Source: a virus. Taken from it: a stretch of 44,290 nt of DNA. The translations under genes were made by a program, and so were the position numbers. This document shows positions 1 through 44,290 of this stretch, piece after piece. The notes under the pieces were generated by a model that was given only the letters and a program-made list of their open reading frames with translations, had not been told where the DNA came from and searched no databases. How positions within the stretch are numbered: the stretch's first letter is position 1; every line of letters starts with the position of its first letter. Location of the stretch: the IMG/VR virus record IMGVR_UViG_3300027851_000004, positions 1 through 44,290 of that record, one strand, 5' to 3'.

Positions 1-127
1 CCAACGCCCCACAGATTGCATTAAAGTCCATGGTTTGCTACCACCCGATGCCGGGGATGACTACTCCCTAAGCTTCGCCGGGGGTACAACGAACAACGTA
101 TTTGGGCTGAGCGAACAACGCCCGGCG
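1..127. repeat. Terminal overlap, left copy
   Basis: These 127 bases are identical to bases 44164-44290. They lie inside a continuous reading frame, the tail tubular protein A gene, so they are best read as the overlap left when a circular assembly is cut open rather than as a true packaged terminal repeat. Known T7-type terminal repeats usually sit outside genes. The length of 127 matches a common assembler k-mer size, which supports this reading. Removing one copy gives a 44,163 bp circle. Confidence 0.95.
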
Positions 128-460
128 GGCCAAGGTCTATACACCCCGGTTCCCTTCAAGTGCGAGACCATGCGCCCTTCGAAAACACGAGCCATTCTCG
201 CGAACATTGAAGACGCCGATGCTATATGCACCTTCCGCGAAACCGACACGACCAGATTTTCTCCGCTGTTCACAAGCTGCATGGGGTATCTACTCGCGCA
301 CTATATCGCAGGCCCTATCTACAAAGGTGAGACCGGCGTGCAGATGTCCGCGCAGATGTTGAAGCTGTTCCAACAATTCTGGGCGAAAGCAGTCGAAAGT
401 AACGCGGATCAAGAGCGCTATGAAGTTCAACAAGTCGTACCATGGATGAGCAATCGGTAA
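2..460 (+). CDS. Tail tubular protein A (T7 gp11-like), C-terminal part
   Basis: This is the continuation of the gene that starts at 43937. Joined across the circle junction it gives 228 residues, close to the T7 gp11 family (about 196). The frame is open from base 2, and the ATG at 35 is internal (Leu-Leu-Pro follows a Gly), so it is not the start. The family forms the adaptor ring between portal and tail nozzle in short-tailed phages. The N-terminal part at the other window edge carries the typical features: a small helical start, a conserved Arg-Asp pair and a Pro-Trp-Asp-Phe-Ala segment. The stop at 458-460 shares one base with the next start (TAATG), so translation of the nozzle gene is probably coupled. 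Confidence 0.9.
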   Translation, partial: QRPTDCIKVHGLLPPDAGDDYSLSFAGGTTNNVFGLSEQRPAGQGLYTPVPFKCETMRPSKTRAILANIEDADAICTFRETDTTRFSPLFTSCMGYLLAHYIAGPIYKGETGVQMSAQMLKLFQQFWAKAVESNADQERYEVQQVVPWMSNR

Positions 461-2928
461 TGGCCAGCAAATCGTCATCAATCAGATCACTTGCCCGTTC
501 CTTTGCCGGGGGTGAAGTCACGCCTGAATTCTTCGGTCGTGTTGACGACGTGAAGAACCTGACCGGCTTGGGTCGATGCCGTAATTTCCAAGTTTTACCC
601 CACGGCCCTGTAGCGAACCGCACCGGCACGCGCTTCGTCAAAGAGGTGAAAGACAGCACCAGCCACACACGCCTCATTGACTTCGCGTATTCTGATACGC
701 AAACAATGGTGCTTGAACTAGGCCATCAGTATATTCGATTTCACACGATGGGTGGTACGCTGCTTGCGGGGACGCCTGCCGCGTACAACGGCGCCACTGT
801 TTACGCTCTCGCGGACTTGGTGACATCCGGCGGCATACGTTACTACAGCCTCCAAGCAGGCAACACAGGCCACACCCCAGCCTCTAGCCCGACCTATTGG
901 TACGCAATGCCCGCCGACGGCACTTACGAGATACCCACGCCGTACAGCAGCAGCGATATTTTCGACATACATTTCGTTCAGTCTCAGGACGTTTTGTCCT
1001 TGGCGCACCCTAACTACCCACCCGCGGAGTTAAGGCGTTACGGGGCGACGAATTGGCAGCTAGTCAATATCAGCACAGGGTCGACGCTCACGACGCCTAC
1101 CGGCACCTCTGCGGTAGCGACTGTGGCCACCGGCTCCGGGCTTGCCCCGATGTCGTATGTCGTGACAGCAGTCGGCTCGGACGGCGTGGACGAAAGTCTT
1201 GCGAGTACTTCGAGCACCTGCTCCAACAATCTGCTCACAACCGGCAACTACAATACGATAAGCTGGACCACAACCGGGGCCACCCGGTACAACGTGTATA
1301 AGCTTTCAAACGGGCTATACGGTTACATCGGCCAGACAACGAACCTGTCATTTATCGACGACAATATCACGGCGGATATTTCGCGCACGCCGCCAAACAC
1401 GCAAACGCCTTTCGTTGGCGCGGGGAATTACCCGGCTGCTATAAGCTACTATGAACAGCGCCGCGATTTTGGCGGCACGACAAACTTACCCGCGACAATC
1501 TGGATGACAAGATCAGGGACCGAAAGCAACCTGAACTATTCCATCCCCTCCCGGGACAACGACGCGATCAGCTTCCGCATTGCCGCGCGTGACCGCAATA
1601 CAGTCCGTCATTTCGTACCGCTGCTGGACTTGCTTGTGCTTACATCGTCAGGCCTGTGGCGCGTCACTTCCGTGAACTCCGACAGCATCACCCCGACATC
1701 AATCGCGGTAAAGCAGCAGAACAACATCGGCGCGTCAAATGCCCAACCAGTAATTGCTAACGATGCTGTCGTATACGCGGCCAACCGGGGCGGGCACGTT
1801 TGGGCTGCGCGCTATGGCATAGAGCAGACATACAAGTCAAAAGATTTGTCCCTGCGCGCACCACATTTATTCAACAATCGGGCTATCGTCGATATGGCGT
1901 ACGCGCGGGCGCCCTACCCGGTGGTGTTTGCAACCTCTTCAAACGGCCTGTTGCTGGGCATAACTTATGTGCCTGACGAAGAGATAGAAGCTTGGCACTG
2001 GCACGATACTTATACCAATAACGGCGACGCCACGACACCGATCTTCAGTTCGTTCAAATCCGTAACGTGCGTTGCCGAGGGCGATGAAGATGCTGTGTAC
2101 GCTATTGTCGAGCGCGAGATCAACGGTAATACAGTCCAGTACATCGAGCGCTTTGCCAGCCGCAATTTCGAGACGCTGCCCAACGCGTACTTCGTCGACT
2201 GCGGAGTATCCTATGACGAGCCCATCACCATAACCGGTATAACAAAAGCTAACCCGGGTGTTGTAAGCGCGCCAGCCCACGGCCTATCAAATGGTGATCC
2301 TGTCGACATCGACGAAGTGAGTGGCATGGAACAGGTCAACGGGCAACGCTACTACGCTGCGAACGTGACCGGGGGGACGTTTGAACTTGTCGATGAATTC
2401 GGCGTCAACATCAACACGACAAGTTTCACCACATACACCGGCGGTGGTTACGCGCGCCTTGTTCTTAGTGAAGTTATTTCCGGTTTGGATCACCTCGAAG
2501 GCGAAACCGTCGCTGTTCTGGGCAACGGTGCAGTGCAGCCCCAGCAGACTGTCGTAGGCGGCGCCATAACACTGGACGAACCAGCAAGCGTTATCCAGAT
2601 AGGGCTGCCTATTGAGGCTGATATAGAGACCCTGCCTCTGGCTTTCGAAGCGGAGGCTTTTGGTCAGGGTCGGCGTAAAAACGTCAACCAAGTCTGGCTG
2701 CGCGTGTACCAATCAAGCGGGATATTCGCGGGGCCTAGCTTCGATAACCTCACCGAGAAAAAGCAGCGCACTACTGAGCCTTACGGCACCCCACCGGTAC
2801 TGAAGGATGAAGAGTTGTCCCTGAAAGTTCAAGGTAAATGGGGTGACAGCGGGACCGTATGTATCCGCCAGTCTGATCCTCTGCCTCTCACAATTGTCTC
2901 CATGACTTTGGAGGTCTCCGTTGCGTGA
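460..2928 (+). CDS. Tail tubular protein B / nozzle (T7 gp12-like)
   Basis: This 822-residue protein is close in length to T7 gp12 (794). The family forms the tail nozzle through which DNA and internal proteins leave the virion. The N-terminus (Ser-Phe-Ala-Gly-Gly-Glu near residues 14-19, then the Arg-Asn-Phe and Arg-Thr-Gly-Thr segments) follows the pattern of this family. Residues about 208-310 look like a fibronectin-type insertion, with a Tyr-Asn-Val-Tyr-Lys strand. Residues about 590-668 match the small beta domain (His-Gly-Leu-Ser-Asn-Gly-Asp, then Thr-Phe-Glu-Leu) often seen in phage nozzle proteins. I chose the ATG at 460 because it overlaps the previous stop; an in-frame ATG at 442 would add six residues. 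The gene overlaps the next one by eight bases. Confidence 0.9.
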   Translation: MASKSSSIRSLARSFAGGEVTPEFFGRVDDVKNLTGLGRCRNFQVLPHGPVANRTGTRFVKEVKDSTSHTRLIDFAYSDTQTMVLELGHQYIRFHTMGGTLLAGTPAAYNGATVYALADLVTSGGIRYYSLQAGNTGHTPASSPTYWYAMPADGTYEIPTPYSSSDIFDIHFVQSQDVLSLAHPNYPPAELRRYGATNWQLVNISTGSTLTTPTGTSAVATVATGSGLAPMSYVVTAVGSDGVDESLASTSSTCSNNLLTTGNYNTISWTTTGATRYNVYKLSNGLYGYIGQTTNLSFIDDNITADISRTPPNTQTPFVGAGNYPAAISYYEQRRDFGGTTNLPATIWMTRSGTESNLNYSIPSRDNDAISFRIAARDRNTVRHFVPLLDLLVLTSSGLWRVTSVNSDSITPTSIAVKQQNNIGASNAQPVIANDAVVYAANRGGHVWAARYGIEQTYKSKDLSLRAPHLFNNRAIVDMAYARAPYPVVFATSSNGLLLGITYVPDEEIEAWHWHDTYTNNGDATTPIFSSFKSVTCVAEGDEDAVYAIVEREINGNTVQYIERFASRNFETLPNAYFVDCGVSYDEPITITGITKANPGVVSAPAHGLSNGDPVDIDEVSGMEQVNGQRYYAANVTGGTFELVDEFGVNINTTSFTTYTGGGYARLVLSEVISGLDHLEGETVAVLGNGAVQPQQTVVGGAITLDEPASVIQIGLPIEADIETLPLAFEAEAFGQGRRKNVNQVWLRVYQSSGIFAGPSFDNLTEKKQRTTEPYGTPPVLKDEELSLKVQGKWGDSGTVCIRQSDPLPLTIVSMTLEVSVA

Positions 2929-3415
2929 TGTTTACACCCAGAAATATCTTCGCCCTGTGCAAGAGGGCGATGTTGAATTTATCGCGGCTAATATCCGCGA
3001 CCAAGATCGCGATGAAGTCCGCGCCAAATGCGGCCCGCTACGTTCTATCGCAGGTGTTATCCGTTCATCACTACTGGATACCCCTGAGGCCGTCACAGCG
3101 ATCTCACCCACAACCGGGGAGCCCATTGCCATTATCGGCGCCGCAGCGCCCACGCTGCTCGGCGGCGGCATTGGAAAGCCTTGGATGCTTGGCACCCCCG
3201 GCGTCGCTACAGCGCCCCGAGGGTTCATCCAAGGGGGAAGAGCGTACGTGCAAAGGATGCTCGATCTGTTCCCGGAGGGGCTCGAGAATTACGTCGACGC
3301 CCGGAACTCGGTGAGCATACGGTGGCTACGAGCGCTTGGGTTTAAGATGCACCCAGCGCAGCCTTATGGGGAAGAACAAAGGCTGTTTCACAGGTTCACG
3401 CTCGGGTGTGCATAA
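2921..3415 (+). CDS. Internal virion protein A-like (T7 gp13 family)
   Basis: The 164-residue product matches the gp13/DUF2833 group of podovirus proteins, distant relatives of GNAT acetyltransferases. The visible signature is the Trp-Met-Leu-Gly-Thr-Pro segment, a Phe-Ile-Gln-Gly-Gly-Arg turn, Asn-Tyr-Val-Asp-Ala-Arg-Asn, and the closing Trp-Leu-Arg-Ala-Leu-Gly-Phe. In T7, gp13 is needed for proper particle assembly and is a minor virion component. The start is a TTG that overlaps the nozzle gene's end, with GGAG five bases upstream; the first in-frame ATG comes much later and would remove conserved sequence. The order nozzle-gp13-gp14-gp15 supports the call. Whether acetyltransferase activity remains cannot be judged here. 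Confidence 0.8.
   Translation: MRDVYTQKYLRPVQEGDVEFIAANIRDQDRDEVRAKCGPLRSIAGVIRSSLLDTPEAVTAISPTTGEPIAIIGAAAPTLLGGGIGKPWMLGTPGVATAPRGFIQGGRAYVQRMLDLFPEGLENYVDARNSVSIRWLRALGFKMHPAQPYGEEQRLFHRFTLGCA
3406..3414 (+). promoter_or_regulatory. Candidate late-gene control motif, copy 1
   Basis: GTGTGCATA lies across the stop of the gp13-like gene, 56 bases before the start of the next gene. The same nine bases occur at 14985 and 40426, with a one-base variant at 34507, each just before a late gene on the same strand. An AT-rich TATAAAA follows here at 3424. No consistent -10 box is seen among the four copies, so the role as promoter is inferred only from position. Confidence 0.4.
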
Positions 3416-3461
3416 ATACCGGCTATAAAATGTAACATCACTTATAGGCAGGATTTTCGCA

Positions 3462-4025
3462 ATGTGCACAGGTCAAGCAGTTCTTTCATCACAAATCGCA
3501 GGCGCTATGACCTCAGCAGTTGGGGCATGGGGCGAAGCTTCAGCTAAGAAAACCAACTACAACACCACAGCCAATCTGGCTGACATATCCGCGCGGTCTA
3601 GCGAACTTACCGCTCAATCAGCGTTATTCAGCGGCCAGCGCGAAGAGCAGGCGTCGCGCCTCGAGACTGCCAATCTGAAAGGCAAACAGATAACCAGCAT
3701 GGCGGGCAACGGCATTGCTCTTGATAGCGATACCGCTAACCGTATCCTGACTTCGACCGATGTGATCGGTGAGGTTGATGCCAACACCATCAATGCCAAC
3801 GCCGCGCGTTCAGCTTGGGGCTACCGGATGGAGCGCACACAGCACGAGAACGAAGCAATTACGGCGCGCGCCCAAGCGAAGAACATAAACCCCGGGCGTT
3901 CAGCCTTAACGTCTTTGATCAATTCTTCCGGTGACGTGGCGGCGACGTGGTACAAACTCGGCAAAGCCGGTGATTTAAAAGGCTCCATTTACGGGAGCGT
4001 ATACGACAAATTGAACAAGAGGTAA
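3462..4025 (+). CDS. Internal virion protein B-like (T7 gp14 family)
   Basis: The product has 187 residues; T7 gp14 has 196. It is rich in Ala, Ser, Gln and Glu, with long helical stretches, a short Met-Cys-Thr-Gly N-terminus and a Gly-Asn-Gly-Ile-Ala segment near residue 86. These features are typical of the ejected core protein that forms the outer-membrane part of the DNA-translocation channel. AGGA nine bases before the ATG serves as ribosome binding site. It sits between the gp13-like and gp15-like genes exactly as in T7-type phages. The assignment rests on length, composition and order more than on a sharp motif. Confidence 0.75.
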   Translation: MCTGQAVLSSQIAGAMTSAVGAWGEASAKKTNYNTTANLADISARSSELTAQSALFSGQREEQASRLETANLKGKQITSMAGNGIALDSDTANRILTSTDVIGEVDANTINANAARSAWGYRMERTQHENEAITARAQAKNINPGRSALTSLINSSGDVAATWYKLGKAGDLKGSIYGSVYDKLNKR

Positions 4026-4028
4026 GCT

Positions 4029-6236
4029 GTGCCGGTTGTCCCAACACGCGATAACTTTAGTGTTAAGCCGACGACGGCGCCTTCGTCGAACATCCGTAAC
4101 ACGATGTCCCCCGAAGGTGCAGCCGCGGGCGCGGCTCAGGTATCCGCGATGGGCGATGCCATGCAGCGTACCGCCCAGCGCGGCGCAGAAATCCGTCTCG
4201 ATATTATGGACGAGGCTAACCAACTTCGTGTTGCTGATGCTGTCAACCAAGCCCGCGAACACGCGATACGATTGCAGCACGACCCAAAAGAGGGCTACAC
4301 ACAATTCAAAGGCTACGACGCTCTTAATCGCCCCGATGGCGTCCCTTTAGGTGACGAGTACGCGGGCAAACTTGAAACAACCGTCGGGTCTATAGCCGCC
4401 ACGCTCGGCAACGACGCCCAGAAAAACGCTTTCGCGGCAGCCTCCGGTAAATTGCTATCTGATTTTAAAAACGACGCTGTGCGTTATGAGGGCTCCGAGT
4501 TCCGTGACTGGTCGATGTCGGTGCGTGAAGGCACAATAAAAAACCAGACGCAAAATATCGCGTTGAACTACGACAACCCCGAAAAGGTAAATGAAAGTCT
4601 GGCCAGCATACGCGCGTCGGCAATTGATCTTGCCAGACAACAAGGTAAATCCGCGGAGGAAATGACTTCGCTTTCGCGCGATGCTATGAGTAAAGGGCAC
4701 ACCATTGTTATTGAAACGGCAGTGGCGAAAGGAAAAATACGATATGCAGATGATTACTTTAAAAAAGCTGCCAAGGATATGGCTCCTGACGATATTCTTC
4801 GGGGCCACGCTCTTCTCACTGGTGAACTTGACAAAGTAGTGGCGGTCGAAACTGCGACGAACGTGATGCAATCACAACGCAGTAACATTGACACCCCAGA
4901 CAGCGACCGCGCATTTAACATTGCTGTCGGGGCTGAGAGTTCAGGTCAGCACTTTGGGGGCGCGGGTAGCGTTGCTGGGCCAAACGAGCCCACGACATCC
5001 GCAGCGGGCGCCATCGGTATCGCTCAGGTCATGCCAGCCACAGGGCCCGAGGCTGCGCAAATGGCCGGGTTGGTCTGGGACGAGAACAAATTCAAGAACG
5101 ACCCGGCGTACAACCACGCTCTCGGTAAAGCGTATTTCACCCAGCAGCTAAAAGACTTCGGCGGTAACATCGCCAAAGCTTATGCCGCGTACAATGCCGG
5201 GCCGCAGCGCTTAAAGGACGGCATTGCTAAGGCCGAGGCCGCAGGTGAGCCCGAAAATTGGGTGAACTACATGCCGAAGGAAACGCAGGCGTATGTTTCG
5301 CGCAACATGAAAGCTTATAAGGCCGGGCAGGGTGTAAACGAGCGCCCGACCCTGACGGCGGTGCAGGATCAGGTTCGTGCGGCCCTCGGCCCTGACGCCG
5401 ATCCTACGCGCGTCCGTCTCGCTTTAGATGAAGCCGAGCGCCAATATACCGACGTAACAAAATCCATAGCGCAACGTGATGAACAACGTGTTGCAAACGC
5501 CATGCGCGCGCTGGTCGAAAATGGCGGCGATTACAAATCCCTGCCTGCGGATATGCGTGCAAATCTACCGCCGGATAAAATCACTTCGGTCATGGATTTT
5601 GCAAAACGCATTAGCAATGGCGACAACACCACCGATCTCTCCCTTTATAACAAATTTGAACAAAACCCCCGGGAACTGGCTGCGCTCACCGACGATCAGT
5701 TTGTTGCCTTGCGCCAATCGTTCAGCGACACAGATTTCAAACACTTCTCGCAGGTTCGCGCAAGCATCCTGAACGGCAACCAACCGGAGGCACAGAACCC
5801 GGGGAGCCTTAACACTGGGGCGATTAAAACCACATTGGACGACCGCCTTGCTCAGTTAGGCATCAACCCATCGCCCAAAAACACTGACGTAAAAGCTAAC
5901 GCGCGTGTCGGCACGATCCGCCAATTTGTGAACAACGAAATAGCGAAGGCCCAAGCGCAGGCTGGCAAGAAGTTTACGGACGCAGAAACATCATCTTTCA
6001 TCGACAGCCTCTTCTCCAAGAAGGCCATATTCGACGGTTATATTTCCGACAGCGAAGGGCCGATGCTGAAGATGAAAACCGGTGACATCCCGCCAATTAC
6101 CAAAAAAGCCTTGGTAAACGCCTATAAAAAACAGTATGGTATGGAACCGTCAGACGGCGATCTGATGCAGATTTATTGGGCGCATTTGGTTAGGATTGGC
6201 CAGATCGCTTCAGCGCAAACCCAAGGTGTCAACTAA
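4029..6236 (+). CDS. Internal virion protein with lytic transglycosylase domain (gp15-like)
   Basis: The 735-residue product is close in length to T7 gp15 (747) and lies in the gp15 position. Residues about 297-420 form a soluble lytic transglycosylase domain: the catalytic Glu is E303 in an Ala-Glu-Ser-Ser context, followed by Gly-Ala-Ile-Gly-Ile-Ala-Gln-Val-Met-Pro near 327 and Ala-Tyr-Asn-Ala-Gly near 388. Such a domain cuts peptidoglycan locally so that the ejected channel can cross the wall. In T7 it sits in gp16, so here it is on a different protein. The rest is largely helical and charged. The start is GTG, four bases after the previous stop, with GAGG about seven bases upstream. The stop overlaps the next ATG (TAATG). 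Confidence 0.88.
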   Translation: MPVVPTRDNFSVKPTTAPSSNIRNTMSPEGAAAGAAQVSAMGDAMQRTAQRGAEIRLDIMDEANQLRVADAVNQAREHAIRLQHDPKEGYTQFKGYDALNRPDGVPLGDEYAGKLETTVGSIAATLGNDAQKNAFAAASGKLLSDFKNDAVRYEGSEFRDWSMSVREGTIKNQTQNIALNYDNPEKVNESLASIRASAIDLARQQGKSAEEMTSLSRDAMSKGHTIVIETAVAKGKIRYADDYFKKAAKDMAPDDILRGHALLTGELDKVVAVETATNVMQSQRSNIDTPDSDRAFNIAVGAESSGQHFGGAGSVAGPNEPTTSAAGAIGIAQVMPATGPEAAQMAGLVWDENKFKNDPAYNHALGKAYFTQQLKDFGGNIAKAYAAYNAGPQRLKDGIAKAEAAGEPENWVNYMPKETQAYVSRNMKAYKAGQGVNERPTLTAVQDQVRAALGPDADPTRVRLALDEAERQYTDVTKSIAQRDEQRVANAMRALVENGGDYKSLPADMRANLPPDKITSVMDFAKRISNGDNTTDLSLYNKFEQNPRELAALTDDQFVALRQSFSDTDFKHFSQVRASILNGNQPEAQNPGSLNTGAIKTTLDDRLAQLGINPSPKNTDVKANARVGTIRQFVNNEIAKAQAQAGKKFTDAETSSFIDSLFSKKAIFDGYISDSEGPMLKMKTGDIPPITKKALVNAYKKQYGMEPSDGDLMQIYWAHLVRIGQIASAQTQGVN

Positions 6237-9200
6237 TGCCTTTCGAAGACAAAATTTCTGACGAAGACGCAGCCGCAGCCGTAACCAGTTTTTCTTCAGG
6301 CGCAAAGCCAGTTGATCCAAACAGGATGCGCGCGACCGTAGCCACGGCCCTCGATACCAACCCAGACCAACACGCGGAGGCGTTGAACCTCTCGCGCAAA
6401 ACTGGTGTGCCGGTATCTTCGGTGCTGGCGGATAAAGACAACGTAGCTAAGAGCGCGAAGCTAGATAGTTTTGACTTCAAGGCGTTTGCCAAAACCAACC
6501 CGGTCACGACTGAACTTATGTCGGACGAGCAGTTCGCAAAGCTGGCCGTCGACGACATTGACAACATGGGCGCTGTTGAGACCGCGTTCTCCAAACTGAA
6601 AAACGTAGGTACGGCTCTCCGCGTAGGTGTAGGCCCAAGCCTGAACGTCGGTGTGCTCGGCGTCCTCGAAAACAACGCCGCCATAAAGAAACAACTAGGT
6701 TTCTCCTTTATACCTTCGCTTAACCCTATGATGGGCCGGGCGGCGGAAGTGCGCGGGCAAGCGGATCAAGAAGCCGAAGCATACAGTGCGCTGCGCAAGT
6801 ACGAGCAGAAGCGCGCTGATACACTGATGGCGCCTATCCTCAACGACGCAGGTCCTAAAGAGCGCGCAGTTTATTCAGGTATCACCAGTGTCGGCCAGCA
6901 AGCCCCCGGTATTATTGCTTCAGTCGTAACGCGCAACCCTGAATTTGCGCTAGCCGCAGCCGGGGCCACCACGTTCGGTACCTCCGCCGCGGAGGGCATG
7001 GACCGAGGTCTGTCGCCAGTTCAGGCTATGGGCTACGGCCTGCGCGATGGTTTTGTTGAAGTGGGTACTGAGTTGCTGCCTGTGACGAAATTGGTCGGCG
7101 ATCTGAAAGCTGGGGCTCCGCTGCTCAAGACGTTGTTGCACCAAGCGGCGACGGAAGTCCCCGGTGAACTGATGGCGACCACGCTTCAGAACTTCAACGA
7201 GTGGGCTACGCTAAACCCAGACGAACCTTTCTCCAAGTATCTGGACAGCCTCCCCGGCGATCTGCGCGACACTGTGATCTCAACGGTGGTAGGTGTGGGC
7301 GCCCAGACCGGCGCCATGCACGTTACGAACAAGGCAATTAATTCAGTCACGCAGCGCAGCCAGCGCGCGCAGTGGTCACAGGACGCGCACGATGTTTTAG
7401 CTAAAATTCAGCAGCTTGCGTCAGTCTCCAAGGTTCTGGAACGCAATCCTCAAAGCTTCGAGACGTTCATCAAGAACAACACCGAAGGCACCGAGATCGA
7501 AGATGTGTATATCGATCCGAAAGAATTGCAACAAAGCGGTATAGATGTAAACGCATTGGCGGCGATGTCACCATCGGTCGCCAAACAGATTGCGGCAGCC
7601 AACGAAACCGGGTCCTTGCTCCGTATCCCGGTGTCGGAATACGCGACAAACGTCGCTGCTACTGATTTGGGCCAGCCGTTGCTCGACGTGCTGAAGACCG
7701 ATCCGTTTGCCATGTCGCGTAACGAAGCCACAAACTTCATGCAGACACAATCGGCTGAACTGGAAAGCCAAGTCGAAAAACAATTACAAGGTCGCCACCT
7801 CGACGACCAAGCGCAGCAATCGCGCTCCGTTGTCGAGAAGAACATTCTCGGCCAACTTCAGACCTCAGGCCGCTTCACGCCTGACGTAAACAATTTATAC
7901 TCCAAGCTGATGTCGAATTTCTATCACGTCATCGGTTCGCGCGCAGGCCAGACGGCTGAGCAGATGTTTGCGAAATACCCGGTCGGTATTCAAGCTGAGG
8001 GGGCGCAGGCGACTGATTTGTCGAAAGCATTTTTCGATACACCCCCGGTAGATAACCAAGGCAACATCACATTGGATCACTGGTCCAGCGAACGTGGGTT
8101 GTCCATGGCTGACCCAAAACAGTGGGGCAAGAACAAGACTTTCCTGCCTAAAGACGAGCGCAATCGTATTGGCGTCGCCCCCGGGCGCACATACTTCGGC
8201 ATCGCTTCTAATCAGGATGGCGGCTACCGTCCTGAAAGCGGGTTGGGCTCAGTACGCTACCGCGCGTCGATCCCCGCTTCGAAATTGTATGATATGGCTT
8301 CTGACCCCGAGAACCTGAAAGCGCGGGGCCGGGAGTTGTTGGCGCAAAAAGCCACACAACTGGACGGCAAATCTCTTTACGAACACTTGATACAAGACGC
8401 CGGGTACTCAGGCTATTGGATAAAGGGCCCGGCGGGTTTAACCGCTGCGGTCTTCGATCCTTTGTCGTTGGCACCCTACACAGCGGACCGAGGAGACCTC
8501 ACCCCCGGTAACGTCACAAAGCTGTTGACCAAGAGCAACTGGGCTATTTTGACGGCTGAGAACCCAGCGGCACAAGCTACTTCTCCCGAAGAAAACAAGC
8601 AACGCAACGCCGCCTTGGCTGAATATCTCAAACAACAAGGCATAGACTTTGAGCCCGTGGTCGGCCAGTACGGCAACCGCGAAAATTCATTCTTCTTGTT
8701 TGGCGTCAACCCTGAGGAAGCGAACGCTATCGGGAAGCAATTCGGGCAAGAAAGCGTACTCATTCCTCAAGGGCTGTTGTATAGCGACATGACCCTCGAA
8801 CGGGCAACTGGTTTGACGGAGCATAAACCTAACGATCTGCCGGATGACTTCTACACGGTCATCCCGGCTACCGGTGCAGCCTTTACCGTAGATATAAATT
8901 TTGAAAACCGAGTTCCTTTTGGTGAATTGGCGCAAAGCGCTACCAACAACACCCCCTACCGGGATGGCCTTGGTTTCTACAGCGCAGTCGAGAAAGCCGT
9001 GTTAGATATGCGCACGACAGGGTGGGAGCCATCCCGGAAGTCGTTACTTGACGATAAACAACGTGAAGAACTTGTCTCTCTGCGTGGTCTTGTTGCGTCT
9101 ACCAAAGACCCAAAATACGCGCGCCTGCTCGAGTTGGCCGCTGTGGAGCGCAAAGAAAAGGGCGTCGCTAAAGGCTCTGAATTATGGGCTAAAATACAGA

Positions 9201-12200
9201 AGCTTCCAGTCAAGAAAGAAGAACTCCAATGGCTCGGCCTTGAAGAGTATCTTCAATCGCAACCTGATTTTACCCGTGAGGAAGTCAGCGACTTCATCCG
9301 ACAAAACGGTGTCCGGGTAGAAGAGATTGTGGCCGATCAAGAGATCGACGATAAGCTAGGCGATTGGAGCGATCTGGCTTCTATTGAAGACGATGACTAC
9401 ATCAACAGCGAACAGGAATACTGGGAAGAACAGATGACCGAAGACGGTGATCAATCTGACCTTTATTTTGACGCAGTAGATAGAGTTGTTAGAAAGCGCG
9501 AAACTTTTATCGAAGACAAAATAGGCGACAACACCGGTAATCAGGACTGGCTCGACAAGGCCCGTAAGGTAGCCATCGACGAATTTGAAGATGAAGTGAG
9601 CACTCAGGTCAGCGCCATAGCCTATGACAACGCATACCAAAGCTACTGGGACAATCCTATCAAAGAAGCCGTCAACTCTAATGGCGATGTTATCCGCGGC
9701 AATGATGATTTAGGGTACTCCCTAAACGGCGACTTCTTAGACGCTTACAGCTTTAACGAAGCGCAAGTTAAAGCTTCGGAGAAACTCGGCGATAACGGTG
9801 AATACGTGCCTGAGGACAGCCCTTACGCTAAGCGCTGGGAGCAATACGTAACTGACGGCAGGTTCACCAATTACCGGGAGCGCAAACTTACCCTCCCCGG
9901 TATAGAGAACGAATTCTTTAACAACACCCATTTCGACGACGCGAACATCGTGGCCTTCACGCGCGAAACCGACCGCGTATTTACTGTCGCGCAGGATGCG
10001 CCCACGGAAGAGCAAGCTGCTGCTTTGAAGTCGTTAGAAGATAAATTGGCTACAGATTTTTCCAAAGAAAAAGAGCAGGAAGCTTACGACACTTCAGCCG
10101 CGGCGGTTCGGGAAAGCTATCTCCTCGCGGGCCTGCCGGTGGATGAAGAAGCCATATCAAACTACGGTGGCTGGCGCTTTATCGCTGAAGAGAATATGCT
10201 GCCGGTTGAAGAGAAAGCTTTAGCAGCGTCTAAAGAAGCTGGGGGTGTGAACGGAACTTATGAAGCGCAATTGAAAGCTACAGAAGACCGCGTACGCATT
10301 AGGAGCACGTCCCAAGATTACCAGTTCTTCTTCTATGCGAAACAGAAATTAGAACGCGACATAGAAAAATTAAAAATCGAAAGCACCAAACGCAGTGTCA
10401 AAGCTTTCTTCATTGATGAATTCCAATCCGACTGGCACCAGCATGGGCGCCAGCAAGGCTATTCCACCGGGTTGGACGCCGGTGAAGTGGAAGCTTTGGC
10501 GCAGGAAAAACTGGCTCTTGCTAGGAGCGCGTCCGCGGAAATGTTTGCGGAGTACCAACACGGGCCGCTCTTCGACGAAGGCGTCAATAAAGGCGTTGCC
10601 GCCATTGAAGGTCTGTTTGCGTTGCGCGATCAAGTCAAAGAATACCTAACCGGCGATACTGCTACGCACTCTGATGGCAGCCCGTTGTCTGCGGATACCA
10701 TCGAAGCGAATATGCAGCGTTTTGGTAAAACCGTATTCGACATCGTGTCCTCACTCCGTAAACCTGAGAAGCTGCAAGGTACGTTGATCGAAAAAGCTTT
10801 TACGGCTGATGAAGCTAAAGCAGCCCTAGATGTCTTCGCCAAGAATACAAACAAAGGGCGCTACATACTTGATCTGCTGGATGAAGCAGACGGTAAATTT
10901 GACCAAGCAAAAGCCGAACGTAACGGCGTACCAGACGCCCCATTCAAAGGCGATAGCTGGATTGCCCTCGGGCTCAAGCGCGCGCTCACCAGCGCCGTGG
11001 AAGAAGGCTACGCACGCTTTGCTTGGGCGGACGCCGGTGTACTATCCGAAAGATGGAGCGAAAGGTACCGCACCCTGTATGAAACACAGTACGATACCAA
11101 GATGCCATCAATCGTCAAACGCTTGACCAGCATTGCGCCGGTTCACGTTGAAGCGGATGAAGACGCTACCCTTGAAGGCTCCGGGTACTGGTACATAGAT
11201 ATAACCCCTGAGTTAGCTGCTAAGGTGAAGAACGAAGGGATGGCGCTGTTCCAAAAGCAACGCGGCTCGTTCAACCCACAGACATCGATGATAACACTGC
11301 TCAACGCTGCGGACCTTTCTACGTTCCTGCATGAAGCCGGTCACTTCTTCTTAGAGACCATGAATAAAATGGCGCAGGACCCAGCCTCTCCACAGCAGAT
11401 CAAAGATGATATGAACTTGGCGCTCAAGTGGATGGGCGCCAGCGATTTGGCTGACTGGAATTCCCGCACGCTCGAACAACAGCGCGAAGGCCACGAGAAA
11501 TTCGCCCGTGGTTTCGAAGCTTATCTGTTCGAGGGCAAAGCCCCGAACATTGAACTCGCGGGCGTGTTCTCGCGTTTCCGTGATTGGCTGGTCAGTATTT
11601 ACAAAGAAATTCGCAATCTGAAAGCTGATCTAAACCAAGACATTCGCGGCGTGTTTGACCGTCTGGTTGCCACCGACGAAATGATCAAAGAAAGCGAAAC
11701 GCTGGCCAATTTCCAACCGCTGTTCGCGACGATGGAAGAAGCCGGTATGAACGCCGACGAATGGGCGTTGTACCAGCAGCTTGGTTTGTCGTCCACCGAG
11801 CAGGCTAAGGAAAATCTACAATCCCGTGGGCTACGCGATATGAAGTGGTTGTCGAACGCGAAGAGCCGGGTGTTGAAAGAAATGCAACGCAGCGTCGAGG
11901 GCAAACGCAAAGCGATCCGTCGTCAAGTTACCGAAGAAGTGATGGGCGAACCAATAAACCAAGCGCGCCAATTCATACGCCGTGGTATCGGGGCGAACGG
12001 TCTGCGCGTTGAAGGTCCCCACCGCATCGACGTTGACGCTCTGCGCGAAATGTACGGCGACGGCCCGGATGCACTGTGGCGCGCGCTTGACAGCAAGTAC
12101 GGCAAATACGGCGTGCTGGGTCAGAATGGCGTTCACCCAGATGCGTTGGCCGATCAGTTCGGCTTCTCTTCCGGTGACGAACTGATGAAGGCTCTGGCTT

Positions 12201-14977
12201 CGGCTGAAAATCCGAGCGACCGTATAGCTGGTTTAACGGATCAGCGTATGCTCGAACAGTATGGCGACATCGCTGATCCAAAATCCCTAGAGCGCGCGGC
12301 TGAAGCAGCCATCCACAACGACGCGCGCATACGCTTCGTCGCCAGTGAAATGAACGCACTGCAACGCGCCACCGGTAAACGCCAAATACTTAACAAAGCG
12401 GCCAAGCAATTTGCCGAGCAAATGATCGGTCGCTTGCGCGTACGTGATCTGAAGCCCTCCCGGTATCAGGCCGCTGAAGTGAAAGCTGCACGCGCGGCTT
12501 CCGAAGCCATGCGTAAGAACGATCTGGATACCGCAGCTATTGAGAAGCGCAATCAACTTGTGCAGATGCAGGCCGCTAAGGCTGCGCTCAACGCTCAAGA
12601 AGAAATCGAAAAAGCGCTCACTTATCTGAAGAAATTCAACAAGGTTTCGAAGACGCTTGACCCCGCGTACCGCGACCAGATTGACGCTTTGCTTGAACGC
12701 TTCGATCTCAAACCTGCCAGCCTGAAGGCTATCGATAAACGCAAGTCGTTGGTTGACTGGGTTGCCTCCCTTGAAGAACAGGGCTTGGAACCAGACGTGC
12801 CGCAGGAAATCCTCGACGCCGCCAACCGCAAGCATTACAAGGATATGACCGTTGAGGAAATGCGCGGGCTGATCGATACGATCCGCCAGATCGAACACCT
12901 CGGTCGTCTCAAAAACAAATTGCTTACCGCCAAACGCGAACGTGATTTCGCGACGGCAGTTGACGGCTTGGTAACATCAATCGACGCGAACAGCAAAGGC
13001 CGCACCGCCGATAACGTGACGCGCCCGACAAAATGGGACGGCTTCAAGCGCCTGTTCAAAGGCTATCTCGCCCAACACCGGAAGCTTGCCAGCTTCGCGC
13101 GTCAGATGGACGGCGTTAAGGACGGCGGGCAGATGTGGGAAGTCTTCATCCGGTCGATGAACAATGCAGGCAACATGGAAGCGGTAAAGCGCGAACAAGC
13201 AACGATGCAACTCGCGACAATTGCCGCGCCGTTGATGCAAGGCAAACAGAAGATGGGCGGCAAGGGAATTTTCTTCGACAAGATCGGGCGCAGCCTGAAC
13301 CGTGAAGAGCGTCTCTCTATCATCCTGAACTTGGGTAACGAAAGCAACAAGCAGCGCTTGCTCGATGGCTTTAACTGGACCGAGGATCAACTCCAACAAG
13401 TTTTGGATACGATCACCCCAGAAGAAGCGAACTTTGCGCAGGCGGTTTGGGATCACTTTGAAAGCTACCGCCCAGATATCGCCGCCAAAGAAAAACGTAT
13501 CTACGGTAAAGAGCCGGAGTGGATCGAACCGTCGCCCATTACTTTAGGCGGCGTCGACCTGCGCGGCGGCTATTACCCGGTAAAATACGACCACCGGCAA
13601 AGCGGCATAGCCGAGCAGCACGATATGGCTGAGGTTGCCAGACAGCAACTGCGCGGCGCTTACACCAGCAGCACTACGCGTCGCAGCTTTACCAAGTCAC
13701 GCGCCGATGAAGTCAAAGGGCGTCCACTGATGTTGACGATGGATAGCCTGTATGCCGGGGTAAACGAGGTCATCCACGATTTGTCTTGGCACGAGTGGTT
13801 GATCGACGCGAACCGCTTGATGCGCAACAAGGCTCTCGACCAAGCAATCCGCGGCACGTATGGCGCTGAAGTCGTGCAGCAAATGAAAGAAGCTATCAAG
13901 GACATCGCCGCCGGTGAAATGCCGTCGGGTGGGGCGTTTGAGAAAACTATGGCTAACCTCCGCGCAGGCGCAACCGTTGCGGGTTTAGGTCTTAAAATCT
14001 CGACCGCCTTGATGAACATAACCGGTATCACGCAGTCGTTTGTACGCGTCGGCCCCCGTTGGGTAATCCAAGGGCTTGATGCTTGGGCGCGCAGCCCTGT
14101 GCAACTGGTCACAGATGTCTACGGCAAATCAGATTTCATGCGGCTACGCGGTAAAACGATGCAGCGCGAAATAAACGAAGTTCAAAGTATGCTCCGCGAT
14201 AAATCGAAAACGCGCGCGGCCATAGACCGCATTTCGTTCTTGCCGTTGACATACACCCAAATGGTGATCGATATGCCGACATGGTGGGGTGCTTACCAAA
14301 AAGCACTAGCTGCTGGCGAAGTTGAAGAACGCGCCGTGGCTTTGGCCGATCAATCTGTGCTCGACGCCCAAGGCGGGGGGCAGGTCAAGGACTTGGCTGG
14401 TATACAACGTGGCAACCCGATACTCAAATTGTTCACGACTTTCTACGGCTACTTCTCAACGACGTGGCAATTGACGGTTGAGCAGACATCGAAGACCAAC
14501 TTTAAAGACCCTCTCGATGTCATGCGTCTCGCCGGTGATTACTTCCTGCTGTACGTTGTCCCAGCCACATTAGGCACGATTGTCCACGGCATCGCGTCTG
14601 GTGATGACGACTGGGCCGACCCGGAGAAATTGGCAAAGCGCTACGCACACGAGCAAATCAGTTTCGCATTTGGTATGCTGATCGGGGCGAGAGAAACCAG
14701 CGCTGCTGTTGAAAAAGCTTTGGGCGTCAACCAATACGACTTCTCGTACGGGGGCCCCGCTGGCCTCCGGTTCTTTAGCGAACTGGACAAACTCGGTTCC
14801 CAAATTGGCCAAGGCGAATTCGATACCGCCCTGCGCCGCAGCCTTGTGAACGTGGCTGGGGTCACGCTGCGCTTACCTTCGACACAAATAAATAAAACGC
14901 TGGATGGCGCGGTGGCTATGATGAATGGTGATACCGCTAACCCAGCAAGCCTAATATTTGGCCCGCCTGAGCAGTAG
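6236..14977 (+). CDS. Giant polyvalent internal virion protein with zincin-like motif
   Basis: One open frame of 2913 residues makes up a fifth of the genome and sits where T7 has gp16 (1318 residues). Segments in order: a Gly/Ala-rich, partly hydrophobic N-terminus (about 1-350); a region near 610-690 resembling ADP-ribosyltransferase-like domains of phage polyvalent proteins; a DUF3293-like region near 765-860; very acidic sequence near 1030-1330; the Phe-Ile-Asp-Glu-Phe-Gln-Ser-Asp-Trp-His segment near 1391 and Ile-Thr-Pro-Glu-Leu near 1656, both characteristic of large polyvalent proteins; a zinc peptidase motif His-Glu-Ala-Gly-His at 1699-1703 with a downstream Glu in Gly-Phe-Glu-Ala-Tyr-Leu; long charged helices (about 1830-2280); and a C-terminal polyvalent-associated region near 2560-2760. 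It is probably ejected with the DNA. Enzyme activities are inferred from motifs only. Confidence 0.85.
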   Translation: MPFEDKISDEDAAAAVTSFSSGAKPVDPNRMRATVATALDTNPDQHAEALNLSRKTGVPVSSVLADKDNVAKSAKLDSFDFKAFAKTNPVTTELMSDEQFAKLAVDDIDNMGAVETAFSKLKNVGTALRVGVGPSLNVGVLGVLENNAAIKKQLGFSFIPSLNPMMGRAAEVRGQADQEAEAYSALRKYEQKRADTLMAPILNDAGPKERAVYSGITSVGQQAPGIIASVVTRNPEFALAAAGATTFGTSAAEGMDRGLSPVQAMGYGLRDGFVEVGTELLPVTKLVGDLKAGAPLLKTLLHQAATEVPGELMATTLQNFNEWATLNPDEPFSKYLDSLPGDLRDTVISTVVGVGAQTGAMHVTNKAINSVTQRSQRAQWSQDAHDVLAKIQQLASVSKVLERNPQSFETFIKNNTEGTEIEDVYIDPKELQQSGIDVNALAAMSPSVAKQIAAANETGSLLRIPVSEYATNVAATDLGQPLLDVLKTDPFAMSRNEATNFMQTQSAELESQVEKQLQGRHLDDQAQQSRSVVEKNILGQLQTSGRFTPDVNNLYSKLMSNFYHVIGSRAGQTAEQMFAKYPVGIQAEGAQATDLSKAFFDTPPVDNQGNITLDHWSSERGLSMADPKQWGKNKTFLPKDERNRIGVAPGRTYFGIASNQDGGYRPESGLGSVRYRASIPASKLYDMASDPENLKARGRELLAQKATQLDGKSLYEHLIQDAGYSGYWIKGPAGLTAAVFDPLSLAPYTADRGDLTPGNVTKLLTKSNWAILTAENPAAQATSPEENKQRNAALAEYLKQQGIDFEPVVGQYGNRENSFFLFGVNPEEANAIGKQFGQESVLIPQGLLYSDMTLERATGLTEHKPNDLPDDFYTVIPATGAAFTVDINFENRVPFGELAQSATNNTPYRDGLGFYSAVEKAVLDMRTTGWEPSRKSLLDDKQREELVSLRGLVASTKDPKYARLLELAAVERKEKGVAKGSELWAKIQKLPVKKEELQWLGLEEYLQSQPDFTREEVSDFIRQNGVRVEEIVADQEIDDKLGDWSDLASIEDDDYINSEQEYWEEQMTEDGDQSDLYFDAVDRVVRKRETFIEDKIGDNTGNQDWLDKARKVAIDEFEDEVSTQVSAIAYDNAYQSYWDNPIKEAVNSNGDVIRGNDDLGYSLNGDFLDAYSFNEAQVKASEKLGDNGEYVPEDSPYAKRWEQYVTDGRFTNYRERKLTLPGIENEFFNNTHFDDANIVAFTRETDRVFTVAQDAPTEEQAAALKSLEDKLATDFSKEKEQEAYDTSAAAVRESYLLAGLPVDEEAISNYGGWRFIAEENMLPVEEKALAASKEAGGVNGTYEAQLKATEDRVRIRSTSQDYQFFFYAKQKLERDIEKLKIESTKRSVKAFFIDEFQSDWHQHGRQQGYSTGLDAGEVEALAQEKLALARSASAEMFAEYQHGPLFDEGVNKGVAAIEGLFALRDQVKEYLTGDTATHSDGSPLSADTIEANMQRFGKTVFDIVSSLRKPEKLQGTLIEKAFTADEAKAALDVFAKNTNKGRYILDLLDEADGKFDQAKAERNGVPDAPFKGDSWIALGLKRALTSAVEEGYARFAWADAGVLSERWSERYRTLYETQYDTKMPSIVKRLTSIAPVHVEADEDATLEGSGYWYIDITPELAAKVKNEGMALFQKQRGSFNPQTSMITLLNAADLSTFLHEAGHFFLETMNKMAQDPASPQQIKDDMNLALKWMGASDLADWNSRTLEQQREGHEKFARGFEAYLFEGKAPNIELAGVFSRFRDWLVSIYKEIRNLKADLNQDIRGVFDRLVATDEMIKESETLANFQPLFATMEEAGMNADEWALYQQLGLSSTEQAKENLQSRGLRDMKWLSNAKSRVLKEMQRSVEGKRKAIRRQVTEEVMGEPINQARQFIRRGIGANGLRVEGPHRIDVDALREMYGDGPDALWRALDSKYGKYGVLGQNGVHPDALADQFGFSSGDELMKALASAENPSDRIAGLTDQRMLEQYGDIADPKSLERAAEAAIHNDARIRFVASEMNALQRATGKRQILNKAAKQFAEQMIGRLRVRDLKPSRYQAAEVKAARAASEAMRKNDLDTAAIEKRNQLVQMQAAKAALNAQEEIEKALTYLKKFNKVSKTLDPAYRDQIDALLERFDLKPASLKAIDKRKSLVDWVASLEEQGLEPDVPQEILDAANRKHYKDMTVEEMRGLIDTIRQIEHLGRLKNKLLTAKRERDFATAVDGLVTSIDANSKGRTADNVTRPTKWDGFKRLFKGYLAQHRKLASFARQMDGVKDGGQMWEVFIRSMNNAGNMEAVKREQATMQLATIAAPLMQGKQKMGGKGIFFDKIGRSLNREERLSIILNLGNESNKQRLLDGFNWTEDQLQQVLDTITPEEANFAQAVWDHFESYRPDIAAKEKRIYGKEPEWIEPSPITLGGVDLRGGYYPVKYDHRQSGIAEQHDMAEVARQQLRGAYTSSTTRRSFTKSRADEVKGRPLMLTMDSLYAGVNEVIHDLSWHEWLIDANRLMRNKALDQAIRGTYGAEVVQQMKEAIKDIAAGEMPSGGAFEKTMANLRAGATVAGLGLKISTALMNITGITQSFVRVGPRWVIQGLDAWARSPVQLVTDVYGKSDFMRLRGKTMQREINEVQSMLRDKSKTRAAIDRISFLPLTYTQMVIDMPTWWGAYQKALAAGEVEERAVALADQSVLDAQGGGQVKDLAGIQRGNPILKLFTTFYGYFSTTWQLTVEQTSKTNFKDPLDVMRLAGDYFLLYVVPATLGTIVHGIASGDDDWADPEKLAKRYAHEQISFAFGMLIGARETSAAVEKALGVNQYDFSYGGPAGLRFFSELDKLGSQIGQGEFDTALRRSLVNVAGVTLRLPSTQINKTLDGAVAMMNGDTANPASLIFGPPEQ

Positions 14978-14984
14978 ATCAGGG

Positions 14985-14993
14985 GTGTGCATA
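14985..14993 (+). promoter_or_regulatory. Candidate late-gene control motif, copy 2
   Basis: GTGTGCATA lies eight bases after the giant gene's stop and 54 bases before the tail fibre start. The downstream stretch shares an AGGATTTT ribosome binding region with the copy-1 site. This would be a sensible place to restart transcription after an 8.7 kb gene. Confidence 0.4.
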
Positions 14994-15038
14994 AAGGTAG
15001 CCCGGTTGGCTAAACTACGATAGACACAGGATTTTGCC

Positions 15039-16679
15039 ATGATCAACAACGAAGACCGCGTAACAGAACCCGCTCTCGGCACAGGCGCTAACACCGAATT
15101 CGATTTCGGTTTTAAAGTCTTTGCTGCTGACGAAGTGGTGGTGGTTGTCACTGATACCGATGGTAACGAAACGACCCTCGACGCGGCTGATTATACCGTC
15201 GCCCTAAACACTAATCAGGACGTAGCCCCGGGTGGTGTGGTCACACTCGATACTGCGCTAACACTCGACTATATCCTCGTCATTACGAGCGCCATCCCAA
15301 CCACCCAAAAGGTAAAGATAACCAACCTCGGCGGGTTCTTCCCCAGCGTGCTCAACAACGCGCTCGATAAGGTAGTCGCTTTGATCCAACAAACGCGCGG
15401 CCCTTTGAGCCGCGCTCTGAAAATACCTATCTCTGACGGCACCGACTTAATCACGGAACTGCCAACAAAAACGCTCCGCGCTTTGAAGGTAATCGGCTTT
15501 GATGCCGCCGGTAACTTGGTCGTCAGCGAAACCGATCTTATCGCCATGGACACTGCGTTGGCTACCGCGGTAAGCACCACCACCACCAACGCCGCAGCCA
15601 CCGCGGCTGATGTCGTCCTTACCCACGCTGATGTCGTCCTTACCCACGCTGATGTCGTCCTTACCCACGCTGATGTCGTAGCAGCGGACGCGGCTGCTGC
15701 TACAGCCATTGCTGCCTCAGGCACCGTGAAAGTTACAGCAGCAGATACCACCTCTTCGGTGCTCGACAGCGCCGTTGCTGTTTCCGGTTTGGTCGGCAAA
15801 ACCGTAACCAACCCCGGCGCGAACGAGACTTTGACGCTGAGCGTACCGGTTGCGTCGCAAGCCGAAGCTGAAGCAGGCACCCTCAACACTGTTGCGCTTA
15901 CACCGTTGCGTGGGGCCCAAGCCCTTGCGGCTTTGGTACCGAAAACGCAATTCTATCTGGCGGCGTCGATAAACGCCAACGCCCTGACCATCACCTTAAA
16001 AGCCGGTAACACTGTGGACTTCCGTTCGTCTTCACTGACAAGCGGTGTGGTCAACAGGCGCGCGGTAGCTGCGGACGTTTCCGTGGTCGTGTCGTCTGGT
16101 TCTACGCTCGGTACCGTCAACGGTGTGGCCGCGCGTCTAGCCGTATTGGCTATCGACAATGCTGGTACGGTTGAGGTCGCCGTCTGCAATATGAGCGGGG
16201 GCGTGAACCTTGATGAAACTGGCCTTATAAGCACAACTGCGATTAGTGGATCATCAAATAGCGCCACCACAATTTATTCGACCACGGCGCGCACAAACTT
16301 ACCTTACAGAGTTGCAGGCTTTATCGACATCACAGAAACCACGGCAGGCACATGGGCAACCGCACCTACAACTGTTCAAGGTGCAGGGGGCGAGGCTTTT
16401 ACGGCAATGTCGTCAAGTGGGTACGGTCAGAAATGGCAAACCGTAACACGCACTAGCGGCACACCGTATGTCAATGATACAGGTAGACCTATTACAGTGA
16501 TTGCCGGTTACGGCGCAGCCATAACTCAAACATTTACAGCCGTGGTCAATGGTGTCACCGTCGCCTCATGTGTGACTGTTGCTAACAACAGCGGAAGCAC
16601 GACAATACCTATACCGCCCGGCTCAACTTACACGATGACTGTTACCTCAGGCGCTTTAACTTGCGTGGAGTTGCGATGA
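15039..16679 (+). CDS. Tail fibre protein
   Basis: The 546-residue product begins with a T7 gp17-type N-terminal domain (about residues 1-150: Phe-Asp-Phe-Gly-Phe, Tyr-Thr-Val near 50, and the Leu-Asn-Asn-Ala-Leu-Asp-Lys helix), which docks the fibre to the tail. Residues 190-214 are three perfect copies plus a partial copy of the heptad Ala-Asp-Val-Val-Leu-Thr-His, suited to a trimeric coiled coil. The C-terminal part (about 300-546) is Ser/Thr/Gly/Ala-rich beta structure ending in a Thr-Gly-Arg-Pro-Ile domain, as in receptor-binding fibre tips. AGGA lies nine bases before the ATG. The stop overlaps the next ATG. The receptor cannot be predicted. Confidence 0.85.
   Translation: MINNEDRVTEPALGTGANTEFDFGFKVFAADEVVVVVTDTDGNETTLDAADYTVALNTNQDVAPGGVVTLDTALTLDYILVITSAIPTTQKVKITNLGGFFPSVLNNALDKVVALIQQTRGPLSRALKIPISDGTDLITELPTKTLRALKVIGFDAAGNLVVSETDLIAMDTALATAVSTTTTNAAATAADVVLTHADVVLTHADVVLTHADVVAADAAAATAIAASGTVKVTAADTTSSVLDSAVAVSGLVGKTVTNPGANETLTLSVPVASQAEAEAGTLNTVALTPLRGAQALAALVPKTQFYLAASINANALTITLKAGNTVDFRSSSLTSGVVNRRAVAADVSVVVSSGSTLGTVNGVAARLAVLAIDNAGTVEVAVCNMSGGVNLDETGLISTTAISGSSNSATTIYSTTARTNLPYRVAGFIDITETTAGTWATAPTTVQGAGGEAFTAMSSSGYGQKWQTVTRTSGTPYVNDTGRPITVIAGYGAAITQTFTAVVNGVTVASCVTVANNSGSTTIPIPPGSTYTMTVTSGALTCVELR
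15606..15679 (+). repeat. 21-bp tandem repeat in the fibre gene
   Basis: Three perfect 21-base units (15606-15626, 15627-15647, 15648-15668) are followed by an 11-base partial unit. Each encodes one coiled-coil heptad, so changes in copy number would lengthen or shorten the fibre shaft in frame. The perfect identity at DNA level suggests recent duplication or slippage. Confidence 0.95.
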
Positions 16680-16876
16680 TTATAGTCTTTGCAGCTACGG
16701 CTGGTGGAACTTTAACTACCCTAGCTATTAACGGTGGTACACCATTTACGATTGGCTACGGGTATTCGAATGTGGGTAATAATAATTGCGCCAGCTTCTA
16801 TATCATCCCACCATTCGCAAGTTACGTACTGACAGATATAAATTCGAGTGGTTCAACGACGGTAGAGTTCTCGTAA
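16676..16876 (+). CDS. Small fibre-tip-like protein
   Basis: The 66-residue product starts at an ATG that overlaps the fibre stop (ATGA), so it is probably translated by coupling. Its sequence is beta-rich and resembles the last 65 or so residues of the fibre: both have a hydrophobic first strand, a central Gly/Asn-rich turn, an Ile-Pro-Pro motif followed by a Tyr, and end in Val-Glu-Leu-Arg or Val-Glu-Phe-Ser. Base composition is more AT-rich than its surroundings (about 42% GC in 16741-16800). It may be a free-standing tip protein or a fibre chaperone; the resemblance was judged by eye. Its stop overlaps the next start (TAATG). Confidence 0.65.
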   Translation: MIIVFAATAGGTLTTLAINGGTPFTIGYGYSNVGNNNCASFYIIPPFASYVLTDINSSGSTTVEFS

Positions 16877-17376
16877 TGATCCTGCTTATCTCGACCCTAG
16901 TTTTCGCGGCGGCTGTTGCCCTTAAAGGGGGCCACCTCGAAAAGCTTGGCATTAACTTACCGGTGTTGAACGGCTTCCACTTATCTCTGCTTCTTGTGGG
17001 TGCGTATTCTTTTTTTATGTTGCCCTTGTTTGGGGCGATATTGTTCATCGCTGGGTTCGCGTTGTTGCGCATGTCTATGGGTGAAGAGGCTGGCGCTGTT
17101 GGTGATTACGCAGGCGCGTGGGGTGAGTACATCGACAAAGGTTTTGGTCGTTCTTACGGCGTGAAAAAAGCAGCACAATACGGCGCTTTCGCCGGTGGGT
17201 TTATGGCTCTAGCGCTTGGCGGTGCTTGGCCTATGTGGCTAGCTGGGGTAGCGATGCCCGCGGTGTATTTTGTTGGCAACTCATTGTATAGGTTTAAACA
17301 TGGGACAAGTTCTTGGGCTTACTCAGAACCACTTTGGGGTGCCGCGCTTGGCATCGCCTTTGCTTTATCAATCTGA
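16876..17376 (+). CDS. Multi-pass membrane protein, lysis-region
   Basis: The 166-residue product has about four hydrophobic segments (near 1-16, 34-64, 104-134 and 151-166) separated by short charged loops, so it should lie in the inner membrane. I started it at 16876, where the ATG overlaps the preceding stop, rather than at an upstream in-frame start inside the previous gene. Its position just before the holin-like and endolysin genes suggests a part in lysis, for example as a holin or antiholin. I do not recognise a family. Confidence 0.7.
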   Translation: MILLISTLVFAAAVALKGGHLEKLGINLPVLNGFHLSLLLVGAYSFFMLPLFGAILFIAGFALLRMSMGEEAGAVGDYAGAWGEYIDKGFGRSYGVKKAAQYGAFAGGFMALALGGAWPMWLAGVAMPAVYFVGNSLYRFKHGTSSWAYSEPLWGAALGIAFALSI

Positions 17377-17398
17377 GCAACGTGTAGGAGATTTTTAC

Positions 17399-17731
17399 AT
17401 GGCCGATAACATCGCCGACGAACTGCTCGAGAAGATAGGCGGCATAGCCGCGGACCTTAAGACTGTGCACGAGCGCACGATCTCCATGGATGGTAAGCTT
17501 ATGGACCTGATCCGTAGCGATGTCGGCCACGAACGTGACATCGCTGCCGCCCACCGGCGTATTGACGAGATCAACAAAGACACAAACGAAAACGTCAAAC
17601 CTATGCTGATGAACCACGAGGCCCACAAGAACAAAGTTCTTGGCGTTGTCGGGTTCATCGGGTTTCTGTGCACCGGGTTTGGCGCCGCTATAATCTACAT
17701 GCTGCAAAAAGTTGGGATCATTACCCCATGA
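17399..17731 (+). CDS. Holin-like protein, XhlA-type topology
   Basis: The 110-residue product has a charged helical, probably coiled-coil N-terminal part (residues about 1-78) and one hydrophobic segment at about 80-102, followed by a short tail. This layout is that of XhlA-type haemolysin/holin proteins, which help endolysins act at the inner membrane. AGGAG lies eight bases before the ATG, which decides this start over the longer upstream reading. The endolysin start lies within the end of this gene. The function is inferred from topology and neighbours. Confidence 0.65.
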   Translation: MADNIADELLEKIGGIAADLKTVHERTISMDGKLMDLIRSDVGHERDIAAAHRRIDEINKDTNENVKPMLMNHEAHKNKVLGVVGFIGFLCTGFGAAIIYMLQKVGIITP

Positions 17732-18219
17732 GAACTAGAGATAAAATCGCCGGGGGTGTTCTGTCTGCGGCAATGGTGCTGGCCTTGTCTTTTATTCCTA
17801 CGAAGGAAGACACGAAGACCAAAGCCTACCGCGATGTCGGCGGTGTATGGACGATCTGCTCTGGCGATACCTTCAACGTCAAACCACATGAAGTACGCAC
17901 GCTTTTGCAATGCAGCTTCAGCGATAAAGAACGCATCGCTCAATTCATGGGGCAAGTAGCGGCCAAACTAACCATCATCCCCACCCCGGAACTGTTGACC
18001 GCGCACACAAGCTTTGCCTACAACGTGGGCATTGCGGGCTACACCAAGAGCCAAGTGCTCCGCCGCACCAACGCGGGCGACCTTGCCGGGGGGTGCCGCG
18101 CCATGCTAAACTGGTACCGCGCCGGTGGGCGTGACTGCCGGGTTAGGGCGAATAACTGTTTCGGTTTGATCGCGCGGCGCAATGATGAAGTCAAACTCTG
18201 TTTGCAAGGTGCGAAATGA
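17728..18219 (+). CDS. SAR endolysin, T4-type lysozyme (glycoside hydrolase 24)
   Basis: The 163-residue muramidase carries the exact catalytic spacing of the family, Glu-8-Asp-5-Thr: E27, D36 and T42, with Trp-Thr-Ile just before the active-site turn. Residues 7-24 form a weakly hydrophobic, Ala/Gly/Ser-rich segment with no signal cleavage site. That is typical of a signal-anchor-release domain, which lets the enzyme reach the periplasm through Sec and stay tethered until the membrane is depolarised. Six cysteines in the catalytic part suggest disulfides. I chose the ATG at 17728, overlapping the previous stop (ATGA), because it places the anchor at the N-terminus. The gene overlaps Rz by four bases. 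Confidence 0.9.
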   Translation: MRTRDKIAGGVLSAAMVLALSFIPTKEDTKTKAYRDVGGVWTICSGDTFNVKPHEVRTLLQCSFSDKERIAQFMGQVAAKLTIIPTPELLTAHTSFAYNVGIAGYTKSQVLRRTNAGDLAGGCRAMLNWYRAGGRDCRVRANNCFGLIARRNDEVKLCLQGAK

Positions 18220-18485
18220 AATTTCTTGAATGGTTCACCCCGGTGCGTGTTTACCTACTGCTCGGTGTCTTTGGTGTCGCCTTTGTCAGTGCCGTGTATT
18301 TTTACGCAGCGCATACGAGCAAGATAAAATGCGAGAACGCCGCGCTTGTCGCAGGCCTCAAAGACAATAACAAAGCAGCGAAGACGAGAGAGAAGATCGA
18401 AGATGAAACGCGGAAACTTACTGATCCTGTTGTTGACCAGCAGCTTTTTGATGGTGGGTGGATGCGCCCCGCAGATGATCGCTGA
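18216..18485 (+). CDS. Rz: Inner-membrane spanin subunit (Rz-like)
   Basis: The 89-residue product has one N-terminal membrane helix (about residues 11-31) and a short charged helical periplasmic part. It is followed by and overlaps an out-of-frame lipoprotein gene, which is the classical Rz/Rz1 layout. The i-spanin and o-spanin join inner and outer membranes and fuse them in the last step of lysis of Gram-negative cells. The periplasmic part is short compared with lambda Rz (153 residues in total). The ATG overlaps the endolysin stop. Confidence 0.75.
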   Translation: MKFLEWFTPVRVYLLLGVFGVAFVSAVYFYAAHTSKIKCENAALVAGLKDNNKAAKTREKIEDETRKLTDPVVDQQLFDGGWMRPADDR

Positions 18486-18597
18486 TAGCGGCTGTTCTTG
18501 GACGCGCTATATCGTGGCCCACCCAAGCGACACCCCCGGTACGAAGCGGCAAATACTAGACCACGACAAAACCCGGAAGGCGCGCTGCGGTTCCTAA
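18403..18597 (+). CDS. Rz1: Outer-membrane spanin lipoprotein (Rz1-like)
   Basis: The 64-residue product starts within Rz in the +1 frame. Its first 20 residues form a lipoprotein signal: Met-Lys-Arg, a Leu-rich core and a Val-Gly-Gly-Cys lipobox with Cys21 as the lipidated residue. The mature part is about 44 residues, with two further cysteines. I chose the ATG at 18403 because it places the signal at the N-terminus. The end overlaps by four bases the end of the convergent leftward gene, with no terminator between them. Confidence 0.8.
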   Translation: MKRGNLLILLLTSSFLMVGGCAPQMIADSGCSWTRYIVAHPSDTPGTKRQILDHDKTRKARCGS

Positions 18598-18815
18598 ACC
18601 ATATCGCTGAACGCTAATTCATCTAGCTTCCTGATCAGCATTTTTAAAGCTTCATCAAGGCTGCTGCCCAAGCCGACGGCGCGTGTATACATCGCGCCGT
18701 TTGCTTTTGCCCCGGGCGTGTCGCCGAGGGCCGACGCCACCCAGCACCTAGCGTCTTCATGGATCATTATTCTGAAGCCCGCCTCGTGCACTCGCTGGAT
18801 AGCCCGCCCTAGCAT
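18594..18815 (-). CDS. Hypothetical protein, last gene of the leftward operon
   Basis: The 73-residue product is a compact alpha/beta protein: an N-terminal helix, an Ile-Met-Ile-His-Glu-Asp strand region with Arg-Cys-Trp-Val-Ala, an Ala-Met-Tyr-Thr-Arg-Ala-Val turn and a C-terminal helix. It ends in Phe-Ser-Asp-Met-Val, a tail shared with the small terminase. The start overlaps the stop of the gene before it. No family is recognised. It may be conserved among related phages, but this cannot be checked here. Confidence 0.65.
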   Translation of the reverse strand: MLGRAIQRVHEAGFRIMIHEDARCWVASALGDTPGAKANGAMYTRAVGLGSSLDEALKMLIRKLDELAFSDMV

Positions 18816-19048
18816 ATGTCGCTGAAATCTTCAGCAGTGGGTTTACGTGGCGCCATCACGATAGGCGGGCGTGACTTTTTGAGAGCGGCCTCGTGCGCCC
18901 CGGGAAAGGGCACGAGCACGTAGCCCGCCTTCTCGAGCGCCTCGCACAACGAAGTCAACACCGATGCGTAAGTAGCGTGGCCCTCTTTGGCCCACTTCTT
19001 TTCCGCTTCAAGCAAAACTGTCTTATCGATCTGGTCATACAATGTCAT
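18809..19048 (-). CDS. Hypothetical protein next to the helicase gene
   Basis: The 79-residue product is mainly helical in its first half (Leu-Leu-Glu-Ala-Glu-Lys-Lys-Trp and a Leu-Cys-Glu-Ala-Leu-Glu-Lys-Ala helix), followed by a Pro-rich part and a tail ending Phe-Ser-Asp-Ile-Cys. It overlaps the end of the helicase gene by 14 bases and is surely in the same transcript. No function is recognised. Confidence 0.65.
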   Translation of the reverse strand: MTLYDQIDKTVLLEAEKKWAKEGHATYASVLTSLCEALEKAGYVLVPFPGAHEAALKKSRPPIVMAPRKPTAEDFSDIC

Positions 19049-20456
19049 CGTACTTCTCCTTCTTGCGGTGTTTTAAAGCTTCCAACAAAATACTCTGAAC
19101 GCTGCGCTTCGAGGTTAGGCGCTCATACTTCAGAAAGTCGACCGTGTTACGGGCCATGATGTAGTGCAAGAACACCGGGCGGTTAAAGCCAGCCTGTAGC
19201 TGGCGCACCGGGCCGACACGTTCGATGATCTGATCGTGCAGTTCCAAGTCCCAGTCAACGCCAAAGAACGCCAAGATATTAGTGACGTTCTGTAAGCCGT
19301 CGACCCCATGCCCGAGGCTGGCCGGATGCGCAAACCCTACCGGTACTTTGCCTTCCTTGAAGGCTTTCAAGTTCGCGGCCTCGGATAGATCACGTCCCGC
19401 CGGGAAATGCTTTTTGAGCCGGGCGAGATCGCTCTTATACGAATACGCTACCAACACCGGCATACCGGCGGCTTCTTCAATGATGTCTTCGAGCGCGTCG
19501 ATTTTTAGCTTGTGTATCTCCGCATATTTGCGCGGGCCTTCGTCGTCTGCATCGCCCAAATAGGCTGCGCCGTTAGCAAGCTGCGAACACTTGTTCGTGC
19601 GGGACGCAGCGTTGAAAGCTTCAACGCCCTCGCCTTCGATCTCGGCGTACATCTGCCGCTCCATATCCCGGTATAAAGCCATAGACTTTTTATCGAGGTC
19701 GATTGTGATGATATTTATTATTGGCTTTTTAATATCGAAATAATCCGCGGCGTTCAGTGATATACAGATGTCGCGCATTTTATCTTCGATTTGCACCTGC
19801 GCAAAATCCAAAGGCTCGATGCCGTAGCCTGAGTGGGAGCGCTGGAACCAACGCTGCTTGAAAGCATCGTGCGTACGACCGAGACGTAACCCGCCGTCTA
19901 GGAACCAACCTTGGCCCCACAAGTCCTGCAAACCGTTGGGCGCGGGGGTGCCGGTCAACTCGATAAAGCGGTCGACTTTAACGTGGGCTACCTGCGCCAA
20001 AGCCCGCGCGCGTTTGGTCCCTTGCTGCAACCTGAACCCCTTCAGCTTGGTGCTTTCGTCCGAGACAACGGTGCGGAAAGGCCAAGGCCGTTTCTGCCTT
20101 TGGAGTTGTTCAACCAACCACGGCAAGTTCTCATAATTCAAGGTGTATACCAAAGCCCCCGGCGCCATCGCGGCCCGGCGTTCTGCTTCTTCGCCCACCA
20201 TAGCCTGTATGGTTATGTAATTTAAATGGTCCCATTTAGCGACTTCATCAGGCCAAGTATCCCGGGCCACGCGCAACGGGGCTAGGATTAGGGCAGGCGT
20301 AGCCTTCGACACCTCGCCCGCTAGTATGAGCCCATCGATAGCCGTAAGCGTGCTAGCGGTCTTCCCAAGGCCCATCCCAGCCCACACACCACAGCGAGGG
20401 TTTTCCAGAATGTGTCTCGTGATGATCTTTTGGTATGGCCGGGGGGTGTATTTCAT
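19035..20456 (-). CDS. SNF2-type DNA helicase/translocase
   Basis: The 473-residue protein shows superfamily 2 helicase motifs: a Gln-binding region (Arg-Pro-Tyr-Gln, residues 6-9), Walker A Gly-Met-Gly-Leu-Gly-Lys-Thr (27-33), a DEAH-like box Asp-Glu-Ser-Thr (133-136), motif III Leu-Thr-Gly-Thr-Pro (167-171) and a C-terminal RecA fold with Gly-His-Gly-Val-Asp and Gln-Ile-Ile-Glu-Arg-Val near the end. Compact proteins of this kind are common in phage replication modules, where they remodel or unwind DNA, often beside a VRR-NUC nuclease as here. The start overlaps the nuclease stop (ATGA). The C-terminus is Lys-Tyr-Asp-Asp-Ile-Val. Confidence 0.9.
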   Translation of the reverse strand: MKYTPRPYQKIITRHILENPRCGVWAGMGLGKTASTLTAIDGLILAGEVSKATPALILAPLRVARDTWPDEVAKWDHLNYITIQAMVGEEAERRAAMAPGALVYTLNYENLPWLVEQLQRQKRPWPFRTVVSDESTKLKGFRLQQGTKRARALAQVAHVKVDRFIELTGTPAPNGLQDLWGQGWFLDGGLRLGRTHDAFKQRWFQRSHSGYGIEPLDFAQVQIEDKMRDICISLNAADYFDIKKPIINIITIDLDKKSMALYRDMERQMYAEIEGEGVEAFNAASRTNKCSQLANGAAYLGDADDEGPRKYAEIHKLKIDALEDIIEEAAGMPVLVAYSYKSDLARLKKHFPAGRDLSEAANLKAFKEGKVPVGFAHPASLGHGVDGLQNVTNILAFFGVDWDLELHDQIIERVGPVRQLQAGFNRPVFLHYIMARNTVDFLKYERLTSKRSVQSILLEALKHRKKEKYDDIV

Positions 20457-20758
20457 ACGCGCGCACCGCAGATACGACCGATAAAACTATCAACAGCGGC
20501 GATGCTGTCGAGCACGTAAATCTTTACACCCTGCCTGCGCAGGCGGATATGTTCGCGAACCTGATGTGGCTTCGGTTCTGCACCGGGGCGTTTCAGTTCG
20601 ACGAGGTGGACGCCATTGAGCATCACCGCGCGGTCGGGCGCGCCATTGCGCCCGATCCATTGCAGCTTACGCACTTCTCCCCTGAAGCGCTTCACCTGTT
20701 TGACCAGATGTTTTTCGACATCGCTTTCGCGTGTTTCTTCAGGCGACTTGATCGACAT
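20453..20758 (-). CDS. VRR-NUC domain nuclease
   Basis: The 101-residue product is a stand-alone VRR-NUC domain of the PD-(D/E)xK superfamily. Visible signs are a Glu in the first helix, Gly-Ala-Pro-Asp-Arg for metal binding, a Val-Glu-Leu-Lys strand carrying the catalytic Glu and Lys, and a conserved Gln in Lys-Pro-His-Gln. Such small nucleases are thought to cut branched DNA intermediates during replication or recombination. I used the ATG at 20758, ten bases after GGAG; a GTG nine bases upstream is also open. It is coupled to the SNF2 gene by an overlapping stop and start. Confidence 0.85.
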   Translation of the reverse strand: MSIKSPEETRESDVEKHLVKQVKRFRGEVRKLQWIGRNGAPDRAVMLNGVHLVELKRPGAEPKPHQVREHIRLRRQGVKIYVLDSIAAVDSFIGRICGARV

Positions 20759-20990
20759 GCGTACCACGCTCCGGAAATTGTAGTTCGGGTTGATCGGTGT
20801 TTGGTTCTAGCCCTAACTGGGGGTTGCTGTCGACGATTTTAAAGCGCGCGTCAAAGCGTTCTTTATCCCGGGTGAAAATGCAGCCATTGGTCAGGCTGAT
20901 ATACACCACGGTGGGGCGCTGGGTGTCTGTGCACCAAGCCTCGCCGATGATGCGATACTTGGTACCTGTTCTTCTATGTTCGACGATCAT
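20739..20990 (-). CDS. Hypothetical protein between polymerase and nuclease genes
   Basis: The 83-residue product starts at 20990, where AGGA sits eight bases upstream; a longer in-frame reading would begin inside the polymerase gene and is less likely. The first 50 residues look like a small beta barrel with Tyr-Arg-Ile, Val-Val-Tyr-Ile and a Phe-Asp-Ala-Arg-Phe end, faintly like DUF1653 proteins. The rest is polar and probably disordered. The gene begins five bases after the polymerase stop. Confidence 0.7.
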   Translation of the reverse strand: MIVEHRRTGTKYRIIGEAWCTDTQRPTVVYISLTNGCIFTRDKERFDARFKIVDSNPQLGLEPNTDQPELQFPERGTHVDQVA

Positions 20991-20994
20991 TGTC

Positions 20995-23070
20995 TTAGTC
21001 CTTCCGGTAGCGTTGTGCCTCAAAGCCACCAGCGGCTAGAGGTAATCCCGGCGCCCATGACGGAGCCGTGGATAGCAGTCTGCTCAACTCTTTTTCATTC
21101 CACTCTTCCTGATCCGGGGCTTCCGTGATCAGTTCGTCGTGGACTGTGAGCAAAATATTATAGCCTTCGGCTTCGATATTAGGCATACGGTCGGCCATAA
21201 CATCACGCGCGACTGACTGGCAGGCGTTCTCGAGGAACTTGCCGCCGTATGTTTTGATGCGCTGCCAGCGTTTTGAATATTGGTTCATCCCCATGTAGGT
21301 TATCTCGTTGCCCTCAACGCGCGGCGCTGGGTAGCAAAGGCAGGCGCCCGACGGCAACAACATTCTAAGCCAAGCGCCCTTACGGATGAAGGTCACATGG
21401 CGGCATGGGTATTCTTTACCCGGATTGAGGATCGCGCTGCGGGCGGCGTTAGCTAGGTCCTTCCACAGCGAAGAGATTTGCGGATGGGCTAAACGCCACA
21501 AGCGTTTCAACGCGTCGCAGGTGCAGAAAACTTTCTTGGTCAGCCCAAAGGTGCTGCGCCGGTGCTGCACAGTCCAGTCGTAAAAGCCCATTGCTTCTTG
21601 CTTGATACTCTCCGGTATTTCCGGCCAAGCTATCTCGGCCAGTTCGTCAAGGTCAATGTTGTAGGTAAGCGACCCGGTGAGGAACGCGCCGACGCCGCCT
21701 TCGTATTGCAACATCAGTTCCATGACCTTGCCGATTTGGCGGTTAGGCCCTTTGTCTTTGCCGCCGTCAACTTGCGACACGTCAATACCGAACGCCTTGG
21801 CGTAGGCAACCCGGTACAAGTCGGCGCCCTCACCGGCGTCGTAATCCGCGAAAGCTTGCAGCTTCCAGTATTCATCCGCAAGCCACGCGCCTAGACGCCC
21901 TTCGATGTTGGACAAATCCGACACGATCAGCTTCTTATTCTCGCTTGGTATAATGACGCCGCGGATGCACGACCCGACGATGCCCATGACGTTGCTTTCT
22001 ATCAGGTCCACACCATCCATCTTCAAAGCTTTAATGCCGATGTCGATTTCAGCTTGTTTGTGAGTGGGGCGCATTAAGTTCTGCGGTTGGAAAACACGAC
22101 CAGCCCAGCGGCGGGTGCGGCTGGCACCATCAAACTGAAGCGTGCCACGTAACCGGCCATCCGAAGACACAGCATCGATCAGCTTTTGGTATTTGCTAGT
22201 GCCGGTCATGCTGGCTTCAAGGCGTATGGCAAGCAGTTCACGCACAGCCCAAGGCAAATCGGTATCGTTCACCCGACGCTCTAGTGTTGACTTCTTGAGG
22301 TCTGGCAGCACTACGCCGTAGTAATCGCAAATATGCTTCAACATACGGTCGCGCTGTGTCGCCTTCTGCACGTCGTCGTGTGTCAGATCGGACGTGCGCT
22401 TGGCTAATTTCTTCTGAGCGATTTCGATTGCCCGGATAGCCGCCTGCGCCAATTCAGTGTCGACCTTAAACCCACGGTCGTTGATACGTTGGTCAAGCTG
22501 CCACAGTTCGTGCTCGAAGCCTTGGTAATTCCACATCGGCATTTTCTTTTTGATCGCGCGCATGGATGTTATATCCATCCCAGCGTAGTCAAGAAACTGC
22601 TGCCATTCGACGGCATGGGAGTGCCGGGTAGCGCGGCGCAGTTTCATATTCTTAGGGCGAGGTTTGCAGAACAGGTTGATCAATTGCTTACCGGCTTTGT
22701 CTTTCGCTTCATCGAAAGGGATGCGCAAAATATCGCACAGCTTGTCGAGACCGCCGGGGAGACCATGCGCAAGCGCTTGGATCATCGTGTCGTGTATCTG
22801 TTCAACCGGAATGATAATGTCCATGGCGTGCCGCAGGACTGTGCGGTCGAACTGCGAGTTCTGCATGACTTTCACCACGTCGGGCGCGTCCTGCATACGT
22901 AGGATTTCCTTCGGTATCTTGTCACCGGCTGTGAGATCGAGGACCGTTACCGGGTCGTTGTCCACGGCATACGCGAAGACCATGATCTCAACGTCCTCCG
23001 CGTAACGGTGCAGGCCGTTGCGGATGGGGGTCTCGCAGTAGGTCTCGGTATCTTGGTAAAGTTCGGTCAT
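20995..23070 (-). CDS. Family A DNA polymerase with 3'-5' exonuclease
   Basis: The 691-residue replicative polymerase has all three proofreading motifs: Asp7-x-Glu9 (exo I), Asn71 to Asp75 in Asn-Ser-Gln-Phe-Asp (exo II) and Tyr162-x3-Asp166 (exo III). The polymerase domain shows motif A Ser-Asp-Leu-Ser-Asn-Ile-Glu-Gly-Arg (384-392), the O-helix motif B starting Arg-Gln-Ile-Gly-Lys (444-448), and motif C Val-His-Asp-Glu (643-646). The length is close to T7 gp5 (704). There is no 5'-3' exonuclease domain. The start overlaps the stop of a 41-residue gene. Confidence 0.95.
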   Translation of the reverse strand: MTELYQDTETYCETPIRNGLHRYAEDVEIMVFAYAVDNDPVTVLDLTAGDKIPKEILRMQDAPDVVKVMQNSQFDRTVLRHAMDIIIPVEQIHDTMIQALAHGLPGGLDKLCDILRIPFDEAKDKAGKQLINLFCKPRPKNMKLRRATRHSHAVEWQQFLDYAGMDITSMRAIKKKMPMWNYQGFEHELWQLDQRINDRGFKVDTELAQAAIRAIEIAQKKLAKRTSDLTHDDVQKATQRDRMLKHICDYYGVVLPDLKKSTLERRVNDTDLPWAVRELLAIRLEASMTGTSKYQKLIDAVSSDGRLRGTLQFDGASRTRRWAGRVFQPQNLMRPTHKQAEIDIGIKALKMDGVDLIESNVMGIVGSCIRGVIIPSENKKLIVSDLSNIEGRLGAWLADEYWKLQAFADYDAGEGADLYRVAYAKAFGIDVSQVDGGKDKGPNRQIGKVMELMLQYEGGVGAFLTGSLTYNIDLDELAEIAWPEIPESIKQEAMGFYDWTVQHRRSTFGLTKKVFCTCDALKRLWRLAHPQISSLWKDLANAARSAILNPGKEYPCRHVTFIRKGAWLRMLLPSGACLCYPAPRVEGNEITYMGMNQYSKRWQRIKTYGGKFLENACQSVARDVMADRMPNIEAEGYNILLTVHDELITEAPDQEEWNEKELSRLLSTAPSWAPGLPLAAGGFEAQRYRKD

Positions 23071-23192
23071 TTCTTTTCTCTGTTGTTGAGTACGGCTTCA
23101 TCCCGCGCCTGCCGTTTGCGCAAGCGATTACTCATGGCTTCCCACTGCATCTGTTTTAGCAACACCCACGTCGGAACCTGTTCTGTGCTCAT
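23067..23192 (-). CDS. Small basic protein, 41 residues
   Basis: This short open frame fits exactly between two neighbours: its ATG overlaps the stop of the gene before it and its stop overlaps the polymerase start, both as ATGA. The product is helical and rich in Gln, Arg and Lys (Asn-Arg-Leu-Arg-Lys-Arg-Gln-Ala-Arg) and ends Glu-Lys-Lys. The perfect coupling on both sides makes a real gene likely. It might bind nucleic acid or the polymerase, but this is a guess. Confidence 0.6.
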   Translation of the reverse strand: MSTEQVPTWVLLKQMQWEAMSNRLRKRQARDEAVLNNREKK

Positions 23193-23356
23193 TTATCTAG
23201 GTCCTCAAATTCATCTAGGTTTTCAAATTCATCAAGTGATGCGACGCGGCTCTTTGGAGGGCGCGGCGGGTTTTGCGTCTGGGTGCCAGCGTACCGTCGC
23301 CAACCACGGGTCATGCCGTAAATAATATAATCTTCGTTGTCGTCGAAGTAGGACAT
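23189..23356 (-). CDS. Small acidic-tailed protein, 55 residues
   Basis: The frame starts three bases after the stop of its upstream neighbour and ends in an ATGA overlap with the next gene. The N-terminus is Tyr- and Asp-rich, the middle is basic and Pro-rich, and the C-terminus is a tandem acidic repeat, Asp-Glu-Phe-Glu-Asn-Leu then Asp-Glu-Phe-Glu-Asp-Leu, encoded by two 18-base copies. The same kind of Asp-Glu-Phe-Asp-Asp-Leu motif occurs in the ssDNA-binding protein and the DUF2800 nuclease of this phage. The ribosome binding site is weak. Confidence 0.6.
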   Translation of the reverse strand: MSYFDDNEDYIIYGMTRGWRRYAGTQTQNPPRPPKSRVASLDEFENLDEFEDLDK

Positions 23357-23359
23357 GGT

Positions 23360-23548
23360 TCAGCCGTGGGGTGTTGGTGGGCAGACTTCACTGCCTGCCA
23401 ATTTGTTGATAGCTTCGCCGTAGTGAGCGCAATTCCATTCCCGCACCACTTCCTGCCGGTGTGCTTCACGCGGTACCACGACGTGAGATATTAGATACGC
23501 CCCAAGTGAACAAGATACAATACCAGCTAGGACAAGATAGCCGTTCAT
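23360..23548 (-). CDS. Small membrane-anchored protein
   Basis: The 62-residue product has one hydrophobic N-terminal segment (about residues 3-24) and a polar C-terminal part with two cysteines. Ile-Val-Ser-Cys inside the segment resembles a lipobox, but the N-terminus lacks the usual positive charge, so a simple membrane anchor is more likely. The start overlaps the stop of the repressor-like gene. The function is unknown. Confidence 0.6.
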   Translation of the reverse strand: MNGYLVLAGIVSCSLGAYLISHVVVPREAHRQEVVREWNCAHYGEAINKLAGSEVCPPTPHG

Positions 23549-23808
23549 TTTTTCCTCCGTTTTTGGCGCATGGCGTCCCCATGCCGGGTGGCGATCAACC
23601 AGACAAAATCGTAAGGCGCTATGCTCAACGCTTTTGTCAGATCGAACAAACGGGTCAGCGTGATACGCACGCTGCCGCTTTCGTATTTCTGGATAGCTTG
23701 CTGCCCAAGACCGACCGCACTACCCAATTGTTCTTGGGTGAGTTTGCAGCGGGTGCGCAGGTCTCGCAGTATCTCCCCGGTGATAACGTCAAGGTTATCC
23801 GACGACAT
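23545..23808 (-). CDS. Cro/CI-family helix-turn-helix regulator
   Basis: The 87-residue product has a clear XRE-type fold: a first helix with Leu-Arg-Thr-Arg-Cys, then Leu-Thr-Gln-Glu-Gln-Leu-Gly (23-29), the recognition helix Gly-Gln-Gln-Ala-Ile-Gln-Lys-Tyr-Glu-Ser-Gly, and a Leu-Phe-Asp-Leu-Thr-Lys-Ala-Leu helix. The tail is strongly basic (Arg-Gln-Lys-Arg-Arg-Lys-Lys). It probably controls early transcription in this phage, since no integrase or lysogeny module is seen. It overlaps the MazG-like gene at its start. Confidence 0.88.
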   Translation of the reverse strand: MSSDNLDVITGEILRDLRTRCKLTQEQLGSAVGLGQQAIQKYESGSVRITLTRLFDLTKALSIAPYDFVWLIATRHGDAMRQKRRKK

Positions 23809-24295
23809 CGTGAGCCTCCGGCTTCAGGTCTTTTTCGACAAGGCGCAGATAGCCGATACAGTCGTGCCAGCTATCGTGGAAATTCGGATCGCCATTCAGG
23901 ATGCGCCCGAACTTATGCGCCACCATTTCCATCGCCTCTTTCATCTGAGGCGGCAGCTTCGCCCAATTAGGGCTGTCCCGCATAGCAGCTTTAATAGCTT
24001 GTGTGATATGTGCGTGCTCGTTGAAGTCGCCGTATTTGGTACCGCGTTGTTCTAGTGTCGCGTCGATACCGGTGGTCGTAGCTGGCATATCACATACGTT
24101 GACCGATGGTGGCGCCAACGGTTCTTCACTGAAATAGAACGCCAATGTGCTGTCTAGATGAGGCACAGCAGCTTCACCGAAAGCCCATATAACGTACGCC
24201 GTACCGGTGGCTTCGTAGTAAGCGTAGACGCGCCCTATACGGCTGTTTTTGTCAGCAATCTGGACGACTTTATCTCCGGGTTCGAATTTACTCAT
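23795..24295 (-). CDS. MazG-like (DUF6378-type) protein with extra N-terminal domain
   Basis: The 166-residue product has two parts. Residues about 80-160 match the DUF6378/MazG-like helical fold: Thr-Leu-Glu-Gln-Arg-Gly-x-Lys-Tyr-Gly-Asp-Phe, a Lys-Glu-Ala-Met-Glu-Met helix with His-Lys-Phe-Gly-Arg-Ile, and His-Asp-x-x-x-Asp-Cys-Ile-Gly-Tyr. MazG relatives hydrolyse nucleotides, and in phages they may alter nucleotide pools or alarmone levels. Residues 1-55 (Glu-Pro-Gly-Asp-Lys-Val-Val-Gln, then alternating beta strands) look like an SH3-like barrel. Activity of this fusion is unproven. Confidence 0.75.
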   Translation of the reverse strand: MSKFEPGDKVVQIADKNSRIGRVYAYYEATGTAYVIWAFGEAAVPHLDSTLAFYFSEEPLAPPSVNVCDMPATTTGIDATLEQRGTKYGDFNEHAHITQAIKAAMRDSPNWAKLPPQMKEAMEMVAHKFGRILNGDPNFHDSWHDCIGYLRLVEKDLKPEAHDVVG

Positions 24296-24653
24296 AGCTG
24301 CTCACCGGTTTCTTTGTGAAGGTTCTCAAGGCTTTGTCCGCGGCCTTTGCAACGCGTTGTTGGGCTTCGCCGATTTTTGCCATCAGCTTGGCCCGTTTAT
24401 GGGCTTGCTGGCAGCGTTGAACCATCGGCCAGATCACTTTGTCGAGAATGTCTCTCTTCGACGCCTGCGCCAAGGCCACGCCGTTTTTGTTGCGGTGGCG
24501 GTAGCCTTTCGTCGGATGCAGGTACGTGACATGCGTCATAACCCTGTTCTCAGTAGCCACGCGCGCATGGAAAGCGTTCTCGCGGCTAACCTTGTCCCCC
24601 GGTGTTTTACCGCCCGACTGACGGCGTTTGATTTTTCTAGCAAGACTGGTCAT
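24288..24653 (-). CDS. Basic hypothetical protein
   Basis: The 121-residue product is strongly basic, with Arg/Lys clusters at the N-terminus (Lys-Ile-Lys-Arg-Arg) and across the C-terminal helix. His-Val-Thr-Tyr-Leu-His-Pro-Thr-Lys-Gly-Tyr and Arg-His-Arg-Asn-Lys-Asn-Gly suggest nucleic-acid contact. AGAGGA lies four bases before the ATG. It overlaps the next gene by eight bases. No family is recognised. Confidence 0.7.
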   Translation of the reverse strand: MTSLARKIKRRQSGGKTPGDKVSRENAFHARVATENRVMTHVTYLHPTKGYRHRNKNGVALAQASKRDILDKVIWPMVQRCQQAHKRAKLMAKIGEAQQRVAKAADKALRTFTKKPVSSYE

Positions 24654-24670
24654 GTAATCCTCTCGGTGTA

Positions 24671-24733
24671 AGAAATAAAAGCGGCAAGGACTTCCGATGA
24701 AGTCGGCTCCATCTTCATACCCCGGTCCTTGCC
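24671..24733 (-). terminator. Intergenic hairpin with T-rich tail
   Basis: On the minus strand a perfect 9-bp stem pairs 24725-24733 (GTCCTTGCC on the plus strand) with 24683-24691 (GGCAAGGAC), around a 33-base loop that can fold further. It is followed by GCTTTTATTTCT. It lies just after the stop of the 168-residue gene, so it may end or weaken leftward transcription before the regulator and polymerase genes. The large loop makes it less than ideal as a terminator. Confidence 0.5.
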
Positions 24734-24752
24734 AGTCGGGGATGGATTTGGT

Positions 24753-25259
24753 TTACGCTGCGGCGTTCACGGTGTCAACGTCACCAGCCTCCGGCGTTTC
24801 AACAGTAGCTTCGTCGGTGGCTGTTTCAGCAGTATCGTCATCGCCGAGTTCATCGTCGAGTTCAACTCGCTGTGGTTGGAAACGGTTCATCAAAGCTTCA
24901 AATATTTTGATGTGGCCAGCTTCGTCGGCGTGCTTGTTAATGCTGCCAAACAGTTCTTTGCCTTGCTCTTCGTAGAAGTCACGACCGTCGAGGTTTTGCA
25001 GCAGCAAAGCATCGACAAAAGTTTGACCGCCGAGTTGACGCAGCGTGCTGATGTCTTCGCTAAGCGAAATCAGGTTGGTGACGAGGGCATCACGTTGGGG
25101 ACCTGAAAGTTCGTTGATACCTTCTGCGTAGCCGTTCGACACGATGCGCAGGCGGTGCAACCCGGTGCTAAGGTTCATCGCCGTCGTCGATACCAATTTC
25201 TGCGCGCGCTTTTCGAGGTTCAGCGAACCGTCGATGTTATTGAATGTAGGGAAGTGCAT
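24753..25259 (-). CDS. Hypothetical helical protein downstream of the SSB gene
   Basis: The 168-residue product is mostly helical and ends in a long acidic, Thr/Ala-rich tail (about the last 40 residues). I moved the start to 25259, where AAGGA lies seven bases upstream within a leader shared with two other early genes; the longer reading would run through the inverted repeat. Its place next to the ssDNA-binding protein suggests a replication or recombination role, but no motif supports that directly. Confidence 0.75.
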   Translation of the reverse strand: MHFPTFNNIDGSLNLEKRAQKLVSTTAMNLSTGLHRLRIVSNGYAEGINELSGPQRDALVTNLISLSEDISTLRQLGGQTFVDALLLQNLDGRDFYEEQGKELFGSINKHADEAGHIKIFEALMNRFQPQRVELDDELGDDDTAETATDEATVETPEAGDVDTVNAAA

Positions 25260-25296
25260 AGGGTGTTCCTTTTCGCTGTAGGTTATTGAAGATTTA

Positions 25297-25393
25297 CTCT
25301 TCGGAAAGTGGCCGGTCGCAACCGCTAAGGTTCTGTGCGCGTCGGTGTTCACCGGTCACTTACCGAAGAGCAGGGCGGACGCTGCCGCCCTGC
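25297..25393 (-). promoter_or_regulatory. Composite hairpin between SSB and next gene
   Basis: Reading leftward from the SSB stop, a tight hairpin comes first (9-bp stem 25370-25378 with 25385-25393, six-base loop). It is followed by a 20-base inverted repeat (25351-25370 with 25297-25316, 18 of 20 paired) around a 34-base loop. The next gene's leader follows. The same arrangement, with a nearly identical tight-stem core (CAGGGCGG with CCGCCCTG), occurs at 28395-28508. There is no T-run here, so processing or pausing is as likely as termination. Confidence 0.6.
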
Positions 25394-25406
25394 ACTTAGT
25401 ATATAG

Positions 25407-25961
25407 TTAGGCGATGTCGTCGTCATCCCCGGTGTCACCGAGGTCATCGAACTCGTCAACAGAAGCAGCGCCGCCGCCCGAGAAGGCATCGCCGTCGCTG
25501 TCGAACTGGACGCCACGCAGGGAAGCGTTGATGCGCTTGCCGTACTTGTTGTCCTGAGCCCAGACTTCGACGGACGTGTTGACATAGCAACCAGCATACG
25601 GCTTGCCATCTACCGATGACAATTCGTTTTTGTTGCGGTCAACAACCAAAGGTTTGGTGGCGTTGCTAGCGGCAACGTACTTCATGCCTTCGAAGCCATC
25701 GTATTCGGATTTGCCGCTGCCATCACGGAGGCAAACTCGATCTTGCGTCTTCAACTGCGCCAGAATTTTAGGACCTTTCTCCGGGCCCCATTTCGCGATG
25801 GCAACATCTTTCATCGCGGCTTCCAGTTCCTTGATGACCGGTGCTTTAGGGTCAATCAAAAAGCTGGCCGAAAACTTCGGTTCGCCTGTGCCGCCTTCAA
25901 AAGCTTGAGGCTTGAACAGGTGCGCAAAAGCCAGACGAGTTTTTTTCAGTTTAACGATCAT
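25407..25961 (-). CDS. Single-stranded DNA-binding protein (DUF2815 type)
   Basis: The 184-residue product matches DUF2815/Enc34-like phage ssDNA-binding proteins, which have an OB-fold. Evidence includes the Arg-Leu-Ala-Phe-Ala-His-Leu-Phe strand near the start, Phe-Ser-Ala-Ser-Phe-Leu-Ile-Asp, a Tyr-Val-Ala-Ala-Ser segment followed by Pro-Leu-Val-Val-Asp, Gly-Cys-Tyr-Val-Asn-Thr, and a flexible Gly-rich linker leading to a highly acidic C-terminus ending Asp-Asp-Asp-Asp-Ile-Ala. Such tails recruit partner replication proteins. I chose 25961 because AAGGA lies nine bases upstream; a longer start at 26027 lacks such a site. Confidence 0.88.
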   Translation of the reverse strand: MIVKLKKTRLAFAHLFKPQAFEGGTGEPKFSASFLIDPKAPVIKELEAAMKDVAIAKWGPEKGPKILAQLKTQDRVCLRDGSGKSEYDGFEGMKYVAASNATKPLVVDRNKNELSSVDGKPYAGCYVNTSVEVWAQDNKYGKRINASLRGVQFDSDGDAFSGGGAASVDEFDDLGDTGDDDDIA

Positions 25962-26030
25962 GGTATTTTTTCCTTTTCTAAAATAGTTGGGGTAATTGCT
26001 TGGGTTAAAGGTCTTCTTTTGCGGCATGGT

Positions 26031-27386
26031 TTACACCATATCGTTATTGTCTGTATCGTCGAGATCAACAAAATCCTCCGACACAGGTTTGATGACAAGC
26101 GCAGGGCGCTTATCACTTATCGGCGCGACCGAGGGTTGCCCCGGCGGTTGCGTGATTAGATCAGCTAATTTACTCCATCGGCGCTGGTTGTTTTTCAACA
26201 ACGTCTCAGCCTGCGCGGGTGAAATCAGCTTCATATTATACATCTGGTCTTGCTTCAGTCGCATTGACTTCATCAAGTCTTCCGCAGCGGAAAGCACTTT
26301 CCACGCGCGGTTGCCTTTCTTGCCTTGCACGATCTTGTGCCGGAGAACGGCCTGCACTTCAGGATCGTTAGCAGATTGCAGCAGTTCAGCTTCAATGCGC
26401 CCGCGGACTGCCTTCAACAGATCATCGATCATATCGGCGGCTTCGTTGATAGCTGCGAGTTCTTCAAGGCTGATAGTGCCGTCGTCGAGCGCCTCAACTT
26501 TATCCGCGACGCGCTTTTTTATTACGTCGCCTTTGATCTCGTCCAGATCGTCGAAATCGTCGACGACCTTCTTCAACGCGGCGCCAACAAACGCGGGGCA
26601 TTTGGCCTTGGCGTTGCAGAACTTGCACTGCTTTTCTCCCGGTACAAGGTCGAGTTTCTTCGCGTCGCGATTGATCTCGAACTGTTCAAGCTGCTGCTGC
26701 GCTTTCTGCACAGCCGCGTGGATGACAGGGGCGAACGATTGCAATTCGGCAGCGGTCAGCGTGTCTTCGTCGTAGTGATTGAGGCGTGGCTGGTGGATGG
26801 CCACGTCGATCAGTTTGATGTCATACACCATGGTGTAGAAGTCAAAAGCAGCCAGCCCGTAGGTTTTTAACTGGGGGTTATCTTTAGCGAATACCCGAAC
26901 GCCCTGCCCGTACTTCAAATCCTCGACAGCCATACGCGCTGTGCCATCAGCAAATTCAGCTATCACAACGATGTCGGCAGTGCCGAACTGCCCGGGCACC
27001 CCAACGATATGACTGAAGTCAAAACGGGTCTCGGAGAAAATCGTCACCTTAACCGCGCCAAGCAGTTTGTATTCGTCGACGCGCTTCAGCACTTTATCCA
27101 AAACGATTTGGACGTTATCGATCATATCTTCATCGACCGTAAATTCAAAGCGCTTGGTGTGGACGCCCTTGCCTTCCACGATCCGGATGATGCGGCCTTT
27201 ATAAGCTGCGGCATAGAACTTGCCGTCGTCGATAGCCCATTCTAGAAGCTGGTGCGCAGCCGTTCCTTCAGCAGCGTATTTTGACGTGCTGTTGCGGCAG
27301 GTGCTCTCCATCGCCCTAGCGCCGGGGCAGGCGATAGTGCTTTGCATTTTTGAAGGGCCGAAGCGTGAGTGTTCTGTATCGCTCAT
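26031..27386 (-). CDS. RecB/Cas4-like nuclease (DUF2800)
   Basis: The 451-residue product fits the DUF2800 family of PD-(D/E)xK nucleases. Key residues are Glu40-Gly-Thr-Ala-Ala-His45, Asp138 in Gly-Thr-Ala-Asp, the Asp156-x-Lys158 pair in Asp-Leu-Lys-Tyr-Gly, and Gln172. Cys20 together with Cys254, Cys257 and Cys263 would hold an iron-sulfur cluster, as in Cas4 and AddB. It probably resects or processes DNA ends with the neighbouring SSB. An internal Val-Asp-Asp-Phe-Asp-Asp-Leu-Asp (275-282) resembles a motif in the SSB. The C-terminus ends Asn-Asp-Met-Val. The start overlaps the stop of a 57-residue gene. Confidence 0.88.
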   Translation of the reverse strand: MSDTEHSRFGPSKMQSTIACPGARAMESTCRNSTSKYAAEGTAAHQLLEWAIDDGKFYAAAYKGRIIRIVEGKGVHTKRFEFTVDEDMIDNVQIVLDKVLKRVDEYKLLGAVKVTIFSETRFDFSHIVGVPGQFGTADIVVIAEFADGTARMAVEDLKYGQGVRVFAKDNPQLKTYGLAAFDFYTMVYDIKLIDVAIHQPRLNHYDEDTLTAAELQSFAPVIHAAVQKAQQQLEQFEINRDAKKLDLVPGEKQCKFCNAKAKCPAFVGAALKKVVDDFDDLDEIKGDVIKKRVADKVEALDDGTISLEELAAINEAADMIDDLLKAVRGRIEAELLQSANDPEVQAVLRHKIVQGKKGNRAWKVLSAAEDLMKSMRLKQDQMYNMKLISPAQAETLLKNNQRRWSKLADLITQPPGQPSVAPISDKRPALVIKPVSEDFVDLDDTDNNDMV

Positions 27387-27556
27387 TGGTCTATCCTTTT
27401 AAAGTATTCGGCCTGCTGCAAAAACGTATGCTGCAAGACTGGGTTGCCTTCGCGGTTTGCCTCCGCAGCGCGCAGTTCGCACCGGGAGACAAGCTGCTCC
27501 GCTGTGCCAGCGTAACTTTCGCCGTTGACGTGGCATGTATACCGGCGGGGTCTCAT
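27383..27556 (-). CDS. Small basic protein, 57 residues
   Basis: This short frame is locked between two genes: its ATG shares one base with the stop of the gene before (TAATG) and its stop overlaps the nuclease start (ATGA). The product starts Met-Arg-Pro-Arg-Arg-Tyr-Thr-Cys, suggesting a small strand region with two cysteines, and continues as helices with Ala-Glu-Gln-Leu and Glu-Tyr-Phe-Lys-Arg-Ile. No family is recognised. The two perfect overlaps are the main support. Confidence 0.65.
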   Translation of the reverse strand: MRPRRYTCHVNGESYAGTAEQLVSRCELRAAEANREGNPVLQHTFLQQAEYFKRIDQ

Positions 27557-27990
27557 TAGCGGTACCGGTAGTAAGAAATGCCGTGGTCGGCTATAGCGCG
27601 GGCGATCTTGCCGAATGTTTTATCCGACAGTTTTATCTTCGCGTTGGTAAACGCTTCGGCGAGTTCTGATTTCAAACTCTCCAACGACCTGTCACCGGTT
27701 GCTTTCTTTTGGTCGGCGAACAGGGTGTCGAGCCATGCGCGGTCGATCATGCCGAAAGAACATAGGGCTTCGAGCAAATCGCTTTCGAAACCGGAAGACA
27801 TCCGGGTGCGGCGCACCATAATCGCATTACGCTGTAGCGATCCCGAAGAGTTGCACGCGTAAAGAACACCCCGCCCGGTGATGGCCACTGTGGCATACGA
27901 TCCCCGGTACATGCGCGAGGTTACTGCGAACTTGGGCAGCTTGGTGAATTTCCAGTTCGTTACGCCGTCGTCTAAGTATAAGTGCGTCAT
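27556..27990 (-). CDS. Hypothetical early protein
   Basis: The 144-residue product has a beta-rich N-terminal half (Thr-His-Leu-Tyr-Leu-Asp-Asp, Val-Ala-Ile-Thr-Gly-Arg-Gly, Ile-Met-Val-Arg-Arg) and a helical, charged C-terminal half ending Tyr-Tyr-Arg-Tyr-Arg. The start overlaps the stop of its upstream neighbour (ATGA). Nothing shows its function; it is co-transcribed with the DNA metabolism genes. Confidence 0.65.
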   Translation of the reverse strand: MTHLYLDDGVTNWKFTKLPKFAVTSRMYRGSYATVAITGRGVLYACNSSGSLQRNAIMVRRTRMSSGFESDLLEALCSFGMIDRAWLDTLFADQKKATGDRSLESLKSELAEAFTNAKIKLSDKTFGKIARAIADHGISYYRYR

Positions 27991-28199
27991 GCTATGTCTC
28001 CGCGTTCAAAGGCTGCGACCAGCGCGTCGCGCAGGTTCTTGTTGATGTTCGGGTCGTTCGCCGTGGTGAGGGCGCTGCCTTTGGTCAGCAGCTTCACATG
28101 AGGGCGACCGTGTTGGTCCCACGACAGCTTGTAGATTTTGTTTTTCAAAACCTGAAAAGCGATGTTCGATGGGTAGTATGTTTCAGCGACGTGCGCCAT
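27987..28199 (-). CDS. Hypothetical early protein, 70 residues
   Basis: The product is basic in the middle (Asn-Lys-Ile-Tyr-Lys-Leu-Ser-Trp, His-Val-Lys-Leu-Leu-Thr-Lys-Gly), has a C-terminal helix and ends Arg-Gly-Asp-Ile-Ala. The start follows the stop of the 55-residue gene by two bases. No family is recognised. Confidence 0.65.
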   Translation of the reverse strand: MAHVAETYYPSNIAFQVLKNKIYKLSWDQHGRPHVKLLTKGSALTTANDPNINKNLRDALVAAFERGDIA

Positions 28200-28201
28200 G
28201 G

Positions 28202-28369
28202 TTATTCCCCGTTGCTGAGAGGGATTGAACGCATTTCGCGCAGCACATTGTCGAGACCGTAGATGGCCCCCTGCTCCGCGGCAAACTGGTACACAACCTG
28301 CGCCAGTTCGTCTTGTTTGCGTTGTTCCAGTTTGTCGTGCAGGGCTTGGATACCTGATAGATCGTGCAT
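28202..28369 (-). CDS. Small early protein, 55 residues
   Basis: The product is a mostly helical, Gln/Glu-rich peptide (Leu-Glu-Gln-Arg-Lys-Gln-Asp-Glu-Leu-Ala-Gln). AGGA lies six to seven bases upstream of the ATG in a leader very like that of the first rightward early gene at 29232. It is the first gene after the large inverted repeat at 28395-28484. A good ribosome binding site and spacing to the next gene (two bases) support it. The function is unknown. Confidence 0.65.
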   Translation of the reverse strand: MHDLSGIQALHDKLEQRKQDELAQVVYQFAAEQGAIYGLDNVLREMRSIPLSNGE

Positions 28370-28394
28370 GTGTTTTCCTTTTTCGCTCGGTTCG

Positions 28395-28484
28395 TTTTTA
28401 CTTCCGTGTGACGCGCGTTACCAGATATGGGCGGCTGAATTTTCACCGCTTCTAGCCACGCCGCGCGTCACGCGGAAGTAAAAA
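28395..28484 (-). promoter_or_regulatory. Large inverted repeat before a small early gene
   Basis: Arms 28395-28417 and 28462-28484 pair over 23 bases with one mismatch around a 44-base loop, which itself can form a small hairpin. The structure sits just upstream of the leader of the 55-residue gene and touches the terminator of the previous gene; the two stems share three bases, so they may compete. It might insulate, process or regulate the downstream messenger. Confidence 0.7.
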
Positions 28485-28508
28485 CAGGGCGGGCAAACCG
28501 CCCTGTTT
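28482..28508 (-). terminator. Rho-independent terminator after the first leftward gene
   Basis: An 11-bp perfect stem (28482-28492 with 28498-28508) with a five-base loop is followed on the minus strand by TTTTTAC (counting the last stem bases). It lies ten bases after the stop of the 141-residue gene, so it should strongly reduce readthrough into the rest of the leftward operon. Confidence 0.8.
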
Positions 28509-28518
28509 CTGTTAGGTA

Positions 28519-28944
28519 TTATGCGAGTTCTTCTTCGTCGTCAGCGGCGCTGTCGTCATCTGCCGTCATCACTTGGTCGAGCATGACCATGTACTCGGCG
28601 TACTGTGATGGGTCCAGTTCCTTGGCGCTGGCGAAATCACCGAAGTTTTGCAGGACAGCGGAAACCACATCGCGGCCTTTCTCGGCCAGCACTTCGAGCG
28701 TGCGGGCTTTAACGGTTTCGTACTCGAGACCAACTTTCGCTTTCTTACCGGTGGCAGGTTTGCTAACCGGTGCTGCTTCAGGCTCAGCGGCTTTGGCTGC
28801 TGGCTTGGTGGTTTTGCCTGCGGTAGTTGTTGTTGGTGCTGCGGCGGCGACTTGACCCCCGGCTGTGCTGATAGCTGCTTGAAGGACTTTTGTGTAGCCC
28901 TCAATCGCGGCGGTCAGCTTTTCGACTGTTTGTTCAAGTGACAT
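28519..28944 (-). CDS. First leftward early gene, Ala/Pro-linker protein
   Basis: The 141-residue product has an N-terminal helix (Gln-Thr-Val-Glu-Lys-Leu-Thr-Ala-Ala-Ile), a long flexible Ala/Thr/Pro/Lys linker (about residues 30-70), a folded helical C-terminal part (Leu-Glu-Val-Leu-Ala-Glu-Lys to Met-Leu-Asp-Gln-Val-Met) and an acidic tail. AGGAG lies six bases before the ATG. As it is alone before a strong terminator, it is probably the most expressed gene of the leftward block. It could be a DNA-binding or replication accessory protein, but no motif proves it. Confidence 0.7.
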   Translation of the reverse strand: MSLEQTVEKLTAAIEGYTKVLQAAISTAGGQVAAAAPTTTTAGKTTKPAAKAAEPEAAPVSKPATGKKAKVGLEYETVKARTLEVLAEKGRDVVSAVLQNFGDFASAKELDPSQYAEYMVMLDQVMTADDDSAADDEEELA

Positions 28945-29231
28945 TCGTATCTCCTATAGTGTTTGTTGTATCCGAGGGCTTGCCGCGGTGTTGTGATAAG
29001 TTCTACTCGTATTCGGAGTAATGACGCAAGTGCCTTTTTTAAAGAAAAATTCATAGGCGAACGTGTATGAACGATTAACTGGCTGAAATCTGCCATTGCA
29101 AGTAGGTAAATTATTTTTATTTAAAATTTATTTTTATTTGGCTGCTTGACCGGTCACACCGAATACGGGTATGGGTTGTGTGTCGCCGCGAGGTGACGGT
29201 CAATACAACCGAGCGAAAAGGAATACACCTA
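28945..29231. promoter_or_regulatory. Divergent early promoter region
   Basis: This 287-base region separates the leftward and rightward early blocks and has no convincing gene. For rightward transcription, an AT-rich tract (29107-29140) lies just upstream of TTGACC (29146-29151), then TATGGG (29170-29175) after an 18-base spacer. That is a plausible host sigma-70 promoter with an UP-like element. Leftward promoter boxes are not clear. A hairpin at 29174-29210 follows, with an inner GTCGCC/GGTGAC stem closed by a GCGA tetraloop. Confidence 0.55.
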
Positions 29232-29441
29232 ATGAAAACAACACACCAAACAATTGTAGGACTTGTAACCGAATTAGTGATCGACGGTATGAGCATTTCG
29301 GAAGCCATTAGCGGCGTAGCTGGTTTGCACAAAAAATACCAAGACCACCTGAAGGGCAGTCTTTTTAGCAACGAGAGCGTCGCTGTTTTCGATGAAGTCT
29401 CACGTCGCCAGCCTCAAGCGGAGGTGCACCATGTCGGATAG
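29232..29441 (+). CDS. First rightward early gene, hypothetical
   Basis: The 69-residue product is helical (Thr-Ile-Val-Gly-Leu-Val-Thr-Glu-Leu-Val-Ile, Ile-Ser-Glu-Ala-Ile) with a polar C-terminus. I chose the ATG at 29232 because it follows AAGGAA in a leader shared with early genes on the other strand; upstream in-frame starts lie in the promoter hairpin. The function is unknown; a role in host takeover is possible from its first position. Confidence 0.65.
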   Translation: MKTTHQTIVGLVTELVIDGMSISEAISGVAGLHKKYQDHLKGSLFSNESVAVFDEVSRRQPQAEVHHVG

Positions 29442-29622
29442 ATTAGATTTCTACGAAGTGCGTGAAGGCACCACCGACGACTGGTCGAGCGTATGCTTGT
29501 GCAAGACTTTAGGAGACGCCGCTCGGGTTATAGCTGCTCTCGACGACGATACTCTCGGCAATTTCTTTGTTGAGCATATCGAGATCGTTGCCAGCACCAC
29601 CCTTGACGTTCAAGACTATTGA
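29431..29622 (+). CDS. Hypothetical early protein, 63 residues
   Basis: GGAGG lies six bases upstream of the ATG at 29431, which overlaps the end of the previous gene by 11 bases. The product is acidic (Tyr-Glu-Val-Arg-Glu-Gly-Thr-Thr-Asp-Asp-Trp, Leu-Asp-Asp-Asp-Thr-Leu) with an alpha/beta pattern and ends Val-Gln-Asp-Tyr. Its small size and acidity resemble early phage proteins that bind host factors, but no target is known. Confidence 0.65.
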   Translation: MSDRLDFYEVREGTTDDWSSVCLCKTLGDAARVIAALDDDTLGNFFVEHIEIVASTTLDVQDY

Positions 29623-29630
29623 GGCGCGCT

Positions 29631-29855
29631 ATGGCTAACGAGATCAAACCAGAAATTAAAGCTTATAGCAGTATGGAAGGCTTCATCGACAGCAAGCACC
29701 TGAAACAGACCGACAGCCATGTCGTCTTGTCTCGGCGTGGTTGCGGGGAGTTTTGCGTAAGCACTACGCACGACAATAAAACCCGGGCGTTTAAAACAGA
29801 ACGCGAAGCGCGAAAACATTTTCGTTTCCTTGCGGAAGCGGACCAAGTTGCCTGA
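29631..29855 (+). CDS. Hypothetical early protein, 74 residues
   Basis: GAGG lies six bases before the ATG at 29631; a TTG at 29619 would add four residues and is less likely. The product has a strand-rich middle (His-Val-Val-Leu-Ser-Arg-Arg-Gly-Cys-Gly-Glu-Phe-Cys-Val) and a basic helix (Arg-Glu-Ala-Arg-Lys-His-Phe-Arg). Two cysteines occur. The function is unknown. Confidence 0.65.
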   Translation: MANEIKPEIKAYSSMEGFIDSKHLKQTDSHVVLSRRGCGEFCVSTTHDNKTRAFKTEREARKHFRFLAEADQVA

Positions 29856-29884
29856 TCGCTCGGGCAAGGCGGCGAGGGTTTTTT
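29848..29884 (+). terminator. Possible terminator with T-run
   Basis: A run of six T (29879-29884) follows a GC-rich stretch that can form a short stem (TTGCC with GGCAA, or CTCG with CGAG). Both stems are weak, but the place, right after a gene stop and before an 85-base gap, fits partial termination. Confidence 0.35.
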
Positions 29885-29940
29885 AGCCATTTCCTTCGTC
29901 GCCGACCGGGCGCCACACAAACCAATTAGGAGATTTTAAA

Positions 29941-30486
29941 ATGACCAATGAAGTTGGATTACAAGAGTTCCCTAGCGCGACGCTGACGGATGAACAGATT
30001 TTTGATGTTCTGCGGCCACATTTTTTACAGTTCGATTTGCTTTCGTATGGCTTGAAACGTGACCTGCTGACAGCAGCCCGCGCTGTTATCGCCAAGGTGC
30101 AGCCAAAACCACAGGCCCTCGACAAACTGGCCGCGCTTGCCGAAGCTATATCATATGCGGAAAATGAAGAACGTATCGACGGAAACGTGACACTAGCGCT
30201 CGACTGGATTGACCTGCTTACGGAAGCAGCCCGCGAGCGCCTAGCCCAGCTTCGCGTTGGTGATGCGGATGCGGATGCCTGTATTGCACTCGCCCGCAGA
30301 ATTTCAAACGAAGGCTGGCACAGCAGCGTTTACAGCACCAAGGAAGGGCTTGTCGAAATTCTTGATGAACACAAGCGCGATGCTGATGCTGCGGTTGCCA
30401 TGCTTGCCGCAAGACCGCAATGTCCACCGCTAATGACCCGTATTAGCTCGACATACGCCGCTCCCAAGCCAGACGGGGGTGAGTGA
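29941..30486 (+). CDS. Hypothetical helical protein, 181 residues
   Basis: AGGAG lies nine bases before the ATG. The product is nearly all helical, with repeated Ala/Leu patterns (Leu-Asp-Lys-Leu-Ala-Ala-Leu-Ala-Glu-Ala, Ala-Arg-Glu-Arg-Leu-Ala-Gln-Leu) and an acidic stretch Asp-Ala-Asp-Ala-Asp near 110. The stop overlaps the next ATG. It is typical of phage accessory proteins of unknown role. Confidence 0.7.
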   Translation: MTNEVGLQEFPSATLTDEQIFDVLRPHFLQFDLLSYGLKRDLLTAARAVIAKVQPKPQALDKLAALAEAISYAENEERIDGNVTLALDWIDLLTEAARERLAQLRVGDADADACIALARRISNEGWHSSVYSTKEGLVEILDEHKRDADAAVAMLAARPQCPPLMTRISSTYAAPKPDGGE

Positions 30487-31004
30487 TGCTTATAACCTTA
30501 AACAGCGAACTCCGCGAATACCAGATCACCAACGTGACATTGTTCTTTTGCCGCGCTTACGAGGGGCTCCCGCCTCCTGCTTTTGCCAAGGTATCCGATT
30601 ACGGTGGTCCTACTAACGACTACCTCAAATACGGTACCGGGTTTGTGCCCTCTGATCCTTGGGATATTTCAAGGCTCATTGAAATCGGAACAAAGCCGAG
30701 CGCATCCCGGTTTCACCCGAACCCGGATGGTGGGGAGGGCACGCCGTATTTCTACGCGTCCACGGTTTGTGGGCCCGCGCGTGTATCGGTCGAGAGCGGA
30801 AACTACGTGGCGTTGGCTAATGCCTTCCACCTCGCTGAAGTTCGCAACATAAAACGTGACGCACTGCTGAACGGCATGGTAGCTGATCTGCGGCTTCAGG
30901 TGGTCGACTACTCATACCCCGGCGTTGCTTCAGGGAAAGCGGTCAGGCTGACCGAAATCATCCTGCGTCATCCCAATAACATTCTAGAAAAAGCGAGAGC
31001 ATAA
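30486..31004 (+). CDS. Hypothetical protein, 172 residues
   Basis: The ATG overlaps the previous stop by one base; a GTG one codon earlier is also open. The product is a mixed alpha/beta protein, Tyr/Pro-rich in its first half (Tyr-Glu-Gly-Leu-Pro-Pro-Pro, Asp-Tyr-Leu-Lys-Tyr-Gly-Thr-Gly) and with a strand-helix second half (Leu-Arg-Leu-Gln-Val-Val-Asp-Tyr). No family is recognised. Confidence 0.7.
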   Translation: MLITLNSELREYQITNVTLFFCRAYEGLPPPAFAKVSDYGGPTNDYLKYGTGFVPSDPWDISRLIEIGTKPSASRFHPNPDGGEGTPYFYASTVCGPARVSVESGNYVALANAFHLAEVRNIKRDALLNGMVADLRLQVVDYSYPGVASGKAVRLTEIILRHPNNILEKARA

Positions 31005-31006
31005 AA

Positions 31007-31312
31007 ATGAAAATCACTATCTGTCCACCAATGCCCGCCCGCGGCTATGACGGCCAAGGGCTTCTAACAATCAGCTTCGAGCGCCAGCACTTGCTGGACC
31101 AGTTCGAGGAACTGGTTGAAACGAGCAATACGAAGTTCTTCTGCCCCATCGGCGACGAGCGCGAGTTTAAAAAACACGTTGCTGGTTTGAAGAAGGGGCG
31201 GGCCAAGCAGAAGGTGTATGGCACCCAGACGCAAAACCAAAGAGTATCGTCCATGCGTGGCGGTGTCTTTGCTGCTGCCACGAAGCAATCCGGGAAGGGC
31301 AAAAAGCTATGA
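31007..31312 (+). CDS. Hypothetical basic protein, 101 residues
   Basis: The product starts two bases after the previous stop. It has a small alpha/beta start (Ile-Thr-Ile-Cys, Leu-Thr-Ile-Ser-Phe-Glu-Arg) and a strongly basic C-terminal third (Lys-Lys-Gly-Arg-Ala-Lys-Gln-Lys, ending Gly-Lys-Lys-Leu), so it may bind nucleic acid. It overlaps the next gene by four bases. Confidence 0.65.
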   Translation: MKITICPPMPARGYDGQGLLTISFERQHLLDQFEELVETSNTKFFCPIGDEREFKKHVAGLKKGRAKQKVYGTQTQNQRVSSMRGGVFAAATKQSGKGKKL

Positions 31313-31560
31313 TCCCTCAAGATCAGTACCTTATCGGGCAAGAACTGCACCGGCGCTTACGCGCAGAACTGGACATAGTTGCGGCGCGTTTCTTAGCTGA
31401 ATACGGCCCGCGTATCGGAGTGGGTGCCAGCATCATCACCTACGGCGTGTTGTCAGACCTCGCGGAATATATCGATGCCCATGTTACGCAACCGGGGCAG
31501 AAATCTCTTCGAGCAATGTCAGACGAAATCCGCCGCGCCGCCTCCAAAACCCAACACTGA
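31309..31560 (+). CDS. Hypothetical helical protein, 83 residues
   Basis: The ATG overlaps the previous stop (ATGA). The product is helical, with Leu-His-Arg-Arg-Leu-Arg-Ala-Glu-Leu and a Gly/Ile/Val-rich central segment. It lies eight bases before the primase-helicase gene and may be an accessory factor, but nothing in the sequence shows this. Confidence 0.65.
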   Translation: MIPQDQYLIGQELHRRLRAELDIVAARFLAEYGPRIGVGASIITYGVLSDLAEYIDAHVTQPGQKSLRAMSDEIRRAASKTQH

Positions 31561-31567
31561 GAGTACC

Positions 31568-33790
31568 ATGACGAAAAACACATGGGGCGCCACGCCCGAA
31601 GACTGGCAGAAACTCATTGACCTCGGCCTGTCGGACGACCTGTTACCGGTGGTATCCAACCCCGGTGCGCCTATCAGCGCAAACTCGACGATGAAGTCGC
31701 TCGGCAAAACGCCGTCGATCTATACGCGCAGCGGTGAAGTGTGCGGCCTTGGCAAGTGGACCGAGAAGACCACTACCAAAGCGGAGATAGCCCGGTGGCG
31801 GGCGCAGGGCGACTACGGCATCTGCATCCAGACGCGCAACCTGCGCGCGCTGGACATCGACATTCCTGATGCTATCAAGGCCGACCGCGTGCGCGTGTTC
31901 GTCGAACTGTGGCTGAAGCAGAACGTGCCATGCCGCCAACGCAAAGATAGCGGCAAGGTGCTCATTCCTGTCTGGGTGGACGGTGAATTCAAGAAGCGTA
32001 TCCTGCGGGTCGATGGCGGCATCATAGAATTCCTCGCCAACGGCCAGCAGTTTATATTCGCGGGCACACACCCGGATAAGGCCCGGTACTTCGTCGACTG
32101 GTCAGGCAAACAGGACTTTGTGCGCCTGACCCCTGCGCAATTCGAAACGCTGTGGGCTGCGCTCGATCTGGAATTCTCGACCGGCGATGCGTTCGAAACC
32201 AAAGCAGGCAAGCGCAAAGAGCGTAGCGACGGCGAAGTGGTGGCCGACGCCACTATGAAGGCGCTTGAAGACAAAGGCATGATCCTCGACTACGGCCAAG
32301 AGGGGCAGGGCTTTATAGAGTGCCCTTTCAAGGACCAACACAGTAAAGATAGTGACATCAGCGCCACAGCCTATTTCCCCAAGGGATCGCGCGGTTATGA
32401 TCGAGGGCATTTCGTTTGCCTTCACGCCTCGTGCCAGTCGAACAAGACCGATACAGACTTTGAAGACGCATACGGCCTGCGCGCCGACGATTTCGAGATA
32501 ATAGAAACAACCCCCATCATGTCTGAAGACGACGATACCGGTGACGTTATCGAAGTGCGCGACCTACCGGGGTGGGAGCGTGATACGTCTAAGGCCAATA
32601 TGGGGCGCCCCAAGGCCACACTGCAAAACATCCACCACGCTGTTTTGCGCAGCGACATCATCGGCGGAGAGATTGCGTACGACATCTTCCGGGATGAAAT
32701 CGTGATCCGCGGTGGCGGCAAGAAAGCATGGCGCCCGCTGTGCGACGAGAACATGGTCTATATGCGCCGCCGTTTGGAGGCTGTGTACCAATTTCTGCCT
32801 ATCGGCAAGGAACTGATGCGTGACGTGGTGGCCGAGGCTGCCAAGATCAATAAGGTCGACACGGCTATCGAATGGCTGAACGCGCAAGAGTGGGACGGCA
32901 AACCCCGTGTGGCCCGGTTCCTTACGGACTACCTCGGCGCTGAAGACACCCCATACGCCACGGCGGTTAGCTATTATATATGGACAGGGCTTGTGGCCCG
33001 GGTGCTCGATCCGGGGTGCAAAGCCGATATGGTGCCTATCCTCAAAGGGCCACAGGGCTACCGCAAATCCTCAGCCATTGCGGCCATGGCCCCAAGCCCG
33101 GAGCAATTTGTTGAACTGGACTTCAATGAGAAAGACGACAACTTGGCCCGCATGATGCGTGGCGCGCTCGTGGCGGAGGTCCCCGAACTGAAGGGCCTGC
33201 GCACAAAGGATTTGGAGAGCATCAAGGCGTTCACCGCCCGGCGCTTCGAGAAGTGGGTCCCGAAGTTTCGGGAGTTCACCACGATGTTTCCCCGGCGACT
33301 GTTGTTTCTCGGCACCACCAACGAAGACCATTTCCTGTCTGATAGCACAGGTCTCCGGCGGTGGCTGCCATTCGACGTGGTGACGTTCTGTGATGTCGAG
33401 GGCATTACGCGCGACCGGCGCCAGTTCTGGGCAGAGGCCCGCGAGATATACAATGCGGTCGGCCTTATGTACGAGGACGCTGAGCGCTTGGCCCCTGCGG
33501 AGCACGATAAGTTCACCATCCGTGACAGCATTACAGATGTCATACAGGACTGGCTATGCGGGACGGAGGAACTCGAGGGGGGCGAATTGTCCACCCCGGC
33601 AGATCGCCCGTACCTACGTAGCATTGACATCGCCCGTGAAGCACTCGGGATGGACCCCAGAAACATGAAGCGGGGGGAAGAAATGCGTATCGGGGACGCC
33701 ATGAAGGCACTCGGGTATCAACATATTCGTGTGTTGGTCAACGGGGAGAGGATAAGGGGTTGGACTAGGAAGTTTAAACGGAACGCGTAA
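31568..33790 (+). CDS. Primase-helicase (PrimPol-like with VapE-type ATPase)
   Basis: The 740-residue protein joins three parts. The N-terminus (about 1-210) is PrimPol-like, with catalytic Asp96-x-Asp98 in Leu-Asp-Ile-Asp-Ile-Pro and a Phe-Ile-Phe-Ala-Gly-Thr-His segment near 160. Near 252-290, Cys-Pro-Phe-x3-His and Cys-Leu-His-Ala-x-Cys suggest a zinc ribbon. The C-terminus is a VapE/DUF5906-type helicase: Walker A Gly-Pro-Gln-Gly-Tyr-Arg-Lys-Ser (494-501), a Walker B-like Leu-Val-Ala-Glu, and Leu-Arg-Arg-Trp-Leu-Pro-Phe. It would prime and unwind DNA at the fork. The start is at 31568 after GAGAG, not at an upstream ATG inside the preceding gene. A likely origin follows directly. Confidence 0.88.
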   Translation: MTKNTWGATPEDWQKLIDLGLSDDLLPVVSNPGAPISANSTMKSLGKTPSIYTRSGEVCGLGKWTEKTTTKAEIARWRAQGDYGICIQTRNLRALDIDIPDAIKADRVRVFVELWLKQNVPCRQRKDSGKVLIPVWVDGEFKKRILRVDGGIIEFLANGQQFIFAGTHPDKARYFVDWSGKQDFVRLTPAQFETLWAALDLEFSTGDAFETKAGKRKERSDGEVVADATMKALEDKGMILDYGQEGQGFIECPFKDQHSKDSDISATAYFPKGSRGYDRGHFVCLHASCQSNKTDTDFEDAYGLRADDFEIIETTPIMSEDDDTGDVIEVRDLPGWERDTSKANMGRPKATLQNIHHAVLRSDIIGGEIAYDIFRDEIVIRGGGKKAWRPLCDENMVYMRRRLEAVYQFLPIGKELMRDVVAEAAKINKVDTAIEWLNAQEWDGKPRVARFLTDYLGAEDTPYATAVSYYIWTGLVARVLDPGCKADMVPILKGPQGYRKSSAIAAMAPSPEQFVELDFNEKDDNLARMMRGALVAEVPELKGLRTKDLESIKAFTARRFEKWVPKFREFTTMFPRRLLFLGTTNEDHFLSDSTGLRRWLPFDVVTFCDVEGITRDRRQFWAEAREIYNAVGLMYEDAERLAPAEHDKFTIRDSITDVIQDWLCGTEELEGGELSTPADRPYLRSIDIAREALGMDPRNMKRGEEMRIGDAMKALGYQHIRVLVNGERIRGWTRKFKRNA

Positions 33791-33792
33791 AA

Positions 33793-34020
33793 TATTGCGA
33801 ATTGGTAATTTTTTGCAAGTTCGCAATAATTGGTAAATCGATTTTTAGGGCATCAAAGGGTAAATTGCCCAACCTTGGCCAACCTGCCCAACCTTTTCTA
33901 TATAAAGGTCTCTAAAAGTACATATTGTATTATTAGAGGGTATTATAAGAAAATAGGGGGGCAGGTTGGGCTAGGTTGGGCAAATGGCGGAAAAGCGGGC
34001 TTTTAAAAAGAAAGGTTGGG
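33793..34020. other. Putative replication origin with phased repeats
   Basis: This AT-rich non-coding region holds several ordered repeats. A perfect 9-bp inverted repeat (TATTGCGAA, 33793-33801 and 33820-33828) overlaps two direct AATTGGTAA copies (33800, 33828). A 23-base inverted repeat (33865-33887 and 33961-33983, 21 of 23 paired) flanks about 70 bases of AT-rich DNA. The repeats contain heptamers CCCAACC/GGTTGGG at 33868, 33887, 33964, 33974 and 34014, plus one variant at 33878, spaced at about 10 or 40 bases. It lies right after the primase-helicase gene. This is the layout of a replication origin, though it could instead be an operator. Confidence 0.6.
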
Positions 34021-34046
34021 CAATCAATGGAAAAGAGGAGTTTTTT

Positions 34047-34379
34047 ATGAAGAAACGAATTTCGTTTGGGGTTGCGGGTCCCAAGAACACCCCGGTAGGT
34101 GAGGCGCACCCGAAGGCATTGGTCAGCGATGAACTGGTCGATTTCATCCGGGACTTGCATGAAGAGGGTTTCTTGGGCTATGGGGCCATCGCTAGGGCCT
34201 TCAAGCTGCCTAAGCACTACGTCCGTGACGTTTGCACTTTCCGGCGTCGTGCGGCTACGCCAGACCTCTACAGGTCGAGGATGATCAGTGACCTAGAGAA
34301 GACGACAATGCTTACACGGATCAAGCGCAGGCGTTTTGTGGGGGTCATTGTGTACGACGAACAGGATGGCCACCCATGA
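34047..34379 (+). CDS. Putative DNA-binding protein next to the origin
   Basis: The 110-residue product has a likely helix-turn-helix: Leu-Val-Asp-Phe-Ile-Arg-Asp-Leu-His-Glu-Glu-Gly, Tyr-Gly-Ala-Ile-Ala-Arg-Ala-Phe, then a recognition helix Pro-Lys-His-Tyr-Val-Arg-Asp-Val with an Arg-Arg-Arg end. The ATG at 34047 has GAGGAG six bases upstream; the longer frame starting at 33984 lies in the repeat region without a ribosome binding site. Its place beside the repeats suggests that it might bind them, which is inference. Confidence 0.65.
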   Translation: MKKRISFGVAGPKNTPVGEAHPKALVSDELVDFIRDLHEEGFLGYGAIARAFKLPKHYVRDVCTFRRRAATPDLYRSRMISDLEKTTMLTRIKRRRFVGVIVYDEQDGHP

Positions 34380-34507
34380 AGCGTTTCGATAAAGGTTTGG
34401 TGTCGGGGCTTTTCACTTTGGCAGCTTTGAGCCCTGACATCCTTAAGCTTGTCGAGTTGCTGAATGAAATTCACGCTTCGCTTGAGATAATGCCTTGGCG
34501 CTCATAG
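34376..34507 (+). CDS. Small protein, 43 residues
   Basis: The ATG overlaps the previous stop (ATGA). The product is helical, with a Leu-rich centre (Gly-Leu-Phe-Thr-Leu-Ala-Ala-Leu and Leu-Lys-Leu-Val-Glu-Leu-Leu) and ends Pro-Trp-Arg-Ser. Its stop touches the GTGTGCATG motif. Support is from coupling only. Confidence 0.5.
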   Translation: MKRFDKGLVSGLFTLAALSPDILKLVELLNEIHASLEIMPWRS

Positions 34508-34515
34508 TGTGCATG
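34507..34515 (+). promoter_or_regulatory. Candidate late-gene control motif, copy 3 (variant)
   Basis: GTGTGCATG, one base different from the other copies, lies 39 bases before the small terminase ATG. That spacing equals the one at the 40426 copy. This is the border between the early block and the late block, where a late promoter is expected. Confidence 0.4.
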
Positions 34516-34545
34516 TAAAAAACTACGAGTTCTAAACTGGTGGGT

Positions 34546-35049
34546 ATGAACCTTAAACTTACCCCACAAAAAAAGCAGGAATTCCTGTTAGCCTTGGCGG
34601 ACAATCCAAACGTCACCAAAGCGGCTGAGAAAATAAATATCTCTCGTGTGTGTCTTTACGATGAGCGCAAGAAAGATGATGTGTTCGCAGCCGACTGGGA
34701 AGTCGCTGTCGAGATCGGTATTCAAGCCTTGGAGGACGAAGCACAACGGCGCGCGTTCGAAGGCACATTGAAACTATCCAAGTTCGGGGCCTTCAAAGAA
34801 TACAGCGACACCCTCGCGATCTTTTTGCTCAAGGCTTACAACCCTAACAAGTTCAATCCACCAATCCGCAATGAACTCACCGGCGCCAACGGCCAACCGC
34901 TGACCCCTCTCGGTGATGATCAGATTGCAGTTAAGCTGGCTGCGATTATGCGCGCCGCGATGGCGCGCAAAGCTGCGCAAGAAAACCCAGAACAAGTAAT
35001 CGACGACAGCGACGGCGAAGATGACGAAGACTTCAGCGACATGGTGTAG
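34546..35049 (+). CDS. terS: Terminase small subunit
   Basis: The 167-residue product starts with a helix-turn-helix region (Leu-Ala-Asp-Asn-Pro-Asn-Val-Thr-Lys-Ala-Ala-Glu, then Ile-Ser-Arg-Val-Cys-Leu-Tyr) typical of small terminases. A helical middle with a Leu-Lys-Ala-Tyr-Asn-Pro-Asn-Lys-Phe segment follows, and the tail is very acidic and ends Phe-Ser-Asp-Met-Val. It recognises phage DNA for packaging and hands it to the large subunit, whose gene overlaps its end by 29 bases. I prefer the ATG at 34546 to a GTG two codons earlier; the ribosome binding site is weak for both. Confidence 0.85.
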   Translation: MNLKLTPQKKQEFLLALADNPNVTKAAEKINISRVCLYDERKKDDVFAADWEVAVEIGIQALEDEAQRRAFEGTLKLSKFGAFKEYSDTLAIFLLKAYNPNKFNPPIRNELTGANGQPLTPLGDDQIAVKLAAIMRAAMARKAAQENPEQVIDDSDGEDDEDFSDMV

Positions 35050-36652
35050 CCCTGTCCGCGAAGTAAGCGAAACTGACTGGGCTGCCGCGATACCATACAT
35101 GACCCCGGACGAACTGAAGTTCGTGCAAAGCGTGATCAACACGCTAAAGGCGGTTTGGGAACCGCTCGGGGGCCCGCAGACTTTAGCCTTCGAGAGCACC
35201 GCAGATGTCATCGGTTACGGCGGCGCTGCTGGCGGGGGCAAAACGGATTTGCTTTGCGGCAAGGCACTCACCCAACACCAGAAGACATTGATCCTCCGGC
35301 GCGAAGCCACACAGTTGACCGGTGTCATTGACCGGTTCACGGAACTTATCGGCAATAAGGATGGGTACAATGGGCAGGATAAAATCTGGCGCCTCAAAGG
35401 CGACGACCGCAACCCATACCGGCAAATTGAATTCGGCTCGACACCACACCTCGATGATTGGAACAAATACCAAGGGCGCCCACACGATTACCTCGCGTTC
35501 GACGAAGCTGCAAACTTCCTTGAGCAACAAGTGCGTGCGCTGCTCGGCTGGGTTCGTTCAGTCGACCCCAAGCAAAAATGCCAAGCGCTATTGACATTCA
35601 ACCCGCCGACAACGGTCGAGGGCCAATGGATCATCGACTTCTTCGCGCCGTGGATCGACGACAAATACCCTAACCCTGCTGAGTATGGCGAGATCAGATG
35701 GTTCGCCATGATCAACGGCAAAGAGACCGAGGTCGAAGACAAATACAGCTTTGTGATCGACGACAACGGCAGGCGCTTGTACGAATACGACCCCAAGCAA
35801 TACAAACCCACGCAGATCATCGAGCCGAAGTCGCGCACGTTCATCAGTGCGCGCATTACCGACAACCCTTACCTCATGGGGACTGGCTACATGGCACAGC
35901 TTCAAGCACTACCCGAACCATTACGTTCGCAGATGTTGGATGGTGACTTCAAAGTCGGCATGACTGATGACCCGTGGCAGGTCATCCCGACTGCATGGGT
36001 CGATGCTGCAATGGCTCGTTGGGTCGACCTGTATCCGAAACCACCGATGGACAGTATGGGTATCGACGTTGCGCGTGGCGGCAAAGACAACACGGTCATC
36101 GCGCGTCGTCACGGTATGTGGTTCGATAAAATCCTAACCTACCCCGGTACCGAGACGCCTGACGGTCCTGTCGTTGCGGGTCTTACGATCAGCGCGTGCC
36201 GTGATCGTGCACCGCAACACATCGACGTAATTGGCGTCGGGTCATCACCGTACGACTTCCTGCGTAACTCGAACCAACCTGTCGTTGGTATCAACGTCGG
36301 TGAAAAAGCGCTGGGCACTGACCAGTCGGGCTTGCTGACGTTTGCAAATCTACGCAGCCAGCTTTGGTGGATGATGCGTGAAGCACTCGATCCCACGAAC
36401 AACACCGGTATCGCTTTGCCACCGGACAAAGACCTGCGACGTGAACTGTGCACCCCGACGTGGCGCCCCGAAGGCAAGGTCGTCAAGGTACAGTCGCGTG
36501 AAGAAATCCTTGAGAAGATTGGCCGATCAGTAGACCGGGCGACCGCGGTTATCCTCGCGCTCATTGACACACCCAAGGAAAACGACTGGTTTGGCCCCGA
36601 CAGTGTGCATGGTGGCAGCGACGAACCCTATGATCCATTAGAGAATATCTAA
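35021..36652 (+). CDS. terL: Terminase large subunit
   Basis: The 543-residue packaging motor has Walker A Gly-Gly-Ala-Ala-Gly-Gly-Gly-Lys-Thr (67-75), Walker B ending Leu-Ala-Phe-Asp-Glu (D161, E162), a coupling motif in Leu-Leu-Thr-Phe-Asn-Pro, and a C-terminal RNase H-like nuclease beginning Met-Gly-Ile-Asp-Val-Ala-Arg-Gly-Gly-Lys-Asp near 346. It cuts concatemers and pumps DNA into the head. The start at 35021 overlaps the small subunit gene; the next ATG (35099) is also possible. The packaging mode (cos, pac or repeat) cannot be told. Confidence 0.95.
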   Translation: MTKTSATWCSPVREVSETDWAAAIPYMTPDELKFVQSVINTLKAVWEPLGGPQTLAFESTADVIGYGGAAGGGKTDLLCGKALTQHQKTLILRREATQLTGVIDRFTELIGNKDGYNGQDKIWRLKGDDRNPYRQIEFGSTPHLDDWNKYQGRPHDYLAFDEAANFLEQQVRALLGWVRSVDPKQKCQALLTFNPPTTVEGQWIIDFFAPWIDDKYPNPAEYGEIRWFAMINGKETEVEDKYSFVIDDNGRRLYEYDPKQYKPTQIIEPKSRTFISARITDNPYLMGTGYMAQLQALPEPLRSQMLDGDFKVGMTDDPWQVIPTAWVDAAMARWVDLYPKPPMDSMGIDVARGGKDNTVIARRHGMWFDKILTYPGTETPDGPVVAGLTISACRDRAPQHIDVIGVGSSPYDFLRNSNQPVVGINVGEKALGTDQSGLLTFANLRSQLWWMMREALDPTNNTGIALPPDKDLRRELCTPTWRPEGKVVKVQSREEILEKIGRSVDRATAVILALIDTPKENDWFGPDSVHGGSDEPYDPLENI

Positions 36653-36673
36653 ACTTCCAAGAATGAGGTTTCT

Positions 36674-36988
36674 ATGTGCGATCCGGTTTCTATTGGCGTT
36701 GCGTCTCTCGTCGCAGGCGGCGTCGGTACTGTCATGCAGATGCAGCAGGCCAAGAAAGCAAACGCTACAGCCAAGCAGGCTGGGGAGCAGGCGACGCAAA
36801 ATGCGAAAGACGCGCTGACCCAGCAAGAGCAGGATATGAACGCGCGCAATACCAAGCAGCCAAACATCGCCGCCCTGTCCACAGCCAATAGCGCTGCGGC
36901 CACGCAGGGCAACACGCTGTTGTCTGGCCCGCAAGGCGTCGACCCGGCCAGCTTGCAACTCGGTAAAAACATCCTGCTCGGTCGCTAA
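36674..36988 (+). CDS. Small virion-region protein between terminase and portal
   Basis: The 104-residue product starts Met-Cys-Asp-Pro with a Gly/Ala/Val-rich stretch that may touch a membrane, then a Gln/Ala/Lys helix, and ends with Leu-Leu-Ser-Gly-Pro-Gln-Gly-Val-Asp and Leu-Gly-Lys-Asn-Ile-Leu-Leu-Gly. This pattern is familiar from small podovirus proteins beside the portal gene. GAGG lies seven bases upstream. The role is unknown; the start looks like that of the gp14-like internal protein. Confidence 0.75.
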   Translation: MCDPVSIGVASLVAGGVGTVMQMQQAKKANATAKQAGEQATQNAKDALTQQEQDMNARNTKQPNIAALSTANSAAATQGNTLLSGPQGVDPASLQLGKNILLGR

Positions 36989-36991
36989 ACC

Positions 36992-38719
36992 ATGGCTTTT
37001 ACGGACCCACGCACCCCACGCCAGAAAGCATTGTCTGATCTACAGGCGATGAAGAATGAGCGCGCGTCGTGGGACCCTCACTACGCCGAAGTGGCTACGC
37101 ATCTGCTTCCCCGGTCTTCGCGCTTTACATCAAGTGATCGTAACCGTGGCGGCAGGCTGCACAACAACATCTACGACAACACTGGTACCCGTTCGCTCCG
37201 TATTCTGGGCGCTGGCCTCATGGGCGGCGCAACTTCCCCGGCGCGCCCTTGGTTCCGGCTGGCCACACCCGACCGCGAGTTGATGAAGCTTGAACCAGTG
37301 AAACTGTGGCTGAACGAAGTCCAGCAGTTGATGCTCGATGTCTTCAGCCGGTCGAACACGTATCGTTCGCTCCATACCATGTATGAAGAACTTGGCGCGT
37401 TCGGCACTGCCTGCTCGGTTATGACCGATGACTTCGACAACGTGATCCACCAGAACACCATGACCATCGGTGAATTCTCGTTGGCTACTGATCATCGCAA
37501 CATCGTCGACACAATGGCGCGCGAAATCGACATGACCGTTTCGCAGGTCATTAAACGCTTTGGCTACGCTAACTGTTCGCAGGCCGTGAAGAACTTGTGG
37601 AACGCGGGCAACTATACTGCGTGGGTGCCTATCATCCACATCATCGCGCCTAACGTCGACCGTCAACCATTCGCTGAAGACAACAAGAACATGGCGTGGA
37701 AGTCGCAGTACCTCGAGGCTGGCGCCGGTGGCGGTGAGCAAAAGGATATGCTGCGCGTATCGGGCTTCAAACAATTCCGTGTTCTCGCGCCGCGCTGGTC
37801 CGTCACGTCGAATGACATCTACGGGCACTCCCCCGGTATGGAAGCGCTGGGCGACATCAAATCGTTGCAGCACGAGCAAGTCCGCAAGGCCGAGTGCATC
37901 GACTACAAGACCAAGCCTCCCTTGCAAATCCCGACGAAGCTGAAAGGCCGACTGCTCGACAGCTTGCCGGGTGGTCGTAGCTACTACGACGCAACAGCCC
38001 CCGGCGCCGGTGTGCGCTCGTTGTTCGAGGTCAACCTCGATCTGAGCCACCTACTTCAAGATATTCAGGACGTGCGCGAACGTATCCGCGCCGCGTTCTA
38101 CACCGATCTGTTCTTGATGTTGTCGCAGGCCGACAACTCGCGCAGGACCGCAACGGAAGTTGCTGAACTGCACGAAGAGAAGCTGCTGATGCTTGGCCCA
38201 GTGCTTGAGCGCTTGCATAACGAGTTGCTCGATCCGCTGATCAACATGACGTTCCAACGTCTTGTCACTGCGCGCGGCCCGGGCGGCATGTCGCTGTTGC
38301 CGCCTCCCCCACCTGAACTCGAGGGCCAAGAACTCCGCGTCGAATTCATTTCCATGCTGGCCCAAGCCCAGCGCTCGGTGAACATCAACGCGATTGATCG
38401 CTATGTCATGTCGCTCGGCCAACTTGCCTTGGCCAAACCCGGCGTGCTCGACAAGTTTGACGAAGACAAATGGGCCGACATATATGCTGATCGTCTGGGC
38501 ATCGACCCTGAACTTATCGTATCTGGCGATAAAGTTGCCATCATCCGCAAGTCGCGCGAAGAACAACAGCAAGCCATGCAGCAGGCCGCTTTGATGCAGC
38601 AAAGCGCCGAGACGGCCAAGGTCGCATCGCAGGCCGATACCAGCGGTAAGAACGGTCTCACCGACATGATTAACAGCATCCAAAATCGCGGTGCCCCGCA
38701 ACCAAGCCAAACGCAATAG
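36992..38719 (+). CDS. Portal (head-to-tail connector) protein
   Basis: The 575-residue product matches the podovirus head-to-tail connecting family (T7 gp8-like; T7 gp8 has 536 residues). Signs are Trp-Asp-Pro-His-Tyr near 28, Asp-Asn-Thr-Gly-Thr-Arg-Ser-Leu near 63, Gly-Leu-Met-Gly-Gly-Ala-Thr-Ser-Pro-Ala-Arg-Pro-Trp-Phe, Tyr-Glu-Glu-Leu-Gly-Ala-Phe-Gly-Thr-Ala, and a Gln/Ala-rich C-terminal helix. Twelve copies form the ring for DNA passage. It starts three bases after the previous stop with no clear ribosome binding site, so translation is probably coupled. Confidence 0.92.
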   Translation: MAFTDPRTPRQKALSDLQAMKNERASWDPHYAEVATHLLPRSSRFTSSDRNRGGRLHNNIYDNTGTRSLRILGAGLMGGATSPARPWFRLATPDRELMKLEPVKLWLNEVQQLMLDVFSRSNTYRSLHTMYEELGAFGTACSVMTDDFDNVIHQNTMTIGEFSLATDHRNIVDTMAREIDMTVSQVIKRFGYANCSQAVKNLWNAGNYTAWVPIIHIIAPNVDRQPFAEDNKNMAWKSQYLEAGAGGGEQKDMLRVSGFKQFRVLAPRWSVTSNDIYGHSPGMEALGDIKSLQHEQVRKAECIDYKTKPPLQIPTKLKGRLLDSLPGGRSYYDATAPGAGVRSLFEVNLDLSHLLQDIQDVRERIRAAFYTDLFLMLSQADNSRRTATEVAELHEEKLLMLGPVLERLHNELLDPLINMTFQRLVTARGPGGMSLLPPPPPELEGQELRVEFISMLAQAQRSVNINAIDRYVMSLGQLALAKPGVLDKFDEDKWADIYADRLGIDPELIVSGDKVAIIRKSREEQQQAMQQAALMQQSAETAKVASQADTSGKNGLTDMINSIQNRGAPQPSQTQ

Positions 38720-38728
38720 GAGACACTT

Positions 38729-40198
38729 ATGCGTAATTTCCCACGTCCACAATTGGTTCAACGCTACTCGTACTCCAAGGTGATTGCTTCGGGTGTCGAC
38801 CCTGACATCGGCTCGGTGATACAACTCGGCTCGGGCATGGCCACATCCCAAGCAAGCGGGAACCTACTTCTCACCACAGGCACGACAATCAACGCCGAGA
38901 CGATTGTGCGTATGAAGGCTTCCGTCGAGGGCCCGTTCTCGTTCCGCCAGTTGACAACGCTGTCGCAGCGCATCGCGAACCAAAGCTTCTACGCCGAACT
39001 CGTTGACCTTATCGGTGACGGCCTGCCATTCGTAATCAACAGTGCCGTCTCGGTCACAGTCAAATTCCCTAACGGGCATGGTTTCGACAGCACAAACGTC
39101 GGTCAGTCAATGTCCCTCGGTGCTATCCAAGGCGCTGCGGGTGTTCCGGGTCGATACGCTATCGCGTCCGTATCCGGTAACTTCGTGACCTTCACGGTTT
39201 CGGGCTGGCCCGCTAACGGCGACGGCACGCTCTCTGCTTTCGGGTACAACTTCCACCGTATCACGTATGACGGTGCAAGCGGTCTCGTAGCTAAGTACGA
39301 TGCAGGTCGCCGTGGTTGGGCCTCAGGTGATACCTCGATCACCACGCTTTCGTCCGCCTCGCCCGGGCATATGACGATCCTCAATGTTGAAGACGGTGTG
39401 GCCTCTATTGCCGATCAGCTTGTGGCTTCTTCTACCACCTTGCAGGTGAACGTACGGGGTTCTCGGGTAGCAAACATCCCTGATCCCGAAACGACGCTGT
39501 ATCTGCAATTCCGCGCGGTAAACGGTACCGTCGCGCCTGCCAGCACAACTACGTGGACTGTGGGCCTGCACGATCTGCAAGACTACGTACCACAGCAAGT
39601 AAGCATCACGTCTATCCGCCCGATGTCGGGCGCCGAAGCTATGCCTGTAAAGTTGTGGGGCCCGCAAACGCCGTCAATCATATCCGTCGGCCAGTTGGCT
39701 GACGACAGCGCCGCTGGCTCAGTCGCCCCGGTCATTACCGGGGGTAAGGCACGCAACGCCAACATCACTGCGGTGAGTGCCACAGGTGATGCTGTGTCGC
39801 AAGTTATGACGATGGTCGGCGTGTCGGTGGTCAAGCCGTTCTCGATCCCTGAAGCGGACTGGGCATATGTCGCTGCCGCGTCAGGCATCGTCAACACTAC
39901 GACTGCGGTCACGATCAAGGCATCGGCGGGCGCGGGTCTGCGCAACTACATCACCGGTATCGATCTGGCCACTGACGGCGCGCTCGGTGCTGCAACCGAG
40001 GTTGCCATCCGTGATGGTGCTTCAGGCCCGGTTCTCTGGCGCATGAAGATCGGCACCGGTGGGTTACAAGCAGGTCGCAATATCATCTTCCCATCACCCA
40101 TCAAAGGTACTGCGGCTACGCTGCTTGAAGTCGTCACGTTGACAGCTTCAGTAACCGGCGCCGTGTACTTCAACGCTAACGGCTATGCAGCGCCATAA
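38729..40198 (+). CDS. Putative structural protein, head decoration or fibre-like
   Basis: The 489-residue product is almost all beta, rich in Ser, Thr, Val, Ala and Gly, with no signal peptide. Residues about 105-180 resemble the small beta domain with Gly-His-Gly-Phe and Val-Ser-Gly-Asn-Phe-Val-Thr-Phe seen in phage structural proteins. The last 110 residues (Arg-Asn-Tyr-Ile-Thr-Gly-Ile-Asp onward) look like a compact C-terminal beta domain. AGGAG precedes the ATG. It lies between portal and capsid genes, so a head surface or neck protein is the best guess. Confidence 0.7.
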   Translation: MRNFPRPQLVQRYSYSKVIASGVDPDIGSVIQLGSGMATSQASGNLLLTTGTTINAETIVRMKASVEGPFSFRQLTTLSQRIANQSFYAELVDLIGDGLPFVINSAVSVTVKFPNGHGFDSTNVGQSMSLGAIQGAAGVPGRYAIASVSGNFVTFTVSGWPANGDGTLSAFGYNFHRITYDGASGLVAKYDAGRRGWASGDTSITTLSSASPGHMTILNVEDGVASIADQLVASSTTLQVNVRGSRVANIPDPETTLYLQFRAVNGTVAPASTTTWTVGLHDLQDYVPQQVSITSIRPMSGAEAMPVKLWGPQTPSIISVGQLADDSAAGSVAPVITGGKARNANITAVSATGDAVSQVMTMVGVSVVKPFSIPEADWAYVAAASGIVNTTTAVTIKASAGAGLRNYITGIDLATDGALGAATEVAIRDGASGPVLWRMKIGTGGLQAGRNIIFPSPIKGTAATLLEVVTLTASVTGAVYFNANGYAAP

Positions 40199-40212
40199 CA
40201 GGAGAATAAACC

Positions 40213-40422
40213 ATGACACAGAAACTCACTATCAACAGCGTCACACGCACCGACATCACAGATGCCGACGATAATGTCGTCGATTACGTGATGACGATTG
40301 CCTACACGCTCGAAAACGCACAGGGCAGCTACTTCAGCAACTATACCGCTGCGAGCAAGGAACTACCTGCGGCGCCAACGGAAGAGGAAGTCAAAAAGCT
40401 GATCTTGTCCCTGTACGCATAG
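40213..40422 (+). CDS. Hypothetical protein, 69 residues
   Basis: AGGAG lies eight bases before the ATG. The product has three or four beta strands (Leu-Thr-Ile-Asn-Ser-Val, Val-Asp-Tyr-Val-Met-Thr-Ile-Ala-Tyr) and a C-terminal helix. It may assist or bind the protein encoded just before. No family is recognised. Confidence 0.7.
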   Translation: MTQKLTINSVTRTDITDADDNVVDYVMTIAYTLENAQGSYFSNYTAASKELPAAPTEEEVKKLILSLYA

Positions 40423-40425
40423 GTA

Positions 40426-40434
40426 GTGTGCATA
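40426..40434 (+). promoter_or_regulatory. Candidate late-gene control motif, copy 4
   Basis: GTGTGCATA lies three bases after a stop and 39 bases before the Bbp19-like gene, which heads the scaffold and capsid genes. This would be a useful site for raising capsid expression. Confidence 0.4.
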
Positions 40435-40464
40435 CAAGCCCAGCACGACTTTAGGATTTAAACC

Positions 40465-40806
40465 ATGTTACGTGAACATGACCCGATTGACACCGCTTCC
40501 GAACAGGAAGCAAAAGAGCAGCAGGCCGCGATTGATCAGTTGATCGCGTTCTATGAGGCTTCGGATTTCAAAGAGATCATGTCCACGGAAACAGGCCGCA
40601 GATTTATCTACGGCCAAATCGCCCGCGGTGGGCTGTTCCAAGACCCTTACGATGGTACGGATCAAGGAACAGCCCACAACGCAGGCGCGGCGAACGAGGC
40701 CCGGTACTTGATGGGTATGATCATGGACCATTGCCCCGAGAAATTTGTTTTAATGATCAGCGAAAAGGAAGAACATGCCCGACGTATCACCGAACAACAG
40801 CGCTAA
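40465..40806 (+). CDS. Bbp19-like protein
   Basis: The 113-residue product matches small proteins named after Bordetella phage BPP-1 Bbp19: a Phe-x-x-Ile-Met-Ser-Thr-Glu-Thr-Gly-Arg-Arg-Phe-Ile segment, Gly-Gly-Leu-Phe, and Asn-Glu-Ala-Arg-Tyr-Leu-Met-Gly leading into a charged helix. These genes sit next to capsid genes in BPP-1-like phages. The role is unknown. It overlaps the scaffold gene by 32 bases. AGGA lies nine to ten bases upstream of its ATG. Confidence 0.75.
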   Translation: MLREHDPIDTASEQEAKEQQAAIDQLIAFYEASDFKEIMSTETGRRFIYGQIARGGLFQDPYDGTDQGTAHNAGAANEARYLMGMIMDHCPEKFVLMISEKEEHARRITEQQR

Positions 40807-41704
40807 TCCAGACGGCAAGGCGGCTGACACAACCTCGACGACATCTGTCGAGGACCAGTTCTATACCAACCCTACATCTGGGGCAGCACCGGCTGCTGTT
40901 GACGACGCGAAGAAAACCGAAGACGAAGCAGCTAAAAACGAGCCCGCTAAGGTTGGACCGACGGCTGAAGAAAAAGCAGCCACCGACAAGAAAATCGCTG
41001 ACGACGCAAAGGCTGCTGAGGACAAGAAAGCTGCTGACGATAAGCGCATTGCGGAAGACAAGGCGGCACTCGATGCGGCTAAGCCTCCTGAAATGACTGC
41101 TGAGGAAAAAGCAGCCTACGACAAGATGACCGACGCCGAGAAAAAAGCCTTCGACGACAAACGTCTCGAAGACGCAAAAGCTGCGGTTCAGAAAACGCTG
41201 GACGAAAAGAACAAGGGCCAGCCCCTTGATCTCTCGGACATCGACGCAAAAGCGCTGGCCATGCCGGAAGGTATGGAACTCGACAAGGAAATCCTTGGCG
41301 AACTCGGCGCCGTCGCAGGCGAACTCGGCCTCGATAAAGCGGGGGCCACCAAGCTTGTCCCCCTCGGTATCAAGCTGGCCGAGAAAGTTCAGCACAAGAC
41401 AGAAGCCGCTTACAAAACTCTCCGCGCCGGTTGGGTGAAGGAGATTGAAGGCGACAAAGACATCGGGGGTGCCGACAACTTGAAGATCACTAATCGTGGT
41501 CTCGAGACATACGGCACACCCGAACTAAGAAAGCTGCTCGACGACAGCGGTTTGGGAGATCACCCGGCAGTTCACCGGCATTTCCACAAACTCGGTTTGT
41601 CGGCCAGCGAAGATGTCATCGAGAAGGGCGGGTCGGGCGACAAAACCAAATCCGACACGTCAATCGAAGACAGTTTCTACCCCACGATGACGAATAAACG
41701 CTAA
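40775..41704 (+). CDS. Scaffolding protein
   Basis: The 309-residue product is highly charged and low in complexity: residues about 45-145 are Ala/Lys/Asp/Glu repeats forming long helices, as in phage scaffolds. It lies directly before the capsid gene. The C-terminal part has a helical domain (Leu-Gly-Glu-Leu-Gly-Ala-Val-Ala-Gly-Glu-Leu). A short motif occurs at both ends: Ser-Val-Glu-Asp-Gln-Phe-Tyr near residue 24 and Ser-Ile-Glu-Asp-Ser-Phe-Tyr near 297. The start is an ATG after GGAAG within the previous gene. Confidence 0.85.
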   Translation: MPDVSPNNSANPDGKAADTTSTTSVEDQFYTNPTSGAAPAAVDDAKKTEDEAAKNEPAKVGPTAEEKAATDKKIADDAKAAEDKKAADDKRIAEDKAALDAAKPPEMTAEEKAAYDKMTDAEKKAFDDKRLEDAKAAVQKTLDEKNKGQPLDLSDIDAKALAMPEGMELDKEILGELGAVAGELGLDKAGATKLVPLGIKLAEKVQHKTEAAYKTLRAGWVKEIEGDKDIGGADNLKITNRGLETYGTPELRKLLDDSGLGDHPAVHRHFHKLGLSASEDVIEKGGSGDKTKSDTSIEDSFYPTMTNKR

Positions 41705-41766
41705 TTCGCGGGTTCAGTAAAAAGTGCAACGTAACGTCTAACTTGAGAAAATGAAGGAGTCATAAC

Positions 41767-42765
41767 ATGGCCGTTCTCGCAGCTACCCACCCGACGTTAC
41801 TGGACGTTACCAAGCGTCTGGACCCGGGCGGCGCAATCGACAAGATTGCGGAAATCCTGAACATGACAAACGATGTTCTGGAAGATGCGGTCTGGATTGA
41901 GGGCAACCTCGAAACAGGCCACAAACACACCATTCGTACTGGCTTGCCCACACCTACGTGGCGCAAACTGTATGGCGGCGTGCAACCCACGAAGAGCACC
42001 ACGGTACAGGTCACTGATACCTGCGGTATGCTCGAAGCTTACGCTGAAGTTGATAAGGCCTTGGCCGATCTCAACGGCAATGCGAAAGCATGGCGCTTGT
42101 CTGAAGACCGCGCGTTCATCGAAGGTATGAACCAAGAGTTCGTATCGACGTTGTTCTACGGTTCTGAAACAACCGAGCCAGAAGCCTTCACCGGTTTCGC
42201 TCCTCGTTTCAATGACCAAGCCGCTGCCAACGGTGAAAACATCCTCACGGATGCCGCCACACCGGACGGTGCTGACAACTCTTCGATCTGGCTGATCGTG
42301 TGGGGACCGAACACTGCGTTCTGTATCTACCCGAAAGGCTCGAAGGCTGGTCTGCAAATCACGGACAAAGGCCAAGTCACCATCGAGAACATTGATGGTA
42401 ACAACGGTCGCATGGAAGCTTACCGCACCCACTATCGCTGGGATGTTGGTTTGGCTGTACGTGACTGGCGTTTCGTCGTCCGCATCAACTTCGATGCTGA
42501 AGACTTGACGGCAGATGCCGCCACCGGCCCTGATCTGGTCGATCTGATGACACAAGCGCTGGAAATTGTTCCATCGCTGCAAATGGGTCGCCCTGCGTTC
42601 TATATGAACCGTCGCACCCGTTCGTTCCTGCGTCGCCAGATCAAGAACTCGGTCACGAACTCGACCCTCACGATGGATACTGTCGCCGGTAAGCGCGTCA
42701 TGTTCTTCGACGAGGTACCGGTTCGCCGCGTCGACAGCATCACCAACACCGAGAGCGGTATCTAA
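41767..42765 (+). CDS. Major capsid protein (epsilon15 gp7/BPP-1 type)
   Basis: The 332-residue product is close in length to epsilon15 gp7 (335) and matches that capsid group: an Asn-Asp-Val-Leu-Glu-Asp-Ala segment near 37, Thr-Thr-Gln-type strand Thr-Val-Gln-Val-Thr-Asp-Thr near 77, Asn-Gln-Glu-Phe-Val-Ser-Thr-Leu-Phe-Tyr-Gly near 122 and Ala-Phe-Tyr-Met-Asn-Arg-Arg-Thr-Arg near 276. It has an HK97-type fold by family. AAGGAG lies eight bases before the ATG. A 62-base gap precedes it, without a clear promoter. Confidence 0.92.
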   Translation: MAVLAATHPTLLDVTKRLDPGGAIDKIAEILNMTNDVLEDAVWIEGNLETGHKHTIRTGLPTPTWRKLYGGVQPTKSTTVQVTDTCGMLEAYAEVDKALADLNGNAKAWRLSEDRAFIEGMNQEFVSTLFYGSETTEPEAFTGFAPRFNDQAAANGENILTDAATPDGADNSSIWLIVWGPNTAFCIYPKGSKAGLQITDKGQVTIENIDGNNGRMEAYRTHYRWDVGLAVRDWRFVVRINFDAEDLTADAATGPDLVDLMTQALEIVPSLQMGRPAFYMNRRTRSFLRRQIKNSVTNSTLTMDTVAGKRVMFFDEVPVRRVDSITNTESGI

Positions 42766-42790
42766 CCGATAACGGATAAGTTCACTGGAA

Positions 42791-42812
42791 GCGCCGGGTA
42801 ACACCCCGGCGC
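42791..42812 (+). terminator. Hairpin after the capsid gene
   Basis: An 8-bp GC-rich stem (42791-42798 with 42805-42812) with a six-base loop follows the capsid stop by 25 bases. Only CTCTTCCC comes after it, so it may protect the capsid messenger or pause transcription rather than end it. Confidence 0.45.
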
Positions 42813-42851
42813 CTCTTCCCACTAACAAGTCCAAACATAACGGAGTTTCAA

Positions 42852-43301
42852 ATGATTTTGGATGAACGAAATGAATTCGCAGATGCGACTTCACTGATCG
42901 GGAACGCCGCCACGACGTATGTCCTTGGCGACGTTATCGATCTCGGCGCTGATCCTGTGTTGCGCAACCTCGGCACTTCCCGCATTTACGCAGTGTGCCA
43001 GATTGACACCACGGTCTTAGCTGCCAGTGGTGCCGCTAACATCACCTTCAAGCTTGTGTCAGACAGCACTGCTGATCTGGCAACTTCACCGACCACGCAC
43101 TTTGCGACGGCGGCGATTGCCAAAGGTACGTTGCTGGCTGGCTATCAGGTGTTTGCTTTTGAATTGCCTTTGGGCGATTTTGAACGCTATCTCGGCGTCA
43201 CCTTCACGCCTGACACCAACAACATCACCGCTGGCAAGGCTAACGCCTTCCTGACGTTGGATGTTGCTGCGTGGAAAGCCTACGCTGACGCTATCAACTA
43301 A
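42852..43301 (+). CDS. Capsid cement protein (Bbp16 family)
   Basis: The 149-residue product starts Met-Ile-Leu-Asp-Glu-Arg-Asn-Glu-Phe-Ala-Asp-Ala, the hallmark beginning of the Bbp16 family, followed by Val-Ile-Asp-Leu-Gly and a beta-rich body. Such proteins decorate and stabilise the capsid in BPP-1-like phages. CGGAG lies eight bases before the ATG, and the gene directly follows the capsid gene. Confidence 0.85.
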   Translation: MILDERNEFADATSLIGNAATTYVLGDVIDLGADPVLRNLGTSRIYAVCQIDTTVLAASGAANITFKLVSDSTADLATSPTTHFATAAIAKGTLLAGYQVFAFELPLGDFERYLGVTFTPDTNNITAGKANAFLTLDVAAWKAYADAIN

Positions 43302-43308
43302 GCATTAG

Positions 43309-43339
43309 CCCTAGCCGGTACCTCGCTGGCTAGGGTTTT
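43309..43339 (+). terminator. Rho-independent terminator after the cement gene
   Basis: A perfect 8-bp stem CCCTAGCC (43309-43316) with GGCTAGGG (43328-43335) is followed by TTTTAC. It lies seven bases after the stop of the cement gene. Confidence 0.75.
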
Positions 43340-43372
43340 ACTCTCTGACCATCACAACTGAAGGGACATATC

Positions 43373-43843
43373 ATGTCGACGAAAGAAAAGATGGTTTCTG
43401 TACGGGCCTTGGAAACCGGCTTTTACGACGGCGCACGTCGGCGTAAAGGTTCGACATTCCCGGTCCCTGAAGGAACCGAAGCAAGCTGGTTTATCCACGA
43501 GGATGCCACCGCTGAAGAAATCCACGCCCACGTTGAAAAGCGCAAAGCTAAAGTGGCCAAACGTATGGCTGCTAATGTTGCTGTTTCGCATGAGCGCATC
43601 GACCGTAAAGCTGAAATCGCTAAGGTCAAAGTACAGCAACAAGCCGATGCGGCTGCGCATGGTGTCGCTATCGACGCCGCGCGTCAAACGAACGCCCTGC
43701 TTGGCAAGAAACCTTCCGGTTTCGGCCAATCACCGAAAGCGATGGCGAAAGCCGTCGGCAAAGTAGGTGGCGCACCAATTAAAACGGCGATTAAAACCGC
43801 TGGTGCCAAGGCTAAAGGTAGCGCGGACGACGACATCGCCTGA
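43373..43843 (+). CDS. Hypothetical protein upstream of the tail genes
   Basis: The 156-residue product has a small beta start (Val-Arg-Ala-Leu-Glu-Thr-Gly-Phe-Tyr-Asp-Gly-Ala-Arg-Arg), as in DUF7302-like phage proteins, then a long basic Ala/Lys helix, and a flexible Ala/Gly/Lys tail ending Asp-Asp-Asp-Ile-Ala. GAAGGG lies about ten bases before the ATG. It stands between two terminators. It may be a head completion or accessory structural protein. Confidence 0.7.
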   Translation: MSTKEKMVSVRALETGFYDGARRRKGSTFPVPEGTEASWFIHEDATAEEIHAHVEKRKAKVAKRMAANVAVSHERIDRKAEIAKVKVQQQADAAAHGVAIDAARQTNALLGKKPSGFGQSPKAMAKAVGKVGGAPIKTAIKTAGAKAKGSADDDIA

Positions 43844-43880
43844 TCGCGCTGGATCAGGTAGTCGTGCAGTCAACGCGCCG

Positions 43881-43922
43881 AGGCGGAGGCTCTTGCACAA
43901 GGAGTTCTCCGCCTTTGTTTTT
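43881..43922 (+). terminator. Rho-independent terminator before the tail genes
   Basis: An 8-bp stem AGGCGGAG (43881-43888) with CTCCGCCT (43907-43914) and an 18-base loop is followed by TTGTTTTT. It would limit readthrough from the head genes into the tail genes. Confidence 0.7.
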
Positions 43923-43936
43923 AACAGGAGGCCACC

Positions 43937-44290
43937 ATGGCTGATGAAGTTGCTATATCAAATATGGCTGTCGCCCTTCTCGGGGATGAAGCCACGATTT
44001 CTTCCATTAGCCCAGCCGAGGGTAGTGAGCAGGCGGAGCATTGTGAAATGTTCTTCCCCATCGCGCGTGATGCCCTGCTCGAAATGGCGCCGTGGGACTT
44101 CGCTACCAGCCGTGTGACACTCACACCGCTTAGCCTTACCCGCAACGGTTGGCGCAAAGTGTACCAACGCCCCACAGATTGCATTAAAGTCCATGGTTTG
44201 CTACCACCCGATGCCGGGGATGACTACTCCCTAAGCTTCGCCGGGGGTACAACGAACAACGTATTTGGGCTGAGCGAACAACGCCCGGCG
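43937..44290 (+). CDS. Tail tubular protein A (T7 gp11-like), N-terminal part
   Basis: The frame starts at an ATG with AGGAG seven bases upstream and runs off the window end; it continues in frame at base 128 of the window, after the repeated 127 bases, to the stop at 460 (228 residues in all). Visible features of the family are Asn-Met-Ala-Val-Ala-Leu-Leu-Gly near residue 9, a Cys-Glu-Met-Phe-Phe-Pro-Ile-Ala-Arg-Asp-Ala-Leu-Leu-Glu helix, and Pro-Trp-Asp-Phe-Ala. It follows a strong terminator. Confidence 0.92.
   Translation, partial: MADEVAISNMAVALLGDEATISSISPAEGSEQAEHCEMFFPIARDALLEMAPWDFATSRVTLTPLSLTRNGWRKVYQRPTDCIKVHGLLPPDAGDDYSLSFAGGTTNNVFGLSEQRPA
44164..44290. repeat. Terminal overlap, right copy
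   Basis: This is identical to bases 1-127 and shows that the contig closes into a circle. See the left copy for the reasoning. Confidence 0.95.

What the first reader, a model, noticed from the sequence alone, without database searches (positions are those of the whole stretch)
6236..14977. 2913-residue polyvalent protein replaces the gp16 position
One gene uses a fifth of the genome and combines an ADP-ribosyltransferase-like region, a DUF3293-like region, a zinc peptidase motif (His-Glu-Ala-Gly-His at 1699-1703) and regions typical of large polyvalent phage proteins. Placed after gp14- and gp15-like genes, it is probably ejected into the cell with the DNA. It may deliver several enzymes that disarm the host before any phage gene is expressed.
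Basis: partly seen in the sequence, partly recalled or inferred. Interest (0 to 1): 0.82.

Follow-up and report, generated by a model that had tools for sequence, protein, structure and literature searches.

The report
Phage ejection protein with swappable enzyme cargo
A giant phage protein, probably shot into the bacterium together with the phage DNA, has fixed ends around an exchangeable middle; here the middle carries what looks like an enzyme that destroys S-adenosylmethionine, the cofactor that several bacterial anti-phage defences depend on.

Summary
In detail: one 2913-codon ORF (6236-14977), HEAGH at 1699-1703, a DUF3293 domain, and placement after internal-virion and transglycosylase genes. 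It is the Bbp10 family (phrog_9880) of BPP-1-like podophages, and a polyvalent protein in the sense of Iyer et al. 2017. Three things change the reading.

(1) The zinc motif is in the conserved chassis, not the cargo. An N-module (~560 aa) and a zincin+C-module (~1270 aa) are shared by 72 distinct full-length relatives. All big length variation (9-2048 aa) lies in one slot between them. Slots can be nearly empty and are swapped between close relatives (nuclease-like, ADP-ribosyltransferase, acetyltransferase, RelA/SpoT).

(2) The window's DUF3293 cargo is structurally a phage-T3-type SAM lyase: best PDB match T3 SAM lyase, Z 14.1 over 122 residues. The three residues strictly conserved among SAM lyases (Gly, Glu, Gln) are invariant in 16/16 DUF3293 sequences, which points to a virion-borne anti-restriction/BREX enzyme.

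(3) The next ~770 aa look like an interrupted GNAT fold (suggestive). The region called ADP-ribosyltransferase is a separate, unnamed family with only weak ART similarity.

Virion presence, ejection and enzyme activity are inferred, not shown. A new variant of a known kind.

The parts
2921..3415 (+). internal virion protein gene (phrog_308)
   Evidence: phrog_308 E 5.5e-34; overlapping TTG/GTG starts, exact start not settled
3462..4025 (+). internal virion protein gene (phrog_418), counterpart by position of BPP-1 bbp12
   Evidence: phrog_418 E 2.4e-18; synteny with L002
4029..6236 (+). virion transglycosylase (SLT) gene, counterpart of BPP-1 bbp11; its stop overlaps the start of the big gene (TAATG)
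   Evidence: PF01464 E 2.2e-13; phrog_10475 6.8e-116; overlap read
6236..14977 (+). 2913-aa polyvalent chassis-plus-cargo protein, Bbp10/phrog_9880 family
   Evidence: (phrog_9880 1469 bits)
6236..8035 (+). conserved N-module, aa 1-600 (LPD22 at aa 33-127 = 6332-6616)
   Evidence: 36% identical to Bbp10 17-623; present in 72 distinct full-length relatives; Pfam LPD22
8003..11260 (+). variable cargo slot, aa 590-1675 (1087 aa here; 9-2048 aa in relatives)
8060..8485 (+). cargo 1: 'art2' domain, aa 609-750 (invariant H615); ADP-ribosyltransferase-like only weakly
   Evidence: family of 19 in A7 with invariant H, S, G, R, E, Y residues; hhalign to ART-PolyVal E 0.002; no Pfam match
8510..8890 (+). 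cargo 2: DUF3293 = SAM-lyase-like domain, aa 759-885
   Evidence: DUF3293 2.6e-16; PF23780 2.8e-5, below cut-off; AF2 pLDDT 89.3; T3 SAM lyase 8bb1 Foldseek E 1.7e-4, Z 14.1
8663..8689 (+). SAM-lyase active-site residues G810-x-Y812 and E816-x-S818 (= Svi3-3 G56-x-Y58, E69-x-S71)
   Evidence: G, E, S invariant 16/16, Y 15/16; register from hhalign; residue roles from PMC7877911
8747..8755 (+). SAM-lyase active-site residues Q838-E839-S840 (= Svi3-3 Q104-E105-S106)
   Evidence: Q 16/16, E 15/16, S 12/16
8951..11254 (+). cargo 3: X module, aa 906-1673, probable GNAT fold interrupted by a long insertion; motif DEFQSDWHQxGRxxGY at 10415
   Evidence: ten relatives, always just upstream of the zincin domain; AF2 pLDDT 69.7; top 22 VIA rows all GNAT-type folds, Z 6.8-9.8
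11255..11875 (+). zincin-type metallopeptidase domain of the chassis, aa 1674-1880
   Evidence: A2: HExxH invariant in 14/14 relatives with invariant H1753, E1754, E1761
11330..11344 (+). HEAGH motif, aa 1699-1703
11876..14977 (+). conserved C-module, aa 1881-2913
   Evidence: 48.6% identical to Bbp10 for aa 1674-2909
15039..16679 (+). tail fibre/spike gene that follows, as in relatives
   Evidence: phrog_1640 E 1.3e-24 over aa 14-131; synteny

Best explanation
The protein is the largest internal (ejection) protein of a BPP-1-like podophage. It has a fixed chassis (N-module, zincin peptidase, long C-module) and one cargo slot placed just before the peptidase. Step 1 (inferred): it is packaged in the head with the two small internal proteins and the transglycosylase encoded just upstream, and threaded into the host with or ahead of the DNA. 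Step 2 (inferred): the zincin domain, next to the slot, cuts the chain and releases the cargo. Step 3 (fold and active-site residues shown computationally; activity inferred): the DUF3293 cargo breaks down S-adenosylmethionine, as phage T3 SAM lyase does, so that SAM-dependent restriction or BREX systems fail while the first phage DNA enters; the art2 and X (GNAT-like) domains modify host proteins. Step 4 (shown by comparison): the cargo is exchanged, reshuffled or lost between relatives while the chassis is kept, as expected for effectors tuned to different host defences.
For: Chassis and slot: 72 distinct full-length relatives have N about 557 aa (sd 33), C about 1271 aa (sd 75), slot 9-2048 aa; slot length explains r2 = 0.97 of total length; five slots are under 40 aa. 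Exchange: L097 and L100 have 99.1/98.6% identical ends but slots of 94 and 1122 aa, differing by an in-frame 3084-bp deletion; BPP-1 and L052 have 78-81% identical ends but PBECR1 versus LPD3 cargo; 50 of 55 pairs with 60-70% identical C-parts have no similarity in the slot. Cargo kinds in 82 slots: ART-PolyVal 24, GNAT about 7, PBECR1/3/5 10, LPD3 5, RelA_SpoT 1. DUF3293: a discrete cassette, absent between art2 and X in L144; order reversed relative to art2 in L022 and L042; 15/16 members match the SAM-lyase Pfam model, best 7.8e-8; AF2 pLDDT 89 with T3 SAM lyase as top PDB hit, Z 14.1 against 6.0 for the best unrelated chain; Gly, Glu and Gln of SAM lyases invariant. Synteny with internal virion and lysozyme genes.
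Against: No virion proteomics or ejection data were found for this family: the BPP-1 cryo-EM paper identified only two capsid bands. SAM lyases form trimers with active sites between subunits, so one domain per chain must meet others after entry. The window's own PF23780 score (24.5 bits) is below the curated cut-off of 28. Related enzymes in the same fold act on SAM-AMP or make other products, so the substrate is not certain. The GNAT and ART readings are weak.
Confidence: 0.68

Rival explanations
1. It is only a structural channel or core protein; the slot holds spacer domains of no catalytic use, and its variation is neutral.
For: Slots can be nearly empty and one was deleted in frame; the C-module is long and conserved; some relatives have a hydrophobic stretch near the C-terminus.
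Against: Recognisable enzyme families recur in the slot; SAM-lyase active-site residues are invariant in 16/16 DUF3293 domains at 29-43% identity to the window's; the fold is a confident enzyme fold.
Confidence: 0.12
2. The cargo is active, but in the producing cell (late in infection) or inside the virion, not in the newly infected cell.
For: The gene lies in the structural cassette, so it should be made late; no ejection data exist.
Against: A precedent of similar size and role is ejected: N4 vRNAP (PMC12633501); the polyvalent class is argued to be injected (PMC5512222). T3 uses its SAM lyase as its first expressed protein (PMC8406200), which suggests value at entry.
Confidence: 0.12
3. The DUF3293 domain degrades a SAM-based second messenger (SAM-AMP of type III CRISPR) or acts on another SAM derivative, so it is an anti-CRISPR rather than an anti-restriction enzyme.
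For: SAM-AMP lyases share the fold and the Glu/Gln residues, and a phage-encoded one is fused to another domain (PMC12255297).
Against: The best structural match is T3 SAM lyase over its whole length (Z 14.1); no SAM-AMP lyase was among the top rows, though that list does not exclude one.
Confidence: 0.2
4. The zincin domain is the effector (a host-directed protease) and the slot domains serve targeting or packaging.
For: Zincin residues are among the most conserved; Iyer et al. allow this role.
Against: The domain is constant while the slot varies, and it sits at the slot's edge in all relatives, which suits self-processing better.
Confidence: 0.15

Closest known systems
Bordetella phage BPP-1 Bbp10 (phrog_9880 family)
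   Same: N-module 36% and zincin+C-module 48.6% identical; same gene order after the internal virion and transglycosylase genes
   Different: Bbp10 is 2052 aa with a ~150-aa PBECR1 nuclease-like cargo; the window has a 1087-aa art2/SAM-lyase-like/X cargo
Polyvalent proteins of phages and conjugative elements (Iyer et al. 2017, PMC5512222)
   Same: Several disparate domains in one chain, LPD domain, zincin metallopeptidase; predicted injection
   Different: The held text of that paper does not mention DUF3293 or SAM lyases; the single fixed slot with empty alleles is quantified here
Phage T3 SAM lyase (SAMase) and Svi3-3
   Same: Fold (Z 14.1 and 5.8-5.9) and the Gly/Tyr/Glu/Gln active-site residues
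   Different: T3 SAMase is a free early protein; here the domain is embedded in a structural-cassette protein
Coliphage N4 virion RNA polymerase (PMC12633501)
   Same: Giant ejected multi-domain protein of about 3500 aa; the N4 vRNAP contains a zincin-type domain according to Iyer et al.
   Different: No RNA polymerase domain was found here; different chassis
Phage P1 Dar proteins
   Same: Head-packaged anti-restriction proteins; DdrB carries a zincin domain
   Different: Separate proteins of a myophage; no SAM-lyase domain reported in what was read

Membership tests
Bbp10 / phrog_9880 large internal protein | Conserved N-module and zincin+C-module | tested here: met
   phrog_9880 1469 bits; alignment with Bbp10; survey of 72
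Bbp10 / phrog_9880 large internal protein | Gene order: internal virion proteins, transglycosylase, this gene, tail fibre | tested here: met
Bbp10 / phrog_9880 large internal protein | Presence inside the virion | not testable with these tools
   no proteomics found; only two capsid proteins were identified for BPP-1 in the paper read
Polyvalent protein (Iyer 2017) | Two or more domains of disparate biochemical type in one chain | tested here: met
   SAM-lyase-like fold plus zincin motif domain; further cargo domains less certain
Polyvalent protein (Iyer 2017) | Injection into the host with the DNA | not testable with these tools
   inferred from position and precedent only
DUF3293 (PF11697) | Score above curated cut-off | tested here: met
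   60.4 bits against 25
SAM lyase (T3 SAMase type, PF23780) | Curated Pfam score (28 bits) by the window's own domain | tested here: not met
   24.5 bits; a relative scores 29.3. Not filed as a PF23780 member
SAM lyase (T3 SAMase type, PF23780) | Fold of T3 SAM lyase | tested here: met
   8bb1_E Z 14.1, rmsd 2.4, 122 aligned; Foldseek prob 1.00
SAM lyase (T3 SAMase type, PF23780) | Strictly conserved Gly56, Glu69, Gln104 (Svi3-3 numbers) | tested here: met
   G810, E816, Q838 invariant in 16/16; register from profile alignment
SAM lyase (T3 SAMase type, PF23780) | SAM cleavage to MTA and homoserine lactone; trimer | not testable with these tools
   needs purified protein
ART-PolyVal ADP-ribosyltransferase (PF18760) | Curated Pfam score in the window's region 603-755 | tested here: not met
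   no match
ART-PolyVal ADP-ribosyltransferase (PF18760) | Distant relation / H-Y-D active site | tested here: inconclusive
   hhalign E 0.002 over 51 columns; invariant H615, but no clear Y and D in register
Zincin metallopeptidase | HExxH plus a downstream Glu | tested here: met
   H1699, E1700, H1703 and E1754, E1761 invariant in 14/14; still HExxH in 20/20 rows of A11
Zincin metallopeptidase | Zincin fold | tested here: inconclusive
   one zincin chain (5d1s) at Z 5.3 over 97 residues in a multi-domain model
GNAT acetyltransferase (X module) | GNAT fold and acetyl-CoA site | tested here: inconclusive
   top 22 VIA rows are GNAT-type, Z 6.8-9.8, but Foldseek best E 0.36 and model pTM 0.43
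T7 gp16 | Match to a gp16 family profile | tested here: inconclusive
   at E 0.01 the only PHROG matched is phrog_9880 (unknown function) and the transglycosylase domain is in the neighbouring gene; gp16 itself was not compared directly

The most novel reading that the evidence does not exclude
A SAM lyase is carried in the virion and injected as an interchangeable cargo domain, destroying the host's SAM (or a SAM-derived alarm molecule) before any phage gene is expressed; the DUF3293 family as a whole is a SAM-lyase-type family that has gone unnamed.
Probability: 0.5. Interest if true: 0.8.

Novelty: new variant of a known kind. Interest (0 to 1): 0.66.

Why it matters
It turns an unknown domain (DUF3293; no paper in the searched open-access library names it) into a testable enzyme. 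It suggests that phages can disarm SAM-dependent defences with an enzyme delivered by the particle rather than made from an early gene. It also shows that the giant proteins of a large podophage group are a fixed delivery chassis with one cargo slot. That gives a simple way to list predicted injected effectors: read whatever lies between the two conserved modules.

Tried and rejected
Sequence search of the whole protein against PDB sequences: nothing. NCBIfam: nothing. X module by tblastn against phage records: nothing. Single-sequence scans of viral contigs found one locus each for the C-module and the art2/DUF3293 region; alignments were needed. A1 against genome contigs: no relative. A joint alignment of art2 and DUF3293 rows was badly placed and was not used. 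A profile of DUF3293 against PDB sequences gave only chance hits, so the SAM-lyase link rests on Pfam, hhalign and structure, not on that search. hhalign DUF3293 against art2 as a negative control: E 0.28. X+zincin model: medium confidence, no Foldseek hit below 0.36. Transmembrane segments by hydropathy: none in the window protein. The 'crystallin beta/gamma', 'lysin' and 'lysis protein' labels on relatives find no support in the Pfam scans made here and look like carried-over annotation. Considered and rejected: that the zinc motif is part of the variable cargo.

Full report
OBSERVATION. The ORF at 6236-14977 is real: 2913 codons, no stop, far beyond chance. HEAGH is at 1699-1703 and is the only HExxH. 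Pfam finds LPD22 (33-127) and DUF3293 (772-841) and nothing else above cut-off. The upstream genes are a tail protein, two internal virion proteins and a transglycosylase. The transglycosylase stop overlaps the big gene's start (TAATG). The rest of the window has a terminase, head-tail adaptor, protease, major head protein, ssDNA-binding protein, DNA polymerase and helicases. This is the gene set of a BPP-1-like podophage.

FAMILY. tblastn finds 112 phage records; the best are Bordetella phages of the BPP-1 type at 44% identity. Against BPP-1 Bbp10 the match is in two blocks, 2-610 (36%) and 1674-2909 (48.6%); 1063 residues in the middle have no counterpart, and Bbp10 has about 150 unrelated residues there. 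PHROG 9880 covers the same family. Gene order is the same in the BPP-1, Caulobacter, Vibrio, Pseudomonas, Xanthomonas, Acinetobacter and Cobetia phages looked at, as far as the fetched stretches reach.

CARGO SLOT. In 72 distinct full-length proteins the N-module is about 557 aa (sd 33) and the part from the zincin domain to the end about 1271 aa (sd 75), while the stretch between them runs from 9 to 2048 aa and explains 97% of the length variance. Five proteins have under 40 aa there. These numbers are not independent, as some relatives are close.

EXCHANGE. L097 and L100 are about 99% identical in both modules, but L097 lacks 3084 bp of L100's slot, in frame, with about 12 bp shared at the junction. 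BPP-1 and L052 are 78-81% identical in both modules, but their slots hold PBECR1 and LPD3. Of 55 pairs with 60-70% identity in the C-part, 50 have no similarity in the slot. Pfam on 82 slots gives ART-PolyVal in 24, then GNAT, DUF7178, LPD3, PBECR5/3/1, MuF_C, DUF3293, LPD23, and single RelA_SpoT and nucleotidyltransferase cases. DUF3293 and art2 occur as art2-DUF3293 in the window and DUF3293-art2 in L022, L042 and the Nostoc phage. In L144 art2 runs straight into X with no DUF3293.

ZINC MOTIF. HExxH is invariant in 14 of 14 aligned relatives, with a downstream H-E and a further Glu also invariant, and is kept in all 20 rows of a wider alignment. It lies in the constant part, directly after the slot. 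Iyer et al. suggest that such domains process the proteins that carry them. Cutting the cargo free is therefore the likeliest role, but this is inference.

SAM LYASE. A DUF3293 sequence from a Flavobacterium phage passes the cut-off of the Pfam SAM-lyase model (29.3 against 28 bits); the window's own domain does not (24.5). Of 16 phage DUF3293 domains, 15 match that model, best 7.8e-8. Profile-profile comparison with the T3 SAMase family gives E 2.2e-4 over 73 colinear columns; an unrelated control gives 0.28. AlphaFold2 gives pLDDT 89.3 and pTM 0.81. The top PDB hits are all T3 SAM lyase (Foldseek E 1.7e-4, prob 1.00; VIA Z 14.1, 122 residues, 2.4 A); the best unrelated chain has Z 6.0 and Svi3-3 Z 5.8-5.9. 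Among predicted viral proteins it matches free S-adenosyl-L-methionine hydrolases of other phages and other polyvalent proteins. Guo et al. (PMC7877911) report three strictly conserved residues in SAMases, Gly56, Glu69 and Gln104, with Tyr58 and Glu105 also at the active site. The window has G810, E816, Q838, Y812, E839; the first three are invariant in 16/16 and the others in 15/16. So the fold and catalytic residues are shown computationally; activity is not.

OTHER CARGO. The X module (about 906-1673) has ten relatives in viral contigs and sits just before the zincin domain in them. Its model is of medium confidence; the top 22 structural rows are all GNAT-type folds, including AHL synthases, with Z 6.8-9.8 and a long insertion in the middle of the fold. 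Foldseek alone finds nothing significant. I treat a GNAT fold as likely but unproven. The art2 domain is a coherent family (19 sequences, invariant H615) with only weak similarity to ART-PolyVal; true ART-PolyVal domains occur beside it in other slots.

MECHANISM AND LIMITS. By position and precedent (N4 vRNAP; polyvalent proteins; P1 Dar proteins) the protein is probably ejected. T3 SAM lyase removes SAM and thereby defeats restriction and BREX. A virion-borne version would act even earlier. Known SAM lyases need a trimer, so several copies must meet after entry. No virion or ejection data exist for this family in what I could read.

VERDICT. It belongs to a known kind (polyvalent, Bbp10-type), so it is not a new category. 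The new content is the fixed cargo slot with empty and swapped alleles, and the assignment of DUF3293 to a SAM-lyase fold with an intact active site.

Noticed in passing
L019, L023-L037 (Flavobacterium elemo-type phages and related contigs): The same SAM-lyase-like DUF3293 domain sits in giant ORFs, about 2000-3900 aa where long enough to tell, that show no match to this chassis; one is annotated 'structural protein'.
   Followed up: partly
L097 and L100: In-frame 3084-bp deletion of cargo with about 12 bp of sequence shared at the junction, in otherwise 95% identical DNA.
   Followed up: partly
window 8510-11254: Cargo DNA has lower G+C (DUF3293 0.524, X 0.504) than the N- and C-modules (0.55), compatible with separate origin.
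   Followed up: no
L007 (Vibrio phage 1.185.O) and L017 (Acinetobacter phage Ab9): A second, smaller gap of about 100-200 aa in the match just after the zincin domain, perhaps a second insertion site.
   Followed up: no
one slot among the 82 of alignment A4: A RelA/SpoT domain occurs as cargo in one relative, a possible injected alarmone enzyme.
   Followed up: no
L010 (Limnohabitans phage DC33, PQ492659.1): Record taxonomy says Inoviridae although it is a 39-kb podophage-like genome with this protein.
   Followed up: no
L002, L005, L006, L009, L011: Relatives carry misleading product names (crystallin motif, lysis protein, lysin) for this protein.
   Followed up: partly
window 26031-27386 (-) and 31424-33790 (+): A DUF2800/PD-(D/E)XK-like protein and a VapE-like helicase/primase.
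   Followed up: no
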